Part shown: positions 1-64,000 of the stretch, in pieces
Layout of the letters: each line of letters begins with the position of its first letter
How positions within the stretch are numbered: position 1 is the stretch's first letter
From: Cliona cf. orientalis
Lineage: Eukaryota > Porifera > Demospongiae > Clionaida > Clionaidae
Assembly: GCA_963930775.1 (NCBI GenBank)
Contig: OZ005697.1
Location: 1,178,001-1,242,000, forward strand
DNA: 64,000 nucleotides
Direction: 5' to 3'
The notes under the pieces: model-generated
The model's database searches: none
What the model saw: only the letters and a program-made list of their open reading frames with translations
What the model was told of the DNA's origin: nothing
Position numbers and translations under genes: made by a program

Positions 1-293
1 CAACAGGTAGTCACGGCAACCACTGCCCCTGTTCATTTAGATCATCAGCTGGCCGCGGCCGTATCGGGTGCCTATAACCCCCCTCAGGGTTATCATCATC
101 ACCACACTGGAGCTGCTGTAAGTTGTGCGTGTCGTTAGCATCATCGGTTTATATTATGATCTTTCTCTCCCTCTCTTTCTCCTTTCTTCCTCTCTCAATC
201 TCTCTCTCCCCTCCCCTTTAGGGTGGAGCCACAGATCAGAGATTCACCATCAAACTGGCTAATACAGCATCTCACCACCATCCTCGCAAATAG
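1..293 (+). CDS. 3' end of an unidentified gene (two terminal exons, partial)
   Basis: Two exons can be read. The first runs from the window edge to 117 and ends at a GTAAGT donor. The second is 222-293, after a pyrimidine-rich tract and TAG acceptor, and ends in a TAG stop. The joined frame encodes a tail rich in Gln, Ala and His, with short His runs near both exon ends, finishing in DQRFTIKLANTASHHHPRK. The family is not recognisable from about 60 residues. The stop lies 176 bp before the start of XAB2 on the same strand, so this is a separate upstream gene. The splice reading rests on the good donor and on the open frame continuing across the junction. Confidence 0.5.
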
Positions 294-469
294 TCTCTAT
301 AATTTATTTACGACACTTGTGCTGGGCATAATATTATTGAAAATTTTTAGACATCAAATTTTCCCGCGCATTGCGCGCTGCATTACGTCACATTACGTGT
401 ACACCACGTTTTCAAATCTCTACTTTGAACGCTAGCTCGGGCCGAGAGGCAAATTGCAGCCGATCAGAC
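294..469 (+). promoter_or_regulatory. Probable promoter/5' UTR of the XAB2 gene
   Basis: This short spacer lies between the stop of the upstream gene and the XAB2 start. It contains an E2F-like TTTCCCGCGC at about 360 and a CRE-like TTACGTCAC at about 384-392. It must also hold the 3' end of the upstream transcript. Motif matching only. Confidence 0.35.
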
Positions 470-3400
470 ATGCCAGAAGTCGAAATTCCTCGAGATCTAC
501 TCTTTGTAAGTTTACCTGTGAGCATACTCTGCTAGCTACCTTGAGAACTACCGAAATTTATGAAAATAATCTAATTAATGCCCACCAACAGAACCATTCC
601 TATGTACAGTACTCCTATGTTATGAATGTCACAAACTCCATTTCAATACTAATTACGTTAAATTACAGGAGGAGAGTGATCTTCCTTATGAGGAGGAGAT
701 TCTCCGCCACCCCTACCAGATCAAGTGCTGGATGCGGTACATCGACCACAAGCTCTCGGCTCCCAAGGCAGTCATCAACCTCATCTACGAGAGGGCACTC
801 AAGCAGCTGCCTGGAAGGTAGGGCAAAAGGGTCTTATCCCAATCGTTTGATAATGTCATTTTGTTGGTAGTCCTAGGTACTAAAACCCTCATATTATAGT
901 TGGCACTTAGTTGTGAATTACCATATTTGGTAGTACTAACTAGAATTTCTTGCTCTCATCTGTTTCCAGCTACAAGCTGTGGTACAACTACCTGAAGCTG
1001 CGACGTAAACAGGTGAAGGCCAAGTGCATCACAGACCCAGCCTATGAGGAGGTCAACAATGCTTTTGAGCGATCACTTGTCTTCATGCATAAGGTAGAGA
1101 AATTAATCATAAACTTGTCCACAGAGAATATTTGTATGTTTCTACATGTCATTCTGGTCCTTACGGATGATTCAGTCATGAATTTCTTGTATAATACAAG
1201 AAGTAATACAAATTACCGTATTTATGCCAATAGAATGCGAGCTAAAAAAATAATTACGATTTTAATTTTAGCGTGATTTTCTGGTAAAAGTCGTCACACT
1301 CTACATTAAGATGTGTTATGAAAAGTCCTAGAACGCGAATTTTCTTGCGCTAATTAGATCTTGTGTTTTATTTCATAAACATGGTAGTAATTATTTATTT
1401 TTCTTTTCTCCCAGATGCCTAGGATCTGGTTGGACTACTGTCAGTTTCTGATGGACCAGTGCAAGATCACGCGAACCCGTCGTACCTTTGACAGAGCCCT
1501 GAGGGCTCTCCCCCTCACCCAGCACTCAAGGATATGGCCACTCTATATCAAATTCATCCAGTCTTACAAGCTGCCGGAAACTGCTCTCAGAGTCTATAGG
1601 AGATACCTCAAAGTGAGTACTAACTAAGTAGGAATATATTTTATCAGTGGGGTGGAGGGGGGTGGTGGAATTATTGTAAACACAGCGAAATGCATTTCAG
1701 GATTTTTGTTCTTTTGCTATGCGTTAAATTTGTTGCTTATTTTCAATTGCAGCTTCGCCCTGAGAATGCAGAGGAGTTTATAGAGTATCTGATCAGAATA
1801 GGTCGACTCGATGAGGCAGCCGTTAAACTGGCCGACATTGTCAACGATGTAAATCACTCCCTCCCTTCACATTAATTAATAGGGATTGACTCGTAACCCT
1901 CTCTCTCCCCCTCCCCTCCCCTCCACTTAGGATAAGTTTGTGTCCAAGGAGGGTAAGTCTAAGCACCAGCTGTGGCAGGAGCTCTGTGTCCTCATTTCCA
2001 AGAACCCTGACAAGGTACATGTACAGTTCAGTAAATAGTGCTCTTGTTTTAGTACACATTGCACGTTTATGCAGTAATTATCTTGTTAGCACCTACTTTG
2101 TTGCCTAGCTTTTCTATAATTAACCCTCGGCGCATGCGCGAGGGTTACGGTAGTCGTTCTGTGTGTGAGTGAGTGAGTGAGTGTGTGTGTCTGTTACCGC
2201 GCTAGCTGCTACATACCTGTTTTATACGTTGAAAACAAGGTGCCATTAGGCTTTTCGTCGTAGATACAATATATGCATTGTATGGATTTCGTTGAAAATG
2301 CTTTGTTCAAAAGTTCTGGCGACATTTTCTGACCACCACGGCCTTCTTCGCTTCTTGTCGAGTTCTCGCTCAATGAAAGAGATAGTAGCCGCTTCATTTC
2401 AAGAAGATTAGTGTGTAGCTCAAGCGATAGTTCTTGTAACTCGACTGACTCATCACTAATCACAGTAGGCTGTCAACTACGCTTCTTGGCTTTACTGTAT
2501 ACTAGATCTGCTGATCTGGCATGCACGTGGTGCTATTGCGTAATACCTTGCAATCCGTAATGCATTCTTGTGGTCATAGTCAGCACTGCTAACAGCAACA
2601 GAGTGTTGCAGGCTTAGCTTGCAATGTAGACTAGTCACTACTGTAATAAATCTCACAGCGCCGAGGGTTTAGCACCAATGGTGTTCATTATTATTGCTTG
2701 AAACATTGAGTTGCATGGGGGTGAGGCTGTAAGCACCTATATTATTACATGTCAGGTTTGTTATATTACATGTATTCACTACATTATTATTATTATGTGA
2801 TCAGATTGCCAGTCTTAAGGTGGAGGCTATCATTCGTGGTGGACTGAAGCGGTTTACTGATATGATTGGCCAGCTCTGGTGTTCCCTGGCCGACTACTAC
2901 ATCAGGGCGGGGCATTTCGAGAAGGCGAGAGACGTCTACGAGGAGGCCATTCAGACCGTTACCACGGTGAGGGACTTTGGACAGGTATTTGACGCGTATG
3001 CTCAGTTCGAGGAAAGCATGATCAATGCAAAGATGGAGACTACAGCGGAGATGGGTCCTAATGAGGAGGGTAAGCCCCTTAGTTAATTAGGTAACCTAAG
3101 ATAATATATTTTGAGTCTAGATTGTCCTAGAATAGTTGATATATTTCATGATATTGTAGATGGGTCCTAATGAGGAGGGTAAGCCCCTTAGTTAATTAGG
3201 TGACCTAAGGAATTATAAAATTTGAATCAAGATTGTCCTAGAATAATTTTTTGATATAATACTTTATGTATGTAGATGACATTGATTTGGAGCTTCGACT
3301 TGCTCGTTATGAGGAGCTGATGGACAGAAGACCATTTCTGCTCAGCAGGTGAAAATTTGATCAGCCGTCTTCTTACAATAATAATATTGTGAGTGAATTT

Positions 3401-6332
3401 ATTTTTTTTTCACTCGCTGCTTCCTGTAGTGTACTGCTAAGACAGAACCCTCACAACGTCCATGAGTGGCTAAAGAGAGTCAAACTCTTTGAAGGCAAAC
3501 CGAGAGAGGTGAATACTACGGACCATTTACATATAATCATGATCACAGATGATGTTAGCAACATGTGATACACGTGTACATGTGTACATGTATATGTAGG
3601 TGATCAATACTTTCACGGAGGCAGTGCAGACGGTGGATGTGGAGAAGGCCGTGGGTAAACCTCACGCTCTCTGGGTCTCCTTCGCCAAGTTCTACGAAGA
3701 CAATGACCAACTTCCAGAGGTAGGGAAATATTCTTCTATTACAACTACAGGGATTCCCCTAGAACATAATCCAAACCGGGTGCTTAATGATATTCATAGG
3801 ATTTTAATTAAGTTGTGGCTTTAAACTTCACCCATTCCTTTGATGTTCATCCAATTAGCCCAAAGTCAAACCGGGTGGCCCACCCTGATTCAGGTATGCT
3901 GGGGGAAACACTGAACTATATAGCAGGAGTATAGTATAATACACTGTACATAATGTTATCTAATTTGCTGAGGGTGTAATTTTTTTGTTGTCCAGGCTCG
4001 AGTAATTTTTGAGAAGGCCACTAAGGTTGGATTCCGAGTGGTTGACGATCTGGCCAGTGTCTGGTGTGAGTACGCTGAGATGGAACTGAGACACGAGTAA
4101 ATCCCTGTTGATTATAACAACCACCACCCTCCTCCTCCATCTGAAAGTTTTCTCCACGAAATTTCTAGGCATGCCACACTCACCTACATAATATATGACT
4201 AATTTTAGCATTCCATGAACGTTTTCTCTGAGAAATGCTCGCTTCCTACTGATCCGCAATAGTTTTCTCCCTTGAAAGTTTCTGCTATACGGTACTTACT
4301 CTTTTGATACCCTTCTCCTCTCTCTAACTCTCTCTCTAGAAACTATGACAAAGCACTGAAGCTTCTCCAGAGAGCCACTGCCATGCCTGCCAAACGAGCC
4401 GCCTACCACGACAAGAGCGAGCCTGTTCAAAACCGGCTTTTCCGATCACTCAGAGTCTGGTCCATGTACGCTGACCTGGAGGAGAGCCTGGGAACTTTTG
4501 AAGTAGGTCAAGTACAAAGTATGGATACCGTAGTTAATCGAATACAACGCATGATCCAATTTAATGCAAGAAACTAGCATTAATTTTTACGAATTCTCAT
4601 AACGTTTATATATGGAGCGATTGACGACCTTTACCAGAAAGCGCACATTTTTTCAAATTATTTTTCCATGCATTGTATTAGATTAAGTATGGTAGATGCA
4701 ATACCATGATAGTTCAGGCTTAGCCTAATAATATAGATGGAGGCCTTCACATTGATAGCAGCCAAAGAGCACCACAGGCTTCCCAATCATACATAGTCTG
4801 TAATAATATTGTAGTATGCTTATTTTCCCGTGAATTTATTATTATTATTTTTTGCATGTGCAGTCCACTAAGGCAGTGTATAACAGGATCATTGACCTAA
4901 AGATAGCCACTCCTCAAATCATCATCAACTTTGCCATGTTCTTGGAGGAGAACAACTACTTTGAAGAAGCTTTCAAGGTGTGCAGATCAACATGCAAAAT
5001 TAAATTTCGTGTATTTTGTACCCTTGATTATTTTTATTCTTGACTCGTGTATGTAGGCATATGAGAGGGGCGTGTCTTTGTTTAAGTGGCCCCATGTCTA
5101 TGACATCTGGAATACCTACCTCACCAAGTTCATGAAGAGATACGTGAGTTGACAAGAAAGATGCTGATAAACCTACCACCACCCCCCTCCCAAAGTTCTC
5201 AAGGCTAGGCACCTAAGTGGCTCTGCCTTTTACTAAACCCAGTACCTCCAGGCTGCTTTCCTATCTTTCAGTATAAATATTCCCATTTTTCAGTATTTTT
5301 ATAAAGATGTCCATATATGATGTATACTAATCTCTCCCAGTCAGTATTTTATCAGTATTTATGGTCAGAATTCAGTAAAGATACTGACAAATCCGTATAC
5401 TTGGAGGCACTGTAAACCTACTGACTTTTCATGCTGCTTGTTTCAGTCATGATCTACATGCACACCTTAATAGGGAGGAAAGAAGTTGGAAAGAGCTCGT
5501 GATTTGTTTGAGCAGGCGGTGGAGGGTTGCCCTGCCAAGTTCGCTAAATGTGAGGACCTCCTTCGATTGTGTACTAGACTGTACATGTATAATCCCCCCC
5601 CCCCCTCCTCCTCTGTTCCCCTTTTTCTCTGTATAGCACTCTACCTCCTCTACGCGAAGCTTGAGGAGGAGCATGGTTTGTCAAGACATGCCATGGCCAT
5701 CTATGACAGAGCCACCAAAGCTGTACCAGCCGAGGAGCAGTTTGAGGTAAATACTGGTCTATTGTGTTTAATAGGCTTCAGATGTATGTACACCCTCTAA
5801 ACACACCGTGATACCTTGTTATCGCAGTGTGGTATGGAACCAGAGGGGTGTTAATTATAGATTTGTACGGTCATGATTGTAGATGTATGTTTGAATTTCC
5901 CTATCCCAATCTTTTCCAGATGTTCATCATCTACCTGAAGCGGGCGGCTGAGGCATTTGGTGTCACTCACACTAGAGAGATCTACGAGAAAGCCATTGAA
6001 GTTCTACCAGACAAGGGAGCAAGGTAATAAAAATTAATGCTCTGAATCCCCACCTCCAATGATTTTCTTGACTATAGAGAGATGTGTATGAAGTTTGCTG
6101 AGCTGGAGACTAAGCTAGGTGAGATCGATCGAGCTAGAGGGATTTTCAGCCATGGTTCTCAGATGAGTGACCCTCGGACGAGCAAGTCCTACTGGAAGGC
6201 ATGGCAGGAGTTCGAGGTTCGCCATGGCAACGAGGACACCTTCAGGGAGATGCTGAGAATCAAGAGAAGCGTGCAGGCTCAGTATAACACACAGGTACAT
6301 GTGAACCTCTGCGCTTTGTGTGGAAAGTTCAA

Positions 6333-6371
<39 letters not shown>

Positions 6372-7313
6372 AGGTTAACTTCATGTCTGCTCAAATGCTG
6401 GCAGCTGCTTCAAAAGATGTCCTCGTTTCTACTGGTATACATAAACATCTCCATACCTTAGTACATGTTCCTCTTTTTAATACTCCCTGGAGTTTGAATT
6501 TTTACTAGCTCCAAGTAGTTTTATTTTTATCTTTCTTCCTTCAGGTGAGAGTCTTGATGAGATGAAGCTTCTTGAGGAGCAGGCCAGGAGGATCGCTGAG
6601 GAAGCCAGGGAGGACATGCCGAAGAAGAAATCAATGAGTTTCGTCAAGTAAGCTCTATATACATGTACACGTAAATCCTAGCCTCGTCCTCAACTTCTCA
6701 GTGTGAATGTAAGATAGAAAAGCTGAGAGGGCATGGGGATGAGACTGAGGAATTTTGATCCTATTCAGTTGCGTCGGTCATACTAATACTGTATAGCCGG
6801 AAAATTAATTTGGCGGGGAATTAAATTTGGCGGTTTGGTGGTCAATGTTACAACCACCAAATTAAAATCCGACAAAACTTCCTACTCGCATGAATACGCA
6901 TGGCGATCCTGTACCGAACTGCCAAATTTAAATCTGCTAATATCTTGCAATAGCGATTTTGGGCTCAACCGCCAAATTAATTTTAATTCCCACTAATATT
7001 TCCAGCTATACGGTAAATTAGAAAAGAAAAAGGTCAGGGTCTTAAAAGTATCTTCTTTATTAATTATTTCTACAGGAGTGATGAAGCATCAGCTGAGATG
7101 GAGGATCTAGCGCGAGCCTCGGCTAATCCCGATGAGATTAAGCTGGGAGACAGCGACGAGGAGAGTGGGGAGGGGGAGGGGGAGGGGGAGGGGGTGGAGG
7201 AGGTGCCCATCGAGAGGCAGGTGATCCCCTCGGCCGTGTTCGGGAGCATACCAGAGGAGAAACAGGGAGAGGTGCTCGGAGCAAAGGAGAGGTTCAGCAA
7301 GAAGAAGAAATAA
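470..7313 (+). CDS. XAB2: Pre-mRNA-splicing factor SYF1/XAB2, complete, 21 exons
   Basis: The encoded 865-residue protein follows human XAB2 (855 residues) nearly end to end. XAB2/SYF1 is a scaffold of HAT (TPR-like) helical repeats in the NineTeen/XAB2 complex of the spliceosome; the human protein also acts in transcription-coupled repair. Exons: 470-505, 669-817, 970-1093, 1415-1612, 1753-1848, 1931-2014, 2805-3069, 3276-3348, 3430-3508, 3600-3719, 3996-4096, 4340-4502, 4864-4977, 5057-5143, 5474-5549, 5637-5746, 5920-6023, 6078-6294, 6374-6434, 6545-6647, 7076-7313. Conserved blocks include MPRIWLDYCQFLMDQ, LWCSLADYYIR, LWVSFAKFYEDN and VTHTREIYEKAIEVL. The start is the Met just before the conserved acidic N-terminus. 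The C-terminus has a Gly-Glu repeat encoded by a GGGGGA microsatellite (about 7165-7195). Introns 3, 6, 7, 11 and 20 carry repeats described separately. Nuclear protein; identity is secure. Confidence 0.95.
1213..1383. repeat. Small inverted-repeat element (TACCGTATTTATG family), copy 1
   Basis: Lies in XAB2 intron 3. It begins TTACCGTATTTATGCCAATA and contains GCGAGCTAAAAAAATAATTACG and TTTTCTTGCGCTAATTAGAT blocks. A related copy in VPS52 intron 4 (about 42062-42210) shares the internal blocks and ends in GCATAAATACGGTAA, the inverse of this start. Together they define a non-autonomous inverted-repeat element of about 150-170 bp. Confidence 0.6.
2121..2671. mobile_element. Inverted-repeat element with AACCCTCGGCGC ends, copy 1
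   Basis: Inside XAB2 intron 6. The left end is TAACCCTCGGCGCATGCGCG and the right end is GCGCCGAGGGTTT, an inverted match of about 12 bp. The body has no significant coding potential. Related copies start at 33075 (right end lost) and at 27244 (variant TAACGCTCGGCGC / CGCCGAGCGTT). This copy and the 27244 copy are followed by the same GCACCAATGGTGTTCATTA, so the true right border may lie a little further out. It looks like a MITE; the superfamily is not determined. Confidence 0.65.
3051..3275 (+). repeat. Tandem duplication of the XAB2 exon 7/intron 7 border
   Basis: The block starting at 3051 (exon 7 end, donor and following intron) is repeated from 3160 with few changes. Both copies contain ATGGGTCCTAATGAGGAGG followed by GTAAGC. 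The unit is about 109-116 bp. The second copy is preceded by TATTGTAG, so it also has an acceptor. The consequence is discussed in the findings. Confidence 0.85.
4131..4305. repeat. Inverted-repeat element (AAAGTTTTCTCC family) in XAB2 intron 11
   Basis: Contains GAAAGTTTTCTCCACGAAAT, AGGCATGCCACAC and a right end GAAAGTTTCTGCTATACGGTA. The copy at 32284-32497 has the same blocks with both inverted ends, starting TACCGCATAGTGGGAAATTT. The copy here appears to lack a clear left end. Confidence 0.5.
6789..7015. repeat. Inverted-repeat element in XAB2 intron 20
   Basis: Left end CTGTATAGCCGGAAAATTAA and right end AATATTTCCAGCTATACGG are inverted relatives. The interior has several AATTTGGCGG / CCGCCAAATT-like inverted blocks. 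No coding potential. It shares the CTATACGGTA terminus with other small elements in this window. Confidence 0.55.
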
Positions 7314-7880
7314 CAGACTAGAACGTCACTCTGTATTAACCAATCACTACAGCCTAGTATATAATATACTAAATCTTGGACATGCCCAAAATTATAATAA
7401 AAATATTATTACAAGCTACAAGACTTGGTATTAACAGCATGATTGCTGTGCTGAATCTGCTGATAGACTTGTCTTTGAAGAAGGATGGAAATGCCTAGCT
7501 ATATCAAATCTATTTATGCTATAGCATAGTCTAAATATAACACAGCATGTTCAGGACCATGGTAGTTGCTTTCATCTGCTCAAGAGCTATATTTTGTTTT
7601 TTTGTTTCAGCTCCATAGCTCTTTCCGTTGCCGAGATACACTATCTTCTATGGAATATATAGTACATCCATACTTATAACATTATGATGCTATCATCTAT
7701 GGTAAATTTAGTAGTTAGATATAATACTAATTCTTGTAATATTAGTATTATGTCACTCTGAAATATTTTTTTGCTGTATAATAAATAGTATAGCTAATAA
7801 TTATTATAACTCCTGCGATTTAATAGGATGATTGACATTGTCATAATAAAAATTGCTGAGATGATTGACAGAATCAATTT
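7314..7880. other. Convergent spacer between XAB2 and the adenylate kinase gene
   Basis: AT-rich 567 bp between two converging stops. It must contain both 3' UTRs; AATAAA-like words occur (for example ATAATAAATAG near 7779-7790). No further gene or clear repeat seen. Confidence 0.6.
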
Positions 7881-9803
7881 TTATTTTTGCATAGTTAGTT
7901 CGGTAAGGACCTGTTGCACATCATTATACACTTCATCCACTGACCTTGTGGCATCAACCTGCATTATTATGTGCACAATTGAGGTAGCTATAAAATTATT
8001 AAATTTAGACATCAATCTTAGGTAGATTAAGTTGTACCATACTTGTTTGACTTTGTCGAGCTGTTGATAGTGCTCAATAACTGGCAGTGTTGCTTGTTGG
8101 AACGTGTGAAACCTCTTCCTAATTGTCTCTTCGTTGTCGTCCACTCGTCCACTGGTCTTCCCTCTCTCCATCAGACGCTCCACCATCATCTCCTCAGGGC
8201 ACTCAAACATCACCACTGCTGTGCAGTCACATACCTAATACATGTTATGATACAACGTTATTAGTCATCCACCTAAGCTACCTTAAAGCCTATCATTATT
8301 AAAGGGTATAATGAGACCTTTACAGTAACGTTTGCGTTTGACTCGGATAATTTGAATTTTGGTACTTTTCAATCTTGTACTTTTGCAAACTTGGCATTTT
8401 TCTGCATCAGATATTGCTTGGAATGGTGAAAATAATAATATTATTATCACATATTCGTGTAAATTTGAAAAGTAGTGGAAGATAATAGGGTGTCAAAAAA
8501 TTTTCCCAATGATTATTCATAACTACCATCAGCAATAATTTATGTACCGGTATAATATTATACCTGTTGTTTGAAGAGCTCTCCCTGATTGAGTTCCCTG
8601 GGAAAGCCATCGATGAGGTACCCAACTGACTCAGGGTGGTCCAACATTGCAGCTTTCAACAAACCAACTGTCACCTCCTGCAAAGAAGAGTTTTATAAAT
8701 ATTATATAGAAGTTTTGGAACTCACTCCACTGATACATGTAGCTAATGATTTAATATTTCAACTTCATGCATACAATCATGTATATAAGTTGCCATGCTT
8801 CTGAAATGTACACACACTCACAGTATTCAGCCGTAATAATACTAATAACGGCTCAATCAGCTTGTGCAAAAGATAGAATGTATATAGCTTACAGCTGGGA
8901 CTAGCTTTCCTTCCTCCATTGTAGCCGCCAGTTCCTTGCCTTGCTCTGTCCCTTTGGCCACCTCAGCTCTGAGCAGGTCTCCAGCCGAGAGGTGGAGAAA
9001 TCCAAACTCTTCCACAATCTTACTACACTGTGTCCCTTTACCACTTCCAGGACCACCTATACAATCATGTATGTGAAAGCATTTATACAAAATTAATAAC
9101 ATAATAGCTCCATATAATACACATAGACCCTGTGACTCAGATGGTAGCCTTATTATGCCAGTATTTGAATCTTGTGCACAGATAAAGGACTTGCAATAAT
9201 AATAATTATCATACTCACCAAGTACAAAGAGTATTGGTTTTCCTTTAATTATCTTCAATTTCTCCCCATCGTCATCACCATTATTGTTTTCTATCTTTGG
9301 ACTATTTTCAGTACGTGAGGGATCAGCTTTATCTTTTGTTTCAGAAATCATAGCTGCCTTCAACTTCTTTTCCTCTTCATCACCCCTGCTATTGTTTATT
9401 GTCCCTGGACCATCTTCAGTAGGTGAGGGATCAGCTCTATCGTTTACTTCAGAAATCCCTGCAGAAGTGAGGGACAGGCTGTTGTCCTCTCGATCCATTT
9501 CTCTGTGAAATGTGTCCCAGTTGTATGCGCCGTCTTTGCTGTTGCGAGCCTTGGCCAAACATTCCTCCAGAAAGGTGATGGGATCAGCAGGCTTGTGGTA
9601 CATCAGACCCGCAAGCAAGCTCTTTAATAATCATTATAATAATTAATGTAATAATTATTGCAAAATCGATAGTATTATGTTCAGAATCACTTCTTAAGAA
9701 ACTGTCACCCCCACAATTCTAAATGAATTAATGGTTTTAATAATACCTCCAAGAGAGTGGGGATGTTCTTGGAGTAGAGATAATCCTTAGCTTCTTGAGC
9801 CAT
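7881..9803 (-). CDS. Adenylate kinase of AK5 type with one kinase domain, 6 exons
   Basis: 335-residue protein catalysing phosphoryl exchange between ATP and AMP-type nucleotides. Exons in transcript order: 9747-9803, 9219-9621, 8893-9056, 8564-8677, 8043-8234, 7881-7958. The N-terminus ([19 protein letters not shown], then [20 protein letters not shown]) resembles the N-terminal segment of AK5, which looks like a DPY30/RIIa docking motif. An acidic linker with two similar [17 protein letters not shown]-type repeats follows. The kinase domain starts near residue 150: P-loop [13 protein letters not shown]-site [10 protein letters not shown], then YLIDGFPRE and a short LID with [14 protein letters not shown]. 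Human AK5 has two kinase domains; this protein has one that matches the second best. No signal peptide, so probably cytosolic or ciliary (inference). Confidence 0.9.
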
Positions 9804-9993
9804 TTGCTGTCCTTAGGTTGCAGTTGGTGCGCTGAAGGTGATCACGGTAATTATTCAGCAATATTATTTGTTGTTGTTGTGACGCTAACAAGCCACGCCC
9901 ACAACCGCCTGTCATGCATACAATAATAATAATTATCAGCCCCGCCCCCTCCAAATCCAAAAAGCGCCTAGTAGTTGGAGAGAGCTGGGGAAG
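9804..9993. promoter_or_regulatory. Bidirectional promoter between adenylate kinase and the condensation-like gene
   Basis: Only 190 bp separate two divergent start codons, so both promoters must lie here. A GC box (CCCCGCCCCC) is at 9940-9949 and CCACGCCCAC is near 9894. No TATA box is evident. Confidence 0.6.
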
Positions 9994-12900
9994 ATGAAGA
10001 AATTGCACGAAAAGCCACCGACGGGGCTCAATTTTGGAGGCTACGTCCACAGAAACATGACAGGCACAGCGAGTGGATTCTCTCACTCAGGCAACGCTGC
10101 ACCGATGACCAGAAATGCTGCCTACGCCCAGCAGATATTGCGACTACCGAGAAATCGCGCAAACAACGATCTCCAGCTGGACGTCTTAGCTCTTCCCAAC
10201 GCGGGGATTCCTCACCACCAGCCAACGGTGCCGAGACAGAGACCTCATACCCAGCTACCGCAGTCGCGGAGATTTGGCACCGCCCACTCGGACACACATG
10301 CCGTGGAAGCACTCAGACACTCCGCTCGCAGCTCCGTCAGCAGGGATCACCAACGCGCCAAAACGGTCGACGATAGACTATTAGCAGCAAAAATTAGAGA
10401 AGGCAACCGTAGAAGCCTGGAGCCCCTACCTAAACGCCCACCCTCTTCTTCCCTCACTACACGAGATTTACCACTATCACCCAGCAAAAGACCACCACCA
10501 TTTGGAACACTGCCACCAATTGAACTTGGAGAAACAGCAAAAATAGAGGAAGAACCTGATCCTGTAAAGAGACTAGAGGAAGACTCTATTAGCAGTTCAG
10601 AAAGTAGCTCCGATTCAGAAGATGAGGTATGCTAATCTTTAATAATATTTTTAATACTGATAATCATCGTCCAAGATGGGAATGCTTAATTGCTGGGGTT
10701 GTAATAATACTATTATAACTGTGTATTCTCATTGCAGCTGCTTGATGATGATGAATCCGAGGCCCCTCCCAGTAGGCCAGGCTTCGAGTCTGATTTAGAA
10801 AAGAGTGGCAATTCCCTCAACATTCCATTCCCAACCGTCAACACTTCGGTCCCATTCCAAGCGACCATCATTCAAGATCACGCAGAGCTCGATTCCGCTC
10901 GCTTCATGGCTGGAGCTAGTGCAGCTGGTATTAGCGCTCGAGTGGACAACATCGTAAGAGCCTTTCGCATCCACGGGCCCCTGGATAAGCAGCTGCTCTC
11001 CCAGGCTTTGAACGAGGTAGCCAGCTTACACCCTCTGCTGAGTGCTGTGTTTCAGCGATACAAGGACAAGCTCTATGTTCAAGTCAGAAGCAAAGGTAAA
11101 CCATCTTATACATGTACAGGATAATAATATGTTACAGTTAGTGCTAGTTATTAAGATGAGATACTCAGAATGGTCAACATCTAAGTATGTAGCACTTAAG
11201 TTAATACCACACAAGAAATACAGCCAGTTTATAACCATACCATAATTTCAGTCTATTCACCTGCTGAACTGCAGCATGAATCTCCTGAAGCGATCATCAT
11301 GGTGGGCAAATTGGTTGTGAATGTCGTTATTGCACTCAAATAGTGTGTGTGTTCTGCCAAATTCATTGCTAGGGCCTTATGCCTGCCCTTTATACTGCAG
11401 TACCACAAAGAGAGCTATGATAGTGACATAGTTATGCATGGCAGCATTCGTATACACAAAATAATGATTATTAAGTTCCAAGATATGAATGTATTTTATA
11501 ATTATAGCAGCCGCGAGTGATTAGATACTACAAATCTCATTAAATTTTATGATTGCTGCGGTAAAGTAATAATTATTGTATCATTGATTTTATAGGAGAT
11601 TTCAAAGCTAAAGTGAACCTTGAATCACCAGTAGTTGGGCACGAGAAGCCAGATGATCTTGTACTAATGGCAAGGAGAAAATTATTCACCGTGCCGATGA
11701 GCAACAACCTCGTGGCTACCAGCCCTGATTCAGACTGCAGCGACAAGGTGGCTAATGCTTTGAGTCTAGTCAGCGTAGCAGGGAGTGATATCATAGGAGG
11801 AGAGCGATCGCCAGTACTCCAGCACGGCGGTCTTCGAAAGAAGGTATCGTTTGGTCAACTGCTTCCCACTCACCAACAAGAACAGCCAGCTAATAGTAGC
11901 ATACAAGCCACTGCCACCTCTGAAGGCCCCCAGCTTCCCTCACTGACTCACCTCTCCCCTGAAAACGATAAGGACGCCCCTTTACTAATGAGAGCACGGC
12001 TGGTTTCAAAGGGAGTACACGAGCACATCCTCGTTCTATCCTTTCCAAGGATCATCTGCGATTTCTGGTCATCCTGTCTCTTTGCCAAACAGCTAGCCGA
12101 TGCTTACATCCACCTGGAGAAGAGTGCCTCCTATCGACCCAGCCTGGCGGCCATGAGGATTGAGAATAAGAGACAGCACATGATCAATGCTCACGAAAAG
12201 GCCAAAGCTGCCAGCCTAGGGGGACACGGGGGAAGGGGTGGCCGAATGGATGCTGCTGCCAGATTGCTGCAGAAGAGAACGCAGCTATCAAACCAGAACA
12301 AAAAGCTGCCATTGCACCCAGCTCAACTTCAATTTCAGCAAGTGGCAACTCGCGAGAGCCAACTGCTTCTGATGCATTCAAGGGAGAAACTATACGAATT
12401 TTGGCAGTCAATGGTCACAGCTACCATAAGGAGACAACGAGGGCCAAATAGAATCAAGCTGGTGCCTCCCGTTAGAATCCCAAAGGGACTTGGGGACAGA
12501 AGTTTTGCGATGACATCATTGACATCTAGAGGAGCTAGACCACAGACGTCAAGACTGCGACCATTAACTGCGTCTAGGAATAGGCCAGTGACGGCTTCTA
12601 GGAGGGGCGGGGGAGTGGGAGGAGTGTTTGGGGATGCCGGTACATCAAGAGAGGCTTTAATGGGACCACAAACTAAGTTCCATTTTATGAAGGTAAAAGT
12701 CAGTATTAGCCTCATAATTTGTTATAATCTGCCAGGCTCATGCACAATATTTATTGACCTGATATATAATTATTATGTTAATAGTTACTATGTAACTTTC
12801 AGATTGAAGAAGATGTTTGTAGGGTGTTTCATCAATCATTTCCCGAAGAAGATCTACACCAAGTCAAGCAAGAAGAGCTACTTGGTCTGTTTGCACTGGG

Positions 12901-14593
12901 CACCTACGTCCTGTTGCTAGGCAAATGCTGTAGAGGGTGGGGCACGGACGACTCGCTGAACAAACCTAGTGACAGTGCTGGAAGAAAAGAAGAAAGAGGA
13001 GGGATTGAAACAAACCTGAGGAGCCAACTACACAATGACAGTTTTGCATCTCCGGAGATGGCCGATGCACCTAGACCACCAAGACACCGGGTGCATGCTC
13101 CGGATCCGCTTCAGAAGTACAAGAGTGTAGCGGAGTCCAGGAGGCAGCAGATGATCGTAGTACCATATGGGTCACCGCCGAGGGGGGTGAGGAAGGCGAA
13201 TATTGGAGGGAAGTTGGATCTTGGATCGTTTTTGATCGGCGTGGATATCTCACTGAGAGAGGAAGATCCGAATATGACACAAGGGCTGTTTGCTCCTCTC
13301 TCAAACGGTGAGTATGCGAGTTCAAAATAATGGTGAACTATAGGCGTTTGAGAGTTTGAATCCACCTTTATGCATAATAATAATTATACAGATGTTGGAA
13401 TTCGTGTTAATCTGAGCTCAAGCAAGACGTTCATTGATCTGGTCCTGGCTTTGGGGAGAACCCTGCAATTAGCTCGTAAGCATGGCCACTTTCCTTTCGG
13501 AACCGTAGCTGAAGAGGTAAGCAGTAGCTATTAGTATTATAATCTTTCCCCATAAAAATTAATGATATCTTCAATCAATTTTTTATAATAATAATATTAT
13601 TATTATAGGTGGGACTAATTCACGGCCTACCCATCAGATTCTCCTTCTTTCATCATCATGACATCATCCAGCTGACCAATCAGGATCACTTCTACTTTGC
13701 GGAGGCGGCGATTGGAGTGGAAGAAAGGCAGGGACTGGCTCGGTTTGGTACTAACTGCTACCTGACTCCAATCAACAGCAAAATGAACGACAGCTGCCAT
13801 GTTGAGGTAGACCATCAGTAAACTGACTTTGGCAGTATTAGCATGCATCAATCGTGATAAGATTCTGCCTTAAATAGAGTACCGTAAATCTGGAAATTTT
13901 TGTTGTAAAAATATTTTCGTAGTTGATGGCAGCTACGAAAATTGATCTTATGAAAATTAGCATGCACTATTAACGCTAATGCGGTAAGGGGTCGTTCCTA
14001 CGAAAATTTTTTTACACGAAAATTTATCATACGAAAGTTTCTTTACACGAAAATTTCCAGATCTACGGTACTAGTAGCCTAACTACATTCACATTAGAAT
14101 GGAAAGATCTGTAGTACAGTTTGGCTGTTATCATTGCAGATATGAATGGAACTTCAAAGGTAGCCTCATTCCCAGACTGTATACTCCTATAATATAATGT
14201 AGATATTATGTTGAAAAAACTCAGCCTTGGGAATAACGCTACAATCAGTTCAGCTGCTATCAATACAGTCATGAATAATGTTAAGGTCCCATCTAATTAT
14301 AATTATGCTGAACTATCATGACATTGTAGTATCAATAATAATTATTCCACAATAATATTATTGTTTTGCAGCTGTTACTCTGGGAAGGCTATGAGGCCGA
14401 AAACATGGCAGGAGGTCTGCGCTATCAACCGCACATCATCAAAGCTGAACTCATCGAGAGGTTTTCTTCTGAGCTGTTGAGACTAATGGCCGTCGTAGCT
14501 GAGGATCCCTGTGCTCTACTGACAGACATTGCTTCACAGATCCACCCCCCGTTCCTGAGCAGCAGGAAAAGTAAATCAACCAGAAGACCTTAA
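9994..14593 (+). CDS. Large protein with a degenerate condensation-like (HxxxD acyltransferase) domain, 7 exons
   Basis: 1045-residue protein with no name I can assign. Exons: 9994-10626, 10738-11095, 11596-12692, 12803-13307, 13392-13516, 13609-13806, 14372-14593. The first 240 residues are low complexity, basic then Ser/acidic. From about residue 290 the protein follows the fold of NRPS condensation domains: ARVDNIVRAFRIHGPLDKQL then LHPLLSAVF; later HEHILVLSFPRIICDFWSS at about residue 475-495; and near the C-terminus KTFIDLVLALGRTLQLARKH followed by FPFGTVAEE. The catalytic HHxxxDG is represented by PRIICDF: the Asp remains but both His are lost, so acyl transfer activity is doubtful. Long Ser/Gly/Arg-rich inserts interrupt the domain, including SRLRPLTASRNRPVTASR-like repeats. 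Lies head to head with the kinase gene. Domain call is by motif only. Confidence 0.8.
13879..14071. repeat. Inverted-repeat element in intron 6 of the condensation-like gene
   Basis: Begins AGTACCGTAAATCTGGAAAT and ends AAATTTCCAGATCTACGGTACT, a near-perfect inverted terminal repeat of about 20 bp. The interior has ACGAAAATT inverted blocks. No coding potential; a MITE by structure. Confidence 0.7.
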
Positions 14594-14890
14594 AAGACTG
14601 AACTGCAGACACTGTTATCACAATTACTATAATATAGCTCACATATCATCTCATCTCATTGTATTATTCATCATTAAGCATCATGAACAAAGATAATCAA
14701 GTATAATAATATTATTATTATATTTTTAGTAAAAACCCCATGACCTATCAGAGCAGCTGTCAAAATAAAATCATTGAGGCAAGCAGCATATTCATTAGGT
14801 ACACACATTATGCAATGTAATATAGGTGGCTACATAAAAAATGCCTTATACCACAAAATTAAGCAAAGGTGCATGCATGCAGTTTCAGAG
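14594..14890. other. Convergent 3' spacer
   Basis: AT-rich spacer between the stop of the condensation-like gene and the stop of the first lectin gene, with an AAATAAAATC polyadenylation-like word near 14760. Nothing else seen. Confidence 0.5.
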
Positions 14891-15934
14891 TTAAATGTAG
14901 AAACCGAGAGTATTTACAGCTAGGTAGTCTGTCGAGCTACCATGGAAGCCATGAATGACTCCGTCAATGGTAGTTACGTTGGCGGTGTACACTTGTCCAA
15001 ACGGTCCGTATGATCTGATAGAACCCTTGGAGTTGGTGGTCACTAACTCGAGATAACCAACGCAGTTTACAGCCTCGCTCCAACGGGGGGAGATATTCAC
15101 GCTTGTAATCCATTCGTCATCGTCAAAGTCGAGAACGTCAAAGTATTTATTCGTAAGCCAATTTTTAGTGTTGAGAGTGCCATGTGTAAGGGAGATGGGC
15201 ACTCCACTGGGTGTCAGATACGTCACTTGGATGGCATTTATGTATACACCGTGGCTAATGACCATGTTAGTGATTTTGAGTGGCTTCTCACCTTTGGCAG
15301 CAATAAGTTCGAAGTCATCAAATTGATCAGTTCCAGGCTTTAGGCCTAAACTAACGTTGATTTTCTGATAGTAGCTGAGTGGTAGGTTGGTGTTAATGTA
15401 GAACCCAATGGAGTCCAGAACATCACCAGTTCGTCCAAAAATACCCCTTATGTCTCCAGTCAGTGAGAACGGAATATCATCAGTACCACCTCGTCCAAAA
15501 GGCTTTCCTCGAAGCTTTGGTGGTCCCCCGTTGAGTGATGTGAATAGAGACAGCTGGCTGATGAAACGCCACTTTATCTGTATCAAACCTTCGACGTGTA
15601 TGAGTGTCTCACCTTCCTTGAAGACAATTTTGCTCATGTTTGAGTCTTTTCCACAGTTGTCTTTTAGTTTACCATGTGGGTACGCAACAAAGGTGCCATT
15701 GTCCTGAAGTTTGTAGACCAGTTGAATACCGTCGACCATATCTCCATAGCAAATGAGCATAACGTGAAGGCCAGCAACTTCTGGAATCAGAGCTGTGGTA
15801 CCATCATCAAATGGGTCACCTCCTAGGGAATTTCCAAAGAGAGGAGAAGCCCGGAGCAGAGGACTGGCTGCAGCCACCTCAGGCAGATGCAGAGAAGCGG
15901 CCAGTATTATCAGAGCAGCTGCAGGTAGTATCAT
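14891..15934 (-). CDS. Secreted double jacalin-like domain lectin 1 (intact, intronless)
   Basis: 347 residues in one exon. A signal peptide (MILPAAALIILAASLHLPEV, cleavage near AAA) is followed by two jacalin-like beta-prism domains, about residues 30-180 and 190-347. Domain 1 begins LFGNSLGGDPFDDG, which resembles the jacalin GG loop region, continues with IQLVYKL and FISQLSLFTS strands, and ends GRTGDVLDSIGFYI, the GxxxD sugar-binding loop pattern of the family. Domain 2 begins FDDFELIAAKGEKPLKITN and ends YLAVNTLGFYI. The family binds mannose- or galactose-type glycans; the ligand here is unknown. No transmembrane segment, so it is probably secreted. It heads a group of four paralogues on this strand. 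Confidence 0.85.
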   Translation of the reverse strand: MILPAAALIILAASLHLPEVAAASPLLRASPLFGNSLGGDPFDDGTTALIPEVAGLHVMLICYGDMVDGIQLVYKLQDNGTFVAYPHGKLKDNCGKDSNMSKIVFKEGETLIHVEGLIQIKWRFISQLSLFTSLNGGPPKLRGKPFGRGGTDDIPFSLTGDIRGIFGRTGDVLDSIGFYINTNLPLSYYQKINVSLGLKPGTDQFDDFELIAAKGEKPLKITNMVISHGVYINAIQVTYLTPSGVPISLTHGTLNTKNWLTNKYFDVLDFDDDEWITSVNISPRWSEAVNCVGYLELVTTNSKGSIRSYGPFGQVYTANVTTIDGVIHGFHGSSTDYLAVNTLGFYI

Positions 15935-16224
15935 TTTTCTCTAGGTGTAAGAGCAACAGGTCCCTTCAGTGTCAACAACAGCAACAAACGTCTTTGATAA
16001 ATTTGCACAGTGTAAATTATGTGAAACTGCGCACGTGTACGTGCGCTGCTAGTGCTGCGCAGGCCAGCCCCTCCCCCTCGCGATCTCGTGAGGAGGTGGG
16101 GCTGATTAGTGATGCGATCTACGTGCTAACAAAAACGCTCAATTAATTAATATAGATTGCCCATGGCCACAGAATAGTAACAGCTATACTCGGTATAGGC
16201 ATCTATTCAATGTTAGTTAGAATC
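15935..16224. other. Spacer between lectin 1 and lectin 2
   Basis: This must hold the promoter of lectin 1 and the 3' UTR of lectin 2. A GC-rich patch with ACGTGTACGTGCGC lies near 16030-16045. No gene or repeat recognised. Confidence 0.5.
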
Positions 16225-17234
16225 TTAGGTATAGAAACCAATAGCATTTATGCTGTCGTTACCGACACGACCGTAGAGACCATAAATGACTCCCTCGACA
16301 TACATTCTTCCGTAACATGGTTGGATGCCAAATGGTCCATATGACTTCACAGCACCCTTGGAGTTGGTCGTCCCTATTCCAAGACAGAGCACACCCAGAA
16401 CAGGGGAAACAGCAGGATCACTGATAGCAAAGGTCACTTCTGTTATCCATTCGTCAGTCTCTAAATTAATACCTGATGTATTTATTGCCACAGGTGCACC
16501 ATGTGTTACATTGATATGTGCTCCTCTGGAGACCATATAGGTCACTTTGATACCACTTATGAGTTTATTATTATGGTTAATGACCATGTTTGTGATCTGG
16601 ATGAAAGGTTTTTGAAGTCGTCAAAGACGATTCCACCATCTGTTCCTGAAAAGAGGGCAGTTTTATTGTAGCCACTGAATGGCAACATATAAAAGCCTAG
16701 TGCATTCAGAACATCACCGCTTCGTCCAAAAATTCCCCTTATGTTGCCAGTAAGTGAGAATGGTAGACCAGAAATACGTCCAGTAGCCCCACCTCGAAAT
16801 GCTGGCGGTCGTCCACCGACTGAAGTGAACAGTCGCAGCTGACTGACGTATCTCCATCTTTCATTCATGTCTGCCAGACCTTCAATGTGCACCAGTCTCT
16901 CATCTTCCTCGAAAACAATTTTACTCATTGTCAAGCCTTTGCTAATACTGCAGTTATTGTCTATTGTACCATGTGGGGACGCAGGAAAGGTGTCGTTATT
17001 TTCAAGTATGTAAACCACTTGAATGCCAAAAATCCAATCTCCGTAGCAAAGGAGCATAGAATGAAGGCGAGTAACTTGTGAAATCACAGCTCCAGTACCG
17101 TCATCAAATGGGACACCTCCTGTGGGGTTTCCATAGAGAGGAGAAGCAAGTAATTTATCGGCAGCTGCAGTTGTCTTGCAGGGCAGAGGAAGAAATAATG
17201 TCACTGTAGCTAACAACACAGCAGATAGCATCAT
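16225..17234 (-). pseudogene. Double jacalin-like lectin 2, interrupted by a frameshift
   Basis: The upstream part (from 17234) encodes a signal peptide (MMLSAVLLATVTLFLPLPCK), a complete first jacalin-like domain ending GRSGDVLNALGFYM, and the start of domain 2 (GGIVFDDF). The frame then shifts near 16609-16613, at a run of five A on the coding strand. Compared with the intact paralogues, a few codons between FDDF and the KPF block are missing. The rest of domain 2 stays open in a second frame, through INHNNKLISGIKVTYMV to VGNDSINAIGFYT and a stop at 16225. No splice sites bridge the break. Either a young pseudogene or a sequence error at a homopolymer; both halves are otherwise free of stops. 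Confidence 0.7.
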
Positions 17235-18156
17235 CCCCTTCTAGTTGCAAGAGTGACCATCTTACAGTGTTATGTAGCTACACTAATTATTAATAAACTT
17301 AATTACTGTACGTAGCTCTCTTTGTTGACTTTTGCTATAATACATAATACTGCTCCACAGAGGGTGCCGAATAAAGTGGCAAAATGATATTCATTTAGAG
17401 TGTTTGAATGCAGCAAGTTTAGCATGCCAGCCCCTCCCCCTTTTTGGAAAGAATTCACAGTTTAGTATGTGAAATACGATTGGGATTGGAATGAGGCTAA
17501 TATATATAATATGATCTGCTATGAGAAAAGGGGCCACTTGGTGAAGATGCATGGATATATATATAAATTGAAATCACGACAATATCTAACCAGCTTTCTA
17601 CGAATGTATATAGCTATCAGTATATGTGATCGTATTAGTGTATGGACATGAACACAGCTAAAGCAGATTACACGTGATGGTACATTATCATGTATATATA
17701 CCGTAATTTTTTTTTACATCCCTAGTAGCAATTTACTTTTCTGAAACAAGCAATACTTGCCCAGTAACACTGGCGTAAGAACCAGGGGGGCTGGGGGGGC
17801 AATTGCCCCCCCAGTCATAAGATTGGGGGGGGCAGAGCCCCTCTGATTTTTAGACTGCTGTACAAACCAGGAGGTGGGGCTCACCCCGAAAATGCACTAG
17901 AAAAGCTCTCAGAAGGTCTAAAACTCCAAAATTTTCCTGGGGGAGCATGCCCCCAGACCCCCCTCCCCCAGCTTTCGTGCACTATGCGCGCGTAAAGCGA
18001 GTCTTCACCTGCTTACTTTCAGCCCCCCTGCTCAAAAACATCTTTCTACGCCACTGAGTAAGGATATCAAATTGTGAAATTTCTGGGTGAATATGGAAAC
18101 CTCCATGATTTTAGAGCCCCTAGGCCTATAATAATACTATGATCACAACATAAATA
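17235..18156. other. Repeat-rich spacer upstream of lectin 2
   Basis: Holds the lectin 2 promoter side. At 17511-17545 there is TGATCTGCTATGAGAAAAGG, an end of the TGTGACCTGCTATGAGAAAAG element family. A separate element occupies 17771-18058. No gene found. Confidence 0.6.
17771..18058. mobile_element. Inverted-repeat element with CACTGGCGTAAGAA-type ends, copy 1
   Basis: Left end ACACTGGCGTAAGAACCAGG, right end ACATCTTTCTACGCCACTGAG. The interior is rich in runs of G and C (GGGGGGCTGGGGGGGC and later AGCCCCCCTGCTC). A second copy with the same ends and the same G/C blocks is at 40788-41047. Non-coding; MITE-like. Confidence 0.75.
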
Positions 18157-18276
18157 CAGTGGAACCCCGCTTAGCGGACACCCCTCAACGGCGGACACCT
18201 GCGATATAACGGACAATTCTGAATGTCCGGATTGTATTTCCATAGACTTTAATACATTCACCCCGCTATTTATTAC

Positions 18277-19170
18277 CCCGCGCGCATGCGCAAGGGGTAA
18301 AGCAATCGGTTTGTCCGTCTGTCGTCGTCGTCGTTGTTACCCCGCGCGCATGCGCAAGGGGTAAAGTGATCGGTTGTGTCTGTTGTTAGCACAAAAATCG
18401 CCGGATCTGGAGATCTAGGCATCTGAGCGACTCGTAAATATAGTATATCCGTAGATATCGTCGAAAAACTGGCTTCATTATGCTTCGAATCGTTTGGCAA
18501 GGTCCACAAGCATCGTAAATGCTGCATTTTGTTGGCCACGCCTATGGACACTACCCACCATGTGCTTTCTGCTCATGCGCACAACTTGGCACAATATGTA
18601 GGTAAAGGTCGTCGACACTGCAGCGCGCGGGGTATGTGCTCTATAGAGCTTTAGATCATAGCTGTAATGAATACTGCAATTTGATTGGCTACTGACAGGT
18701 ATCTATATCTCATAGTCACCTACAAGCTTCTCATAGTGGATTCTATATAGAGTCCTTCGGTCTTCTAAATCACATAGAAACCTCCTAAACAGTGTCTAAC
18801 TATTATCTAGTTGTTGTTGTCGTCGGCAAGAAAATCGCCAGATCTCGAGTTCTAGGCGTCTGTGCGTGCTGTAAGCACAGCCAATCGGTAGGTATCGATG
18901 AAAAACTAGTGTGTACGCGCTTATAATTTCTCAAAAAGGCTTGCTAGTGCTAAAAATCGTACATTTTCTGTTCAACATACTTGTGGTTTATCGACCACAC
19001 CCACTGTTTTAGCATAATAGTATGCGGATACGACTGCGCATGCTCAAACACTGTGTTGGAAAGGGTCGTCACGTCATGAAACAGCTACATACAGGTATAC
19101 GCCTTGGAGTGTTGCAATACTACGCTACAGTGGCTACAGAGCGCGCGGGGTATGTGCTCTACAGAGCTCT
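18277..19170. repeat. Cluster of ACCCCGCGCGCATGCGC / GCGCGCGGGGT repeats
   Basis: Two directly repeated left ends (TTACCCCGCGCGCATGCGCA at about 18277 and 18336) and two inverted right ends (GCGCGCGGGGTATGTGCTCT at about 18622 and 19141) suggest two nested or tandem copies of one inverted-repeat element. Between them lies TTAGATCATAGCTGTAATGA and a half of the GTTTCTATGTGATTTAGAAG hairpin family (about 18690-18800), also present near 26526 and 32650. Confidence 0.65.
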
Positions 19171-19189
19171 AGTTTATTTATTTATTTAT

Positions 19190-19884
19190 ATTTATAACAA
19201 TTTCTGTGCAATAAATGACAGAGGTTAACGTGAGTAGCTGAAATTGTAGCTAATACAGGCACGCAACCAGATATAGTATGAGGTAGATAAACAGGTATAA
19301 TAAGACTAATAAGTTTATGATAAACGAGATTTAAAACAGGGAAGGGAAAGTGAAGATAGCACATAGTGTGGTAGGGAATTCCACTGAGCAATAGTCCCAG
19401 GAAAGAAAGAATGCTGGAATTGAGCTGTCCTGCAGTGAATGTCTTGCAGTTGCTGGACGTGAGAATGCCTGCTACTGTACCGGATGACCTTAAAATGGAG
19501 AGGAGGATCCGGATAGACAATCATATTGTTGACCAACTTGAACAAGTGGCAGAGACTAGCATTAGTACGCCTGGCTGAAAGAGGGGGAACATTACTTTGA
19601 TTGTAGAGTTGGTCATGGCTAGCTGACCAGTTCTTTAAACAAACTCTTAAAGCAAATCTTTGAACCTTTTCCAATGCCTCAATATCACAGACTAGATAGG
19701 GGTTCCATACAACAGAGCAGTATTCTAGATGAGGTCGAATAAATGATTTATAAAGTTGCAGCAGAGTGGACGATGCAGCATGCTTATAGAAGCGTCGATA
19801 TTCCGTATAACGGACACTTATTTTGGTCCGGTTCGAGCCTGCGCAATAGTGAACAACCTCGCATAACGGACAGTTAGGCCACAC
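19190..19884 (-). mobile_element. 3' fragment of a non-LTR retrotransposon reverse transcriptase
   Basis: The coding strand is minus. The readable part encodes LYKSFIRPHLEYCSVVWNPY followed by ALEKVQRFALRVC, the typical segment after the reverse transcriptase catalytic core in LINE elements of Jockey/CR1/RTE type, and then a C-terminal tail with FFPGTIAQWNSLP. The catalytic core itself is absent, so this is a 5'-truncated dead copy. It lies inside the pogo-like element. Confidence 0.8.
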
Positions 19885-20144
19885 CCACCATTAAAATCGG
19901 TCGGTTTCAGCGACCAGTAACTACAGTAAAGCCGAAATATGTCTCATATTCTTGCTTAGAAGCTGTCAGCTGACAGATCTCTCATCAATATGGTCTTCAT
20001 CGTCGTCCACAGTAGTGCTTTATCATAGCTGGCCGCGATTGTAGGAGGGGCGTGGTCAACCACTAACCCCTGAGCTAAGGACACCTCGCTACAACGGACA
20101 AAATTTTTGGTCCCAATGCTGTCCGCTTTAGAGGAGTTCCACTG

Positions 20145-20651
20145 TATACCGTAAAGTTAGTGAATGTAATGTAAACCTAACGGTTATGACAAAGAAAGAA
20201 TCCTGTCCGCTACTGCTTGTGTACATGTAACTGGCCGTGTTATCGTGATTGTAGCGCGTTGGGAGGGGCCTGGGGACGAGGCTAGTAGAAGGGATACTAC
20301 AACAAACCGGTCCAGGGCTATGGCAGACATAAAATTAAACATGAAAGAAATTTAATGAGGACATGCATAATTTACTATTACTGTTACAGTGTAAGCATGA
20401 ATCACTGTTTATAATAATACACATCACTTTTGTCTCGCGCGCGCGCAGTAGTTGTTGGCCACGCCTATTAACCGCGTGCTTTCTGCTCGTGTGCATAAGA
20501 AGAACCCCTTGATCCGTAGCGCCAGGTTTCACTCACGTACATTCCTCACGGTCACTACACCGTGAATGAAATAGGCTATTGACTCTGTGTTTCTTTTCAA
20601 GTCAGTGCCACGTCGGAACAATTCAGCAATAGCTAGCTAGTCAGGGACGCC
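20145..20651 (+). promoter_or_regulatory. Upstream region of glycosyltransferase-like gene 1
   Basis: About 500 bp between the pogo-like element and the start codon. Contains GTCTCGCGCGCGCGCAGTAG near 20431 and GGCCACGCC motifs. No coding potential recognised. Confidence 0.4.
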
Positions 20652-21881
20652 ATGTTGCAGCTAAGTAGAGCAACAAAGTCGGCGCTCACTACAGCGCTTC
20701 TGCTACCGGTTCTGATTCTCGTAGTAATACCAGCAATCCATCGACACAGCTACGGCGGCTCGAAATCGAAACAAGAGTCAGTGTCCAAATCTCAGCTCGC
20801 ATCTCGATCTTATGACCCAAGACCCGTGCCCATGACTGTGTACACTGAGGAAAGCCGCAATATTGAGTTCTCCGACATGGCCTCTACTCGACAGCAATCG
20901 CGGCCGGATCAAGCTGGAATGAATACACTCGTGGTCTACGCTGGACGCTGGAAATTCCTAAGGATCCTTTTTCCATACGTTTACAGAGAACTGAGACAAA
21001 ACGGAGGCGTTCTGGACAGAGTTTGGTTCATGATGGTAAACTATGACAAGGAAACGCACGATAATCTAGTGCAATTGACCCAAATTACCAACAAAAACTT
21101 GAATCAGTCTGAGGAGGTTTTCCAGCTACATTTCTTAGGGTACCCTCCTGGAAAACAACCTCCCAGGAATATTGGATACACCGCTCCTTATTATGAAATG
21201 TTTGCCGAATTGATGCAGAAAAGTTCTAATCGGTACTTCAAGATAGACGATGATATAGTCTACATACATCCCGCAACATTCAAGAGCATAGTTGAGCGCA
21301 AAAACTCGCAACAATGTTTCTTACACTCTGCAAATATTGTAACAAATTGGCGGTGCAATATCAAACATCAAGATCTGGGAGTTTATAAGACCAGTAAAGA
21401 GGTGAACCCTAAGAATTTAACGTTTGAATTTCATCCAAATGGAAATTGTGGATGGAAATCACCCGAGTGTGCCGAACTGACTTTGAGAACGTTTCTGCAC
21501 TACTATCACAAAGGGCAGTTGGACAAATACCAATTTGAGGGGCTTGAGCTACTGAATCAGAGAAAGCGTTTCTCTATCAATTTTTTCTTATTCGACAAAG
21601 ACATGATCAACATCAAATCGATGCTTGAGGCTGGTCCAATTGAGAAAGATGACGAGAACTGGTGGTCGAGAACTTACGCTGGAAAATTCAAGCAGCCTAA
21701 CTGCATTGTGGGTGGTGGACTGGCTGTACACTTTTCCTACTTCCCGACATATCAGAAGATGTTGAAGTCTGGTCTACTGAGAGAGTTTGAGGCAATTGTT
21801 CAAAAGGAAGTGGGATCACTGATGGGGAAGGAGTTGTGGAGAGCTCTCAAGTTTCCCGAGGTTCATAATAAGATACTATAG
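20652..21881 (+). CDS. Type II membrane glycosyltransferase-like protein 1 (intronless)
   Basis: 409 residues. One hydrophobic segment near the N-terminus (TTALLLPVLILVVIPAI, about residues 13-30) suggests a Golgi-type signal anchor. The catalytic-like region starts at NTLVVYAGRWKFLRILFPYV and contains RYFKIDDDIVYIHPATF, with a DDD motif like the metal-binding DXD of GT-A glycosyltransferases, then NCGWKSPECAELTLRTFLHY and NCIVGGGLAVHFSYFPTYQK. Proteins with this DDDIVYI/FI pattern are known to me only as uncharacterised; donor and acceptor are unknown. A paralogue is at 31074-32192, and both follow a pair of lectin genes on the opposite strand. The transferase role is inference. Confidence 0.8.
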   Translation: MLQLSRATKSALTTALLLPVLILVVIPAIHRHSYGGSKSKQESVSKSQLASRSYDPRPVPMTVYTEESRNIEFSDMASTRQQSRPDQAGMNTLVVYAGRWKFLRILFPYVYRELRQNGGVLDRVWFMMVNYDKETHDNLVQLTQITNKNLNQSEEVFQLHFLGYPPGKQPPRNIGYTAPYYEMFAELMQKSSNRYFKIDDDIVYIHPATFKSIVERKNSQQCFLHSANIVTNWRCNIKHQDLGVYKTSKEVNPKNLTFEFHPNGNCGWKSPECAELTLRTFLHYYHKGQLDKYQFEGLELLNQRKRFSINFFLFDKDMINIKSMLEAGPIEKDDENWWSRTYAGKFKQPNCIVGGGLAVHFSYFPTYQKMLKSGLLREFEAIVQKEVGSLMGKELWRALKFPEVHNKIL

Positions 21882-22042
21882 ACTTGTCAGTATCAGTAAT
21901 AATACAATGTGACTGCTATCACAATAAATAATTTAATTGTAGTAGATATCCGTACTATTTTTTATGGTGCATGCACCTAGGGTCAAGTAATTACTCCCAT
22001 GCATGTGAATGCCATGCATGGGTATGACTATATATATAACTA

Positions 22043-22265
22043 CCGTATCTGATCTAATTAATGCGCCTCTCTAATAGATGCGCCACCTCGGCCTGAAGTG
22101 CAATTTTCACGCTCTATTTAAATGCGCCCACCCACGCGTCCCTATGCTTTTGTGTACAAATTTTGCGCGCCACCTGGTCGCGAAGGATAATTTTCAGGCT
22201 CTAATGGCGCGCCACCCAGCACTCGTAATTATTATTTCATGGCGCGTTAATTAGATCGGATACGA
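22043..22265. mobile_element. Inverted-repeat element with TACCGTATCTGATCTAATTA ends, copy 1
   Basis: Left end TACCGTATCTGATCTAATTA then ATGCGCC; right end GCGCGTTAATTAGATCGGATACG. The interior holds several TGCGCCACC blocks. A second copy with the same ends is at 58547-58672. Non-coding, MITE-like. Confidence 0.75.
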
Positions 22266-22289
22266 TAATTATTGTATCCTAATGCAGTA

Positions 22290-23710
22290 GATTTACATGT
22301 ACAGGGTTCCACTGGGGATCAAAGCAGAACAAAGCTTAGCTACCCCTGTCCTAAACAGGATATTATGCTGATACTATATAATAATTGTATTTCTGTATGC
22401 CCTTCACTATGTACTCTTTTGTCAATTAGAGCAATACCACCCTAGCTATCCTCTGCCTAATCTAATCTACATCATCATCCAGAAAGCTGCTAAACCGTGG
22501 GCCTGCAGGTTGATCCTCTGTCCTTGATCCCCCCTCTCCCCTCCCCAAGTGAATTGAAATTAAATTGCCTGACTACACTACCAGGTGACATGTACAACTG
22601 TACATGTCACCTGGTAGTGTAGTCAGGCAATTTATACATGTCACCTGGTAGTGTAGTCAGGCAAGTGAATTGAAATTAAATTGCCTGACTACACTACCAG
22701 GTGACATGTACAGTTGTACATGTCAACTGTACATGTCACCTGGTATACAACTGTACATGTCACCTGGTAGTGTAGTCAGGCAATTTATACATGTCACCTG
22801 GTAGTGTAGTCAGGCAATTTAATTTCAATTCACTTGGGGAGGGGAGAGGGGCTAGTAAGGGGTGCACGTTCAGTTAACTGAACGTGCACCCTCTCTGCTC
22901 CCTTACTAGCCTAGCTGCATATCTATTATTATTATTATGATTATGGCTTTCCCGCAAATTAGAATCCTATAGAAAGAAGAATCCTGTTGAGTATAGGTAA
23001 CATTCCAAGGATATTATAACCTGCAGGAATACAATGTAGTACAATATGTCATGTAGCTATTAGCTATACTATTATATCACATGTCTGCCTTAATAGCACA
23101 TGCATGCCATGCACATGGAGAGCACGATCGTGGGTACTATGGCTAATTATGTATCCTGTCAGTCAGGAATTAGGGTACATATACAGGGTTAACGTTCTCT
23201 CTGTCTACTGGGGATCAAGGTACTAGGAGGAAGGTTAGCTACCCCTGCCCTAAACATGCAGGATCAAGGATATTATGCTGATAATAATTTTCTGTACGCC
23301 CTCCTGTGAGCTATACTCCTTGCCAATTAGAACAACAGTACCAACCCTATCCTCTGTCTATAATAACTACCTAATTAATCTAATCCACAATGTCACACAG
23401 AAACCTGCTAAACATGGGCCCAGGTCCCTCCCCCTCCCCCCCAAGTGAATAAAAAAAAATTGTCTACTAGCTACACTGTGTATCAAACTGCAGTTGAGCT
23501 GCCATAGTGATACGGTGATCATATCTCAAAAATGTCCCACTTGCGCGCAGGACTGCATGGATGGCAGAGTGCACCCTCTCAGTTTACCAGCTGCATTGCC
23601 AATAATGGCCTCCCCCACAAGTTATTGATAGCTAGAATCCTATTGTAATATTCCAGGGGCTATAGGAATAGCTACCTTAGTACCACATGCCATGCACATG
23701 GAGGGCACTA
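22290..23710 (+). repeat. Diverged direct duplication of about 0.5-0.9 kb
   Basis: A block from about 22300 (ACAGGGTTCCACTGGGGATC, GCTTAGCTACCCCTGTCCTA, GGATATTATGCTGAT) recurs from about 23186 in the same order (ACAGGGTTAACG, TACTGGGGATCAAGG, GGTTAGCTACCCCTGCCCTA, GGATATTATGCTGAT, CAAGTGAAT). ATGCCATGCACATGGAG occurs in both units, near 23107 and 23688. The first unit is enlarged by the palindrome. Confidence 0.65.
22530..22913. repeat. Large palindrome built from TGCCTGACTACACTACCAGG units
   Basis: The left arm from about 22530 (CTCCCCTCCCCAAGTGAATT, then GAAATTAAATTGCCTGACTA) is mirrored by the right arm ending near 22850 (AATTTCAATTCACTTGGGGA, then GGGGAGAGG). Between them the unit TGCCTGACTACACTACCAGG plus TGACATGTAC occurs several times in both orientations. 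A second perfect 32-bp palindrome centred on GTTAAC follows at 22860-22891, flanked by inverted GCTAGTAAGG / CCTTACTAGC. Strong potential for cruciform structure. Confidence 0.85.
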
Positions 23711-26525
23711 ACAGTGGCAGTGAGGTCTTGTACGTACTATAGCTATATATACAGCACAGCTAAACATTAGGCTGGTGCTTTCCCCCATCACAGCACTGCA
23801 CTTGTTACCTAGGTAACTAGTGACAGAATATTCCCATTATAGTCTCAAACAGGTTCATGTTAGTGTACACAGTGACACTGTGGGCAACATGCTCAATGAA
23901 AAAGAATGTAAAAGAATAGGTACTAAGTCAGTTATATGGCAGCCACGTACTGTCTTATGCTGGTCCAAAGACAGATGCCTGCCATAATATTATAACTATA
24001 ACTTGTTGGCCATCACCTAGCAACGTTAAGCAAAATTCTTATAGGGCAAATTGCCGGCTACCAGAGGGATATGGGTGATCACAGGGTCTAGGTCATGGCT
24101 AATTGATGACGAGCGGGGGTCATGGGACAATTAACAAAATTAGTTTAAGTAATTGCAAGACCTTAATTGGGGTGCATTCCACCATGCATCCAAATTCAGG
24201 TCTTACAACGTATTAATACTCATTGATATCCGATATATACATACAGTCAATGCATGAATATTGAATTCTTGTGATCCCATAATAATATAGCATTTTGGCT
24301 ACGATTGTCAGTTGTAAACTTTCGATCAGTTTGGTCCACACATATGCTAAAAATCAGAACAGAAAACCACTACAAGGGACATTGCTAGGGTATCGCTTGT
24401 ACATGCATGATGACTTAGCACTAGATGAATGAATCTGCATGGGTCATGCACATGCATGTACTACAATACTTCGAAGAAAGAGAAAACTTACACAGCAAGT
24501 GCCAAAATGCACATGAATAGTATAATATGTAGTCACAGCATTCCTTGTGGGTATAATTTTATAGTGTATGGGTAGTATACACATGTACACCACTTGCTGT
24601 GAACTAGAGGTTTAGCTTAAGCTTGTAGGGGTGCATTAACCAGATTACAATGTTAGCACTAAGGTACATAAGTTGTCCTGTAGATAGACAATGCATGTTA
24701 AGTAGGGCATTAACAATCCAGCCAGAAATTATTATTATTATAATAATTATTATATTGCCTGGGCAGGTACGCTTTGTCTATGTTAAGTTCGGTATAGGCT
24801 ACAACATCAAAGTACATTAGAACTGCTTTGCAGCAGTAATAAAAAACCATTATCATAGGACAATTTGAATATTACAGACCTAGCTATCTAAACCAGGAGT
24901 GTTTATGTTAGCTATGCATACAATCAAAGTATGCTCATCAAACACATTGTTAGCTTGAGATGGTTGATCGATAGTTGAATTAAAGTTACATAATATGATA
25001 ATATTGGGAACTATATAGTGCTTCTCTTTCACGGGTACAGGTAGCTACAGACATGTACAGATATGAGTCATGAACATATGCATGGAACGTGCTTGGTTCC
25101 TGCAGTAGCTATATCCAATACAACAATAATTATGTGGTCGACTGTATTGGGTTTCTCTTCACTTTGTTCTGTGACTATATAGCTCTACACGGATACTCCC
25201 CCCCCCCCCCCCCCCCACTGCATACATACATGTGTAGCTAACAGCTGCTTTCATGACTGACCTTGACCTTTTGCCATACCACACAATGCAAGTAGTGTAC
25301 CACAATTAATATAACTGCTGAGTGGCCACTATCTAGAGGGAGTAGCTATAGCTAGGTCTTGCTACGTGCAGTCTCTCAGTCTGGTATGCAAGGAAATTAA
25401 GGGCGTGGCCTCCTCTAAAAAGGCGGGCGGGGGGGGGGGGGGGGGACAGCTCCCCTTGTCTATTTATATTAAGCAAGCTCAAGTGTGGTGGCACTAGAAT
25501 TTTAAATACCTTAGGGCTACGATTATTTACGGGAACAAATTAATCTTAGCGGATTTTGGAAATAGTGCGTTTAGCGGGTACTCAATCATTTTAGCGATTT
25601 TTCAAAATTAGCATTCTATTAATTTTATTCAAAATTGTTGAAAATTTTAATATGCATCCGCGGGTAAAAATATTAGCAAAAAGGGCAAATCGCTAATTCA
25701 TTAATTTGCATGGTGTATGCATCCTAGCAACGGTATTTTATTAACGCATTACTGTTTATGTGTTTATAAAGTGTAAGGGCAAGTGTAGATGTGCCGTACG
25801 TTGCTAGGATTGGATGTACACACCAAATGAAAATGTGATACCCCAGAAGTTAACGTTTTTGTTAAGTTGTAAGATCTCTCAAATTAAGACAACCAGTTTA
25901 TATTATAGAGCACAGACACATAGTAGCACATCAATGCATGCAGCAGCAATAATAAAACTAGCCTAGCGACCAGAGTAATTATTCACAAGTACATGTAAAA
26001 GACTTAGTAATTACATAACACACAAGTGGCATTACTTGACATGGTAACTGTTACTCAGACAAGCATGCATACTTGCTTGCTCGCTTGCATAATAATATTA
26101 TCATGAGATGCAAACTCTTGTGAGCATAATAATAATAATTATTATTATTATGTTGAATTGCACTATATTGTGCATGTTAACAATAACCCTGCAAGCTAGC
26201 TATTATAGCTAGCTAGCCTAGTGATGAAGCAGAGTAACCAGGGAATTAATCAGCAGACTCATATTGTCATACCTCTGTTGCCATAATGTTTAGCTAGTTC
26301 CATCAGTGTTTAATGGAACATGGAGCTAGCTGGCTTCAGGTACTATAATATATTATATATATGGCCTTCACGGGAGACTGCATGGCTGCATATGTAACCG
26401 CTATATATAATAATATTATTATTTTTGCATGATCCCGATTACGTTACATTGTTTTGCATGGTATCGCATTTCTTTTGAGTGCCTAGCTACGGCTCGTACT
26501 AGCTGTACATACAATGATATGCATG

Positions 26526-26830
26526 ACTATATATTAGTTAGACACTGTTTAGGAGGTTTCTATGTGATTTAGAAGACCGAAGGACTCTATATAGAATCCC
26601 GAGCGAAGCGAGGGTTCTATGAGAGCCCTGAGGTCTTCTAAATCACATAGAAACCGACTAAACAGTGTCTAACAAGTTTAGATCATATAGTTTTGTATTG
26701 CTAAGAGCCAGAGGGCAAACTTGTAGGTGACTATGAAAATCTTGTAGGTGACTATGAGATATAGATACCTGTCAGTAGCCAATCAAATTGCAGTATTCAT
26801 TACAGCTATGATCTAAGAGCCAGATAGACA
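26526..26830. mobile_element. Hairpin element with TTAGACACTGTTTAGGAGG ends
   Basis: TTAGACACTGTTTAGGAGGT and TTCTATGTGATTTAGAAGAC are mirrored by GTCTTCTAAATCACATAGAA and CTAAACAGTGTCTAAC within about 150 bp, around a short loop containing CCGAGCGAAGCGAGGG. Related copies are near 18690-18800 (half) and 32648-32770. The right flank (GACTATGAGATATAGATACC, then TTACAGCTATGATCTA) also occurs inverted near 18649-18720. Confidence 0.75.
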
Positions 26831-27067
26831 CCAGTTAATTGCATGGTACTCGTGCGGGGCACTCTCTATGCCGTATCGGATATCCTAGCTATACCATAGT
26901 ATACACACAACATTATAGTAATTATTATTATAAGTACATGTAAAGAACATTGCTTTCTCGTGGTTGTGTGGTTACAATAGTACTACAGTTGTGTCGTACA
27001 TAGTATACCTGAACACACGGTATAGGCCCTGATCCATGTCACACTACATGATCAATACATAAATACC

Positions 27068-27230
27068 GTAGGTCGGGTTTTAATTGTGAGTATCTATTAA
27101 TTGCGAATTGCGAGTTTTTCTACGTTTCGCAATTAATAGATTCGCAAACATGAATGTGCACGTATACTACAGTACGGTACGGGGTCGTCCATCGCAATTA
27201 TAGGATTCGCAATTTGGCCTGACTTGACTA
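27068..27230. repeat. AT-rich inverted repeat with TCGCAATTAATAGATTCGC blocks
   Basis: Begins TACCGTAGGTCGGGTTTTAA and contains CTATTAATTGCGAATTGCGA facing TTCGCAATTAATAGATTCGC, and later ATCGCAATTATAGGATTCGC. Looks like another small inverted-repeat element; borders uncertain. Confidence 0.5.
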
Positions 27231-27243
27231 GAATGCAATTATT

Positions 27244-28015
27244 AACGCTCGGCGCATGCGCACGAGCGTTACAGTACTCAGTTTGTCTGTCTGTTACCAC
27301 TCTACGGCGTGCGTAAGGTATTTATGAATAAAATTGAACGTACCAGCCAATTTTGCGCCGAACTCCAAAGGTTTTCAACTAAGGGATTTCGTTAAAAAGC
27401 TTTCTCTCACGAGTTATAGCTTATTCTTCGTTTTAGCATACCAAAGTCAGCCATTTTTCAGTTCCCAGTGTCGTAAACTATAGCTAAGTCCACTTCGTAT
27501 ACTACTTGTATAGCCCTAGCGCATGTGCGTTAGTCTATTAATAGCACTAGGTTAAATTTAGCTCCATTTGCCAAGAGCTTACGTAACCAAGTCTGTAGTG
27601 TGGTTTGTATGCGTAAACAGCTAGCTATAAGCTACATGTAGCTACAACCACTGCTGTAAACCAGGTCTGTAGTGTGGATGTGGTTGGTTTGATATGTATG
27701 TGTGCACACAGCCAGCTGGCTGCAGCCACAGCCACTGCTTGCTGCACTCCTGATTGGGAACACCAAAGGCTTACAAGCCCTTGGGAAAACCTTGTTGCTT
27801 TGCAGAATACATGCATGCTTTCTCATTGGACAATCACTTCACATGACAAGGGAATATAAGCGCCAGATACTTAATTCAAACTAAAACTTTTCACAATGTA
27901 TGCAGGGTGATGGTTCCAAATAAACAATTGAATAATTTTCCTAGGGTACCTCCTATTATGTTTGTATATGGAAACCATGCACCAGATCATGGAGATGCTC
28001 TACCGCCGAGCGTTT
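27244..28015. mobile_element. Inverted-repeat element with AACGCTCGGCGC ends, related to the 2121 copy
   Basis: Left end TAACGCTCGGCGCATGCGCA, right end CCGCCGAGCGTT, followed by GGCACCAATGGTGTTCATTA as in the copy in XAB2 intron 6. The body is non-coding and contains a duplicated CAGGTCTGTAGTGTGG / AAGTCTGTAGTGTGG block near 27590-27680. Confidence 0.65.
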
Positions 28016-28335
28016 GGCACCAATGGTGTTCATTAAACTATGCAATTAAAACCCGTCCTACGGTATACATACCACTGTACAAGGCTTTGTAGCTCCTATA
28101 TTTCACATGCACCCAGGTCCCTATGCACAGAAAGGTGCTTTTTTTCACTACTGCGTACATCTTTGCATGTTTTGGTGTACATATTGATTAAACTTATCGG
28201 TGTAATTATTGACACAAGGGGACATGGATTTTGATATACAGCAATTAAAACTCGAAGGCTGAATAATAATAATTAGCAAATCATAAACAAAATTTATGGG
28301 ATTCGTAGCTGTCTCAGCTGCTGCACAGCTAGCCG

Positions 28336-29347
28336 CTAAACATAGAAACCGAGAGCATCAAGCTGGTTGCCACAGCGACCAAAGAAGCCATACACCACAC
28401 CGTGAACAGTAGTCACATTTCCCATGAATACTTTTCCAAACGGTCCATATAGCCTGACCGAGCCTTCGGAATCTGTCGTCTCCATTTGAAGATAGTCAAC
28501 AACATGGCTTGGACCTGAAGAAATGTCTACTCGAGTTATCCACTCATCCTTATCGAAGTCGAGAACGCCATCATACTGAAAGTTATCCCGACTCAGCACT
28601 CCATGTAGGACGGTAGATATAGCTCCACTTGGTAACAAATATGTAACTTGGATACCGTTTATCACTGAGCCATAGTTGATGAGAATATTTGTAATCTTAA
28701 ACGGTTTTTCATTACCGAAGAGAAAATCGTCAAAACCATCGCCCCCTTCCCCACCAACCAGATCGGTCTTCTTGTACGATGCTCTAGGGGTTGCCACTAC
28801 AGGATTTGGGTCGATGTAAAGTCCTAGAGCATCCAAGACTTGACCAGCTCGTCCAAAAACTCCAATAGCAGTACCAGTTATAGAAAACGGTTTATCGGAG
28901 TCACCCCCCAGGCCAAATGGCCCATAAGTGGAGGGTAAGCCCCCGATCATTGCTGTGAAGAGAGTCAACTGACTGATGTAGCCATAAGTGACCTGAGTCT
29001 TGCCCTCGATGTGCACGATAGTTTCCCCTTCTTTAAATTCAATACGCTTCTTGGTACACTTTACAGTGACTCCTCCGCCGTGTGAAAACCCGATAAAAGT
29101 CTTTCCATCCTCCAGTGTGTAGTTGACCTGTAGCCCATCAACGGCATCTCCATAGCAGACACTGAGAGAGGCAATTCGTACGATGCGTGGAACTATAGCA
29201 GTGATGCCATCGATCGTCGAATGGGTCACCTCCTCCGGGAGATCCAAAGAGTGGGGAAGCATATAGTTCATGATGTTCCTCCCTACCCTGACCTGCTTTG
29301 AGACAGTGAAAAGCCACTATCAAGAGAGAAAGTACTGTTTTATCCAT
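28336..29347 (-). pseudogene. Double jacalin-like lectin 3, interrupted by a 4-bp tandem duplication
   Basis: The coding strand starts at 29347 with a signal peptide (MDKTVLSLLIVAFHCLKAGQ) and reaches LFGSPGGGDPFDD, the conserved start of domain 1. A duplicated ATCG/CGAT at about 29209-29216 then shifts the frame. After the shift both domains are fully open to the stop at 28336 in the second frame (GITAIVPRIVRIASLSVCYG through GQVLDALGLYI, then domain 2 ending NQLDALGFYV). An internal Met at 29271 in that frame would give a protein without signal peptide. No intron fits. Either a very young pseudogene, an allele, or an assembly error. Confidence 0.7.
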
Positions 29348-29809
29348 TGTTTATATTGCTATGTCAGCGTAGTAGACTGTGTACAATAAAAAATATTATG
29401 AATTTTAAAGATATTGATCACGCGACGGAATACAATTGAATTCAATGGTGTTTTGAAGAAATTCATAGTTTGTAAAATTTGTTGTTGCTGCTGCATGACA
29501 CTGTACGTAACAAATTTGACATAGCTAGCTGATTTAACTGCAGAATGAATTGGAATGCATTCCTCAAAATGACGCCTAAATAATATAAATTCATATTACC
29601 TCCCATATTGTCTCGCGTGCGAGACTAGACTACCCATTAGCTACCCTGTATGTCTGACTCTTTGTGATTTCTGTGACTGGTCATGCAATATGACTATAGG
29701 GCAGCACCCTACTCTTGCTTTTGACACATCATATATAGGCTGTTTCTCAGTTGAACATTATTATAGCTAATAATGAGCAGCTCCAATCCATAACTACAAG
29801 TTATAAGTT
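29348..29809. other. Spacer between lectin 3 and lectin 4
   Basis: About 460 bp, AT-rich. Must contain the lectin 3 promoter and the lectin 4 3' UTR. GTCTCGCGTGCGAGAC (29611-29626) is a perfect short palindrome. Nothing else recognised. Confidence 0.5.
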
Positions 29810-30817
29810 TCAAGTGTAAAAGCCAAGCCCAGTGAGTGCAGTGACACTGTGATCCGTGCCCACTCGTCCATAGAAACCGTACACCGTTCCATGTACTGTA
29901 GTGATATTCGATTGGGGCACATCACCAAATGGTCCGTATACTCTCCTCACACCTCTCAAGTCCAGCGTTGAAAACACGAGATAGTTCACAAATAACGAAA
30001 AGATTGCCAAATCAGTCTGCACTATCCTTTCACCGGGATTGCTAAATCTGATTGCATCATTGCGGCTATTATTAGAATTTAGCAGTCCATGAGAAGCAAT
30101 GAAGAGTGTTCTGTTTGGAAACTGATAGGTAATCGCGAGTCCAAAGATGTATGCACCCGAGTTTATGGTAATGTTCAGCATTTCAGCTTGACCTACAGAC
30201 AGCGCGGGATAATCGTCAAACACAAGCCCAAATATTCCCCCTATCATTTCGGTGCGGTTGTAGGTGGGAGTCTCCAGTGGATTTACGTAGGCACCAAATG
30301 CATTGAGGTATTTGCCACTTCTTCCGAATAGTCCGGTGATGGAGCCTGATAAGGTGAAGGGGATATTACAGATGCCTGCGTCTCCAAAAGGTCCATACAC
30401 CTTAAGACTTCCCTTTGAATTGCTTGTATAGAGCTTAAGCATGGTGATGAAGCCATACGTCGGTTCAAGTGTTCCTGTGATACGTTGAATTCGCTCGTCA
30501 TTATGAAATTGCAAGACAGTTGAATTCATTCCGGCAAAATGTTGGTCTATCATTCCGTGAATGTCCCCAGAAAATTTCCCACCATTTTCAAGCAGGTATG
30601 TAGCCTGGATACCAAACACGAAAGGTCCATAAGCAATGCTCAGAGACTGCAGTCCGGCAACAGGTGGCGTGACTGTTATGGTGCCATCATCAAATTGTTT
30701 GCCCAGCTCAGAGGAACCAAAGAGTGGAGATTGAGCTGATGTGATAGAGTCACCCAGCACTGCACGATGGTGTAGGTGTAGGGTAGTGAGCACCACGAAA
30801 AGTGTTCCAGATAGCAT
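29810..30817 (-). CDS. Secreted double jacalin-like domain lectin 4 (intact, intronless)
   Basis: 335 residues, one exon. A signal peptide (MLSGTLFVVLTTLHLHHRAV) is followed by two jacalin-like domains. Domain 1 starts LFGSSELGKQFDDG and ends GRSGKYLNAFGAYV; domain 2 starts GLVFDDYPALSVGQAEMLNI and ends VTALTGLGFYT. The GxxxD loop of domain 1 reads GKYLNAFG, with Asp replaced by Asn, so its sugar preference may differ from lectin 1. Predicted to be secreted. Starts 256 bp from the divergent transferase-like gene 2, so the two probably share a promoter region. Confidence 0.85.
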   Translation of the reverse strand: MLSGTLFVVLTTLHLHHRAVLGDSITSAQSPLFGSSELGKQFDDGTITVTPPVAGLQSLSIAYGPFVFGIQATYLLENGGKFSGDIHGMIDQHFAGMNSTVLQFHNDERIQRITGTLEPTYGFITMLKLYTSNSKGSLKVYGPFGDAGICNIPFTLSGSITGLFGRSGKYLNAFGAYVNPLETPTYNRTEMIGGIFGLVFDDYPALSVGQAEMLNITINSGAYIFGLAITYQFPNRTLFIASHGLLNSNNSRNDAIRFSNPGERIVQTDLAIFSLFVNYLVFSTLDLRGVRRVYGPFGDVPQSNITTVHGTVYGFYGRVGTDHSVTALTGLGFYT

Positions 30818-31073
30818 TTATAGTTCTTCAATTGCATGCGAGCCGCGCCGCCACTCGAGCATAGTTTTGAGGTCAGAGGTCGGATTTAATCACGTTCTGA
30901 GCATGCGCAATAGATTTTTCGAGACGACATCCGGATCGCGGCTTCACGTTACACGCACGCGTACGGGTACGGTGCGAAAATACTTATTGTGCCGTCATGC
31001 TGTGCAAATTTATAAGAAGTTACACCATCATACATTATCCAGCCAGGGAGCAATCTCTGATTGACTTACCACG
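30818..31073. promoter_or_regulatory. Bidirectional promoter between lectin 4 and transferase-like gene 2
   Basis: 256 bp between divergent starts. Contains GAGCATGCGCAATAG near 30898 (NRF1-like GCATGCGC core) and GC-rich ACGCACGCGTACGGGTACGG near 30953. No TATA box evident upstream of either start. Confidence 0.5.
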
Positions 31074-32192
31074 ATGCAGTATCGACCGAGAAAATCAGCA
31101 CTACTCGTAACGATTGTCGTACCGGTTGGAGTTCTACTGGTACTGTTCACCATCCGCTATCAGTATCTCGTCGTTCACAAACTTGGCGCTGCCGATCCGC
31201 CTGTATTCGTCTGTAATTTGTCGCACTCGCCCAGTATCGACAGCTGGGATGGGTCCAACACGCTTCTCGTCTACGCTGGACGCTGGAAATTCCTAAGGAT
31301 CCTCTTTCCATACGTTTACAGAGAACTGAGACAAAACGGAGGCGTCCTGGACAGAGTTTGGTTCATGATGATAAACTATGACAAAGAAACGCTAGACAAT
31401 TTGTCACATCTGACAAAAGTGGCAAACGCACTTTTAAAGCGGGACGTTTTCGAGATGCACTTTATGGGAGGCAATCCAGGCACGCTACTGCCGGATATAA
31501 AGCGGTATCCAGCCCCTTACTATGAAATTTTCGCCGAACTGGTGCAAGATACCTCCCACAGGTACTTCAAGATCGATGATGATATTGTTTACATACACCG
31601 AGGTACATTCAAGAGCATGCTCGATGCTAAGAATTCTCGCTGCTGTCTGTTGCATTTTGCGAATATCATATCCAACTGGAGATGTAACATTAAACACCAA
31701 GAATTGGGTGCTTACGAAAGTGAGGAAGTTAATCCCAAGAAATTAAAATTCGGTTTTCATCCGAATGCCGAGTGTGGTTGGAAGTCCAAGGAGTGTGCGG
31801 AGCTCACTTTGAGGACATTTTTGCACCACTATCATCGAGGACAGCTAGAAAAGTACCAATTCAGTGGCGTCGAGTTGCTCCAGAAAAGAAAACGCTTTTC
31901 CATAAATCTATTCATGCTGGACAAAGATGTGATTGACATCAAGGCGATGCTCGAAATAGGAAAAATTTATTCGGACGATGAGCAATGGTGGACGGTGACT
32001 TATGCCGGGAAATTTAAGCAGCCCAACTGCATTGTGGGCGGCGGACTAGTGGTACATTTTTCTTATTTTCCGACATACAAGGAAATGTTGAAATCGGGCC
32101 TGCTGAGAGAATTTGAGGCAATTGTTCAAAAAGAAGTGGGAACACTGATGGAGGAGAAACTATGGAGAACTTTGAACTACTCAGGAAGGTAG
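31074..32192 (+). CDS. Type II membrane glycosyltransferase-like protein 2 (intronless)
   Basis: 372 residues, paralogue of the gene at 20652. An N-terminal anchor (ALLVTIVVPVGVLLVLFTI, about residues 9-27) is followed by NTLLVYAGRWKFLRILFPYV, RYFKIDDDIVYIHRGTFKSM, NAECGWKSKECAELTLRTFL and NCIVGGGLVVHFSYFPTYKE. The stem between anchor and domain is about 30 residues shorter than in copy 1. All motif residues of the DDD site are kept. Substrates unknown; a Golgi role in glycan synthesis is inferred from topology and the DXD-like motif. Confidence 0.8.
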   Translation: MQYRPRKSALLVTIVVPVGVLLVLFTIRYQYLVVHKLGAADPPVFVCNLSHSPSIDSWDGSNTLLVYAGRWKFLRILFPYVYRELRQNGGVLDRVWFMMINYDKETLDNLSHLTKVANALLKRDVFEMHFMGGNPGTLLPDIKRYPAPYYEIFAELVQDTSHRYFKIDDDIVYIHRGTFKSMLDAKNSRCCLLHFANIISNWRCNIKHQELGAYESEEVNPKKLKFGFHPNAECGWKSKECAELTLRTFLHHYHRGQLEKYQFSGVELLQKRKRFSINLFMLDKDVIDIKAMLEIGKIYSDDEQWWTVTYAGKFKQPNCIVGGGLVVHFSYFPTYKEMLKSGLLREFEAIVQKEVGTLMEEKLWRTLNYSGR

Positions 32193-32283
32193 TTATAATA
32201 ATAATAATAATAATGGCAACAGGAAATAACTTCTATTAGATCCTAGTTGTAACAAATACCGTTATCTGATTGGTCAGGAGCAG

Positions 32284-32497
32284 GTACCGCATAGTGGGAA
32301 ATTTTCGAGGGAGAAAACTTTCATGGATCGGTAGGAAAGGAGAATTTCGTGGAGAAAACTTTCACATAATGTTAAAACTGGTCGCATAATGGGTGTGGCA
32401 TGCCTAGAATTTCGTGGAGAAAACTTTCGCAGATGGCTGAAAAATCGCAAAATTCGTGAAAGTTTTCTCCCTCGAAAGTTTCCCGCTATACGGTATC
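32284..32497. mobile_element. Inverted-repeat element (AAAGTTTTCTCC family), complete copy
   Basis: Left end TACCGCATAGTGGGAAATTT, then TCGAGGGAGAAAACTTTC. Right end GAAAGTTTTCTCCCTCGAAA, then GTTTCCCGCTATACGGTA. The ends are inverted over about 35 bp with few mismatches. Relative of the sequence in XAB2 intron 11. Confidence 0.75.
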
Positions 32498-32647
32498 TAT
32501 TTCCCATAGTAGATCCTATTTGTAACAAATGCTGTGATCTGATTGGTTGAACTGTAGTATCTATCCTTCATAAAAAAAAACCTTGTAAGCTCCATAAAAA
32601 AACCTGGTAAACAAAGCTGTTGGGCATTGTTGCTAGGATCTAAATTA

Positions 32648-32770
32648 GTCGGTTTCTACGTGATTTAGAAGACCTCAGGGCTCAGTAGAACCCTCGCTTC
32701 GCTCGGGATTCTACATAGAGCCCTTCAGTCTTCTAAATCATGTATAGAAACCTCCTAAACAGTGTCTAAC
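32648..32770. mobile_element. Hairpin element related to the 26526 copy
   Basis: GGTTTCTACGTGATTTAGAA and TTCTAAATCATGTATAGAAA face each other around a loop containing CCTCGCTTCGCTCGGG; ends in CCTAAACAGTGTCTAAC. The left terminal TTAGACACTG part is missing. Confidence 0.7.
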
Positions 32771-33074
32771 CATTATTTAGTATGTCATTGATATTGTTAT
32801 GACTTTTAGACTGAATCGGGATCAGAAGCCTGACACATCTTCCCATCTATTAGGTATGACACTGTAGATTCAGTTTCAATATAATATCAACTAGGACTTT
32901 GTATGTTCTACTCTTCCAGTATACTATAATAATTATTATAGTATTAATCATTACTTATTAGTTGGAGGACCTGCATACATATATATGCATGTATATTATG
33001 AGATGTAAAGCTGATGAGTTGGGAAAGCTCAAGCTAGGCTTTGGGGGAAAGCTGCATATATGATGAGCTATTTA

Positions 33075-33385
33075 TTAACCCTCGGCGCATGCGCGAGGGG
33101 TACAGTAGTCGTTCTGTGTGTGTGTCTGTTATCTGTTATCACGCCAGCTGCTGCATACCTGGTTTATATGATGCAAACAAGGCGCCATTAGGCTTTTTAC
33201 GGCATCTTCAAGGTATGAATTAATATGTGGATTTCGTTGAAAACGCTTCGTTCAAAAGTTCTAGCGATATTTGCCGACCACCATGGCCTTTTTCGCTTCT
33301 TGATGAGCTCTCAATCGATGAAAGAGACAGCGATGGCTTCATTTCAAGATTAGTAGTGTGTAGCTCTAGCGATAGTTTTTGTTAG
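33075..33385. repeat. Truncated copy of the CCCTCGGCGCATGCGC element
   Basis: The left end TTAACCCTCGGCGCATGCGC and following TACAGTAGTCGTTCTGTGTG match the element at 2121, as do GATTTCGTTGAAAACGCTTC and TAGCTCTAGCGATAGTTTTT. The inverted right end is missing. Confidence 0.7.
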
Positions 33386-33585
33386 ATTGGGAATATATTA
33401 CTGGATCCCACGCAGGGAAACACACTATCTGTGTATATAATGAAACTGCACTGATTTTTTAAAAACATCAAACTAATGCCTTATTGCTTTTAGCTCACAC
33501 CCTGTATTGTGATTAGCAGAAAATTATTTCAAAAAAGAAATTTGCAACAATTATTATTATTATTACTGTGTCTGGAAAATGACAA

Positions 33586-36500
33586 TCAGAATGCAGTTTT
33601 TTGTTTCTTTACTTCAACCATGAGGTGGTGAATATTTATCAGCTCTCCGCGAATTGACAGACCCTTGAAGGGAGGCTGAGAAAGAACCTTCTGGAATCGA
33701 TGGTAGTACTGAATCAACTGGGCCAGAGCTCCCTAGGGGATGGAAAGGATTTAAAAATCACATAGAAAGAACAACCTCTGAGTGTCCAGACACTTTTTTT
33801 ACTGTATGTATTCAGTACCTACAACTACCGTACTGTATAGCCAACAAAAGTTTGTAGGCAAAAGTTTTCACCAATGAGAGAAGGTTCACGGTGAAAAGTG
33901 AAACTTTTCACTTAGCTTTGTTGTAGTATACTTCAAAGGAAACATAGAACCATGCACATAGCTATATTATTATTATGGAGGGGGAAATCTCTCCCCAATA
34001 TCTGATACATGTATCATGTGGCAAACTCCACATGTTTGCCACATGACATGTACTCTATTGAAGGCGTACTGCACCCTGAAGTAATTGGTGTGGTGTCATA
34101 ATATCATGGTACTCAGTACTGGTGCAGGTGGTATTTTGTGCAGCTGCATCTGTGGCTTACAGCTAGGTGGATTGTAGTCCATACCATGTACCACACAACA
34201 TAGGTTAGGTACAGTCAGGGCTTATAGAACTATATGTGACCTGCTATGAGAAAAGGGACCAATTTTGTGGACGATAGTGTTCAATTTTTATGCCCAAACA
34301 ACAGCTGGTAGTGAGTAGCTAAGCCTATGTGTGTATAGGCACAAACAGAGCAGATTAGCTACATGACTCCATACTTGCAACAAGCTACATACTACAAACA
34401 AAAAACTCCCAAATGGTCCCTTTTCTCATAGCTGGTCACATATAGCTATAGCTACTAGTAATAATGATTAACATGCACATACACAAAATTAATGCATAGG
34501 AATGACTCCATGGCACTTAGCTTCACCCCCTAGGTCCAGTATTGCACACTACACTTTTCAGTGTATATCATAATAATATAAAATACTGTATTTCTGCCAA
34601 AATTCAGCATGCAAATTTGTAATGATATTGCTCGAGCTTTGCTGAATTTTTATTCAACATTCCATCTGTGTGCGCATTCTATTCCCATTTATAGCATATT
34701 ACTAGTGGTGATGAAAATCATCTGTGCGGGGCGAGCCTTCACAAAAGTCATAAGATTTCTTTGAAAGCACACAGGGTATGCGTGCGCACATGGGGTTGGT
34801 ACCCCAATAGCTAGGACTGAGAAGCTACCACAACAGTGACAGTATCACACAGATTGCTAGTATAACAGCTATAGCTAGTCCAATAATGTTTTAGTAGTCT
34901 ACATGCCATGACCATGAGTCCAAGTACCTGTAGCCAGGCCCTGTCAGGGGATATGCCTCCATGCAGTCATCTTCATGCTCAGGAAAGTGGAGTCTACCAG
35001 TGATGTTAATCGTGGACCTGAGCCTTACCAGAGTGGTACAGCACTCACCTTTCCCAGTTTTATGCCTTGCCTACACTCGAGTTGTCTCTCAGGTCGATGG
35101 TGCAGTGTGGGCATATGCGCATGACGGCCATTAGATCTACCTTACGCGCGTTCAAAATTTAACTCTCTCCTCACTGAAATGATCACCCCACAAACATACA
35201 AATATATATACATATAAAACCTCTTCCTGTCTCTTGTGTATTCAGGGTTCGCTCAGGCTCGCCCCGAATAATGCAAGGCGAACTTTTCCAAACATTAGAG
35301 ACTACTTTCAATCATTCGGTAAAAGGTGCCGAATAAATAGAAGGGCCGAATTTTTAGAAAAAGTACGGTATACCGGTAATACGGAAATGGATCTGTAGTA
35401 GGACAAGGCTAGAATAATTTATACAACTCACAAGGAGTTACTATCACTGCTCACAGCTTCAAAAAGAAATATAAAATTTCTGGATTAATTTTATGGAATA
35501 CTGTTACTGAATATCATGCATGTACTTAATAATAATTAGTACCTGAAGAATGGCCGTGCCGTTCTTGAAGTTGGTGAAGGACTGCATGATGTCTTGATTG
35601 AGGACCTCAATGGATTTCTTCCAGTCACCAGCGAACCCTCGAACCAGCTGCTGGAGTCGACGTTCATCCACCTTGATCCTATCCCTCTGGCCCCTCTCCA
35701 GGAGAGGCTCGACGTCCTTGACAAAGTAGATGATCCCACCGAAGTATGGGGAGAGGGCCTATGCATGGAGTGTGTGTGTGTGGGGGGGGGGGGGGGGGGA
35801 GGGGGACATACGTGTTAATTGACGTAGACATGTATTATACGGTAGTGTCCTGGGCAAGCGCCCACTCCCGGGTAAGCACCCATGAACCGCATTTCAAGGG
35901 GCCACTATAGCAACTTCTATACAAACATATGGAGCATTGATCCTGGGTAAGGGCACCATATTATAATATGTTGACAAATACATGTGCATGCAATGCCATG
36001 TACTACAGTAAATAGTATTATCAATAGTAAATATTATCACTGGCAGGAATAAATTTTGATGTTTTGGATCCCAAACTAGAAATGTGGGTACAGAAATGCT
36101 TGGCAGTTTAATAAAGGATTGACATACATGTACATAATTACATGTATATATACACGTTTAAGAAAATAATTAATATAAATTTAATTTGACATGTAGTTGT
36201 GAAGGAAGATCAACAAATTGTATCTAGTGCCAAACTACTGCTACTGATAATATGTAGTATCTACACATGTACCTCATCAATGAACTCCTGAGTCCTTGCG
36301 TGCAGAAGACTCTTAAAGCTTTCCGACTCCTTAGACTCCTCAGAAGTACGTTCCTGCCATCAAAAATTATTCAGCACAAAAATAACTGCAAAATTTCAGC
36401 TTCATGCATATTCTATAGTGTCCAGCTAGTCCACATAATCGGTAATCGTATTCCCACGTTTAATTTCAACAGTGCATGCTAAGAAGCATCAAAAAAAATT

Positions 36501-39500
36501 TTTTTTTAATCTCAAACTTTTCGAACCACTCACGGTGAGTACTGAGAGCATCATGTCATAGTTGTTGATGAGAAAGACGAGCTGTTCTCTCCGCTGGGGA
36601 AACTCCGCGGCCATTCTCAAGATGAAGTTCTCAACCTCTCCTTGGAGGGAGGAAAGACACTGGTCGACCTGGTCCTCCGGGTGACTCTGATTAATGCTCA
36701 CCAGGGCCGCAGAGAACTCAGCATAGCGACGAGTTATCTTTTGGATAATATAATGTTGTGAGAGAGTGCGTGTGTGCAAATATGTGACTATATTATGATG
36801 TGCAATTTAATGTGAAAATTGCACATGTGTATGCATGAGAGGGAGAGGAGAGAGAGAGAGAGCCCATCCTTACGTAGTGAGGCCTTGTATCAATGTTTCC
36901 TAGACGCGATGGATTGGTGTCCCTCACACTTGCAATGTTCAGCTCTAGAATCCTCCGAAATCGAGGCCAAAGGATGGCCATCATATCACGACTGTAGCTG
37001 CAGTACATACATACAGTACAAGAGAGATCGACACTATTACTCACACAATAGGAGAAATACTGGAACCTATCTGTAACAGCCACTCAGCTGCGAGCCAAAA
37101 ATTAGTGGTTACATGAAGAGGTGGCTGCTCCAAAGAGGTGTGTGCAATGTACCACTTGAGGCTTGAACTACATGTAAGTGTAAGTGGCTACAATAAGGAG
37201 GTTACATACAAAAGGGATACTGTTACTCACAACAGACGATGTTCGAGTGCAAGAGAAGTCACTAAAGAGCGCTAGAGTGGCACCTTTACATTAATTTTGA
37301 TATTAACCACTAATATCCTTTGATGTTTAACAACAGCACCACTCCTTAATCTGTATAGTGACTTATGTACTTGTAGCTATTTTGTCGACCCATGACCCCT
37401 CTCATCATTGGCCTAAATACCCTGTACATGCATGTACACGTACATGCATGACCGCCCACACATACATTGTGTACAAGTAACATGTACCCCTCTGGTAGCC
37501 AGCAATTTGCCTATAAAAGCTTGTGGTTGCTAGGCAAAAAAAGGCAGGTTACTCTCATTACATAAACTACTAATGTTGGTTTAAGTCTTGCAAATATATC
37601 AAGTAGCACATGTGACCAGCTGTGAGAGAATACCATTTGGGGCTTGTTCCTAGACACTACCACTACATTATATTAATCTTGTTCAATGTCATACGATTTT
37701 ACATTTTCATGATAAATTGGTTTGTTCACACTATAATAATAACATGTGATGATCTCAAGGATTTACATGTATGTCACCACCATACTCAGAATGCATGCCA
37801 GGCCAGTCAGGGCCTTGCAAGTAAAATTTCATACTATCATGTACATTAATTTTATGCCAACATACTCATTTAGACAAGGTGTGTTTCTTCGATGAGCGAT
37901 GGCTTGGTAGCGGTGGCTGATGTGGATGCAGAGAAAGATGCTTATGGCGTCGTAACAGTTGTCCATGTACTGCTCCGTCTGTTTCTGTTAAGGAAGGAAG
38001 GAAGGAGGGAGAGGGAGGGAGTGAGGGATAGAGAGGGGGAAGAGAGAGAGAGCATCACCACTACCAACACTAAGCTTCTTTCCACCATAGCTACATGTAT
38101 CTCTCTATCTTACCAGCAGGTAGGCTAGAGTTCTGCCAAAGATACTGTCAAAGAAGTCCTGTGCAGTTGACGGAGTTAGAGAGAAGAACTCCACCACAAA
38201 GAGGTAGTCCCTGCAGGCGTTCTCCATCAGAGCAAAGTGGATGCTGCGAAATAGACTCTCGTAGGGAAACTGGTGTGCCACGTGTGTGTGTGTGTGTAGG
38301 TGTGAATAAAAGAGGAGGAAGGAAGAGAGAGAGAGAGTGCACATGTGAGAGGCAGTGTGTATGTGTGGAAATGTTACTAGATATCCATAACTGGGTATAG
38401 CTGTAAGTTGTAAGCTTTCTACATGTAAGTTGTAGGCTTTCTACATGTAAGTTGTAGGCTTTCTACCAATCAAATAATAGGATTGGGCATATACATATAA
38501 GTAAGGTTGCAGGCACTAGGTACCTAGTACAATAATCACATACATGATCGTATAATAGTATCACGGTGAAAGCCTCACTCTCTGACTTCCAAATCCTTAC
38601 CCTCTTTTCAGCCTTCTGTGCTTGAGGCACCACAATGATTGGGTCCTCCAGCTCTGTCGTGAGAACGGTGTCCCGGCTGCCGAGGGTGAAGATCGTCGAT
38701 CGATTCTTGAAGGTGGTCCGCGTCGAGAAGAAGCCCCGTTTGGGCGTGTCCTCCGCCCCCATTAGGTCATCTTTCTCGGCAACATCCTCGAACTGTAATT
38801 GTAATGGTGGTCATGTGATAGGACAGAGTAATCATGTGACGTACATGTACATGCACGTATTAGTATTATAGAGCTACACATCCAGTAAAACTGTATTTAT
38901 AATCCTTGTGGGCTGAAGCCCTTACACTATGTTGATAACAACTAGCAAGTAACTCAGGAATTTAATTTCATGGTCACATTGACAAAGAAGAATCTATAAT
39001 ATTATTATACAGTATTCATGCAGCCCACCTGCATCTTCATGAGCTTGGAGTTGTAGTCTTTGAAGTAGGAGTAGTAGACCTTGCCCATGGTGTCAACGTA
39101 CTCTGACCTCACCTGCTCGGCCGTCTCGCGGCTGTGAGCCATCAGAAACTCGTTAAAGTACCTAATCACGGGGGTTGGTTGATTAGTTGGTTGGTTGGGT
39201 GGGTGGGTGAGAGGAAGAAGGGCACCCCATTCAGTATCATCCATCATGTTACAGCACAATATATAATACTATTATTATTCTATTCTGCCAGTGTTGGTGT
39301 AACAAGAACGAGCGTACTTGCTATGCGGATTAGTATCTATCACCAAGGGCTTATAGACCCCCAAGGCCCTTTCCTTGCTATTACCCAACCAAGAACCTCG
39401 ATAACATTATCTTAGCACAATAATACTCACAAGACTACACAACATGTTGGTGTATGAGTAACAATTATTGTGGGTGCTGTATCCTGAGTGTGGAATTCCG

Positions 39501-42500
39501 ACTGTAAGCCACACTCAAGATAATGAGGGACTTTGTACTAAATAATATTATGCCATATTACATATTAAATTGGGGAGTGTTTTATAAGACTACATGTAGT
39601 ACAGAGCTGTAGGAGGACTCCAGATCCCCAGACATGACAAAAATTTGAGGACCCCACTGCTAATGAAAATTTAGCCATAACTCAGTAATTTAAAGTACGT
39701 GGGACAATTATAGGCGAGGAACCACATGACGTTGTGTGGTATGTGTAGGTATACAATTTGGGCTTACTTGTAGTTCAGTAGTTGGTTCTGTAGCATCTGA
39801 TAGTTGGCCATTGGCTTTCGGAACTGGTAGATTTTCTGCAAAAGGAACTCTCGTGTTTTTGAGACGGCCTTCAGTTTGAGCTTGTCCACCACATCCCTCA
39901 CGTCGAATGCAGCACGACAGTCATTGAAGTCCTGAGAGAGAGAGAGAGAGGGAGAGAGAGAGAGAAATAGACGCATTTGTGTCACCTCATGTATTCATAT
40001 ACATGTACATCCCCATAAATGTGAACATACATGTACATGTACACATGAGATTGAGCTTAATTTTGTTTATATTTTGTACCTGAAGATTGAGAAAGTTGAT
40101 CTTGTGATCCAGCTCATGAAGATTCTCAACAAACTCTCTCTCACTGGCAGGAGTGTCAGTAATGTGCCTGCGACAGAAGGGTGGACGAAAATGATTATCT
40201 CTCCCTCTCTCTCTTTCTCCACCTCCACCCCCTGCCCCCCCCCCCCTCTCTCTCCCCCTCTCCCTCATAAACCCACTGGATTAGGTGCTCTGTGACTGTC
40301 ACTTCAGACACATACTGACTGAGCTCTCCACGCACCGCCTGCACATTGAAGAGTGGAAGCAAATTAACAATCAATCTCAACAGTAATCATGGCATGAGTA
40401 ATATATGTGATTTGCTCTGAGAAAAGGGACCACTCGGGATATTTCATAAAAAAATTGAATTTTTAGCATGGATTGATAGCTTTGTGTGTGCTGAATCCAA
40501 TGGTGCAAGTTTCATGAAAAAATATCGATCACAAGTGGAATTATGACCATTTTTATACACGCAGGTAGATATATTCGTTTTTCGGAAAGTGCACATATTT
40601 AATCAAATTTTATATTAAGTTGTATGTGTCCGAGCAGTTGTTTGCACCCAACTACATAAACATAGCATATCAATATGAAACTAAAATTCTACATTTCTGG
40701 TAGACTAAAATACAGAAAAATGATAAATATTTATTTTCCCCACATTTTAGCTATTATTATAAAATGAAATTTTATCCCAAGTCACTGGCGTAAGAAGCAG
40801 GGGGCTGGGGGGGCTGTAGCCCCCCCCCCCCCACCCCCCATCTTGTCAGCCAAACCTAGGAAGATATTTATTCTAATAGGCCTTGACATCTTCAGATTTG
40901 TGATGTAAAGTCTACTTTACAGCCAAATTAGAATAATAATGGGCATGGTTTGAAGGCGTATCATGTGATCCAAAAAAGTTTTTTTGCACGCTTTGCACGC
41001 AATTTTATTTATAGCCCCCCTGTCCAAAAACATCTTCTTACGCCACTGCAAGTGGTCCCTTTTCTCAGAGCAGGTCACATAATATTATAATAATATAATA
41101 ATGGTCTATTGGGAGTACAGTAGAAAAAAAGGAGACGTTATTAGCTACTGATCAGATCATTGGAATTTTACCAGGTATCTTACAATGTCACTTCAATGCT
41201 CTAAGAAGTCTTATCCTGATCAATATCTACTCCTACATACATGTATCAATTATGGGTCAGCTGCCTCCGCATTCTCATAGTACACAGTACCTTAAGGTGA
41301 CTATTTTTGTGTATCAAAAATGTAAAATTTTGTACCCACTGACATTAGTTACACACACTAGAGAATATTAGAATATGTCGACCCTGTACCATTTCCATGT
41401 ACAACTCGCAAAATTTATATCGTACCGGAGGTACTTGCAAAATGTGAAAATTGCAGAAAACTGTACCTGCAAAATTTACTATTGTTACTCCCATGTACCT
41501 GTCTGTTCTTGAGCTTGATGCTCATGGAGTGGCTCTGGTCCTGCAGCGACTGGATCTCTGAGCTGATGCTGCCGAGGTCATTCTGGAATTTACTCAGCAT
41601 CCCTTCCATTTGCTACAACGTACAAGTACATGTACATGTACAGGACAACAAATTTAATAATTAAAGATAAATTTCTCCCTCCTTCCTAAACACTATACTT
41701 CTATGTAAATTCAAACCTTTGAAAATCGGAAACCCCCCTTATTAAGGACAAATGTGTCTGTCCCTTGCTTAGTAATTTCACTGTAAAAACAGAATTGCAG
41801 TCAGTTCTAAGATACGGTAAGTCTCATAAATTGCAGTTTTTAATAGTAGGGTTCTCGTGATGTGTCCTCTTAGAAGGTCAGCTGTTATCAATACAGACAT
41901 GAATGGAAGAGTACGTCTCTGTGTTGCTCTGATGCAGTTCGGCTATTATCAACACATGACATGAATGGGACAAAGGCTCTATGGTGCTCTAGTACGGATC
42001 GTCTACTATCAATACAGATGTGAATGAATGTGAAGGCCTCCATCCATATGAAACTACTGTGATAGAACGCAAGCTAAAAAATAATTACGATTTTATAATA
42101 TTATGTTGTGTGATTTTCTGGTAAAGGTCGTCATACACTATGAAAAATCCTGGAACACAAATTTTCTTGCACTAATTAGATTATGTGTTTTATTAGCATA
42201 AATACGGTAAGTCTGAACTATCATGCATGCAAAAGGTAGCTGGATGCATGTAAATATATAGCATAATCACAAACAGTTCCCGTGAGAGCTGTGGGTAAAT
42301 GGTAGGGGGTCGTCAACAGTAAAATCTTTACGGAATGGTAAATGGTCGTCAACAGTGTAAACATCAATAGGTCACTTTAGGAGACTTACCGCCAGAATTT
42401 CATCGCAGTTGTGTATCTGATAGTGTAGCTGAGCAATATTACGACTCTGGGCAATATCTATGGTCCTGGTGTCAAAGGTCACAACACTGTACACATTAAT

Positions 42501-43193
42501 TTTGTATTGTAGTCTTAGACTCTATGTACAAAACATGAGTTTTACTGCCACAAGACACATTCTCAAAAGTGTGATCAGCCCAATTTTAGCATAGTGAGGC
42601 ATAATTTATTCATCTATTCGGGGAGAAGGGCATTGAAAAATACACTGGCATGGCATGAATGTATGGATGTGGGATACAGTCTTCAATGGATCGCAGTTCC
42701 ACCTTCCTCAGTTCCGTCTCTATCTCCCTGGAGTACTGTCTCAGGTCCAGGCCTTTCCTCAACGCCTCCTGGACCAGCTCATCCTCCAGATTCGCCTGGA
42801 TGTGACCTGAAAAAAAAGAAAAGATCTTGAATGGTCACTGTTAGAGTTCAAATCGCGAGACTGTTGGGGGGGGGGGGGGTGGTTTTAGTCTCGTGTATCA
42901 GACCTCTCCATCCCCAGCTCTGGATGTGCTGCATGTACCTGCCAGTGCCTCATCTTCATCAAGTATGTCGTCCTCTTGAGAGGTGATGTTCAGATCACCA
43001 AAATCAAGAGAGGCAATCACGTCTTCTTCCTACAAAGAAGGTGATGGGGGGGGGGGGGGGGAGGGGAGGGGTGAGGTTAGTACACTGTCAGACTCTAAAT
43101 GGAGCTCTCCAAATTATAAATAGGTTTAAATTCATTGCTTGGCCGCTATCAGAACCTCACTTCTTCTTGTCTTTCAACTACGCTGGACGCCAT
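33586..43193 (-). CDS. VPS52: Vacuolar protein sorting-associated protein 52, 17 exons
   Basis: 706 residues, collinear with human VPS52 (723). VPS52 is a core subunit of the GARP and EARP tethering complexes for endosome-to-Golgi retrograde traffic. Exons in transcript order: 43161-43193, 42939-43029, 42678-42806, 42390-42457, 41499-41612, 40277-40338, 40080-40167, 39768-39931, 39029-39161, 38601-38792, 38114-38269, 37866-37984, 36874-36997, 36534-36737, 36273-36353, 35543-35758, 33586-33732. Landmarks: HIQANLEDELVQEAL near the N-terminus, KTREFLLQKIYQFRKPMANY, AILWPRFRRILELN, ITRRYAEFSAALVSINQ and EQLVFLINNYDMML, ending ELINIHHLMVEVKKQKTAF. The exon 6 donor (GTGGGT after ...LIQ) was chosen because the alternative breaks the frame. 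The start codon gives a short acidic N-terminus. Introns hold several repeats. Confidence 0.95.
34240..34446. mobile_element. Inverted-repeat element with TGTGACCTGCTATGAGAAAAG ends
   Basis: In the last VPS52 intron. Left end ATGTGACCTGCTATGAGAAA then AGGGACCA; right end TGGTCCCTTTTCTCATAGCTGGTCACAT. The inverted ends are about 27 bp with few mismatches. A diverged half-site is near 37613 (GTGACCAGCTGTGAGAG), another end is at 17511, and a larger copy is at 40411-41082. Confidence 0.8.
40411..41082. mobile_element. Large copy of the TGTGA...CTGAGAAAAGGGACCA element with a nested insertion
   Basis: In VPS52 intron 5. Left end TGTGATTTGCTCTGAGAAAA then GGGACCACT; right end AGTGGTCCCTTTTCTCAGAGCAGGTCACA. 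Inside it, at 40788-41047, sits a complete CACTGGCGTAAGAAG element, which must have inserted later. Non-coding. Confidence 0.8.
40788..41047. mobile_element. Inverted-repeat element with CACTGGCGTAAGAAG ends, copy 2 (nested)
   Basis: Starts TCACTGGCGTAAGAAGCAGG and ends ACATCTTCTTACGCCACTGCA, an inverted repeat of about 15 bp. G- and C-rich blocks next to each end match the 17771 copy (GGGGGGCTGTAGCCCCCCC and TAGCCCCCCTGTCCAAAAAC). Confidence 0.8.
41875..42055 (+). repeat. Short tandem repeat of about 60 bp units in VPS52 intron 4
   Basis: Three diverged units carry GTCAGCTGTTATCAATACAG, GTTCGGCTATTATCAACACA and GATCGTCTACTATCAATACA, each followed by a GACATGAATGG or ATGTGAATG block. Related single units occur near 14115-14150 and 14247-14280 in another gene, so the unit is dispersed. 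Confidence 0.6.
42062..42210. repeat. Small inverted-repeat element (TACCGTATTTATG family), copy 2
   Basis: In VPS52 intron 4. Shares AACGCAAGCTAAAAAATAAT, TGTGATTTTCTGGTAAAGGT and TTTTCTTGCACTAATTAGAT with the element in XAB2 intron 3 and ends GCATAAATACGGTAA. Confidence 0.65.
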
Positions 43194-43389
43194 CTGCTGC
43201 GATCTCAGGATCTGACACTATCAGCCCCTTGGTTGGTTTAGTCTAGTTCTCGGATTGTTGTGGGCGGAGCTAATTAGATGTATGGAGGGCGTGGCATTTT
43301 CGGCCAAATAACTCATTCCAATGTAATAGTCCGGATTCCGTTCCATACCACGTGGGTGGAGCTAGCTTCAAGCATGCACAATAGAGAAG
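43194..43389. promoter_or_regulatory. Bidirectional promoter between VPS52 and AnmK
   Basis: 196 bp between divergent start codons. Contains GTGGGCGGAGC near 43260 (GC-box-like) and a related GTGGGTGGAGC near 43351. No TATA box. Both 5' UTRs must fit here. Confidence 0.6.
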
Positions 43390-46129
43390 ATGAGTGCAGG
43401 AGAAAGGCAGCTGTCTGTGGGCCTCATTTCAGGCACCAGCATGGACGGAATTGACGCATGCGTACTGGAAATCACTGAGGAACTACATACTGTCAATGAG
43501 AGTGTAACAGCACCTCACCAACAACTGAAGTAAAGATGCTATCCCGGGCCATGATCCAATAAATCATAAATTATATTATATTAAATATCACAACCAGCCA
43601 CTCTACATAAATTATAATGCACATCAGCTGGGCTGGATATTTCCAATCCTGCATCATTTGCACACCTCCATTTTCACTTTTTATACTGCTTACGCCGCTG
43701 AGTCTCTAGCCAGACCCCATGAAAATTCCAAATTTGTAGTAGCTATAACTAATCTTAATAATCATTGAAGGTATGCTACTTGATTGCTCCTATCAATAAG
43801 AACAGCTAATTAAACTCATAGATGCTTTCTTTACCTCCAGGCTACGTGTCATAGGTTTTCTGACTCACCCCTATCCCCACAAACTGAGAGACGACCTGCA
43901 TCGCCTGTGCAAGGCTGGGAGCACTGCCGAGGTGTGCATGTACAATGTGCTCCTGGGGAAGATGTTTGCCCAAGCCGCACAACTAGTGGTGGACAAGTGT
44001 GGCCTCAACATGGAGGATATTACTGTCATTGGATGTCATGGGTAATAATCATGTGCTTGAATAATATTATGTAGCTATACTAGCTGTTATCAAGTTAAGG
44101 GAGAGGTAGAGGAAGGGAGAGAGAGGGGGCCCATATCAATGATGATAATAATATCGACATAGTCCATAGAACAGCCTCTCAAATTTTTGCGCGGTGCGGC
44201 AGTAATGATTATTGGTGGTGTAAATTAACCATTAACCTTCATGTGAGACTTATAAATCTTTGACCGGAAAAGAGAGACACTGTCTGTGAAAGAAGTTAAT
44301 TACTGCTCATGATCTCTATAGGCAGACAATCCATCATCTTCCTTCACCAAAGCAGCTACATGGTTTCAACATCACCTCCACCTTACAAATTGGCGAACCC
44401 TCTACCATTGCTCAAGAATGCGGTATCACCACTGTAGGTGACTTCAGACCTGCAGACATGGCTGTAGGTGGACAAGGAGCTCCGTTAGTACCTTATCTGG
44501 ACAGAATCCTGTTGGAACGATATTTCTCGAAGAATGAGAGAGTCGGGATGCTATTGAACGTTGGTGGTATCAGCAATCTGTCTGTATTCATCCCAGCTAG
44601 TTTGGATGCGAGTGAAGAAGGGAGGCTTATTGGATTTGACTGTGGTCCTGGTAAGTCATGCAGTCTACCATAATCTACCAGTACATAATAATAATTATTA
44701 GCATTGTGTATTTGAAGGAATTAAATTTCGTGCATATGTCAGCAATTCCATCAATTTTTTGTCGACAATCATGCAGTGTAGCTGTTCTTTCTTCAGCAAC
44801 AGAACTTCCTAATCTCCAAAATTTGCTCTTGTCATGAATGTATAATAACTGCAGTCTTACATGATACTATAATAGGCAATGTACTAATCGACTCACTCAT
44901 GAAGCGATGGTTTAACCAGGATTTTGATAAAGATGGGAGGAAGGCAGCTGAAGGCAAGATATCAGATCAGCTACTGGAGAGACTCATGAAGGATCAGTAT
45001 ATCAGAAGTCCTCCACCCAAGAGCACAGGAAGAGAGGTAATGTGGTAAAAGATTCCAAGGTAGATCTATATCTAGCTTTTACCATGAAAAGGTATTGCTC
45101 GACTGCAGCATTATAATAATAAATATATTGGTGGCATTGTGACCCTCTGTGAAGAATTGAATGTTCCAAAAGAAGATTGCCTAGCCACACTGACAGGTAG
45201 TCCCTCCTCACTGAGTCCACTCCCCTGCCCCTCTTCCCCCTCCATCTCTCGGTCTCTCTCCCCCACCCCCACCCCCCCCCCCCCGCCCCCATCACTTCTC
45301 TTCCTTCATTCCTATATATCCTTCTCTGCTGTAATAATATTATTATAACTGAGCGTCTACTTGATTTCTTTGCAGAATTCACAGCTGCTGCAGTGCTCGT
45401 GAACTTTGAGTGCTTCATTCAGCCATTGATGAGGGGCATAAGAGAGGAAAGCGATAACACAATACCTATGAATAGGAGTAGTGATTCTCGGCATCCTGGG
45501 GCGTGTAACTTAGACTTGTTTGTCAGTGGAGGAGGGGCGAAAAATAAAGCACTCATGAAGTTCGTTACATGCTCTCATTAAATTTTTATATACAATGTCA
45601 TATAAGCTGCTTCCCGGTTTTACAGATCTCTTGAAAGGAGATTTGAGAAGCACAACGTAGCCATTGCGACCACTGATATGCTTGGCATAGATCCAGATGC
45701 TAAAGAGGTACAATTGTACTCTCTCACACACACAGTGATCGACTCAGTTTTTTCGTGTCTTATGAACAATTCCTTTTTATTTTTTATATACATGTAGGCA
45801 GTCTGCTTTGCATTATTAGCTTATCAAACTATCAAAGGAAGGCCCACTAGTATTCCAAGTGAGCTGGATGCATGGCTGTGCACGCATAGATATACAATGC
45901 AGTATAATTATCTTTAGCAACAAGTTCTCGGATGGGAATCCAATAATATTATTGTATGGTTAGCTATAATTAATGTGCTCAAAAACTGATGGGAGGAGTC
46001 TGGAGCGAAGTGAAATCAATTTTGATTATTGCAGGTGTGACTGGTGCAAGAAAAGAAGTCATATTGGGTAAAATTTGTCCTGTACAAAGAAGCCAACATA
46101 ACATTAAAACCTTAACATTATCCGATTAA
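43390..46129 (+). CDS. anmK: Anhydro-N-acetylmuramic acid kinase (AnmK), 9 exons
   Basis: 446 residues. In bacteria AnmK cleaves and phosphorylates 1,6-anhydro-MurNAc, a cell-wall fragment, to MurNAc-6-phosphate. Exons: 43390-43529, 43841-44041, 44322-44650, 44876-45036, 45109-45196, 45376-45559, 45626-45707, 45798-45858, 46035-46129. The ASKHA-fold motifs are all present: GLISGTSMDGIDACVLEI at the N-terminus, VIGCHGQTIHH, VGDFRPADMAVGGQGAPLVP (contains the catalytic Asp region), LLNVGGISNLS, GFDCGPGN, LFVSGGGAKN, and SVTGARKEVILGKI near the C-terminus. The intron-rich structure shows it is a true nuclear gene, not bacterial contamination. No signal peptide. Exon 6 uses a weak GTTCGT donor, chosen by phase and alignment. 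Substrate in an animal is unproven; fragments from food bacteria or symbionts are a reasonable guess. Confidence 0.9.
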
Positions 46130-46290
46130 TAATAATAATTATTATTATTGATTTGTCTTTGCATGATAATATTATTTTTATAATTATATCACTCTCTGTA
46201 CCATGTATACAATTGGTGGGCCTCAATGCTAATAAATTCAGTTGACCAAAATTAATGGTGAAAAATAACTATTATCCGATATACCCTTTT

Positions 46291-48255
46291 TTAGTTCACC
46301 GTTATCGCAATGACCTGTCCAGTTCTAGCGGTCATTGTGGCTTCCTTCCATTGCCTCAAATCGGGGAAGTCTTGCTGTTGGAACCGTTTCACCTTAGAAA
46401 TATCGCTACTCCCACAGACGACTAATATCAGCGTACCACTGGGACAGCCCTCGATAAGTTTTTGTACGTATGAGTCCAGCTTATTTGCTATCTCCAGCTG
46501 CTTCCCAGAGTCGTTTCTCTCACCAGATTTGACAAAGTTCTCCATACTGTGTAGCTGGACGAACGTTAGATCGCACTTTGGGACAATTTCAATCGCTTGA
46601 TCGACAGTCTCTGCGTCGTTATCCGACTCATGTGAGTGGGTGGAGCTTCGTCCAAAGAGCCGGACCACTCCCGCTTTGTCGATAATCCCTGTGGTGACCC
46701 TCCTCAGCTGCAACTCACTCAGCAAGCTCAAAGCTGGTTGAATTGACGATAGCATAAGATCGGGTCCCTTCTTCAATTTCAACTGTACCAACCTCATACA
46801 AGCCGTGGCGTCCTCGATCGAATCGTGCCCTTCAAAACCAGACTGAATCTCCTTGGACAGCAGCTCCATAGTGAGCTTCTTAAGCTTGGGCTTGTAGAGG
46901 GGAGAAGGCATGGGAGAGAAAATGCATGACGTGTCGATTACATACGGGTGGATGACCTTCATCGCATGAAGATCGTTCTCCAGCGAGTGACCAGCAATGA
47001 TGCATTTTGGTGGTAGTATTGCCTTCAATTTCTCTTGAACGTCTTGTAGAGTCGTGGATATGTCCCTCAGCGTCTCTTCGGTGATTCCACTAAACTTTGT
47101 CCTATAGTCGGTGATGGTAATCGCTGGCTTCACGAATGTGTCATATTTGCACTCGAGAGCCTCGTTTATGACAGATATCCTTGCCAACTCTGACCCTTGT
47201 GCCGTCTCGACCATTTCACAATCGATCGAGAATATCGGTAACTCCTTGATTTCACTTTCTTCTCGATCATTATTGTCATCACAACCAAGAGAAAGAGACT
47301 CTTCAATGTCCGTGCTTGGCCAAGGAACTAGCTGCACGTAGCTTGAGCAGTCTACCCCTCGTTGGTCAATGGGTGATTCCATCACCGGAAATCCATTCTC
47401 CTCGAGCTCCTGCTTTGATAATAGGTAGCTTGTCCTAGGAGGGGGTGGAGACACAGAGGCGGAGTCTGACAATCCACTGCTTGGCGGAGCAGCTGTCCCA
47501 CTATTTCTACCACTATCACTCTGGTCCTGGGATTTCAGCATGAAGGCTTCCAGGCCGAGCTTTGCGAATCGATTCGACCCGGGGTGCTCCAATTTGAATT
47601 GCTGGACAGGTTTTTGACTTTTGAGCTGTGGGAAATGATCGGGTGACTGGTGGTAGTACTTTTCCGACACCATAGACAACCACAGTACCATGACACGGCT
47701 ACTTTCTGTGGCACCACTATCACTTGCAATGTCAGCGTTTTGTGATATGGATTTTTGAGATAGTACGAGAGAAAACACAACATCCCGAAATAGTGCCGTT
47801 TTCAACTTGGGCAGTGCAAAATCAGAGTGCATTGCACCCACCCTAAACTGCTTCAACCTTTGCAGGACCGTGGCTCGATGATCGGTCAATTCCGCTTGCT
47901 TCACAGCGGTGCGAGAATTCCCCCTACCTCCCCGTGAATTTGCTCTCTTCTGCTCTTTCTTCATGACCCTTTGTTGCTTTTTTAGCTGCCTTTTGGAGAG
48001 AGAGGACTTGAAGCTACCGAAATTTATAGCAATGCTGGCGTCCATGACGTCCTCATCGCTCGGTTGTTTCTTTCTTTTCTTGTTGGCAGGAGGGCCAGGC
48101 TCTGCAGTGCTAGTACTACCGATACTGCGGCTTGATTCTTCGTCCACAGAGCCATTGTTCTTCGAGTCGGGAGAGTCTGCTATCTCACCCTCGCTCAGAT
48201 CACTGCCTGGTTGATCATTTAACGGCACAGCCTCTTGCTTTTCTGCTACTTCCAT
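46291..48255 (-). CDS. DEDDh RNA exonuclease, REXO5-like (single coding exon)
   Basis: 654 residues from the Met at 48255; the frame stays open upstream to 48438, but that part looks like 5' UTR, and the acidic MEVAEKQEAV start is more plausible. The N-terminal third is charged and Ser-rich with a basic KRQLKKQQRVMKKEQKRA stretch (likely nuclear/nucleolar). The exonuclease domain is about residues 335-500: motif I FSIDCEMVE, motif II AGHSLENDL, motif III HDSIEDA, so the DEDDh residues are complete. SGITEETLRDI and KVIHPYVIDTS also fit the REXO1/REXO5 group. About 150 C-terminal residues may correspond to the RNA-binding part of REXO5, but no clear RNP motif is visible. Role: 3' to 5' trimming of structured RNA. 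REXO1 or REXO4 type is less likely because of length and C-terminus. Confidence 0.85.
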   Translation of the reverse strand: MEVAEKQEAVPLNDQPGSDLSEGEIADSPDSKNNGSVDEESSRSIGSTSTAEPGPPANKKRKKQPSDEDVMDASIAINFGSFKSSLSKRQLKKQQRVMKKEQKRANSRGGRGNSRTAVKQAELTDHRATVLQRLKQFRVGAMHSDFALPKLKTALFRDVVFSLVLSQKSISQNADIASDSGATESSRVMVLWLSMVSEKYYHQSPDHFPQLKSQKPVQQFKLEHPGSNRFAKLGLEAFMLKSQDQSDSGRNSGTAAPPSSGLSDSASVSPPPPRTSYLLSKQELEENGFPVMESPIDQRGVDCSSYVQLVPWPSTDIEESLSLGCDDNNDREESEIKELPIFSIDCEMVETAQGSELARISVINEALECKYDTFVKPAITITDYRTKFSGITEETLRDISTTLQDVQEKLKAILPPKCIIAGHSLENDLHAMKVIHPYVIDTSCIFSPMPSPLYKPKLKKLTMELLSKEIQSGFEGHDSIEDATACMRLVQLKLKKGPDLMLSSIQPALSLLSELQLRRVTTGIIDKAGVVRLFGRSSTHSHESDNDAETVDQAIEIVPKCDLTFVQLHSMENFVKSGERNDSGKQLEIANKLDSYVQKLIEGCPSGTLILVVCGSSDISKVKRFQQQDFPDLRQWKEATMTARTGQVIAITVN

Positions 48256-48457
48256 GATTGACGACACGTGTACTAAGCAGTCAAAAGGCCTAGTGCGCCC
48301 TAATTGGAATAGCCCCACCCACTGGCATTGACATCGTGTTTTGACAAAATTAAATTTTATGATTCGTGCATAATTTCCTGATTTACAGAGCTTATAAAAA
48401 GGAATTAATAGAGAAGGTGTCAAAAAAAATCTGATCATTCGTTTAATTGGTATATAC

Positions 48458-51400
48458 TTAAACTTTCTCGTTGACTAGTGGGTCGAGATGAGCAAAGACA
48501 TTCATCCACGAGGCCGACTTATCCTTATCCTTCCCGGACACATGGCGGCCATTTGCCTTCGCTTTCGTTGGACTCGTCCCTCCTCCCCCGGTAGCCCCCG
48601 TCTTGTTAGCTCCTCCCCCTATTCCACCGCCAATACCACCGCCGCCCAGCGATGACATTGCTGTACCTCCGACTCCACTGGATGTCATTTGGTAACTTGA
48701 AGCCAGCGCGGCAGCTAGAATCGGTCGCTGACTGTTAGACTGTGGGGATCGAAACACAGCAGGTTGTGGCTGTTGTTGTCCAGCAGCTGTAGCACTGGCA
48801 CCTGTAACAGGCACCATAGCCATCATGTTGGTAGAACCGGAAGGAGGGGGCACGATGGGGAGTTGTTGCGGTGCCCCTGCAGTTAGGGTGGGCATGAGCA
48901 GCTGCTGTTGCTGATAGGAGGGGGGAGGTTGTTGGGAGAAGTATGATGGATCGAGGGACTCCATGTCAGCTCCTAGGGTAGGCTTAGGTGGCGCAGCGGT
49001 GGCTGGAGCAGGGTCGGGAGAGATGCCCATCGCCTTCAAATCCTCCGAGAGTAGATCACCAGAAGATTCAGGCTCAGTTTCACCTATAGATAAGCATTGA
49101 AGTTTGTTACAAGTGCTCATAAATGTACGAAATGGCAAGGGGTATACGGTGTGCTCCTATACTAGGGGATAGTATCATAATAATATGCTCATCGTGTTTC
49201 AAAAATCCCTCCCTATAAAATTAACAGTACATCCCTCACCTGTTTTAGTTCCATCAATCTGTTTGCTAGCTTTTTTAACCTTGCCACCACCACTATCACC
49301 ACCTCCAGTGGCAGCGGCGCTAGCTGAACCATCTTTCTTCTCAGCCACGCTCTTATCACTAGTAGACGCCCCTCCTTCTCCTCCCGCCACACTACTCTCT
49401 CCAGGCAGTGATGATGATAATGATGGCGGAAGTGCCTGAGTAGGGGACAGGCTTCCTTCTTTCGACTCCAAGCCCATGAGTGAGTCATCTTCGGAAGATC
49501 CTGTCAATAGTTCTTTTTCCCAGCCGGACGTAGGACTCTTAGTTCTTTCCAGAGAAGTGGGCATGAAGGCTGAAAAGCTACTCCAGTCGTCGAAAAGCCT
49601 GTCTTGGGAAGACTGAGGAGTTTCTAAAGGTGGCTCATCCGTAGTTTCATCGAGTTGTAGCAAATCTCTGAATTCATCGGGTGGGTCCTTGTCAGCAGAT
49701 GCTTTAGCTTCTGATTGGTCAGATTGTGAAGGCTTTGGAGAGGTCGACGAAGGGGGAAGACCCCCTTCATTTGTAGACGGCTGCAGTACCTCCTTTTGGA
49801 GCTCTCTCAGTTCAGCTTCGATTCCACTTAGGGCTAAATCCTTAACTTTTGCCTCCTCCTGAATCTTCTCCATCGAAAATTGATCACTTCCAAGCATCCT
49901 CTTGGGTGGAGTGTTCTTTGTCGTCTCCTTTTTCTCCAATGCTCCTTCCTCGTTAGCCCCATCAGCGGCAGGGGCACCCCCACCGATATCCAAAAGGGGC
50001 ACGTCATCGTCAAGAGACCCTGAGGTACCCAAAAGACCAGATTCATCGCTAAATGGCGATTCTTCTGCTTCCAAGCCTCGTATCTCTTCGGCCAATCGTC
50101 TGACCTTGTACTGGTGATGGTGGTGGCTGCGAAGATCGACAAGAATCTTGTGGAACTCGTTTGCCGCATCGTCATAGAAGGAGAGGATCTCTTTCTGGTA
50201 GTAAGGGAGGGAGCGAGAGAGAAGGTTGCAGCGGCTGGCAGAGACCATGTCGATTTTCTCGCCGAGGTCGAACTTGAGCTTTTCGTAGTGCTGCTTGGAT
50301 TCCTTCACAGCAACCTGAGCCTATCAGAGTGAGAAAGAGTGCGTGGGTATGTGTATATGACAGTGAAGTGCAATTGAATTAATGCTACATTACACCCTAG
50401 GTACTAGGTACATGTATATCCATTGCTACAATATACAGAGCCCATTAGTTGAGCTATACATGTACATGTACAGTGAATAGGCGGGCAGGTGTCCACACAT
50501 GCAAAAGTAGCCATGGATCGGATAATTACTGATGAATGGAAATCAATAATAAGTTTATCAGTTTTGAAATTATAGATGTACAGCAATTCACAGACATTGA
50601 TCAGAAGCGCAAGCATTGACTAGACCGAGATTGGGGTTCCAGATCAAGATTAGAGAGGGAGGGAGACGGAGAGGGAGAGGGGGGGAGGGATCGGGAGGAG
50701 AGGAATGCATCTTCACATACACCACAAATGTTTTCACTCAAACTAATGATTACAGGAAGCCATGCTTTAAACAATCAAACACTGAGGTACTCTTAGCCAA
50801 GTGGCAAGGGAAGTGAAATAAATAGCACAAGACGAGAAACTGATGGCACATGTATAGGTACTGGAACCATACCACATGTACATGTACATGTGGGTAAGAG
50901 CTTAAACGGTAATGTTATGTATCGAGCCCTATCCCTCTCAGCCTCTTTCAATCAGGGAACATGGGGACAAGGCTAGGAGGTATCCACATTTCCATAATGT
51001 TATACATACCTCTCTAAATTTGAAGAGTTGGTTGCGGTAGTCTGGGTTTTGGAGCTTCTCCGAGACATCCTTCATCCACAGGAGAGCCGCCCTGTACTCT
51101 GTCCTGGCCTTCTGAAGGTGCTGGATGGAGAGGCCGAGGTCTCGAATGGCAGTCACACGAAATACCATGAATTCACTCTGCATCCTTTGTAGGGACGCTT
51201 CAATACTGAGCCTATTTGAATGAATGTCATGTTGAAATTAGTCAATATTATGTACTGTACTGGTTAAAGGAAGCAAGATGTGCTCCCTCTCCCTCCCTCC
51301 CTTCCCTCCATCTTTCTTTCTGGTACCTTTTCTTTGCATCTCCTTCCTGAATCTTCCCTACATTCTGCATGACCTCCCCAGCATTTGTGTACTCGGTCTC

Positions 51401-52573
51401 ACTCCACGTACGAAGATGTTCACCCATGATCTTCTCATGGGTTGAAGCAGCTGTAACCAATAAAGTTATAAATTCCCAAGTCATCGATTATATTTCAGGT
51501 CAGTATTATATTATTTTCAAGAGGAAAACTGCCTTATTCACACACTTCCCTGTGTGCAGACAAGCTACAGGTACATTGTGTATAGAGGCTGACATGCTAG
51601 GCTTTGTTACCTTCACTTTAGCTGGCCATTAGCTTTGGGGTAGTGTACATGTGTGTATAGGAAGTGTACATGTATAATAGACTGGAATCGTTACATGAAC
51701 AAACCACATATAACTTTTACAGGAAAACTACTCCCCCCCATGGCCCCCGACTTCTCTCCCTCGGTACTTGCATACATGTACTGTACCTCTTATCCTGGCT
51801 ATATACTTGTCCAGTGCACTGAGCAGTTGATCACAGGAACTTTGAAGGTGGAAGGCTTTCTGCATGTTGATGAAAAAAGGTGCAAATCACCAAAGACAGA
51901 CAGTCGGATATGTATACATCACAATATCATGTGCACATAATAATTGTCCATATACATGTTGTCATGCCAGGAAGTACCTTCTTTTGGGGAAACGAGACTA
52001 GTACACTATAACGTTCACAGCCCAGACACTTTTTCTCAAGTTGGTAAACTCTTGCTTCTAGGTACCTCTCCATAATAATATACCGTGAATGATTTTTCAT
52101 TAGCTAGATACGCACTAGAAAGGAGATACAAGGCACTTTGCTGTTCTAAAAATCAGATTATATTGAGAATCTGGCCAGTTCTTTAAACAATACCCTACCC
52201 CAGGTCATACCAGGGCCTTAACCAAAAAACATTCATATGCTGAGAACCATTAGAACAGTCCAGACTTGGGTACCTCAAGCTTCATATCTATATCAGCGTC
52301 ACCAGCCACGACAAACTCGTCCTGGTTCTTGCCGAGCTTCTCGATGACAGTCTGCTTGGTCTTCCAGTACTTTTTACGAAGCTTCTGCTCGAGTGAGTCC
52401 TGCCGGTAGCGACCGTCCTCGACCGAACCGTAGTTGAATGGAGACGTGATGTCAGCACTTCCAAACCCCTCCATATTATGCTGACTGTTACTACCGTTGG
52501 AACTCTGTGAACCTGGCTGTACTGGGTAGGGGGCTGGGCGTTGCCATGGTTGCTGTTGCTGTCGACCATCCAT
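48458..52573 (-). CDS. ICA1: Islet cell autoantigen 1-like protein (AH/BAR domain), 6 exons
   Basis: 801 residues. ICA1/ICA69 binds Rab2 and PICK1 and works in dense-core vesicle and Golgi traffic. Exons in transcript order: 52274-52573, 51787-51859, 51327-51450, 51010-51211, 49240-50320, 48458-49083. After a Gln/Pro-rich N-terminus, the arfaptin-homology domain covers about residues 60-320: RKKYWKTKQTVIEKLGKNQD, DEFVVAGDADIDMKLE, RTEYRAALLWMKDVSEKLQN, and DMVSASRCNLLSRSLPYYQK. All align with human ICA1. The remainder is a long acidic/Ser-rich then Gln-Pro-Gly-rich region, and the last residues WMNVFAHLDPLVNEKV match the conserved ICA1 C-terminal FADLDPL motif. Human ICA1 has 483 residues, so the disordered part is greatly expanded here. 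Peripheral membrane protein by homology. Confidence 0.92.
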
Positions 52574-53691
52574 TTGTTAATAGCTGTAGGAGTGATGGTA
52601 TATGTTTTGGGGGGGGGGGGGGGAGGGTGAAGAGAGAGAGGGAGTTTATAGAGAGAGGGGGGAGATGGGGTTGTAATTTTAAGCCTTTATCCAAGTGGGG
52701 ATAATACTGAAGAAGGGGAAGGGAAGAGAGTAGCATTAATTTTATCATAGGGGCAGTCTGTTGACTCTATTAGGGGTAGTAGCTTTTGCAATTCATTGAG
52801 AGAAACAAATGAATTCATAAACATATTCATGCATAATATTATCTAGAATACCCCCAAGCTAAAGCCTGAAATATGTTTATACAAACCACCTATGATGAAG
52901 TACAATGTATAGAATGAAGTTCAAAGGTTGAGTGAATGAACATTAAACTTGTCAACATGCTAGGCTTACAAGGTGCAATTTCTTTCTCAATAGCTCTGGT
53001 ACAACTCACCTACGATGCTAATGGAGGCGGCTTTGTTCAGCTAGTTGTAAATGAACGAGACACTTCCTTTTTCTGGGCCTCAAAAGGTGAGTGCAACGTT
53101 GTCCCACTAGTCTTCGCTCGCTGTCGAAATTGGCTTCCAGGTACAGGTGGGCTCTAACTAGAAATAACCACAAGCGTATTCATGACGTAATCTGGCCAGA
53201 AGGCCATTTCCCGCGCGCGGGCTTTTCCACGAGGGAGGTCCTTAATATTTTTCATTTGGACCAATCAGTGGTTTGTATTTTGCCCGCCAGCGCCAAAAGT
53301 GCGAAAACCGCGGGCAAAATTACCCATAAGCTTATAAGATCAACACAACTACATTACTGCATTACTGACTGTAAATTTTCAGTTTTGCGAGGATTATTCA
53401 GAGAGCAGCTGAGCTGTCGGAGGTGAGATAGAAGTTGCCAGTGTGTTGCAAGAAGTGGTGAGCCCCGTCATCTTATAATTAGTGCTAAACTCTTGTAAAC
53501 AAAGAACACAAAGTTTCCAAGGTGCGATTGATATCGGCGCTTATCGGCATAGTGACAAACCAAGGTGGTTAGCTAGTTTGATTGGCTAGGCGCGGAGCAC
53601 GCCCACTGAGCGCGGTCACAACCAACCACGTGTGAGTTCCTACATCATTCCCAGGCGCTAGGCTAGGCCAGCAAAAAATTAAAAAGGGGCG
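52574..53691. promoter_or_regulatory. Divergent spacer with promoters of ICA1 and the kelch gene
   Basis: Contains a G run at 52609-52622 close to ICA1. A GC-rich island at about 53200-53330 has TTTCCCGCGCGCGGG (53206-53220, palindromic, E2F-like), GCCAGCGCCAAAAG and AAAACCGCGGGCAAAATT. The island lies about 400 bp upstream of the kelch start and is a candidate regulatory region. Open frames here are short and unlike any family. Confidence 0.45.
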
Positions 53692-55302
53692 ATGGAAATT
53701 ATGCAGCAGAGATTTCTACCGCTTACTGTTTGTATCTGTGACAGTAAATACTCGACTGGAGGTACGAGAAATTTCGCCAAGCAACGCTACACCGAAACGG
53801 CCATGACAGACGCCTTGTTGAGCGACGAGACTATCGCCGATGGCGGAGGAGAAAACGTGGACCTCCTTCGACGAATTCAAGCGACGGTTGGTATCTCACA
53901 ACAGCAACTGATGGAGTTTGATTCGGGCAACGACCTCACTGAAGCCCTCCTGCCTGGAGTGCTTCAGAAAATACAAGAGATAGCCGTAAGTGCTGGGCTT
54001 CCTCGTTTGAGTGGCAAAAACACTGGTGTCGAAGAAGTCTACCACCTGGAATTGAAAAGCGACATGTCGTTACGAGTAGCCCGGCCGTCTTCGGTTGTAC
54101 CAGCGAAGCAGCAAGATATTTCGAAAGCACTCTCGCCCGAGAAGACGGGATCCTCGTACGCGCAGCTCAAGCGCCTGCAACCGAGCCCCGCTCGCAAGCT
54201 TGTGCTCGGCTCTACGGCCGATAGCGAGGAGGACGATGAGGAGGAGGCTGATTTGGAGAGCAATAAAACGGCCAGATGGAAAATAGCGTCGATCCGGAAA
54301 GTGTCCGAGTTCAATGTTGTTTGCGTGGTCGAAGCGTCGGAAAAGAAGGTGGTGCTGGACGTTGTGTTCAACGTCCTGGAAAGAGTGCACCCGGCTAGTC
54401 CCACGACTGGACTGCGCATGCCTCCGACCAGTGCTCCCATAGCACAGATGGCTATCGCAAGAAGTGGATTTACTTTGGTCCCCCTGGGTGAAGAAGGGAT
54501 ACTTGGCGTTGGAGGGTATACGAGAGATGGGGTACTCTCATCGACCGAGTTCTACAACTCTCACTTCAACTGCTGGGATCAAAGGGAGGAGCTGAACGTG
54601 AAACGTGCTCGATTCGCTGCTGTTCAGTGTGACGGAGTGCCGTACATCATTGGTGGATCGGACGGCAAGAATGAGCTAGGTTCCATCGAAATCTATCGCT
54701 CCAAATCCTGCACTTGGGAGAAGAATTCCGCTAGAATGGTCACACCGAGGAGCTGCTTTGGCGCTGCGGCCATCGATGGACGTATATACTCTGTTGGGGG
54801 TGTGTACTACTCCATACCACTGAAATCGGCCGAGGTATTCGACCCATGCTTGCAAAAATGGCGGCTCATCCCTGGCATGCACACGTCCAGGTATGGCTTA
54901 TCTGTGGCTGCCTGTTGTGGTAAGCTTTATGCGATTGGTGGCCAGACGCTTGGCTGGAGCACTCTTGCAACTGTCGAGTGCTACGATCCCAAGACTAACG
55001 CCTGGACCAAGGTTGCAAGCATGAAAACTCCACGCAGGAACGCTGCCTCGGTTTCAGTCAATGGTAGAATCTACGTTTTTGGTGGCTACAATGGATCTGC
55101 TGCTGTGAATCTGGTTGAGGTGTATGACCCCCGGGAGAACATTTGGAAGTGCCTCCCGCTGATGTGTACAAAGCGATCGAGTGCTTCAGCTGTGCACATG
55201 AATGGCTCCATCTTTGTCGCAGGTGGCTATTCAGGAACGTCATTTTTGAACTCAGTTGAGAGATACGACATCAAAATGAATCAGTGGTCATCTCACACAT
55301 AG
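53692..55302 (+). CDS. Kelch-repeat protein without BTB domain (intronless)
   Basis: Up to 536 residues from the first Met; a second in-frame Met at 53803 (MTDALLSDETIADGGG) is an alternative start. The N-terminal half (about 240 residues) is not recognised: it has a predicted helical part, an acidic EEDDEEEADLE stretch, and no BTB or BACK motif. The C-terminal half is a kelch propeller of six repeats, seen from the regular GG pairs: ILGVGGY, YIIGGSDG, YSVGGVY, YAIGGQT, YVFGGYNG and FVAGGYSG, each followed by the conserved E-x-Y/F-D..W pattern. Such propellers bind proteins, often as ubiquitin-ligase substrate receptors, but without BTB that role is uncertain. Absence of introns among intron-rich neighbours is compatible with a retrocopy. 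Confidence 0.85.
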   Translation: MEIMQQRFLPLTVCICDSKYSTGGTRNFAKQRYTETAMTDALLSDETIADGGGENVDLLRRIQATVGISQQQLMEFDSGNDLTEALLPGVLQKIQEIAVSAGLPRLSGKNTGVEEVYHLELKSDMSLRVARPSSVVPAKQQDISKALSPEKTGSSYAQLKRLQPSPARKLVLGSTADSEEDDEEEADLESNKTARWKIASIRKVSEFNVVCVVEASEKKVVLDVVFNVLERVHPASPTTGLRMPPTSAPIAQMAIARSGFTLVPLGEEGILGVGGYTRDGVLSSTEFYNSHFNCWDQREELNVKRARFAAVQCDGVPYIIGGSDGKNELGSIEIYRSKSCTWEKNSARMVTPRSCFGAAAIDGRIYSVGGVYYSIPLKSAEVFDPCLQKWRLIPGMHTSRYGLSVAACCGKLYAIGGQTLGWSTLATVECYDPKTNAWTKVASMKTPRRNAASVSVNGRIYVFGGYNGSAAVNLVEVYDPRENIWKCLPLMCTKRSSASAVHMNGSIFVAGGYSGTSFLNSVERYDIKMNQWSSHT

Positions 55303-56106
55303 GAGACAATTTTATGGACTGGCAAGGCTATGTAATAGTTTGGCGCAACAAAAAAATGCCATTCTTGTTTATTTCATTTTGTGTGCGTGTGTTGTGTGTA
55401 AATTGTGCTGTATCCCAACCGATCTTCACTTCAAAGGATAACTGTGTTAGCACCTTCACTGAACCACTCAACACTTTAACCTACTAACCACCATACCATT
55501 TGGCAATTGCTGTTCTCAACTGCATAATATAGTGTATGCCAAACTTTAAAGTTTATTATGTTGAATGAATCTTTTATTTCTTTGTAATAATGTTATGTAA
55601 TTCCAAACCCAGTTTAAATAATAATTATTTAAGGCTGCTTCTAAGCTAAGCAGAAATTTGTATTGTGTCAGTATGACGAGTCAAGACTGCACAAGTTGGC
55701 TATAAGGCTATAGTAAGGTGATCATAATAATTATGTAACCCCCGAAACTTATTACCCCAGTGTGACCATGAGAAAGGTCAAAGCTAGAGGCAATACAAAT
55801 TAGCCATAATATTGGAGCAGCGTGCAAAAAGCGTTAGCCAAAATTTCATTAATTACTGTACCACTGAATATGTAATGTAAACACAAACGAGAAGGTAACC
55901 TTATTCATTGCCAGTCCTGATAGACCATTGTGTAATCTGGGGTAATGTACACATGGTAAGCATGTGCTAGGTAAACTGCGGTCTATTGGTTTTAGGTGGG
56001 CAGGGAGATTCATAAAGGATACACATTGGGGGAACCCTAGGGCACTATGCTATTCATGAGGGACAAAATTATGTTATTGATGAAGTGTGAATGTTAATGA
56101 TGCAAG
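55303..56106. other. Convergent spacer between the kelch gene and SELENOF
   Basis: AT-rich, about 800 bp. Must hold the kelch 3' UTR; AATAATGTTATG and similar words occur near 55586. No gene or clear repeat recognised. Confidence 0.5.
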
Positions 56107-56160
56107 AGACTTCAAGCTCTGTCCACTGGAAATCCAGTTTAAAACAGAGCTATCATGGCA
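56107..56160 (-). promoter_or_regulatory. SECIS element of the selenoprotein F transcript
   Basis: Read on the minus strand: the quartet strand ATGAT (ATGA at 56153-56156), a perfect 8-bp stem AGCTCTGT / ACAGAGCT, an apical part with the unpaired AA motif (TTTTAAACTGG), a small extra stem CTGG / CCAG, and the second quartet strand TGAAG (TGA at 56112-56114). The 12-nt spacing from ATGA to AAA fits eukaryotic SECIS rules. It lies about 150 nt downstream of the stop codon, in the 3' UTR. Confidence 0.85.
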
Positions 56161-56307
56161 CCACACTTGACAAAAAGAAATAATAAATAACTGTTAATAA
56201 TCAATAATATTAAAATTAATGTTGTTTACTGTTGATCAGATAGATAATGAGGGCATTTCTGTAGCCAGGTAACCACCACAAACATGATGAATATTGAAGT
56301 GAAGTTT

Positions 56308-59038
56308 TTACAAGGCCAAGAGCTTTTCCGTGAGAAATTCATCAATGCTGTCTGTGTCCCACCTATCAATGCTGTGGGTGTGTATGAGGCAAGGTGTGGG
56401 GGCATGTGAGGTGTGTTGTGTGAAAGGTTATCATCAAGAGTAAATAATAAGGAGGGGAAGTGAGTATCAACGAACACACTATATACCCCGTGTAATATGT
56501 TTTCGGCGAGTAATGTGACTTGCAGCTGTGCGCACATGACTAGCCAAAGGGGCTAAACACTTGATTTTTCTTAGAACTGAGAAGAATAGAGGCATTTTTC
56601 ATGAGTTTTATGCTAGATTCTTCATGAATACTCATTTTATATTATCTGCTCACGCTTTCGGTTGAAATCACGCTTGCGTTAGCTTGTACTCGAGGCCACG
56701 CCCACAACTTACCATTTGAATCGAGTGCTCTCATTGGTCAATTTTGAACTCCTGACACGTGACATTCTGAAAACATCTTATATAGAGTACGTTTGTTATT
56801 ATCAAAAGAACCTTGCATTAGTACTATGAAGGGGGACGAAAATTGTGGCTATCGGATAATAATTTGGTCACACAACATGCTGGTGATTCCTGATTTGTGG
56901 TGGCTAATATTCTCAGCTCAGCAATCTTCCTTTTCAGCCTACACTGAAGAACTGGGAATAATATGGCCTGGGGCAGGCTAGAGAAGATTGCATGCTGTGA
57001 CCACAGCATAATACCACACGTACACACATACACACACACACACAATGTCATGTGACTGGAAATGTACATGTACATGAACATGCACTGCCATAAATGGCCA
57101 ACAGGTAGGTAGGTGGCTATTCAGGTAGCAATACTTTATATGGAGGGACATGAGATTTTGAAAGGCTAAGTAAGCTGTTTAAGCACCTAACAATGCAGCA
57201 ATGTGAGAGGCATTGTGCGCTGAGTGTAGGCAACAATGGCCACCAGCCTTCAGACTGCATTACGTACAAGGCTCCTACGCCAGACCGACTAGGTTTTACA
57301 AACAGTTGGTGTATATAGAATCGACTACAGTAATAATAATTATTATTATTACATCCTGATCGAAACGCTGGAATACAATAATATGCACAAGGCTACATTC
57401 ATCTGGTGTAGCTATTATGTTTGCTCATTCACTAAAGAAAAGGAGTTGCAGCGAGTTCCTGCAACGCCACTGATACTAACAGCAGAACTACATGTTTCAC
57501 TATACTGCCATCATACAGAAGTATAGTTAAATCATGTACTGTAGTAACAGACTTACGCTAGCGTATCCTGGACTGTGTTGGTATCATCGAGCAGCTTGAG
57601 TGTTGGACTTGCCCCCTTCTTGTACCGGATGGTCAGACTGGGAAATTTGTTCTTGCGGTCCCCCTTCACAAACGCTGTATAGGGTGAGAGAGAGAGAGAG
57701 GGGGGATCACACAAACAATATGAACAATGTACTGATGTAGAAAGTGTTGAACAATTACCTTGAATGTGGGGGAACCGCCCCAATTTTCATCCACATATTT
57801 CCAGAACTGCCCCTGAATACTTCTGTAAAGGTGGAGCAATGCAATCCCTTATAATAGCACTCCTATACTATACCACCATACCACATAGGTCAGATTTTGA
57901 AAGCACCATAACCACTAAACATAGGATGGTACTACATGCTAGGGTTTCCCTGGGGTGTACTTGCTCTAGCCACGCCAGGCATATTCCCTTTCAGTGTGCA
58001 ACACTGCAAAGCCAAAGCTGGGAATCGGCAAATGGGGCTGGGGACGAGGCTATCTATCTATTTCCCCCTCAGACATACTTCTGTGATTAGTGGACAAAGG
58101 CTGATTTTATCTCAGACCAAACTAAGCACAAATTACAAATATCTGGGGAAATGACTGACATGATCAGGATACATGTGATATCCTCCAAACATGACCAGGG
58201 CTAGGGACTTTCATGATTGCTAAAATTCATTTCTATGGATAGCTGTGCTATGAGGAAATCATTAAAGTCACAATAGCATCCACCCAAATTATTATCAACA
58301 AATCGAAGGTTTCTGATGATGTTTTGCTCTCTGCAATAGGTTAGTCACTAAGAAGCCAGGAAGATAAATATTGTGTAGAACACACGACCTTATTGTGATG
58401 CAATTTACTTTTTACGCTTCCTTGACCTTGTCCAATGACTGATATAGCCAATCACACGCACAACTAATCTATCCCTACTCCTGTGAATCCATAATACTCC
58501 CAGTTAATGAAAAATCATAATTTTAATATGACGCTTACCGTACCCGATCTAATTAAGGCACCTCTCTAATGAATGTGCCACCTATGCCAGAATCCTAATT
58601 TTCATGCTCTAAGAATGCGCCATGTGGCCATTAAATTTTCTTAGTGGTGCGTTAATTAGATCGGATACGGTACTTGACATTGTACAATGTCATGCATACT
58701 TGGCACACCAGCTATAACTGGTGACCCTTACCAAACACCATGTTATAAACATACATAATTTGCCAGCAATTTTATCTCGACATTGATGCGCATAAAATTA
58801 CTTATTAAATTTTATATACCTTGTCATCGCTGGCTACCCCCTCAGCCTGACAACACCTCTTGCAGTCCGCTTCCAGCACACCTAGACTGAACTCCTTCAG
58901 CTCACGACACGAGCTACAAAGAAGGTTGGAGGAGAAGCCTAACTCGAGGCAACTCCCTCCGTCTCCCACACAAGGCGTCAGAGACAGACACACGACCAAA
59001 AGGACTCCTGAAATCCAGGAGTCCCTCCAGTCCGCCAT
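56308..59038 (-). CDS. SELENOF: Selenoprotein F (15-kDa selenoprotein) with in-frame UGA, 4 exons
   Basis: 154 residues, ER-resident thioredoxin-like oxidoreductase that partners UGGT in glycoprotein quality control. Exons in transcript order: 58820-59038, 57759-57822, 57557-57674, 56308-56371. A signal peptide (WISGVLLVVCLSLTPCVGDG) is followed by the Cys-rich UGGT-binding part (CLELGFSSNLLCSSCREL, then ADCKRCCQAEG). The redox motif is C-G-U-K: the codon at 57787-57789 is TGA between Gly and Lys-Leu-Gly-Arg-Phe-Pro, exactly where the vertebrate protein has Sec. The rest (AFVKGDRKNKFPSLTIRY, TLKLLDD, WDTDSIDEFLTEKL) matches the family. The SECIS downstream supports Sec insertion. Without recoding the product would stop after 84 residues. 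Head to head with RPL35. Confidence 0.95.
58547..58672. mobile_element. Inverted-repeat element with TACCGTACCCGATCTAATTA ends, copy 2
   Basis: Left end TACCGTACCCGATCTAATTA, right end TGCGTTAATTAGATCGGATACGGTA, in SELENOF intron 1. Shorter relative of the copy at 22043, sharing CACCTCTCTAATGAATG-type and TGCGCCA blocks. Confidence 0.75.
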
Positions 59039-59133
59039 TTTTTGGATTGTTTAATTTGCGGGGACTGACCACGTGGTATTGCGACTGTGTCACGTGATCT
59101 TTCTTTTCCCAGCGCGAAGTCAACGTGGTGCAC
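59039..59133. promoter_or_regulatory. Compact bidirectional promoter of SELENOF and RPL35
   Basis: Only 95 bp separate the two start codons. The sequence includes CCACGTGG (near 59070), an E-box, and TCACGTGATC (near 59090). TTTCTTTTCCCAGC just upstream of the RPL35 ATG is a polypyrimidine stretch of the 5'-TOP type usual for ribosomal protein genes. Confidence 0.65.
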
Positions 59134-59762
59134 CATGGTAAGTTGTCCACTTAGAATCTTGTATAATCCTCACACTATGTGCTAGTTCACGGCTTTGCGT
59201 GATCTTAAAACTGTAGTAGGGGGTGCGTATTATGAATTTAAACGCTTTTCTTTGGTCAGGGTAAGCTCAAGGCGCATGAACTGAGGGGTATGTCGAAAGA
59301 CGACCTCGTCAAGAAATTGGACGAGTTGAAGAATGAACTGTCGCAGTTGCGTGTTCATAAGGTTACTGGAGGCACAGCATCGAAGCTCTCCAAGATGTAA
59401 GCTCAAATCAACCCTTTGCTACTTTTACTGGGTGGGTGGAGTTTTGACATGACACTAAGCTTATATATAGCTATACCCACTGATGCTACTATTAATTTTG
59501 GTATGCATACTGTGTTTATTTTGTCTACAGCAAGGTGGTGCGCAAGTCGATTGCTCGAGTACTGACTGTGATCAGCCAAAATCAGCGCGACAATTTGAGA
59601 AAATACTACCGCAAGAGGAAGTTTAAGCCTCTCGATCTTCGGCCCAAGAAGACTCGCGCCATGAGAAGAGCTCTGACCAAGTTTGAGGCAAGCAGAAAGA
59701 CAGAGAGACAACAAAAGAAGGATCGGTACAACCCAGTTCGTGTCTATGCTGTCAAGCAATAG
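59134..59762 (+). CDS. RPL35: 60S ribosomal protein L35 (uL29), 3 exons
   Basis: 123 residues, the same length as human RPL35, and aligned throughout. Component of the large cytosolic ribosomal subunit near the exit tunnel. Exons: 59134-59136, 59260-59396, 59531-59762. The first exon carries only the ATG and is followed directly by GTAAGT. The protein then reads [49 protein letters not shown], and [19 protein letters not shown], all family signatures. An ATG-only or very short first coding exon is common in ribosomal protein genes of animals. The polypyrimidine tract just upstream suggests TOP-type translational control. Confidence 0.97.
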
Positions 59763-60207
59763 TAGTGTAGCCACATACACTGTCAGCTATAGCCAACAAT
59801 GGTAGCGGATCAGACTGATTGTGGTGTGTTATACTGTTGTTATGCACTGTCATCTATGAATTTTTGGTGAAGATAAAATTCGATGAAGTGTATGGAGATA
59901 TATAAAGGAGGTGAATGCTTCATGCCTATATACAGGGATGAGCCAGAGCATGTGATGTTACCAATTATCTATGGTCTAAGTAAATTAGCTTCCCTTCAAT
60001 TATTTGCATTACCCTGTGTGGTGTAGGAAGCAATACTTGGGAATTTATGTTCAAAAAAATTAATTGTGTTGTATGATAGATTAATGAGTGCAAGCAGGCA
60101 CAAGAGAACAGTGCAATAATTGCTGAAGGTGTAGTTGTGTACAATTATTAATTGCATGAGTGTTAGTGAGAAAAAAGGAATAAGTTCAAGTATCAAAATG
60201 AGTTGAA
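59763..60207. other. Convergent spacer between RPL35 and PRPF38B
   Basis: AT-rich 445 bp containing both 3' UTRs. No other gene or repeat recognised. Confidence 0.6.
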
Positions 60208-62656
60208 TTAGTCTCTCCTCTCACGAGAATTGCTTCTCCTTCGCTGCTTCCTGTCCCTAGACAATGACCTCCTCCTCTCTCTCTCCCTCGATCTTGATCG
60301 TCTCCTTTCCCTAGAGCCACCTCTCCTCCTGTCTCGCGATCGCGACCGCCTTCTACCGTCTCTCGAACGAGACCTTCGCCTTTCTCTAGAGCTAGAGCGC
60401 TTTCTCTCTCGCGATCGACTCCTGCGATTCCTTCTCTCCCCCCTGTCTCTGGATCGGCTACGCCTGCGATCTCGAGAACGACTTCTTCTCCTGCCTCTGG
60501 ATCGTGAGCGACTTCTGCGTCTACCTCTGTCTCTGTCTCTGTCTCGATCGCGAGATCTGCTTCTTTCTCTTCTCTCTCTTGAGCGCCTCCTCTCTCGGGA
60601 TCTTGAACGCGACCTAATACACACATAATAAAAAAATCATGTTAGATCAATGTTGTGTCAAGTCAAGACAGATCATATGGTATGTAGCCTAGTCCCCTGG
60701 CCAAATTCCCAGGTTTTCAACAAAGTTGAAAATCCTATAATTATACAGTTGTGTGTATAGTTGTAACCCCCATGCCTATTCAATATTGTATTATAATACT
60801 GAAGTTGCAGTGATCAGGGAGCCTAAAATAATAGGCTAGGTGTGTTAATTACTAGTACTTCTAGGAGGGAATACTATAGTGCCAAAGGTTTGATATCGAG
60901 GTTACCTTTGCAACTACACACCTTCTTCTGAGTGGTGAGCGAGATCTCTTCTCCACTGACTGAGCTATCCTCCCGGCCTCCCCCCACGGATCAACATCAG
61001 CCTGAGGGGGAGCTTCTGCCATGATGTCATTATTCACTTCATTCTCACTGGGGTATTAGAAATATAACAATCGGTCACATTCAGCATGAAACTGACAAAT
61101 TTTAGCTCATTAGAAAGGGAATGATGCACTTGCAGCAAAGTAGATATTATTATTATAAAGTCAAGTGATACTATTTCCATACTTACTGTTCGCATACCTT
61201 GCAGCTAGCTTTGCCTGCTTGATCTTCTGTTCCAGGGTCTTCCCGACAGACACGGGTAGGCGGGGAAACAGCGTCCCAAACCAGTCGAGCTTGGTCAACA
61301 TCATGCGACACATCTCACCAATGGTCACCTTGTAGCCACCACCAGCTTTCAAATCTATTTCCTATGGAAGACCAAGGGGTGTGTGTGTGTGCGTACAGAA
61401 GATAAGTCAGATAGTCACATACAAAAGCAGTGTTCTCCCCAGCATACATGAGGCATGTCAGCCCAACAAGCCTTCAGTTTAGAATTCCCTTTGATGTGGG
61501 AACAGTGCTAATCCATAATCTTTGATGTGGCCACAGTCTCCACCCAAGCTATGCCCTATTATCATGCCTTAAATTTTTCCTGGGGAGAACACTGAAAAGT
61601 AAAAAGTGAGAGGACAAAAGTAGTTGATTTGTTGATGACTGAGGGTGGGGAAAGGGGGGAGGGATGACAGGGAGTTTTAAGTAGCTAGAGAGGGTTCTCA
61701 CTGCTGCAAACTTGCAAATACAGTTGCAGACGGAGAAGAAGGTTGTTGACCGACCTCGGGATCATCGATGTAGGGCTCAAACCAGTCCCAGAAGTCCGCA
61801 GGTGGCTGACAATATCTGCCGGGTGTACGTATACGTGTGTGTGTGTGTGAGGAAAAGAGGGAGATTTTGAAAATATGCCATGGTGAGCTCGTTCACTCAC
61901 CTGATGTACATGAATCCTAGGGCCCTGATGTACGGTGAATCCGCGTGATTCAACATGGCGTTCACCTGCTTCCTGGTCAGTTTTAGAGTGAACAGTTTAA
62001 ACAGAAGGCAGTAAGCAGTAGATACAATACCTCCAGCTGCTACACCACGCACCTATAGTATGATAGAGAGAAAAGGAAGGAGAGGGAGGGCAAGAGAGAA
62101 AGAGGAGAAAGAGAGAGAGAGAAAGAGAAGGTCACTCTTGGCACACTGAAATGGACACAAATATATCTATCTAGGCATGCAAGAAACTTGCTGAATGTCA
62201 AATTACCCATCACACAAAGAAAGCTTTGCCCTCCTCTTAGGTGCTTAACAAGTACGAACGATTGTGTGTAGGAAGTTGAGGCAGCGTGTTATCATATCAT
62301 GTCAACAACATCCAGTACACCACTGAAGGAGGGCACAAAGAACACAGAAATAGTAAATTTCTACCGTACATTTTTAAAAAATTGCTGTCTCACAATGGTA
62401 AAACTTCACTTTACCTGAACAGTACGTTTTTCCAAGGGTAAAATTAGAAGTGATGATATACAACTTCCATCGTTTTAGAAATATAAGTGTATGTTGAGCA
62501 TTGCATGTATGTGTGTGCATGTGGTGTGAATTTTCTAATTAATCCACACTCACCCCAGCACACATTCCAACTTGGCCAGCCAACTTTCGTGAGTTCTTTT
62601 CCCACGGCTCAACATGATCCACCTATAGAGAAGAAACACCACGCACACACAGCCAA

Positions 62657-62717
<61 letters not shown>

Positions 62718-62993
62718 AACAGTCAAATAATTCAAAACCTGAAAACCAGAAGTTAAGTTTAAATGAGAGGGACTTACCTTGTAGTAGACTTCGTCTATTA
62801 CCTCGTGAAAGGTTTTGTAGTTGATAAGCTCCTCCTTGAAGTAGGGCGAGCCGACAATATTGGTGAGAATCATGCTGTTCATGTTCATGCTCTCCTTGTT
62901 GCCGTACAAAGGTAGCGTATTTTTTAGCCTCTTTTCCATGACGCCCATCGCCTGTACCGCCTCCTCGCCCCACTCTTGACCGTCGGCCGCCAT
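60208..62993 (-). CDS. PRPF38B: Pre-mRNA-splicing factor 38B, 7 exons
   Basis: 397 residues. PRP38-family protein acting in spliceosome activation. Exons in transcript order: 62778-62993, 62554-62622, 61901-62052, 61755-61815, 61198-61361, 60922-61047, 60208-60613. The PRP38 domain spans about residues 25-215: LPLYGNKESMNMNSMILTNI, SPYFKEELINYKTFHEVIDE, HVEPWEKNSRKLAGQVGMCA, GGIVSTAYCLLFKLFTLKLT, DSPYIRALGFMYIRYCQPPA and YKVTIGEMCRMMLTKLDWF. An acidic linker follows, then a 140-residue RS/RD/RE-rich tail typical of SR-like splicing proteins. The start at 62993 was chosen; the frame is open to another Met at 63047, but that extension is not conserved. The exon 5 donor at 61198 was preferred over a stronger-looking GTAAGT at 61181-61186 because only the former keeps the frame. 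Confidence 0.93.
62655..62714. repeat. (CA)n microsatellite in PRPF38B intron 1
   Basis: An almost pure CA/TG dinucleotide run of about 60 bp, with CAAA at its right border. Likely length-polymorphic. Confidence 0.95.
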
Positions 62994-63110
62994 CTTCTTG
63001 CGTTGGAAGGAGAAAAACGAAGAAAACACAGGAGAACGTTCGGACAACGTTTACAAGTTCAAGGTATGACGTCATAAGAAAATCACATGCATTACTACGC
63101 ATGCGTACAT
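62994..63110 (-). promoter_or_regulatory. PRPF38B promoter with a consensus CRE
   Basis: TGACGTCA, the full palindromic CRE/ATF site, is at 63067-63074, about 75 bp upstream of the chosen start codon. A TACGCATGCGTA palindrome (NRF1-like core) is at 63096-63107. If transcription starts above 63047, the longer Met would be included. Confidence 0.5.
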
Positions 63111-64000
63111 CTTCTCATAAGGCGCGCAAGTAGAAAAACCGATAGACCACGCAAAATCACACACTTTTGAATTAAAAGTTAATTAATAATTATCTAAAAT
63201 TGAATGGGGCAGTAAGTGTTAGTGAAATTGGTAAAGACTGCTTGAGTGTACAACCCTTGAAAAGGGTGCCATGTTCCCCAGGAGCTGCGAGGGATGTAGT
63301 AAATTGTTCATTACATCCCCAGTAGTAAATTTACTTTTTGCAGTTTTTAGGTAATTATGATGTAACCTATGTCGTCATAATTCTCTGAGACCTGAAAATC
63401 CACAGAATCATATATTAACTTACCTACATATCCAGCAAATACATTAAAAGCCGAATGCTACTTTCTCCATGCACACGTTCTCTTGGCTGACGTAATCCTG
63501 TGGATAAACAAAGCTAGCCTTGTGCTATTATTATAATAATATAGCATGCATCCTACCCTCCTCCAAAACAGTGACTGTACTTTCGACACTATCCACCCCC
63601 CCCCCCCCCCCCCATACTACTCTAGTGAAGTCTCTGGGGACATACTGTCCTAGGGTACAGTGTCCACTGTCCAGGGGGACCAGAGGGGGGACAACTTTAG
63701 GGGAGGTCATGTGACACTATGACAAAGGTACACACAATCATGCAGAAGACATTCCAGAATTGCCATTGGTGCTGCAAATCTCGGATCTTCTCTCCACCTT
63801 TCACCATGGAATAGTTCCCTGATAAATAATTATATTGGTGATTTCAATGTTTGTGTGTTGAATACTATCCCATAACCTTAATTAACTTAGTAGCATGATG
63901 TAATGTACGCTTGGCTTGTGCAAGCGCATAATATCATTATTATTATTATTGCGATTGCGCGATCTACTGCAGTACACATGTACAGTGATTAAATATAATA
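63111..64000. other. Spacer to the window end
   Basis: No gene recognised. A C run of about 20 bases lies at 63595-63612 and an (ATT)n run at about 63934-63950. TAGTAAATTTACTTTTTGCA near 63323 recalls a block near 17728 (TAGCAATTTACTTTTCTGA) in the left repeat region, so part may be dispersed repeat. Confidence 0.5.

Follow-up and report, generated by a model that had tools for sequence, protein, structure and literature searches.

The lectin and glycosyltransferase genes described here most likely belong to two secretory-pathway gene families, each of which has multiplied locally and which have come to lie interleaved as neighbours. The window, a 64,000-nucleotide stretch (positions 1178001–1242000 of contig C9) from a genome of 217 Mb in 149 contigs, carries four double-jacalin lectin loci (L1–L4) and two genes for putative type II membrane glycosyltransferases (T1 and T2), and the positions and strands initially given for these six genes were borne out. 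L1, an intact lectin gene of 347 aa (14891–15934, minus strand), and L2 (about 16225–17234, minus strand) are followed, after 3,417 bp (17235–20651), by T1 (409 aa, 20652–21881, plus strand), and the same order recurs with L3 (about 28336–29347, minus strand), the intact L4 (335 aa, 29810–30817, minus strand) and, after only 256 bp (30818–31073), T2 (372 aa, 31074–32192, plus strand). Had the first proposal held, an early-branching animal would have carried a ready-made pair of glycan writer and reader; the tests reported here argue against a coupled, duplicated unit, and the transferase becomes the more interesting half of the finding, as a GT-A-type family that no Pfam model covers, with five copies in an apparent animal genome and distant relatives in phages. 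Frames for collagen, NACHT and TRAF-type zinc-finger proteins are present in the same genome, consistent with an animal.

A domain search found two jacalin domains at each of the four lectin loci, as claimed, with PF01419 scores of 100.9 bits for L1 (E 1e-28, two stretches), 53.8 for the first domain of L2, 116 for L3 and 89.8 for L4, against a Pfam cut-off of 22; seven of the eight domains fall within the 32-row jacalin list of the genome, and the second domain of L4 was obtained from separate searches. The PDB sequences matched are jacalin-type lectins, the best E value being 2.2e-5 for L1 and 9.1e-16 for L3 (a Parkia lectin). Of the signal peptides ascribed to the lectins, those of L1, L2 and L4 stand as signal-like N-terminal stretches in frame with the domains or, in L2, with the first domain (15-residue hydropathy means of 2.5, 2.4 and 1.7, respectively), whereas the signal-like stretch of L3 (mean 1.9) is out of frame with its domains. 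Intact single frames are not borne out at L2 and L3, both of which shift frame in this assembly. In L2 the signal-like start and the first domain occupy 16560–17234 and the second domain lies in another frame at 16228–16620, which is still open where the first domain ends at a stop; in L3 the signal-like start and the first conserved stretch lie at 29213–29347 and the remainder lies in another frame at 28339–29316. Since conserved residues reach close to each break from either side, an intron does not seem to account for them, and the frame changes may be fixed mutations, alleles or assembly errors. With L2 and L3 broken, each supposed cassette holds a single intact lectin, L1 in one and L4 in the other. 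The four loci are predicted to specify secreted double-jacalin lectins, two of them interrupted as assembled.

A GXXXD motif holds the ligand in mannose-type jacalin lectins, and an Asp-to-Asn exchange in ZG16p lowers mannose binding and raises heparin binding (PMC4059138). Judged from the domain tails and the protein alignment, the motif is intact in three of the eight domains (GDVLD in the first domain of L1, GQVLD and GNQLD in L3), Asn replaces Asp in the first domains of L2 and L4, and the motif is absent from the second domain in L1, L2 and L4. L4, which would be the strongest candidate for a partner in a module, has the aspartate in neither domain; it is consequently less likely than L1, the other intact lectin, to bind mannose and may have another ligand. 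The intact lectins probably bind extracellular glycans, whether of microbes or of the animal's matrix. In the accessible part of a review of sponge lectins the word 'jacalin' occurs once, in a reference on pearl oyster (PMC4557014), and among the titles listed in literature searches, which most subscription journals lie outside, none was on sponge jacalin-lectin genes.

Each of T1 and T2 occupies one open frame, and both contain the KIDDDIVYI motif and one strong N-terminal hydrophobic segment (15-residue Kyte–Doolittle mean of about 3.0), which agrees with the type II membrane topology assigned to them. Three further copies were found, T3 about 40 kb beyond T2 on C9 and T4 and T5 on contig C6, and within the first 45 residues the 15-residue hydropathy maxima are 2.8–3.1 in all five genes. 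The PHROG glycosyltransferase family phrog_4447 matches T1 (E 3.2e-5), T2 (0.0015) and T3 (0.0027), and T4 and T5 have no PHROG match at E 0.1. In the structure model (pLDDT 87.3), which replaced a discarded model from five alignment rows (pLDDT 45.7), T2 has a helix at residues 7–36, and the top PDB rows are mostly GT-A enzymes, so that a GT-A fold is predicted for the transferase. In an alignment of 59 rows, composed of T1–T5 and 54 viral rows, DDD168–170, E303 and H328 of T2 are invariant throughout (59/59), and D168–D170 form a DxD-type metal motif in every row. The ω values of 0.16 (T1–T3) and 0.19 (T4–T5) indicate purifying selection. A PDB sequence search with T2 alone gave no credible match; with the 59-row profile the best match was heparosan synthase (E 0.055), whose DDD motif lay within the aligned part. 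Galactosyl_T (GT31) matches eight of the 59 members (best E 7.8e-4), T2 itself not among them, and COLGALT1 (GT25) is a fold match only, from the model search. The family calls originally made from motifs hold, and that of the transferase is now much stronger through the GT-A model and the invariant residues. On this basis T1–T5 would be single-frame type II membrane glycosyltransferases of GT-A fold, most likely resident in the Golgi, that add a sugar, taken from a nucleotide-sugar donor, to secreted or surface glycans by means of a metal bound at the DDD motif.

The lectin–lectin–transferase order had been taken for a duplicated cassette, and although the order is indeed seen twice, the gene trees are at odds with duplication of the block. 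The tree of seven double-domain proteins resolves the window lectins as (((L1,L2),L3),L4), with support of 80/85 for the clade L1–L4 and 95/95 for L3 as sister to L1 and L2; L4, the deepest branch of the four, and D15a are flagged as long branches. The pairings predicted by block duplication, L1 with L3 and L2 with L4, were rejected in AU tests (p 0.018 and 0.0038, respectively), as was L3 with L4 (p 0.033), the domain tree being already known when these pairings were tested. The lectins would accordingly have arisen stepwise, L4 splitting off first, then L3 and then L1 and L2. For the transferases, T1 and T2 are weakly favoured as closest relatives (85/87), and neither T1 with T3 (p 0.13) nor T2 with T3 (p 0.11) is rejected. 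Synonymous sites are saturated between T1 and T2 and dS is 1.83 between T1 and T3, which points to old, separate copies. In the DNA comparison the two copies of the arrangement align over the transferase coding sequence (916 bp at 73%), over short parts of the lectin genes and over repeats, and no non-coding similarity was found except repeats; a segmental duplication with shared flanks, which had been considered as an alternative, was rejected on this ground.

An old partial block duplication, in which a unit of an L3-like lectin and a transferase was copied, L1 and L2 then split and L4 was kept or lost beside one of the copies, is unlikely, but it draws on several of the same data. The position of L3 as sister to L1 and L2 and that of T2 as sister to T1 are those which such an event would leave, and in the domain tree, built from those 28 of the 36 jacalin segments that reach 95 residues, L1 pairs with L2 in the first domain (99/96) and with L3 in the second (92/83); it is this conflict between the domains that leaves room for the event. 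It would require an extra gain and an extra loss, the competing T1–T3 and T2–T3 groupings stand unrejected, and it is unaccompanied by shared non-coding sequence, although saturation would have erased such a trace.

The six genes had further been set apart as intronless among intron-rich neighbours. The flanks do hold exon-like pieces of adenylate kinase and arfaptin genes, but a kelch gene in the window flanks is equally a single frame, of 539 residues, two arrays on contig C16 hold eleven peptidase-C1 domains, in open frames about 300 residues long, and many frames of at least 200 residues occur in the 292,509 bases of the window and the fetched, partly overlapping stretches. Long single frames are thus ordinary in this genome, the intronless state does not distinguish the six genes, and the contrast originally drawn is weak. 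The three peptidase-C1 stretches inspected (of 116 matches) all have the cathepsin-type GSCW cysteine.

The frequency of single frames also bears on the origin of the transferase. Acquisition from a bacterium or phage by horizontal transfer, followed by gain of a signal anchor, would fit the single frame of all five copies, the relatives in phage and viral contigs at 18–28% identity and the precedent of transfers reported for the genome of the sponge Amphimedon (PMC4784904). The viral search with T2 alone gave two weak loci; a later search gave 83 relatives in all and kept 80 viral loci, of which 61 were extracted and 54 entered the alignment, the remainder being near-duplicates, partial or omitted without a test. 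Two of the viral relatives, L031 and gp354 of cyanophage B23, are also matched by phrog_4447, and one cyanophage relative sits among GT11, GT25 and thymidylyltransferase genes. However, a long branch separates the five genes from the 54 viral rows, none of which is nested with them, two pattern scans of limited reach through a prokaryote genome collection confirmed none of 76 and none of 58 candidate stretches, and single-frame genes are common in this genome. Vertical descent is also possible, the comparisons having covered the viral and prokaryote collections. Horizontal transfer, which is compatible with the other readings, is on balance distinctly unlikely.

The preliminary description suggested that lectin and transferase might be functionally linked as glycan reader and writer, and this link failed the internal test of linkage. 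The genome-wide jacalin and transferase lists score the best candidates only, so that their counts are lower bounds. No jacalin domain lies near T3 in C9:1242001–1266000, the nearest being the window's own at a distance of about 41 kb, and none lies near T4 and T5 in C6:7044001–7067000 or, among the matches listed, elsewhere on C6; three of the five transferases found (T3–T5) thus have no jacalin neighbour. Conversely, of the three other intact double-jacalin genes, two on C15 and one on C2, none has a T-type gene nearby in the fetched stretches or on those contigs among the matches listed, and a profile of the five transferases detected only T1–T5 in the window and the fetched stretches. Ten long frames near the C15 and C2 lectins matched retroelement, collagen or PMP-repeat families or had no Pfam match, and none matched a glycosyltransferase. 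C10 has two further two-domain jacalin loci, which are incomplete or split. With T3–T5 and the other double-jacalin genes unpaired, the association of lectin and transferase is seen at one place in this genome.

Within that place, the divergent head-to-head pairing holds for L4 and T2, whose starts are 256 bp apart, as the sole compact pair, and not for L2 and T1, which are separated by 3,417 bp with a dispersed repeat (18651–18811, matching at least 131 pieces of the genome, from the best 40 of 1542 candidates scored) and of which L2 is broken. Only L4 and T2 could conceivably share a promoter; a bacterial-type scan, uninformative for animal DNA, detected no promoter in the gap. Naive uniform placement gives a chance of adjacency of 0.0008 to 0.0035 for distances of 0.3 to 10 kb, which for a pair picked afterwards is some evidence against pure chance. 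A functional module, in which one bidirectional promoter would serve a Golgi glycosyltransferase and a secreted lectin acting on a single glycan for self-recognition, aggregation or symbiont recognition, could draw on this value, on the L4–T2 arrangement, on the repetition of the order with T1 and on the choanoflagellate Salpingoeca rosetta, in which two predicted glycosyltransferases, one of them Jumble, are each required: when either is lost, basal jacalin staining disappears and clumping follows (PMC6322860). In S. rosetta, however, jacalin is a plant lectin used as a reagent and not a gene product, and the unpaired paralogues, the 3.4 kb and the repeat between the broken L2 and T1, and the lack of the GXXXD aspartate in both domains of L4 make such a module very unlikely.

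The AU rejections, the age of the transferase copies, the restriction of alignable DNA to coding sequence and repeats, and the unpaired paralogues together support two locally multiplied, interleaved families, which would have no functional link. The low naive chance of adjacency and the compact divergent L4–T2 pair count against this interpretation, as do the long branches of L4 and D15a and the lack of a PHROG match for T4 and T5; the grouping of T1 with T2 and of the second domains of L1 and L3 also counts against it and could be explained by the old partial block.

Among known systems, the lectins share the jacalin domain with jacalin-related lectins of plants (Parkia, banana and Heltuba) and animals (ZG16p), from which L1–L4 differ in joining two domains to a preceding signal-like segment within a single protein and, compared with the mannose-type members, in keeping the GXXXD aspartate in only three of eight domains. 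The nearest known glycosyltransferases to the T family appear to be GT-A enzymes such as COLGALT1, Mnn9, MGAT2 and SpsA, and the phage glycosyltransferases of PHROG 4447 match T1, T2 and T3 significantly, whereas the animal copies add an N-terminal membrane anchor and T4 and T5 go unmatched. As described in PMC6322860, the S. rosetta protein Jumble resembles the T family in that it is encoded by a single exon, crosses the membrane once, matches no Pfam domain and is assigned to the glycosyltransferases by structure prediction; as of 2018, the same source placed its homologues in choanoflagellates and fungi and none in animals. This raises the question of whether the T family could be the animal relative so far missing for Jumble, which is needed for orderly multicellular development in choanoflagellates. 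That T1–T5 would be its animal counterpart, a pre-animal Golgi glycosyltransferase making a surface or matrix glycan read by neighbouring, co-regulated jacalin lectins as part of an old adhesion or recognition system, is an analogy that we regard as highly improbable.

Elsewhere in the genome, single-jacalin-domain frames form a tandem cluster on contig C8 (3321035-3343914, loci L123-L125), which contains four full domains and one fragment, and in the jacalin domain tree these frames constitute their own clade, separate from the double-jacalin genes. On C2, three single-frame collagen-repeat genes surround the contig's intact double-jacalin gene, all on the same strand (3096280-3112601, loci L025-L027). 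Genes of the peptidase-C1 (cathepsin-type) family form two arrays on contig C16, with six full domains at 190354-197654 and five at 4848102-4863163, each domain within one open frame.

Within the window, beside the intact double-jacalin lectin gene L1, an open frame of 451 residues at 11565-12917 (+) shows a sub-threshold match to the condensation domain PF00668 (E 3.6e-6; 26.4 bits versus a cut-off of 30.6); judging from the sequence, its gene may extend to about 14594, approximately 300 bp short of the end of L1. Further along C9, about 14 kb past the transferase paralogue T3, lies a NACHT-domain frame (1265025-1265999, L016 8025-8999; PF05729, E 4.3e-23).

In the viral contig stretch L051 (IMGVR_UViG_3300038393_003162), an 874-residue open frame at 39-2663 looks like a putative TnpB/Cas12-type nuclease; of the viral relatives of the transferases, the closest lies 1.3 kb away from this frame.
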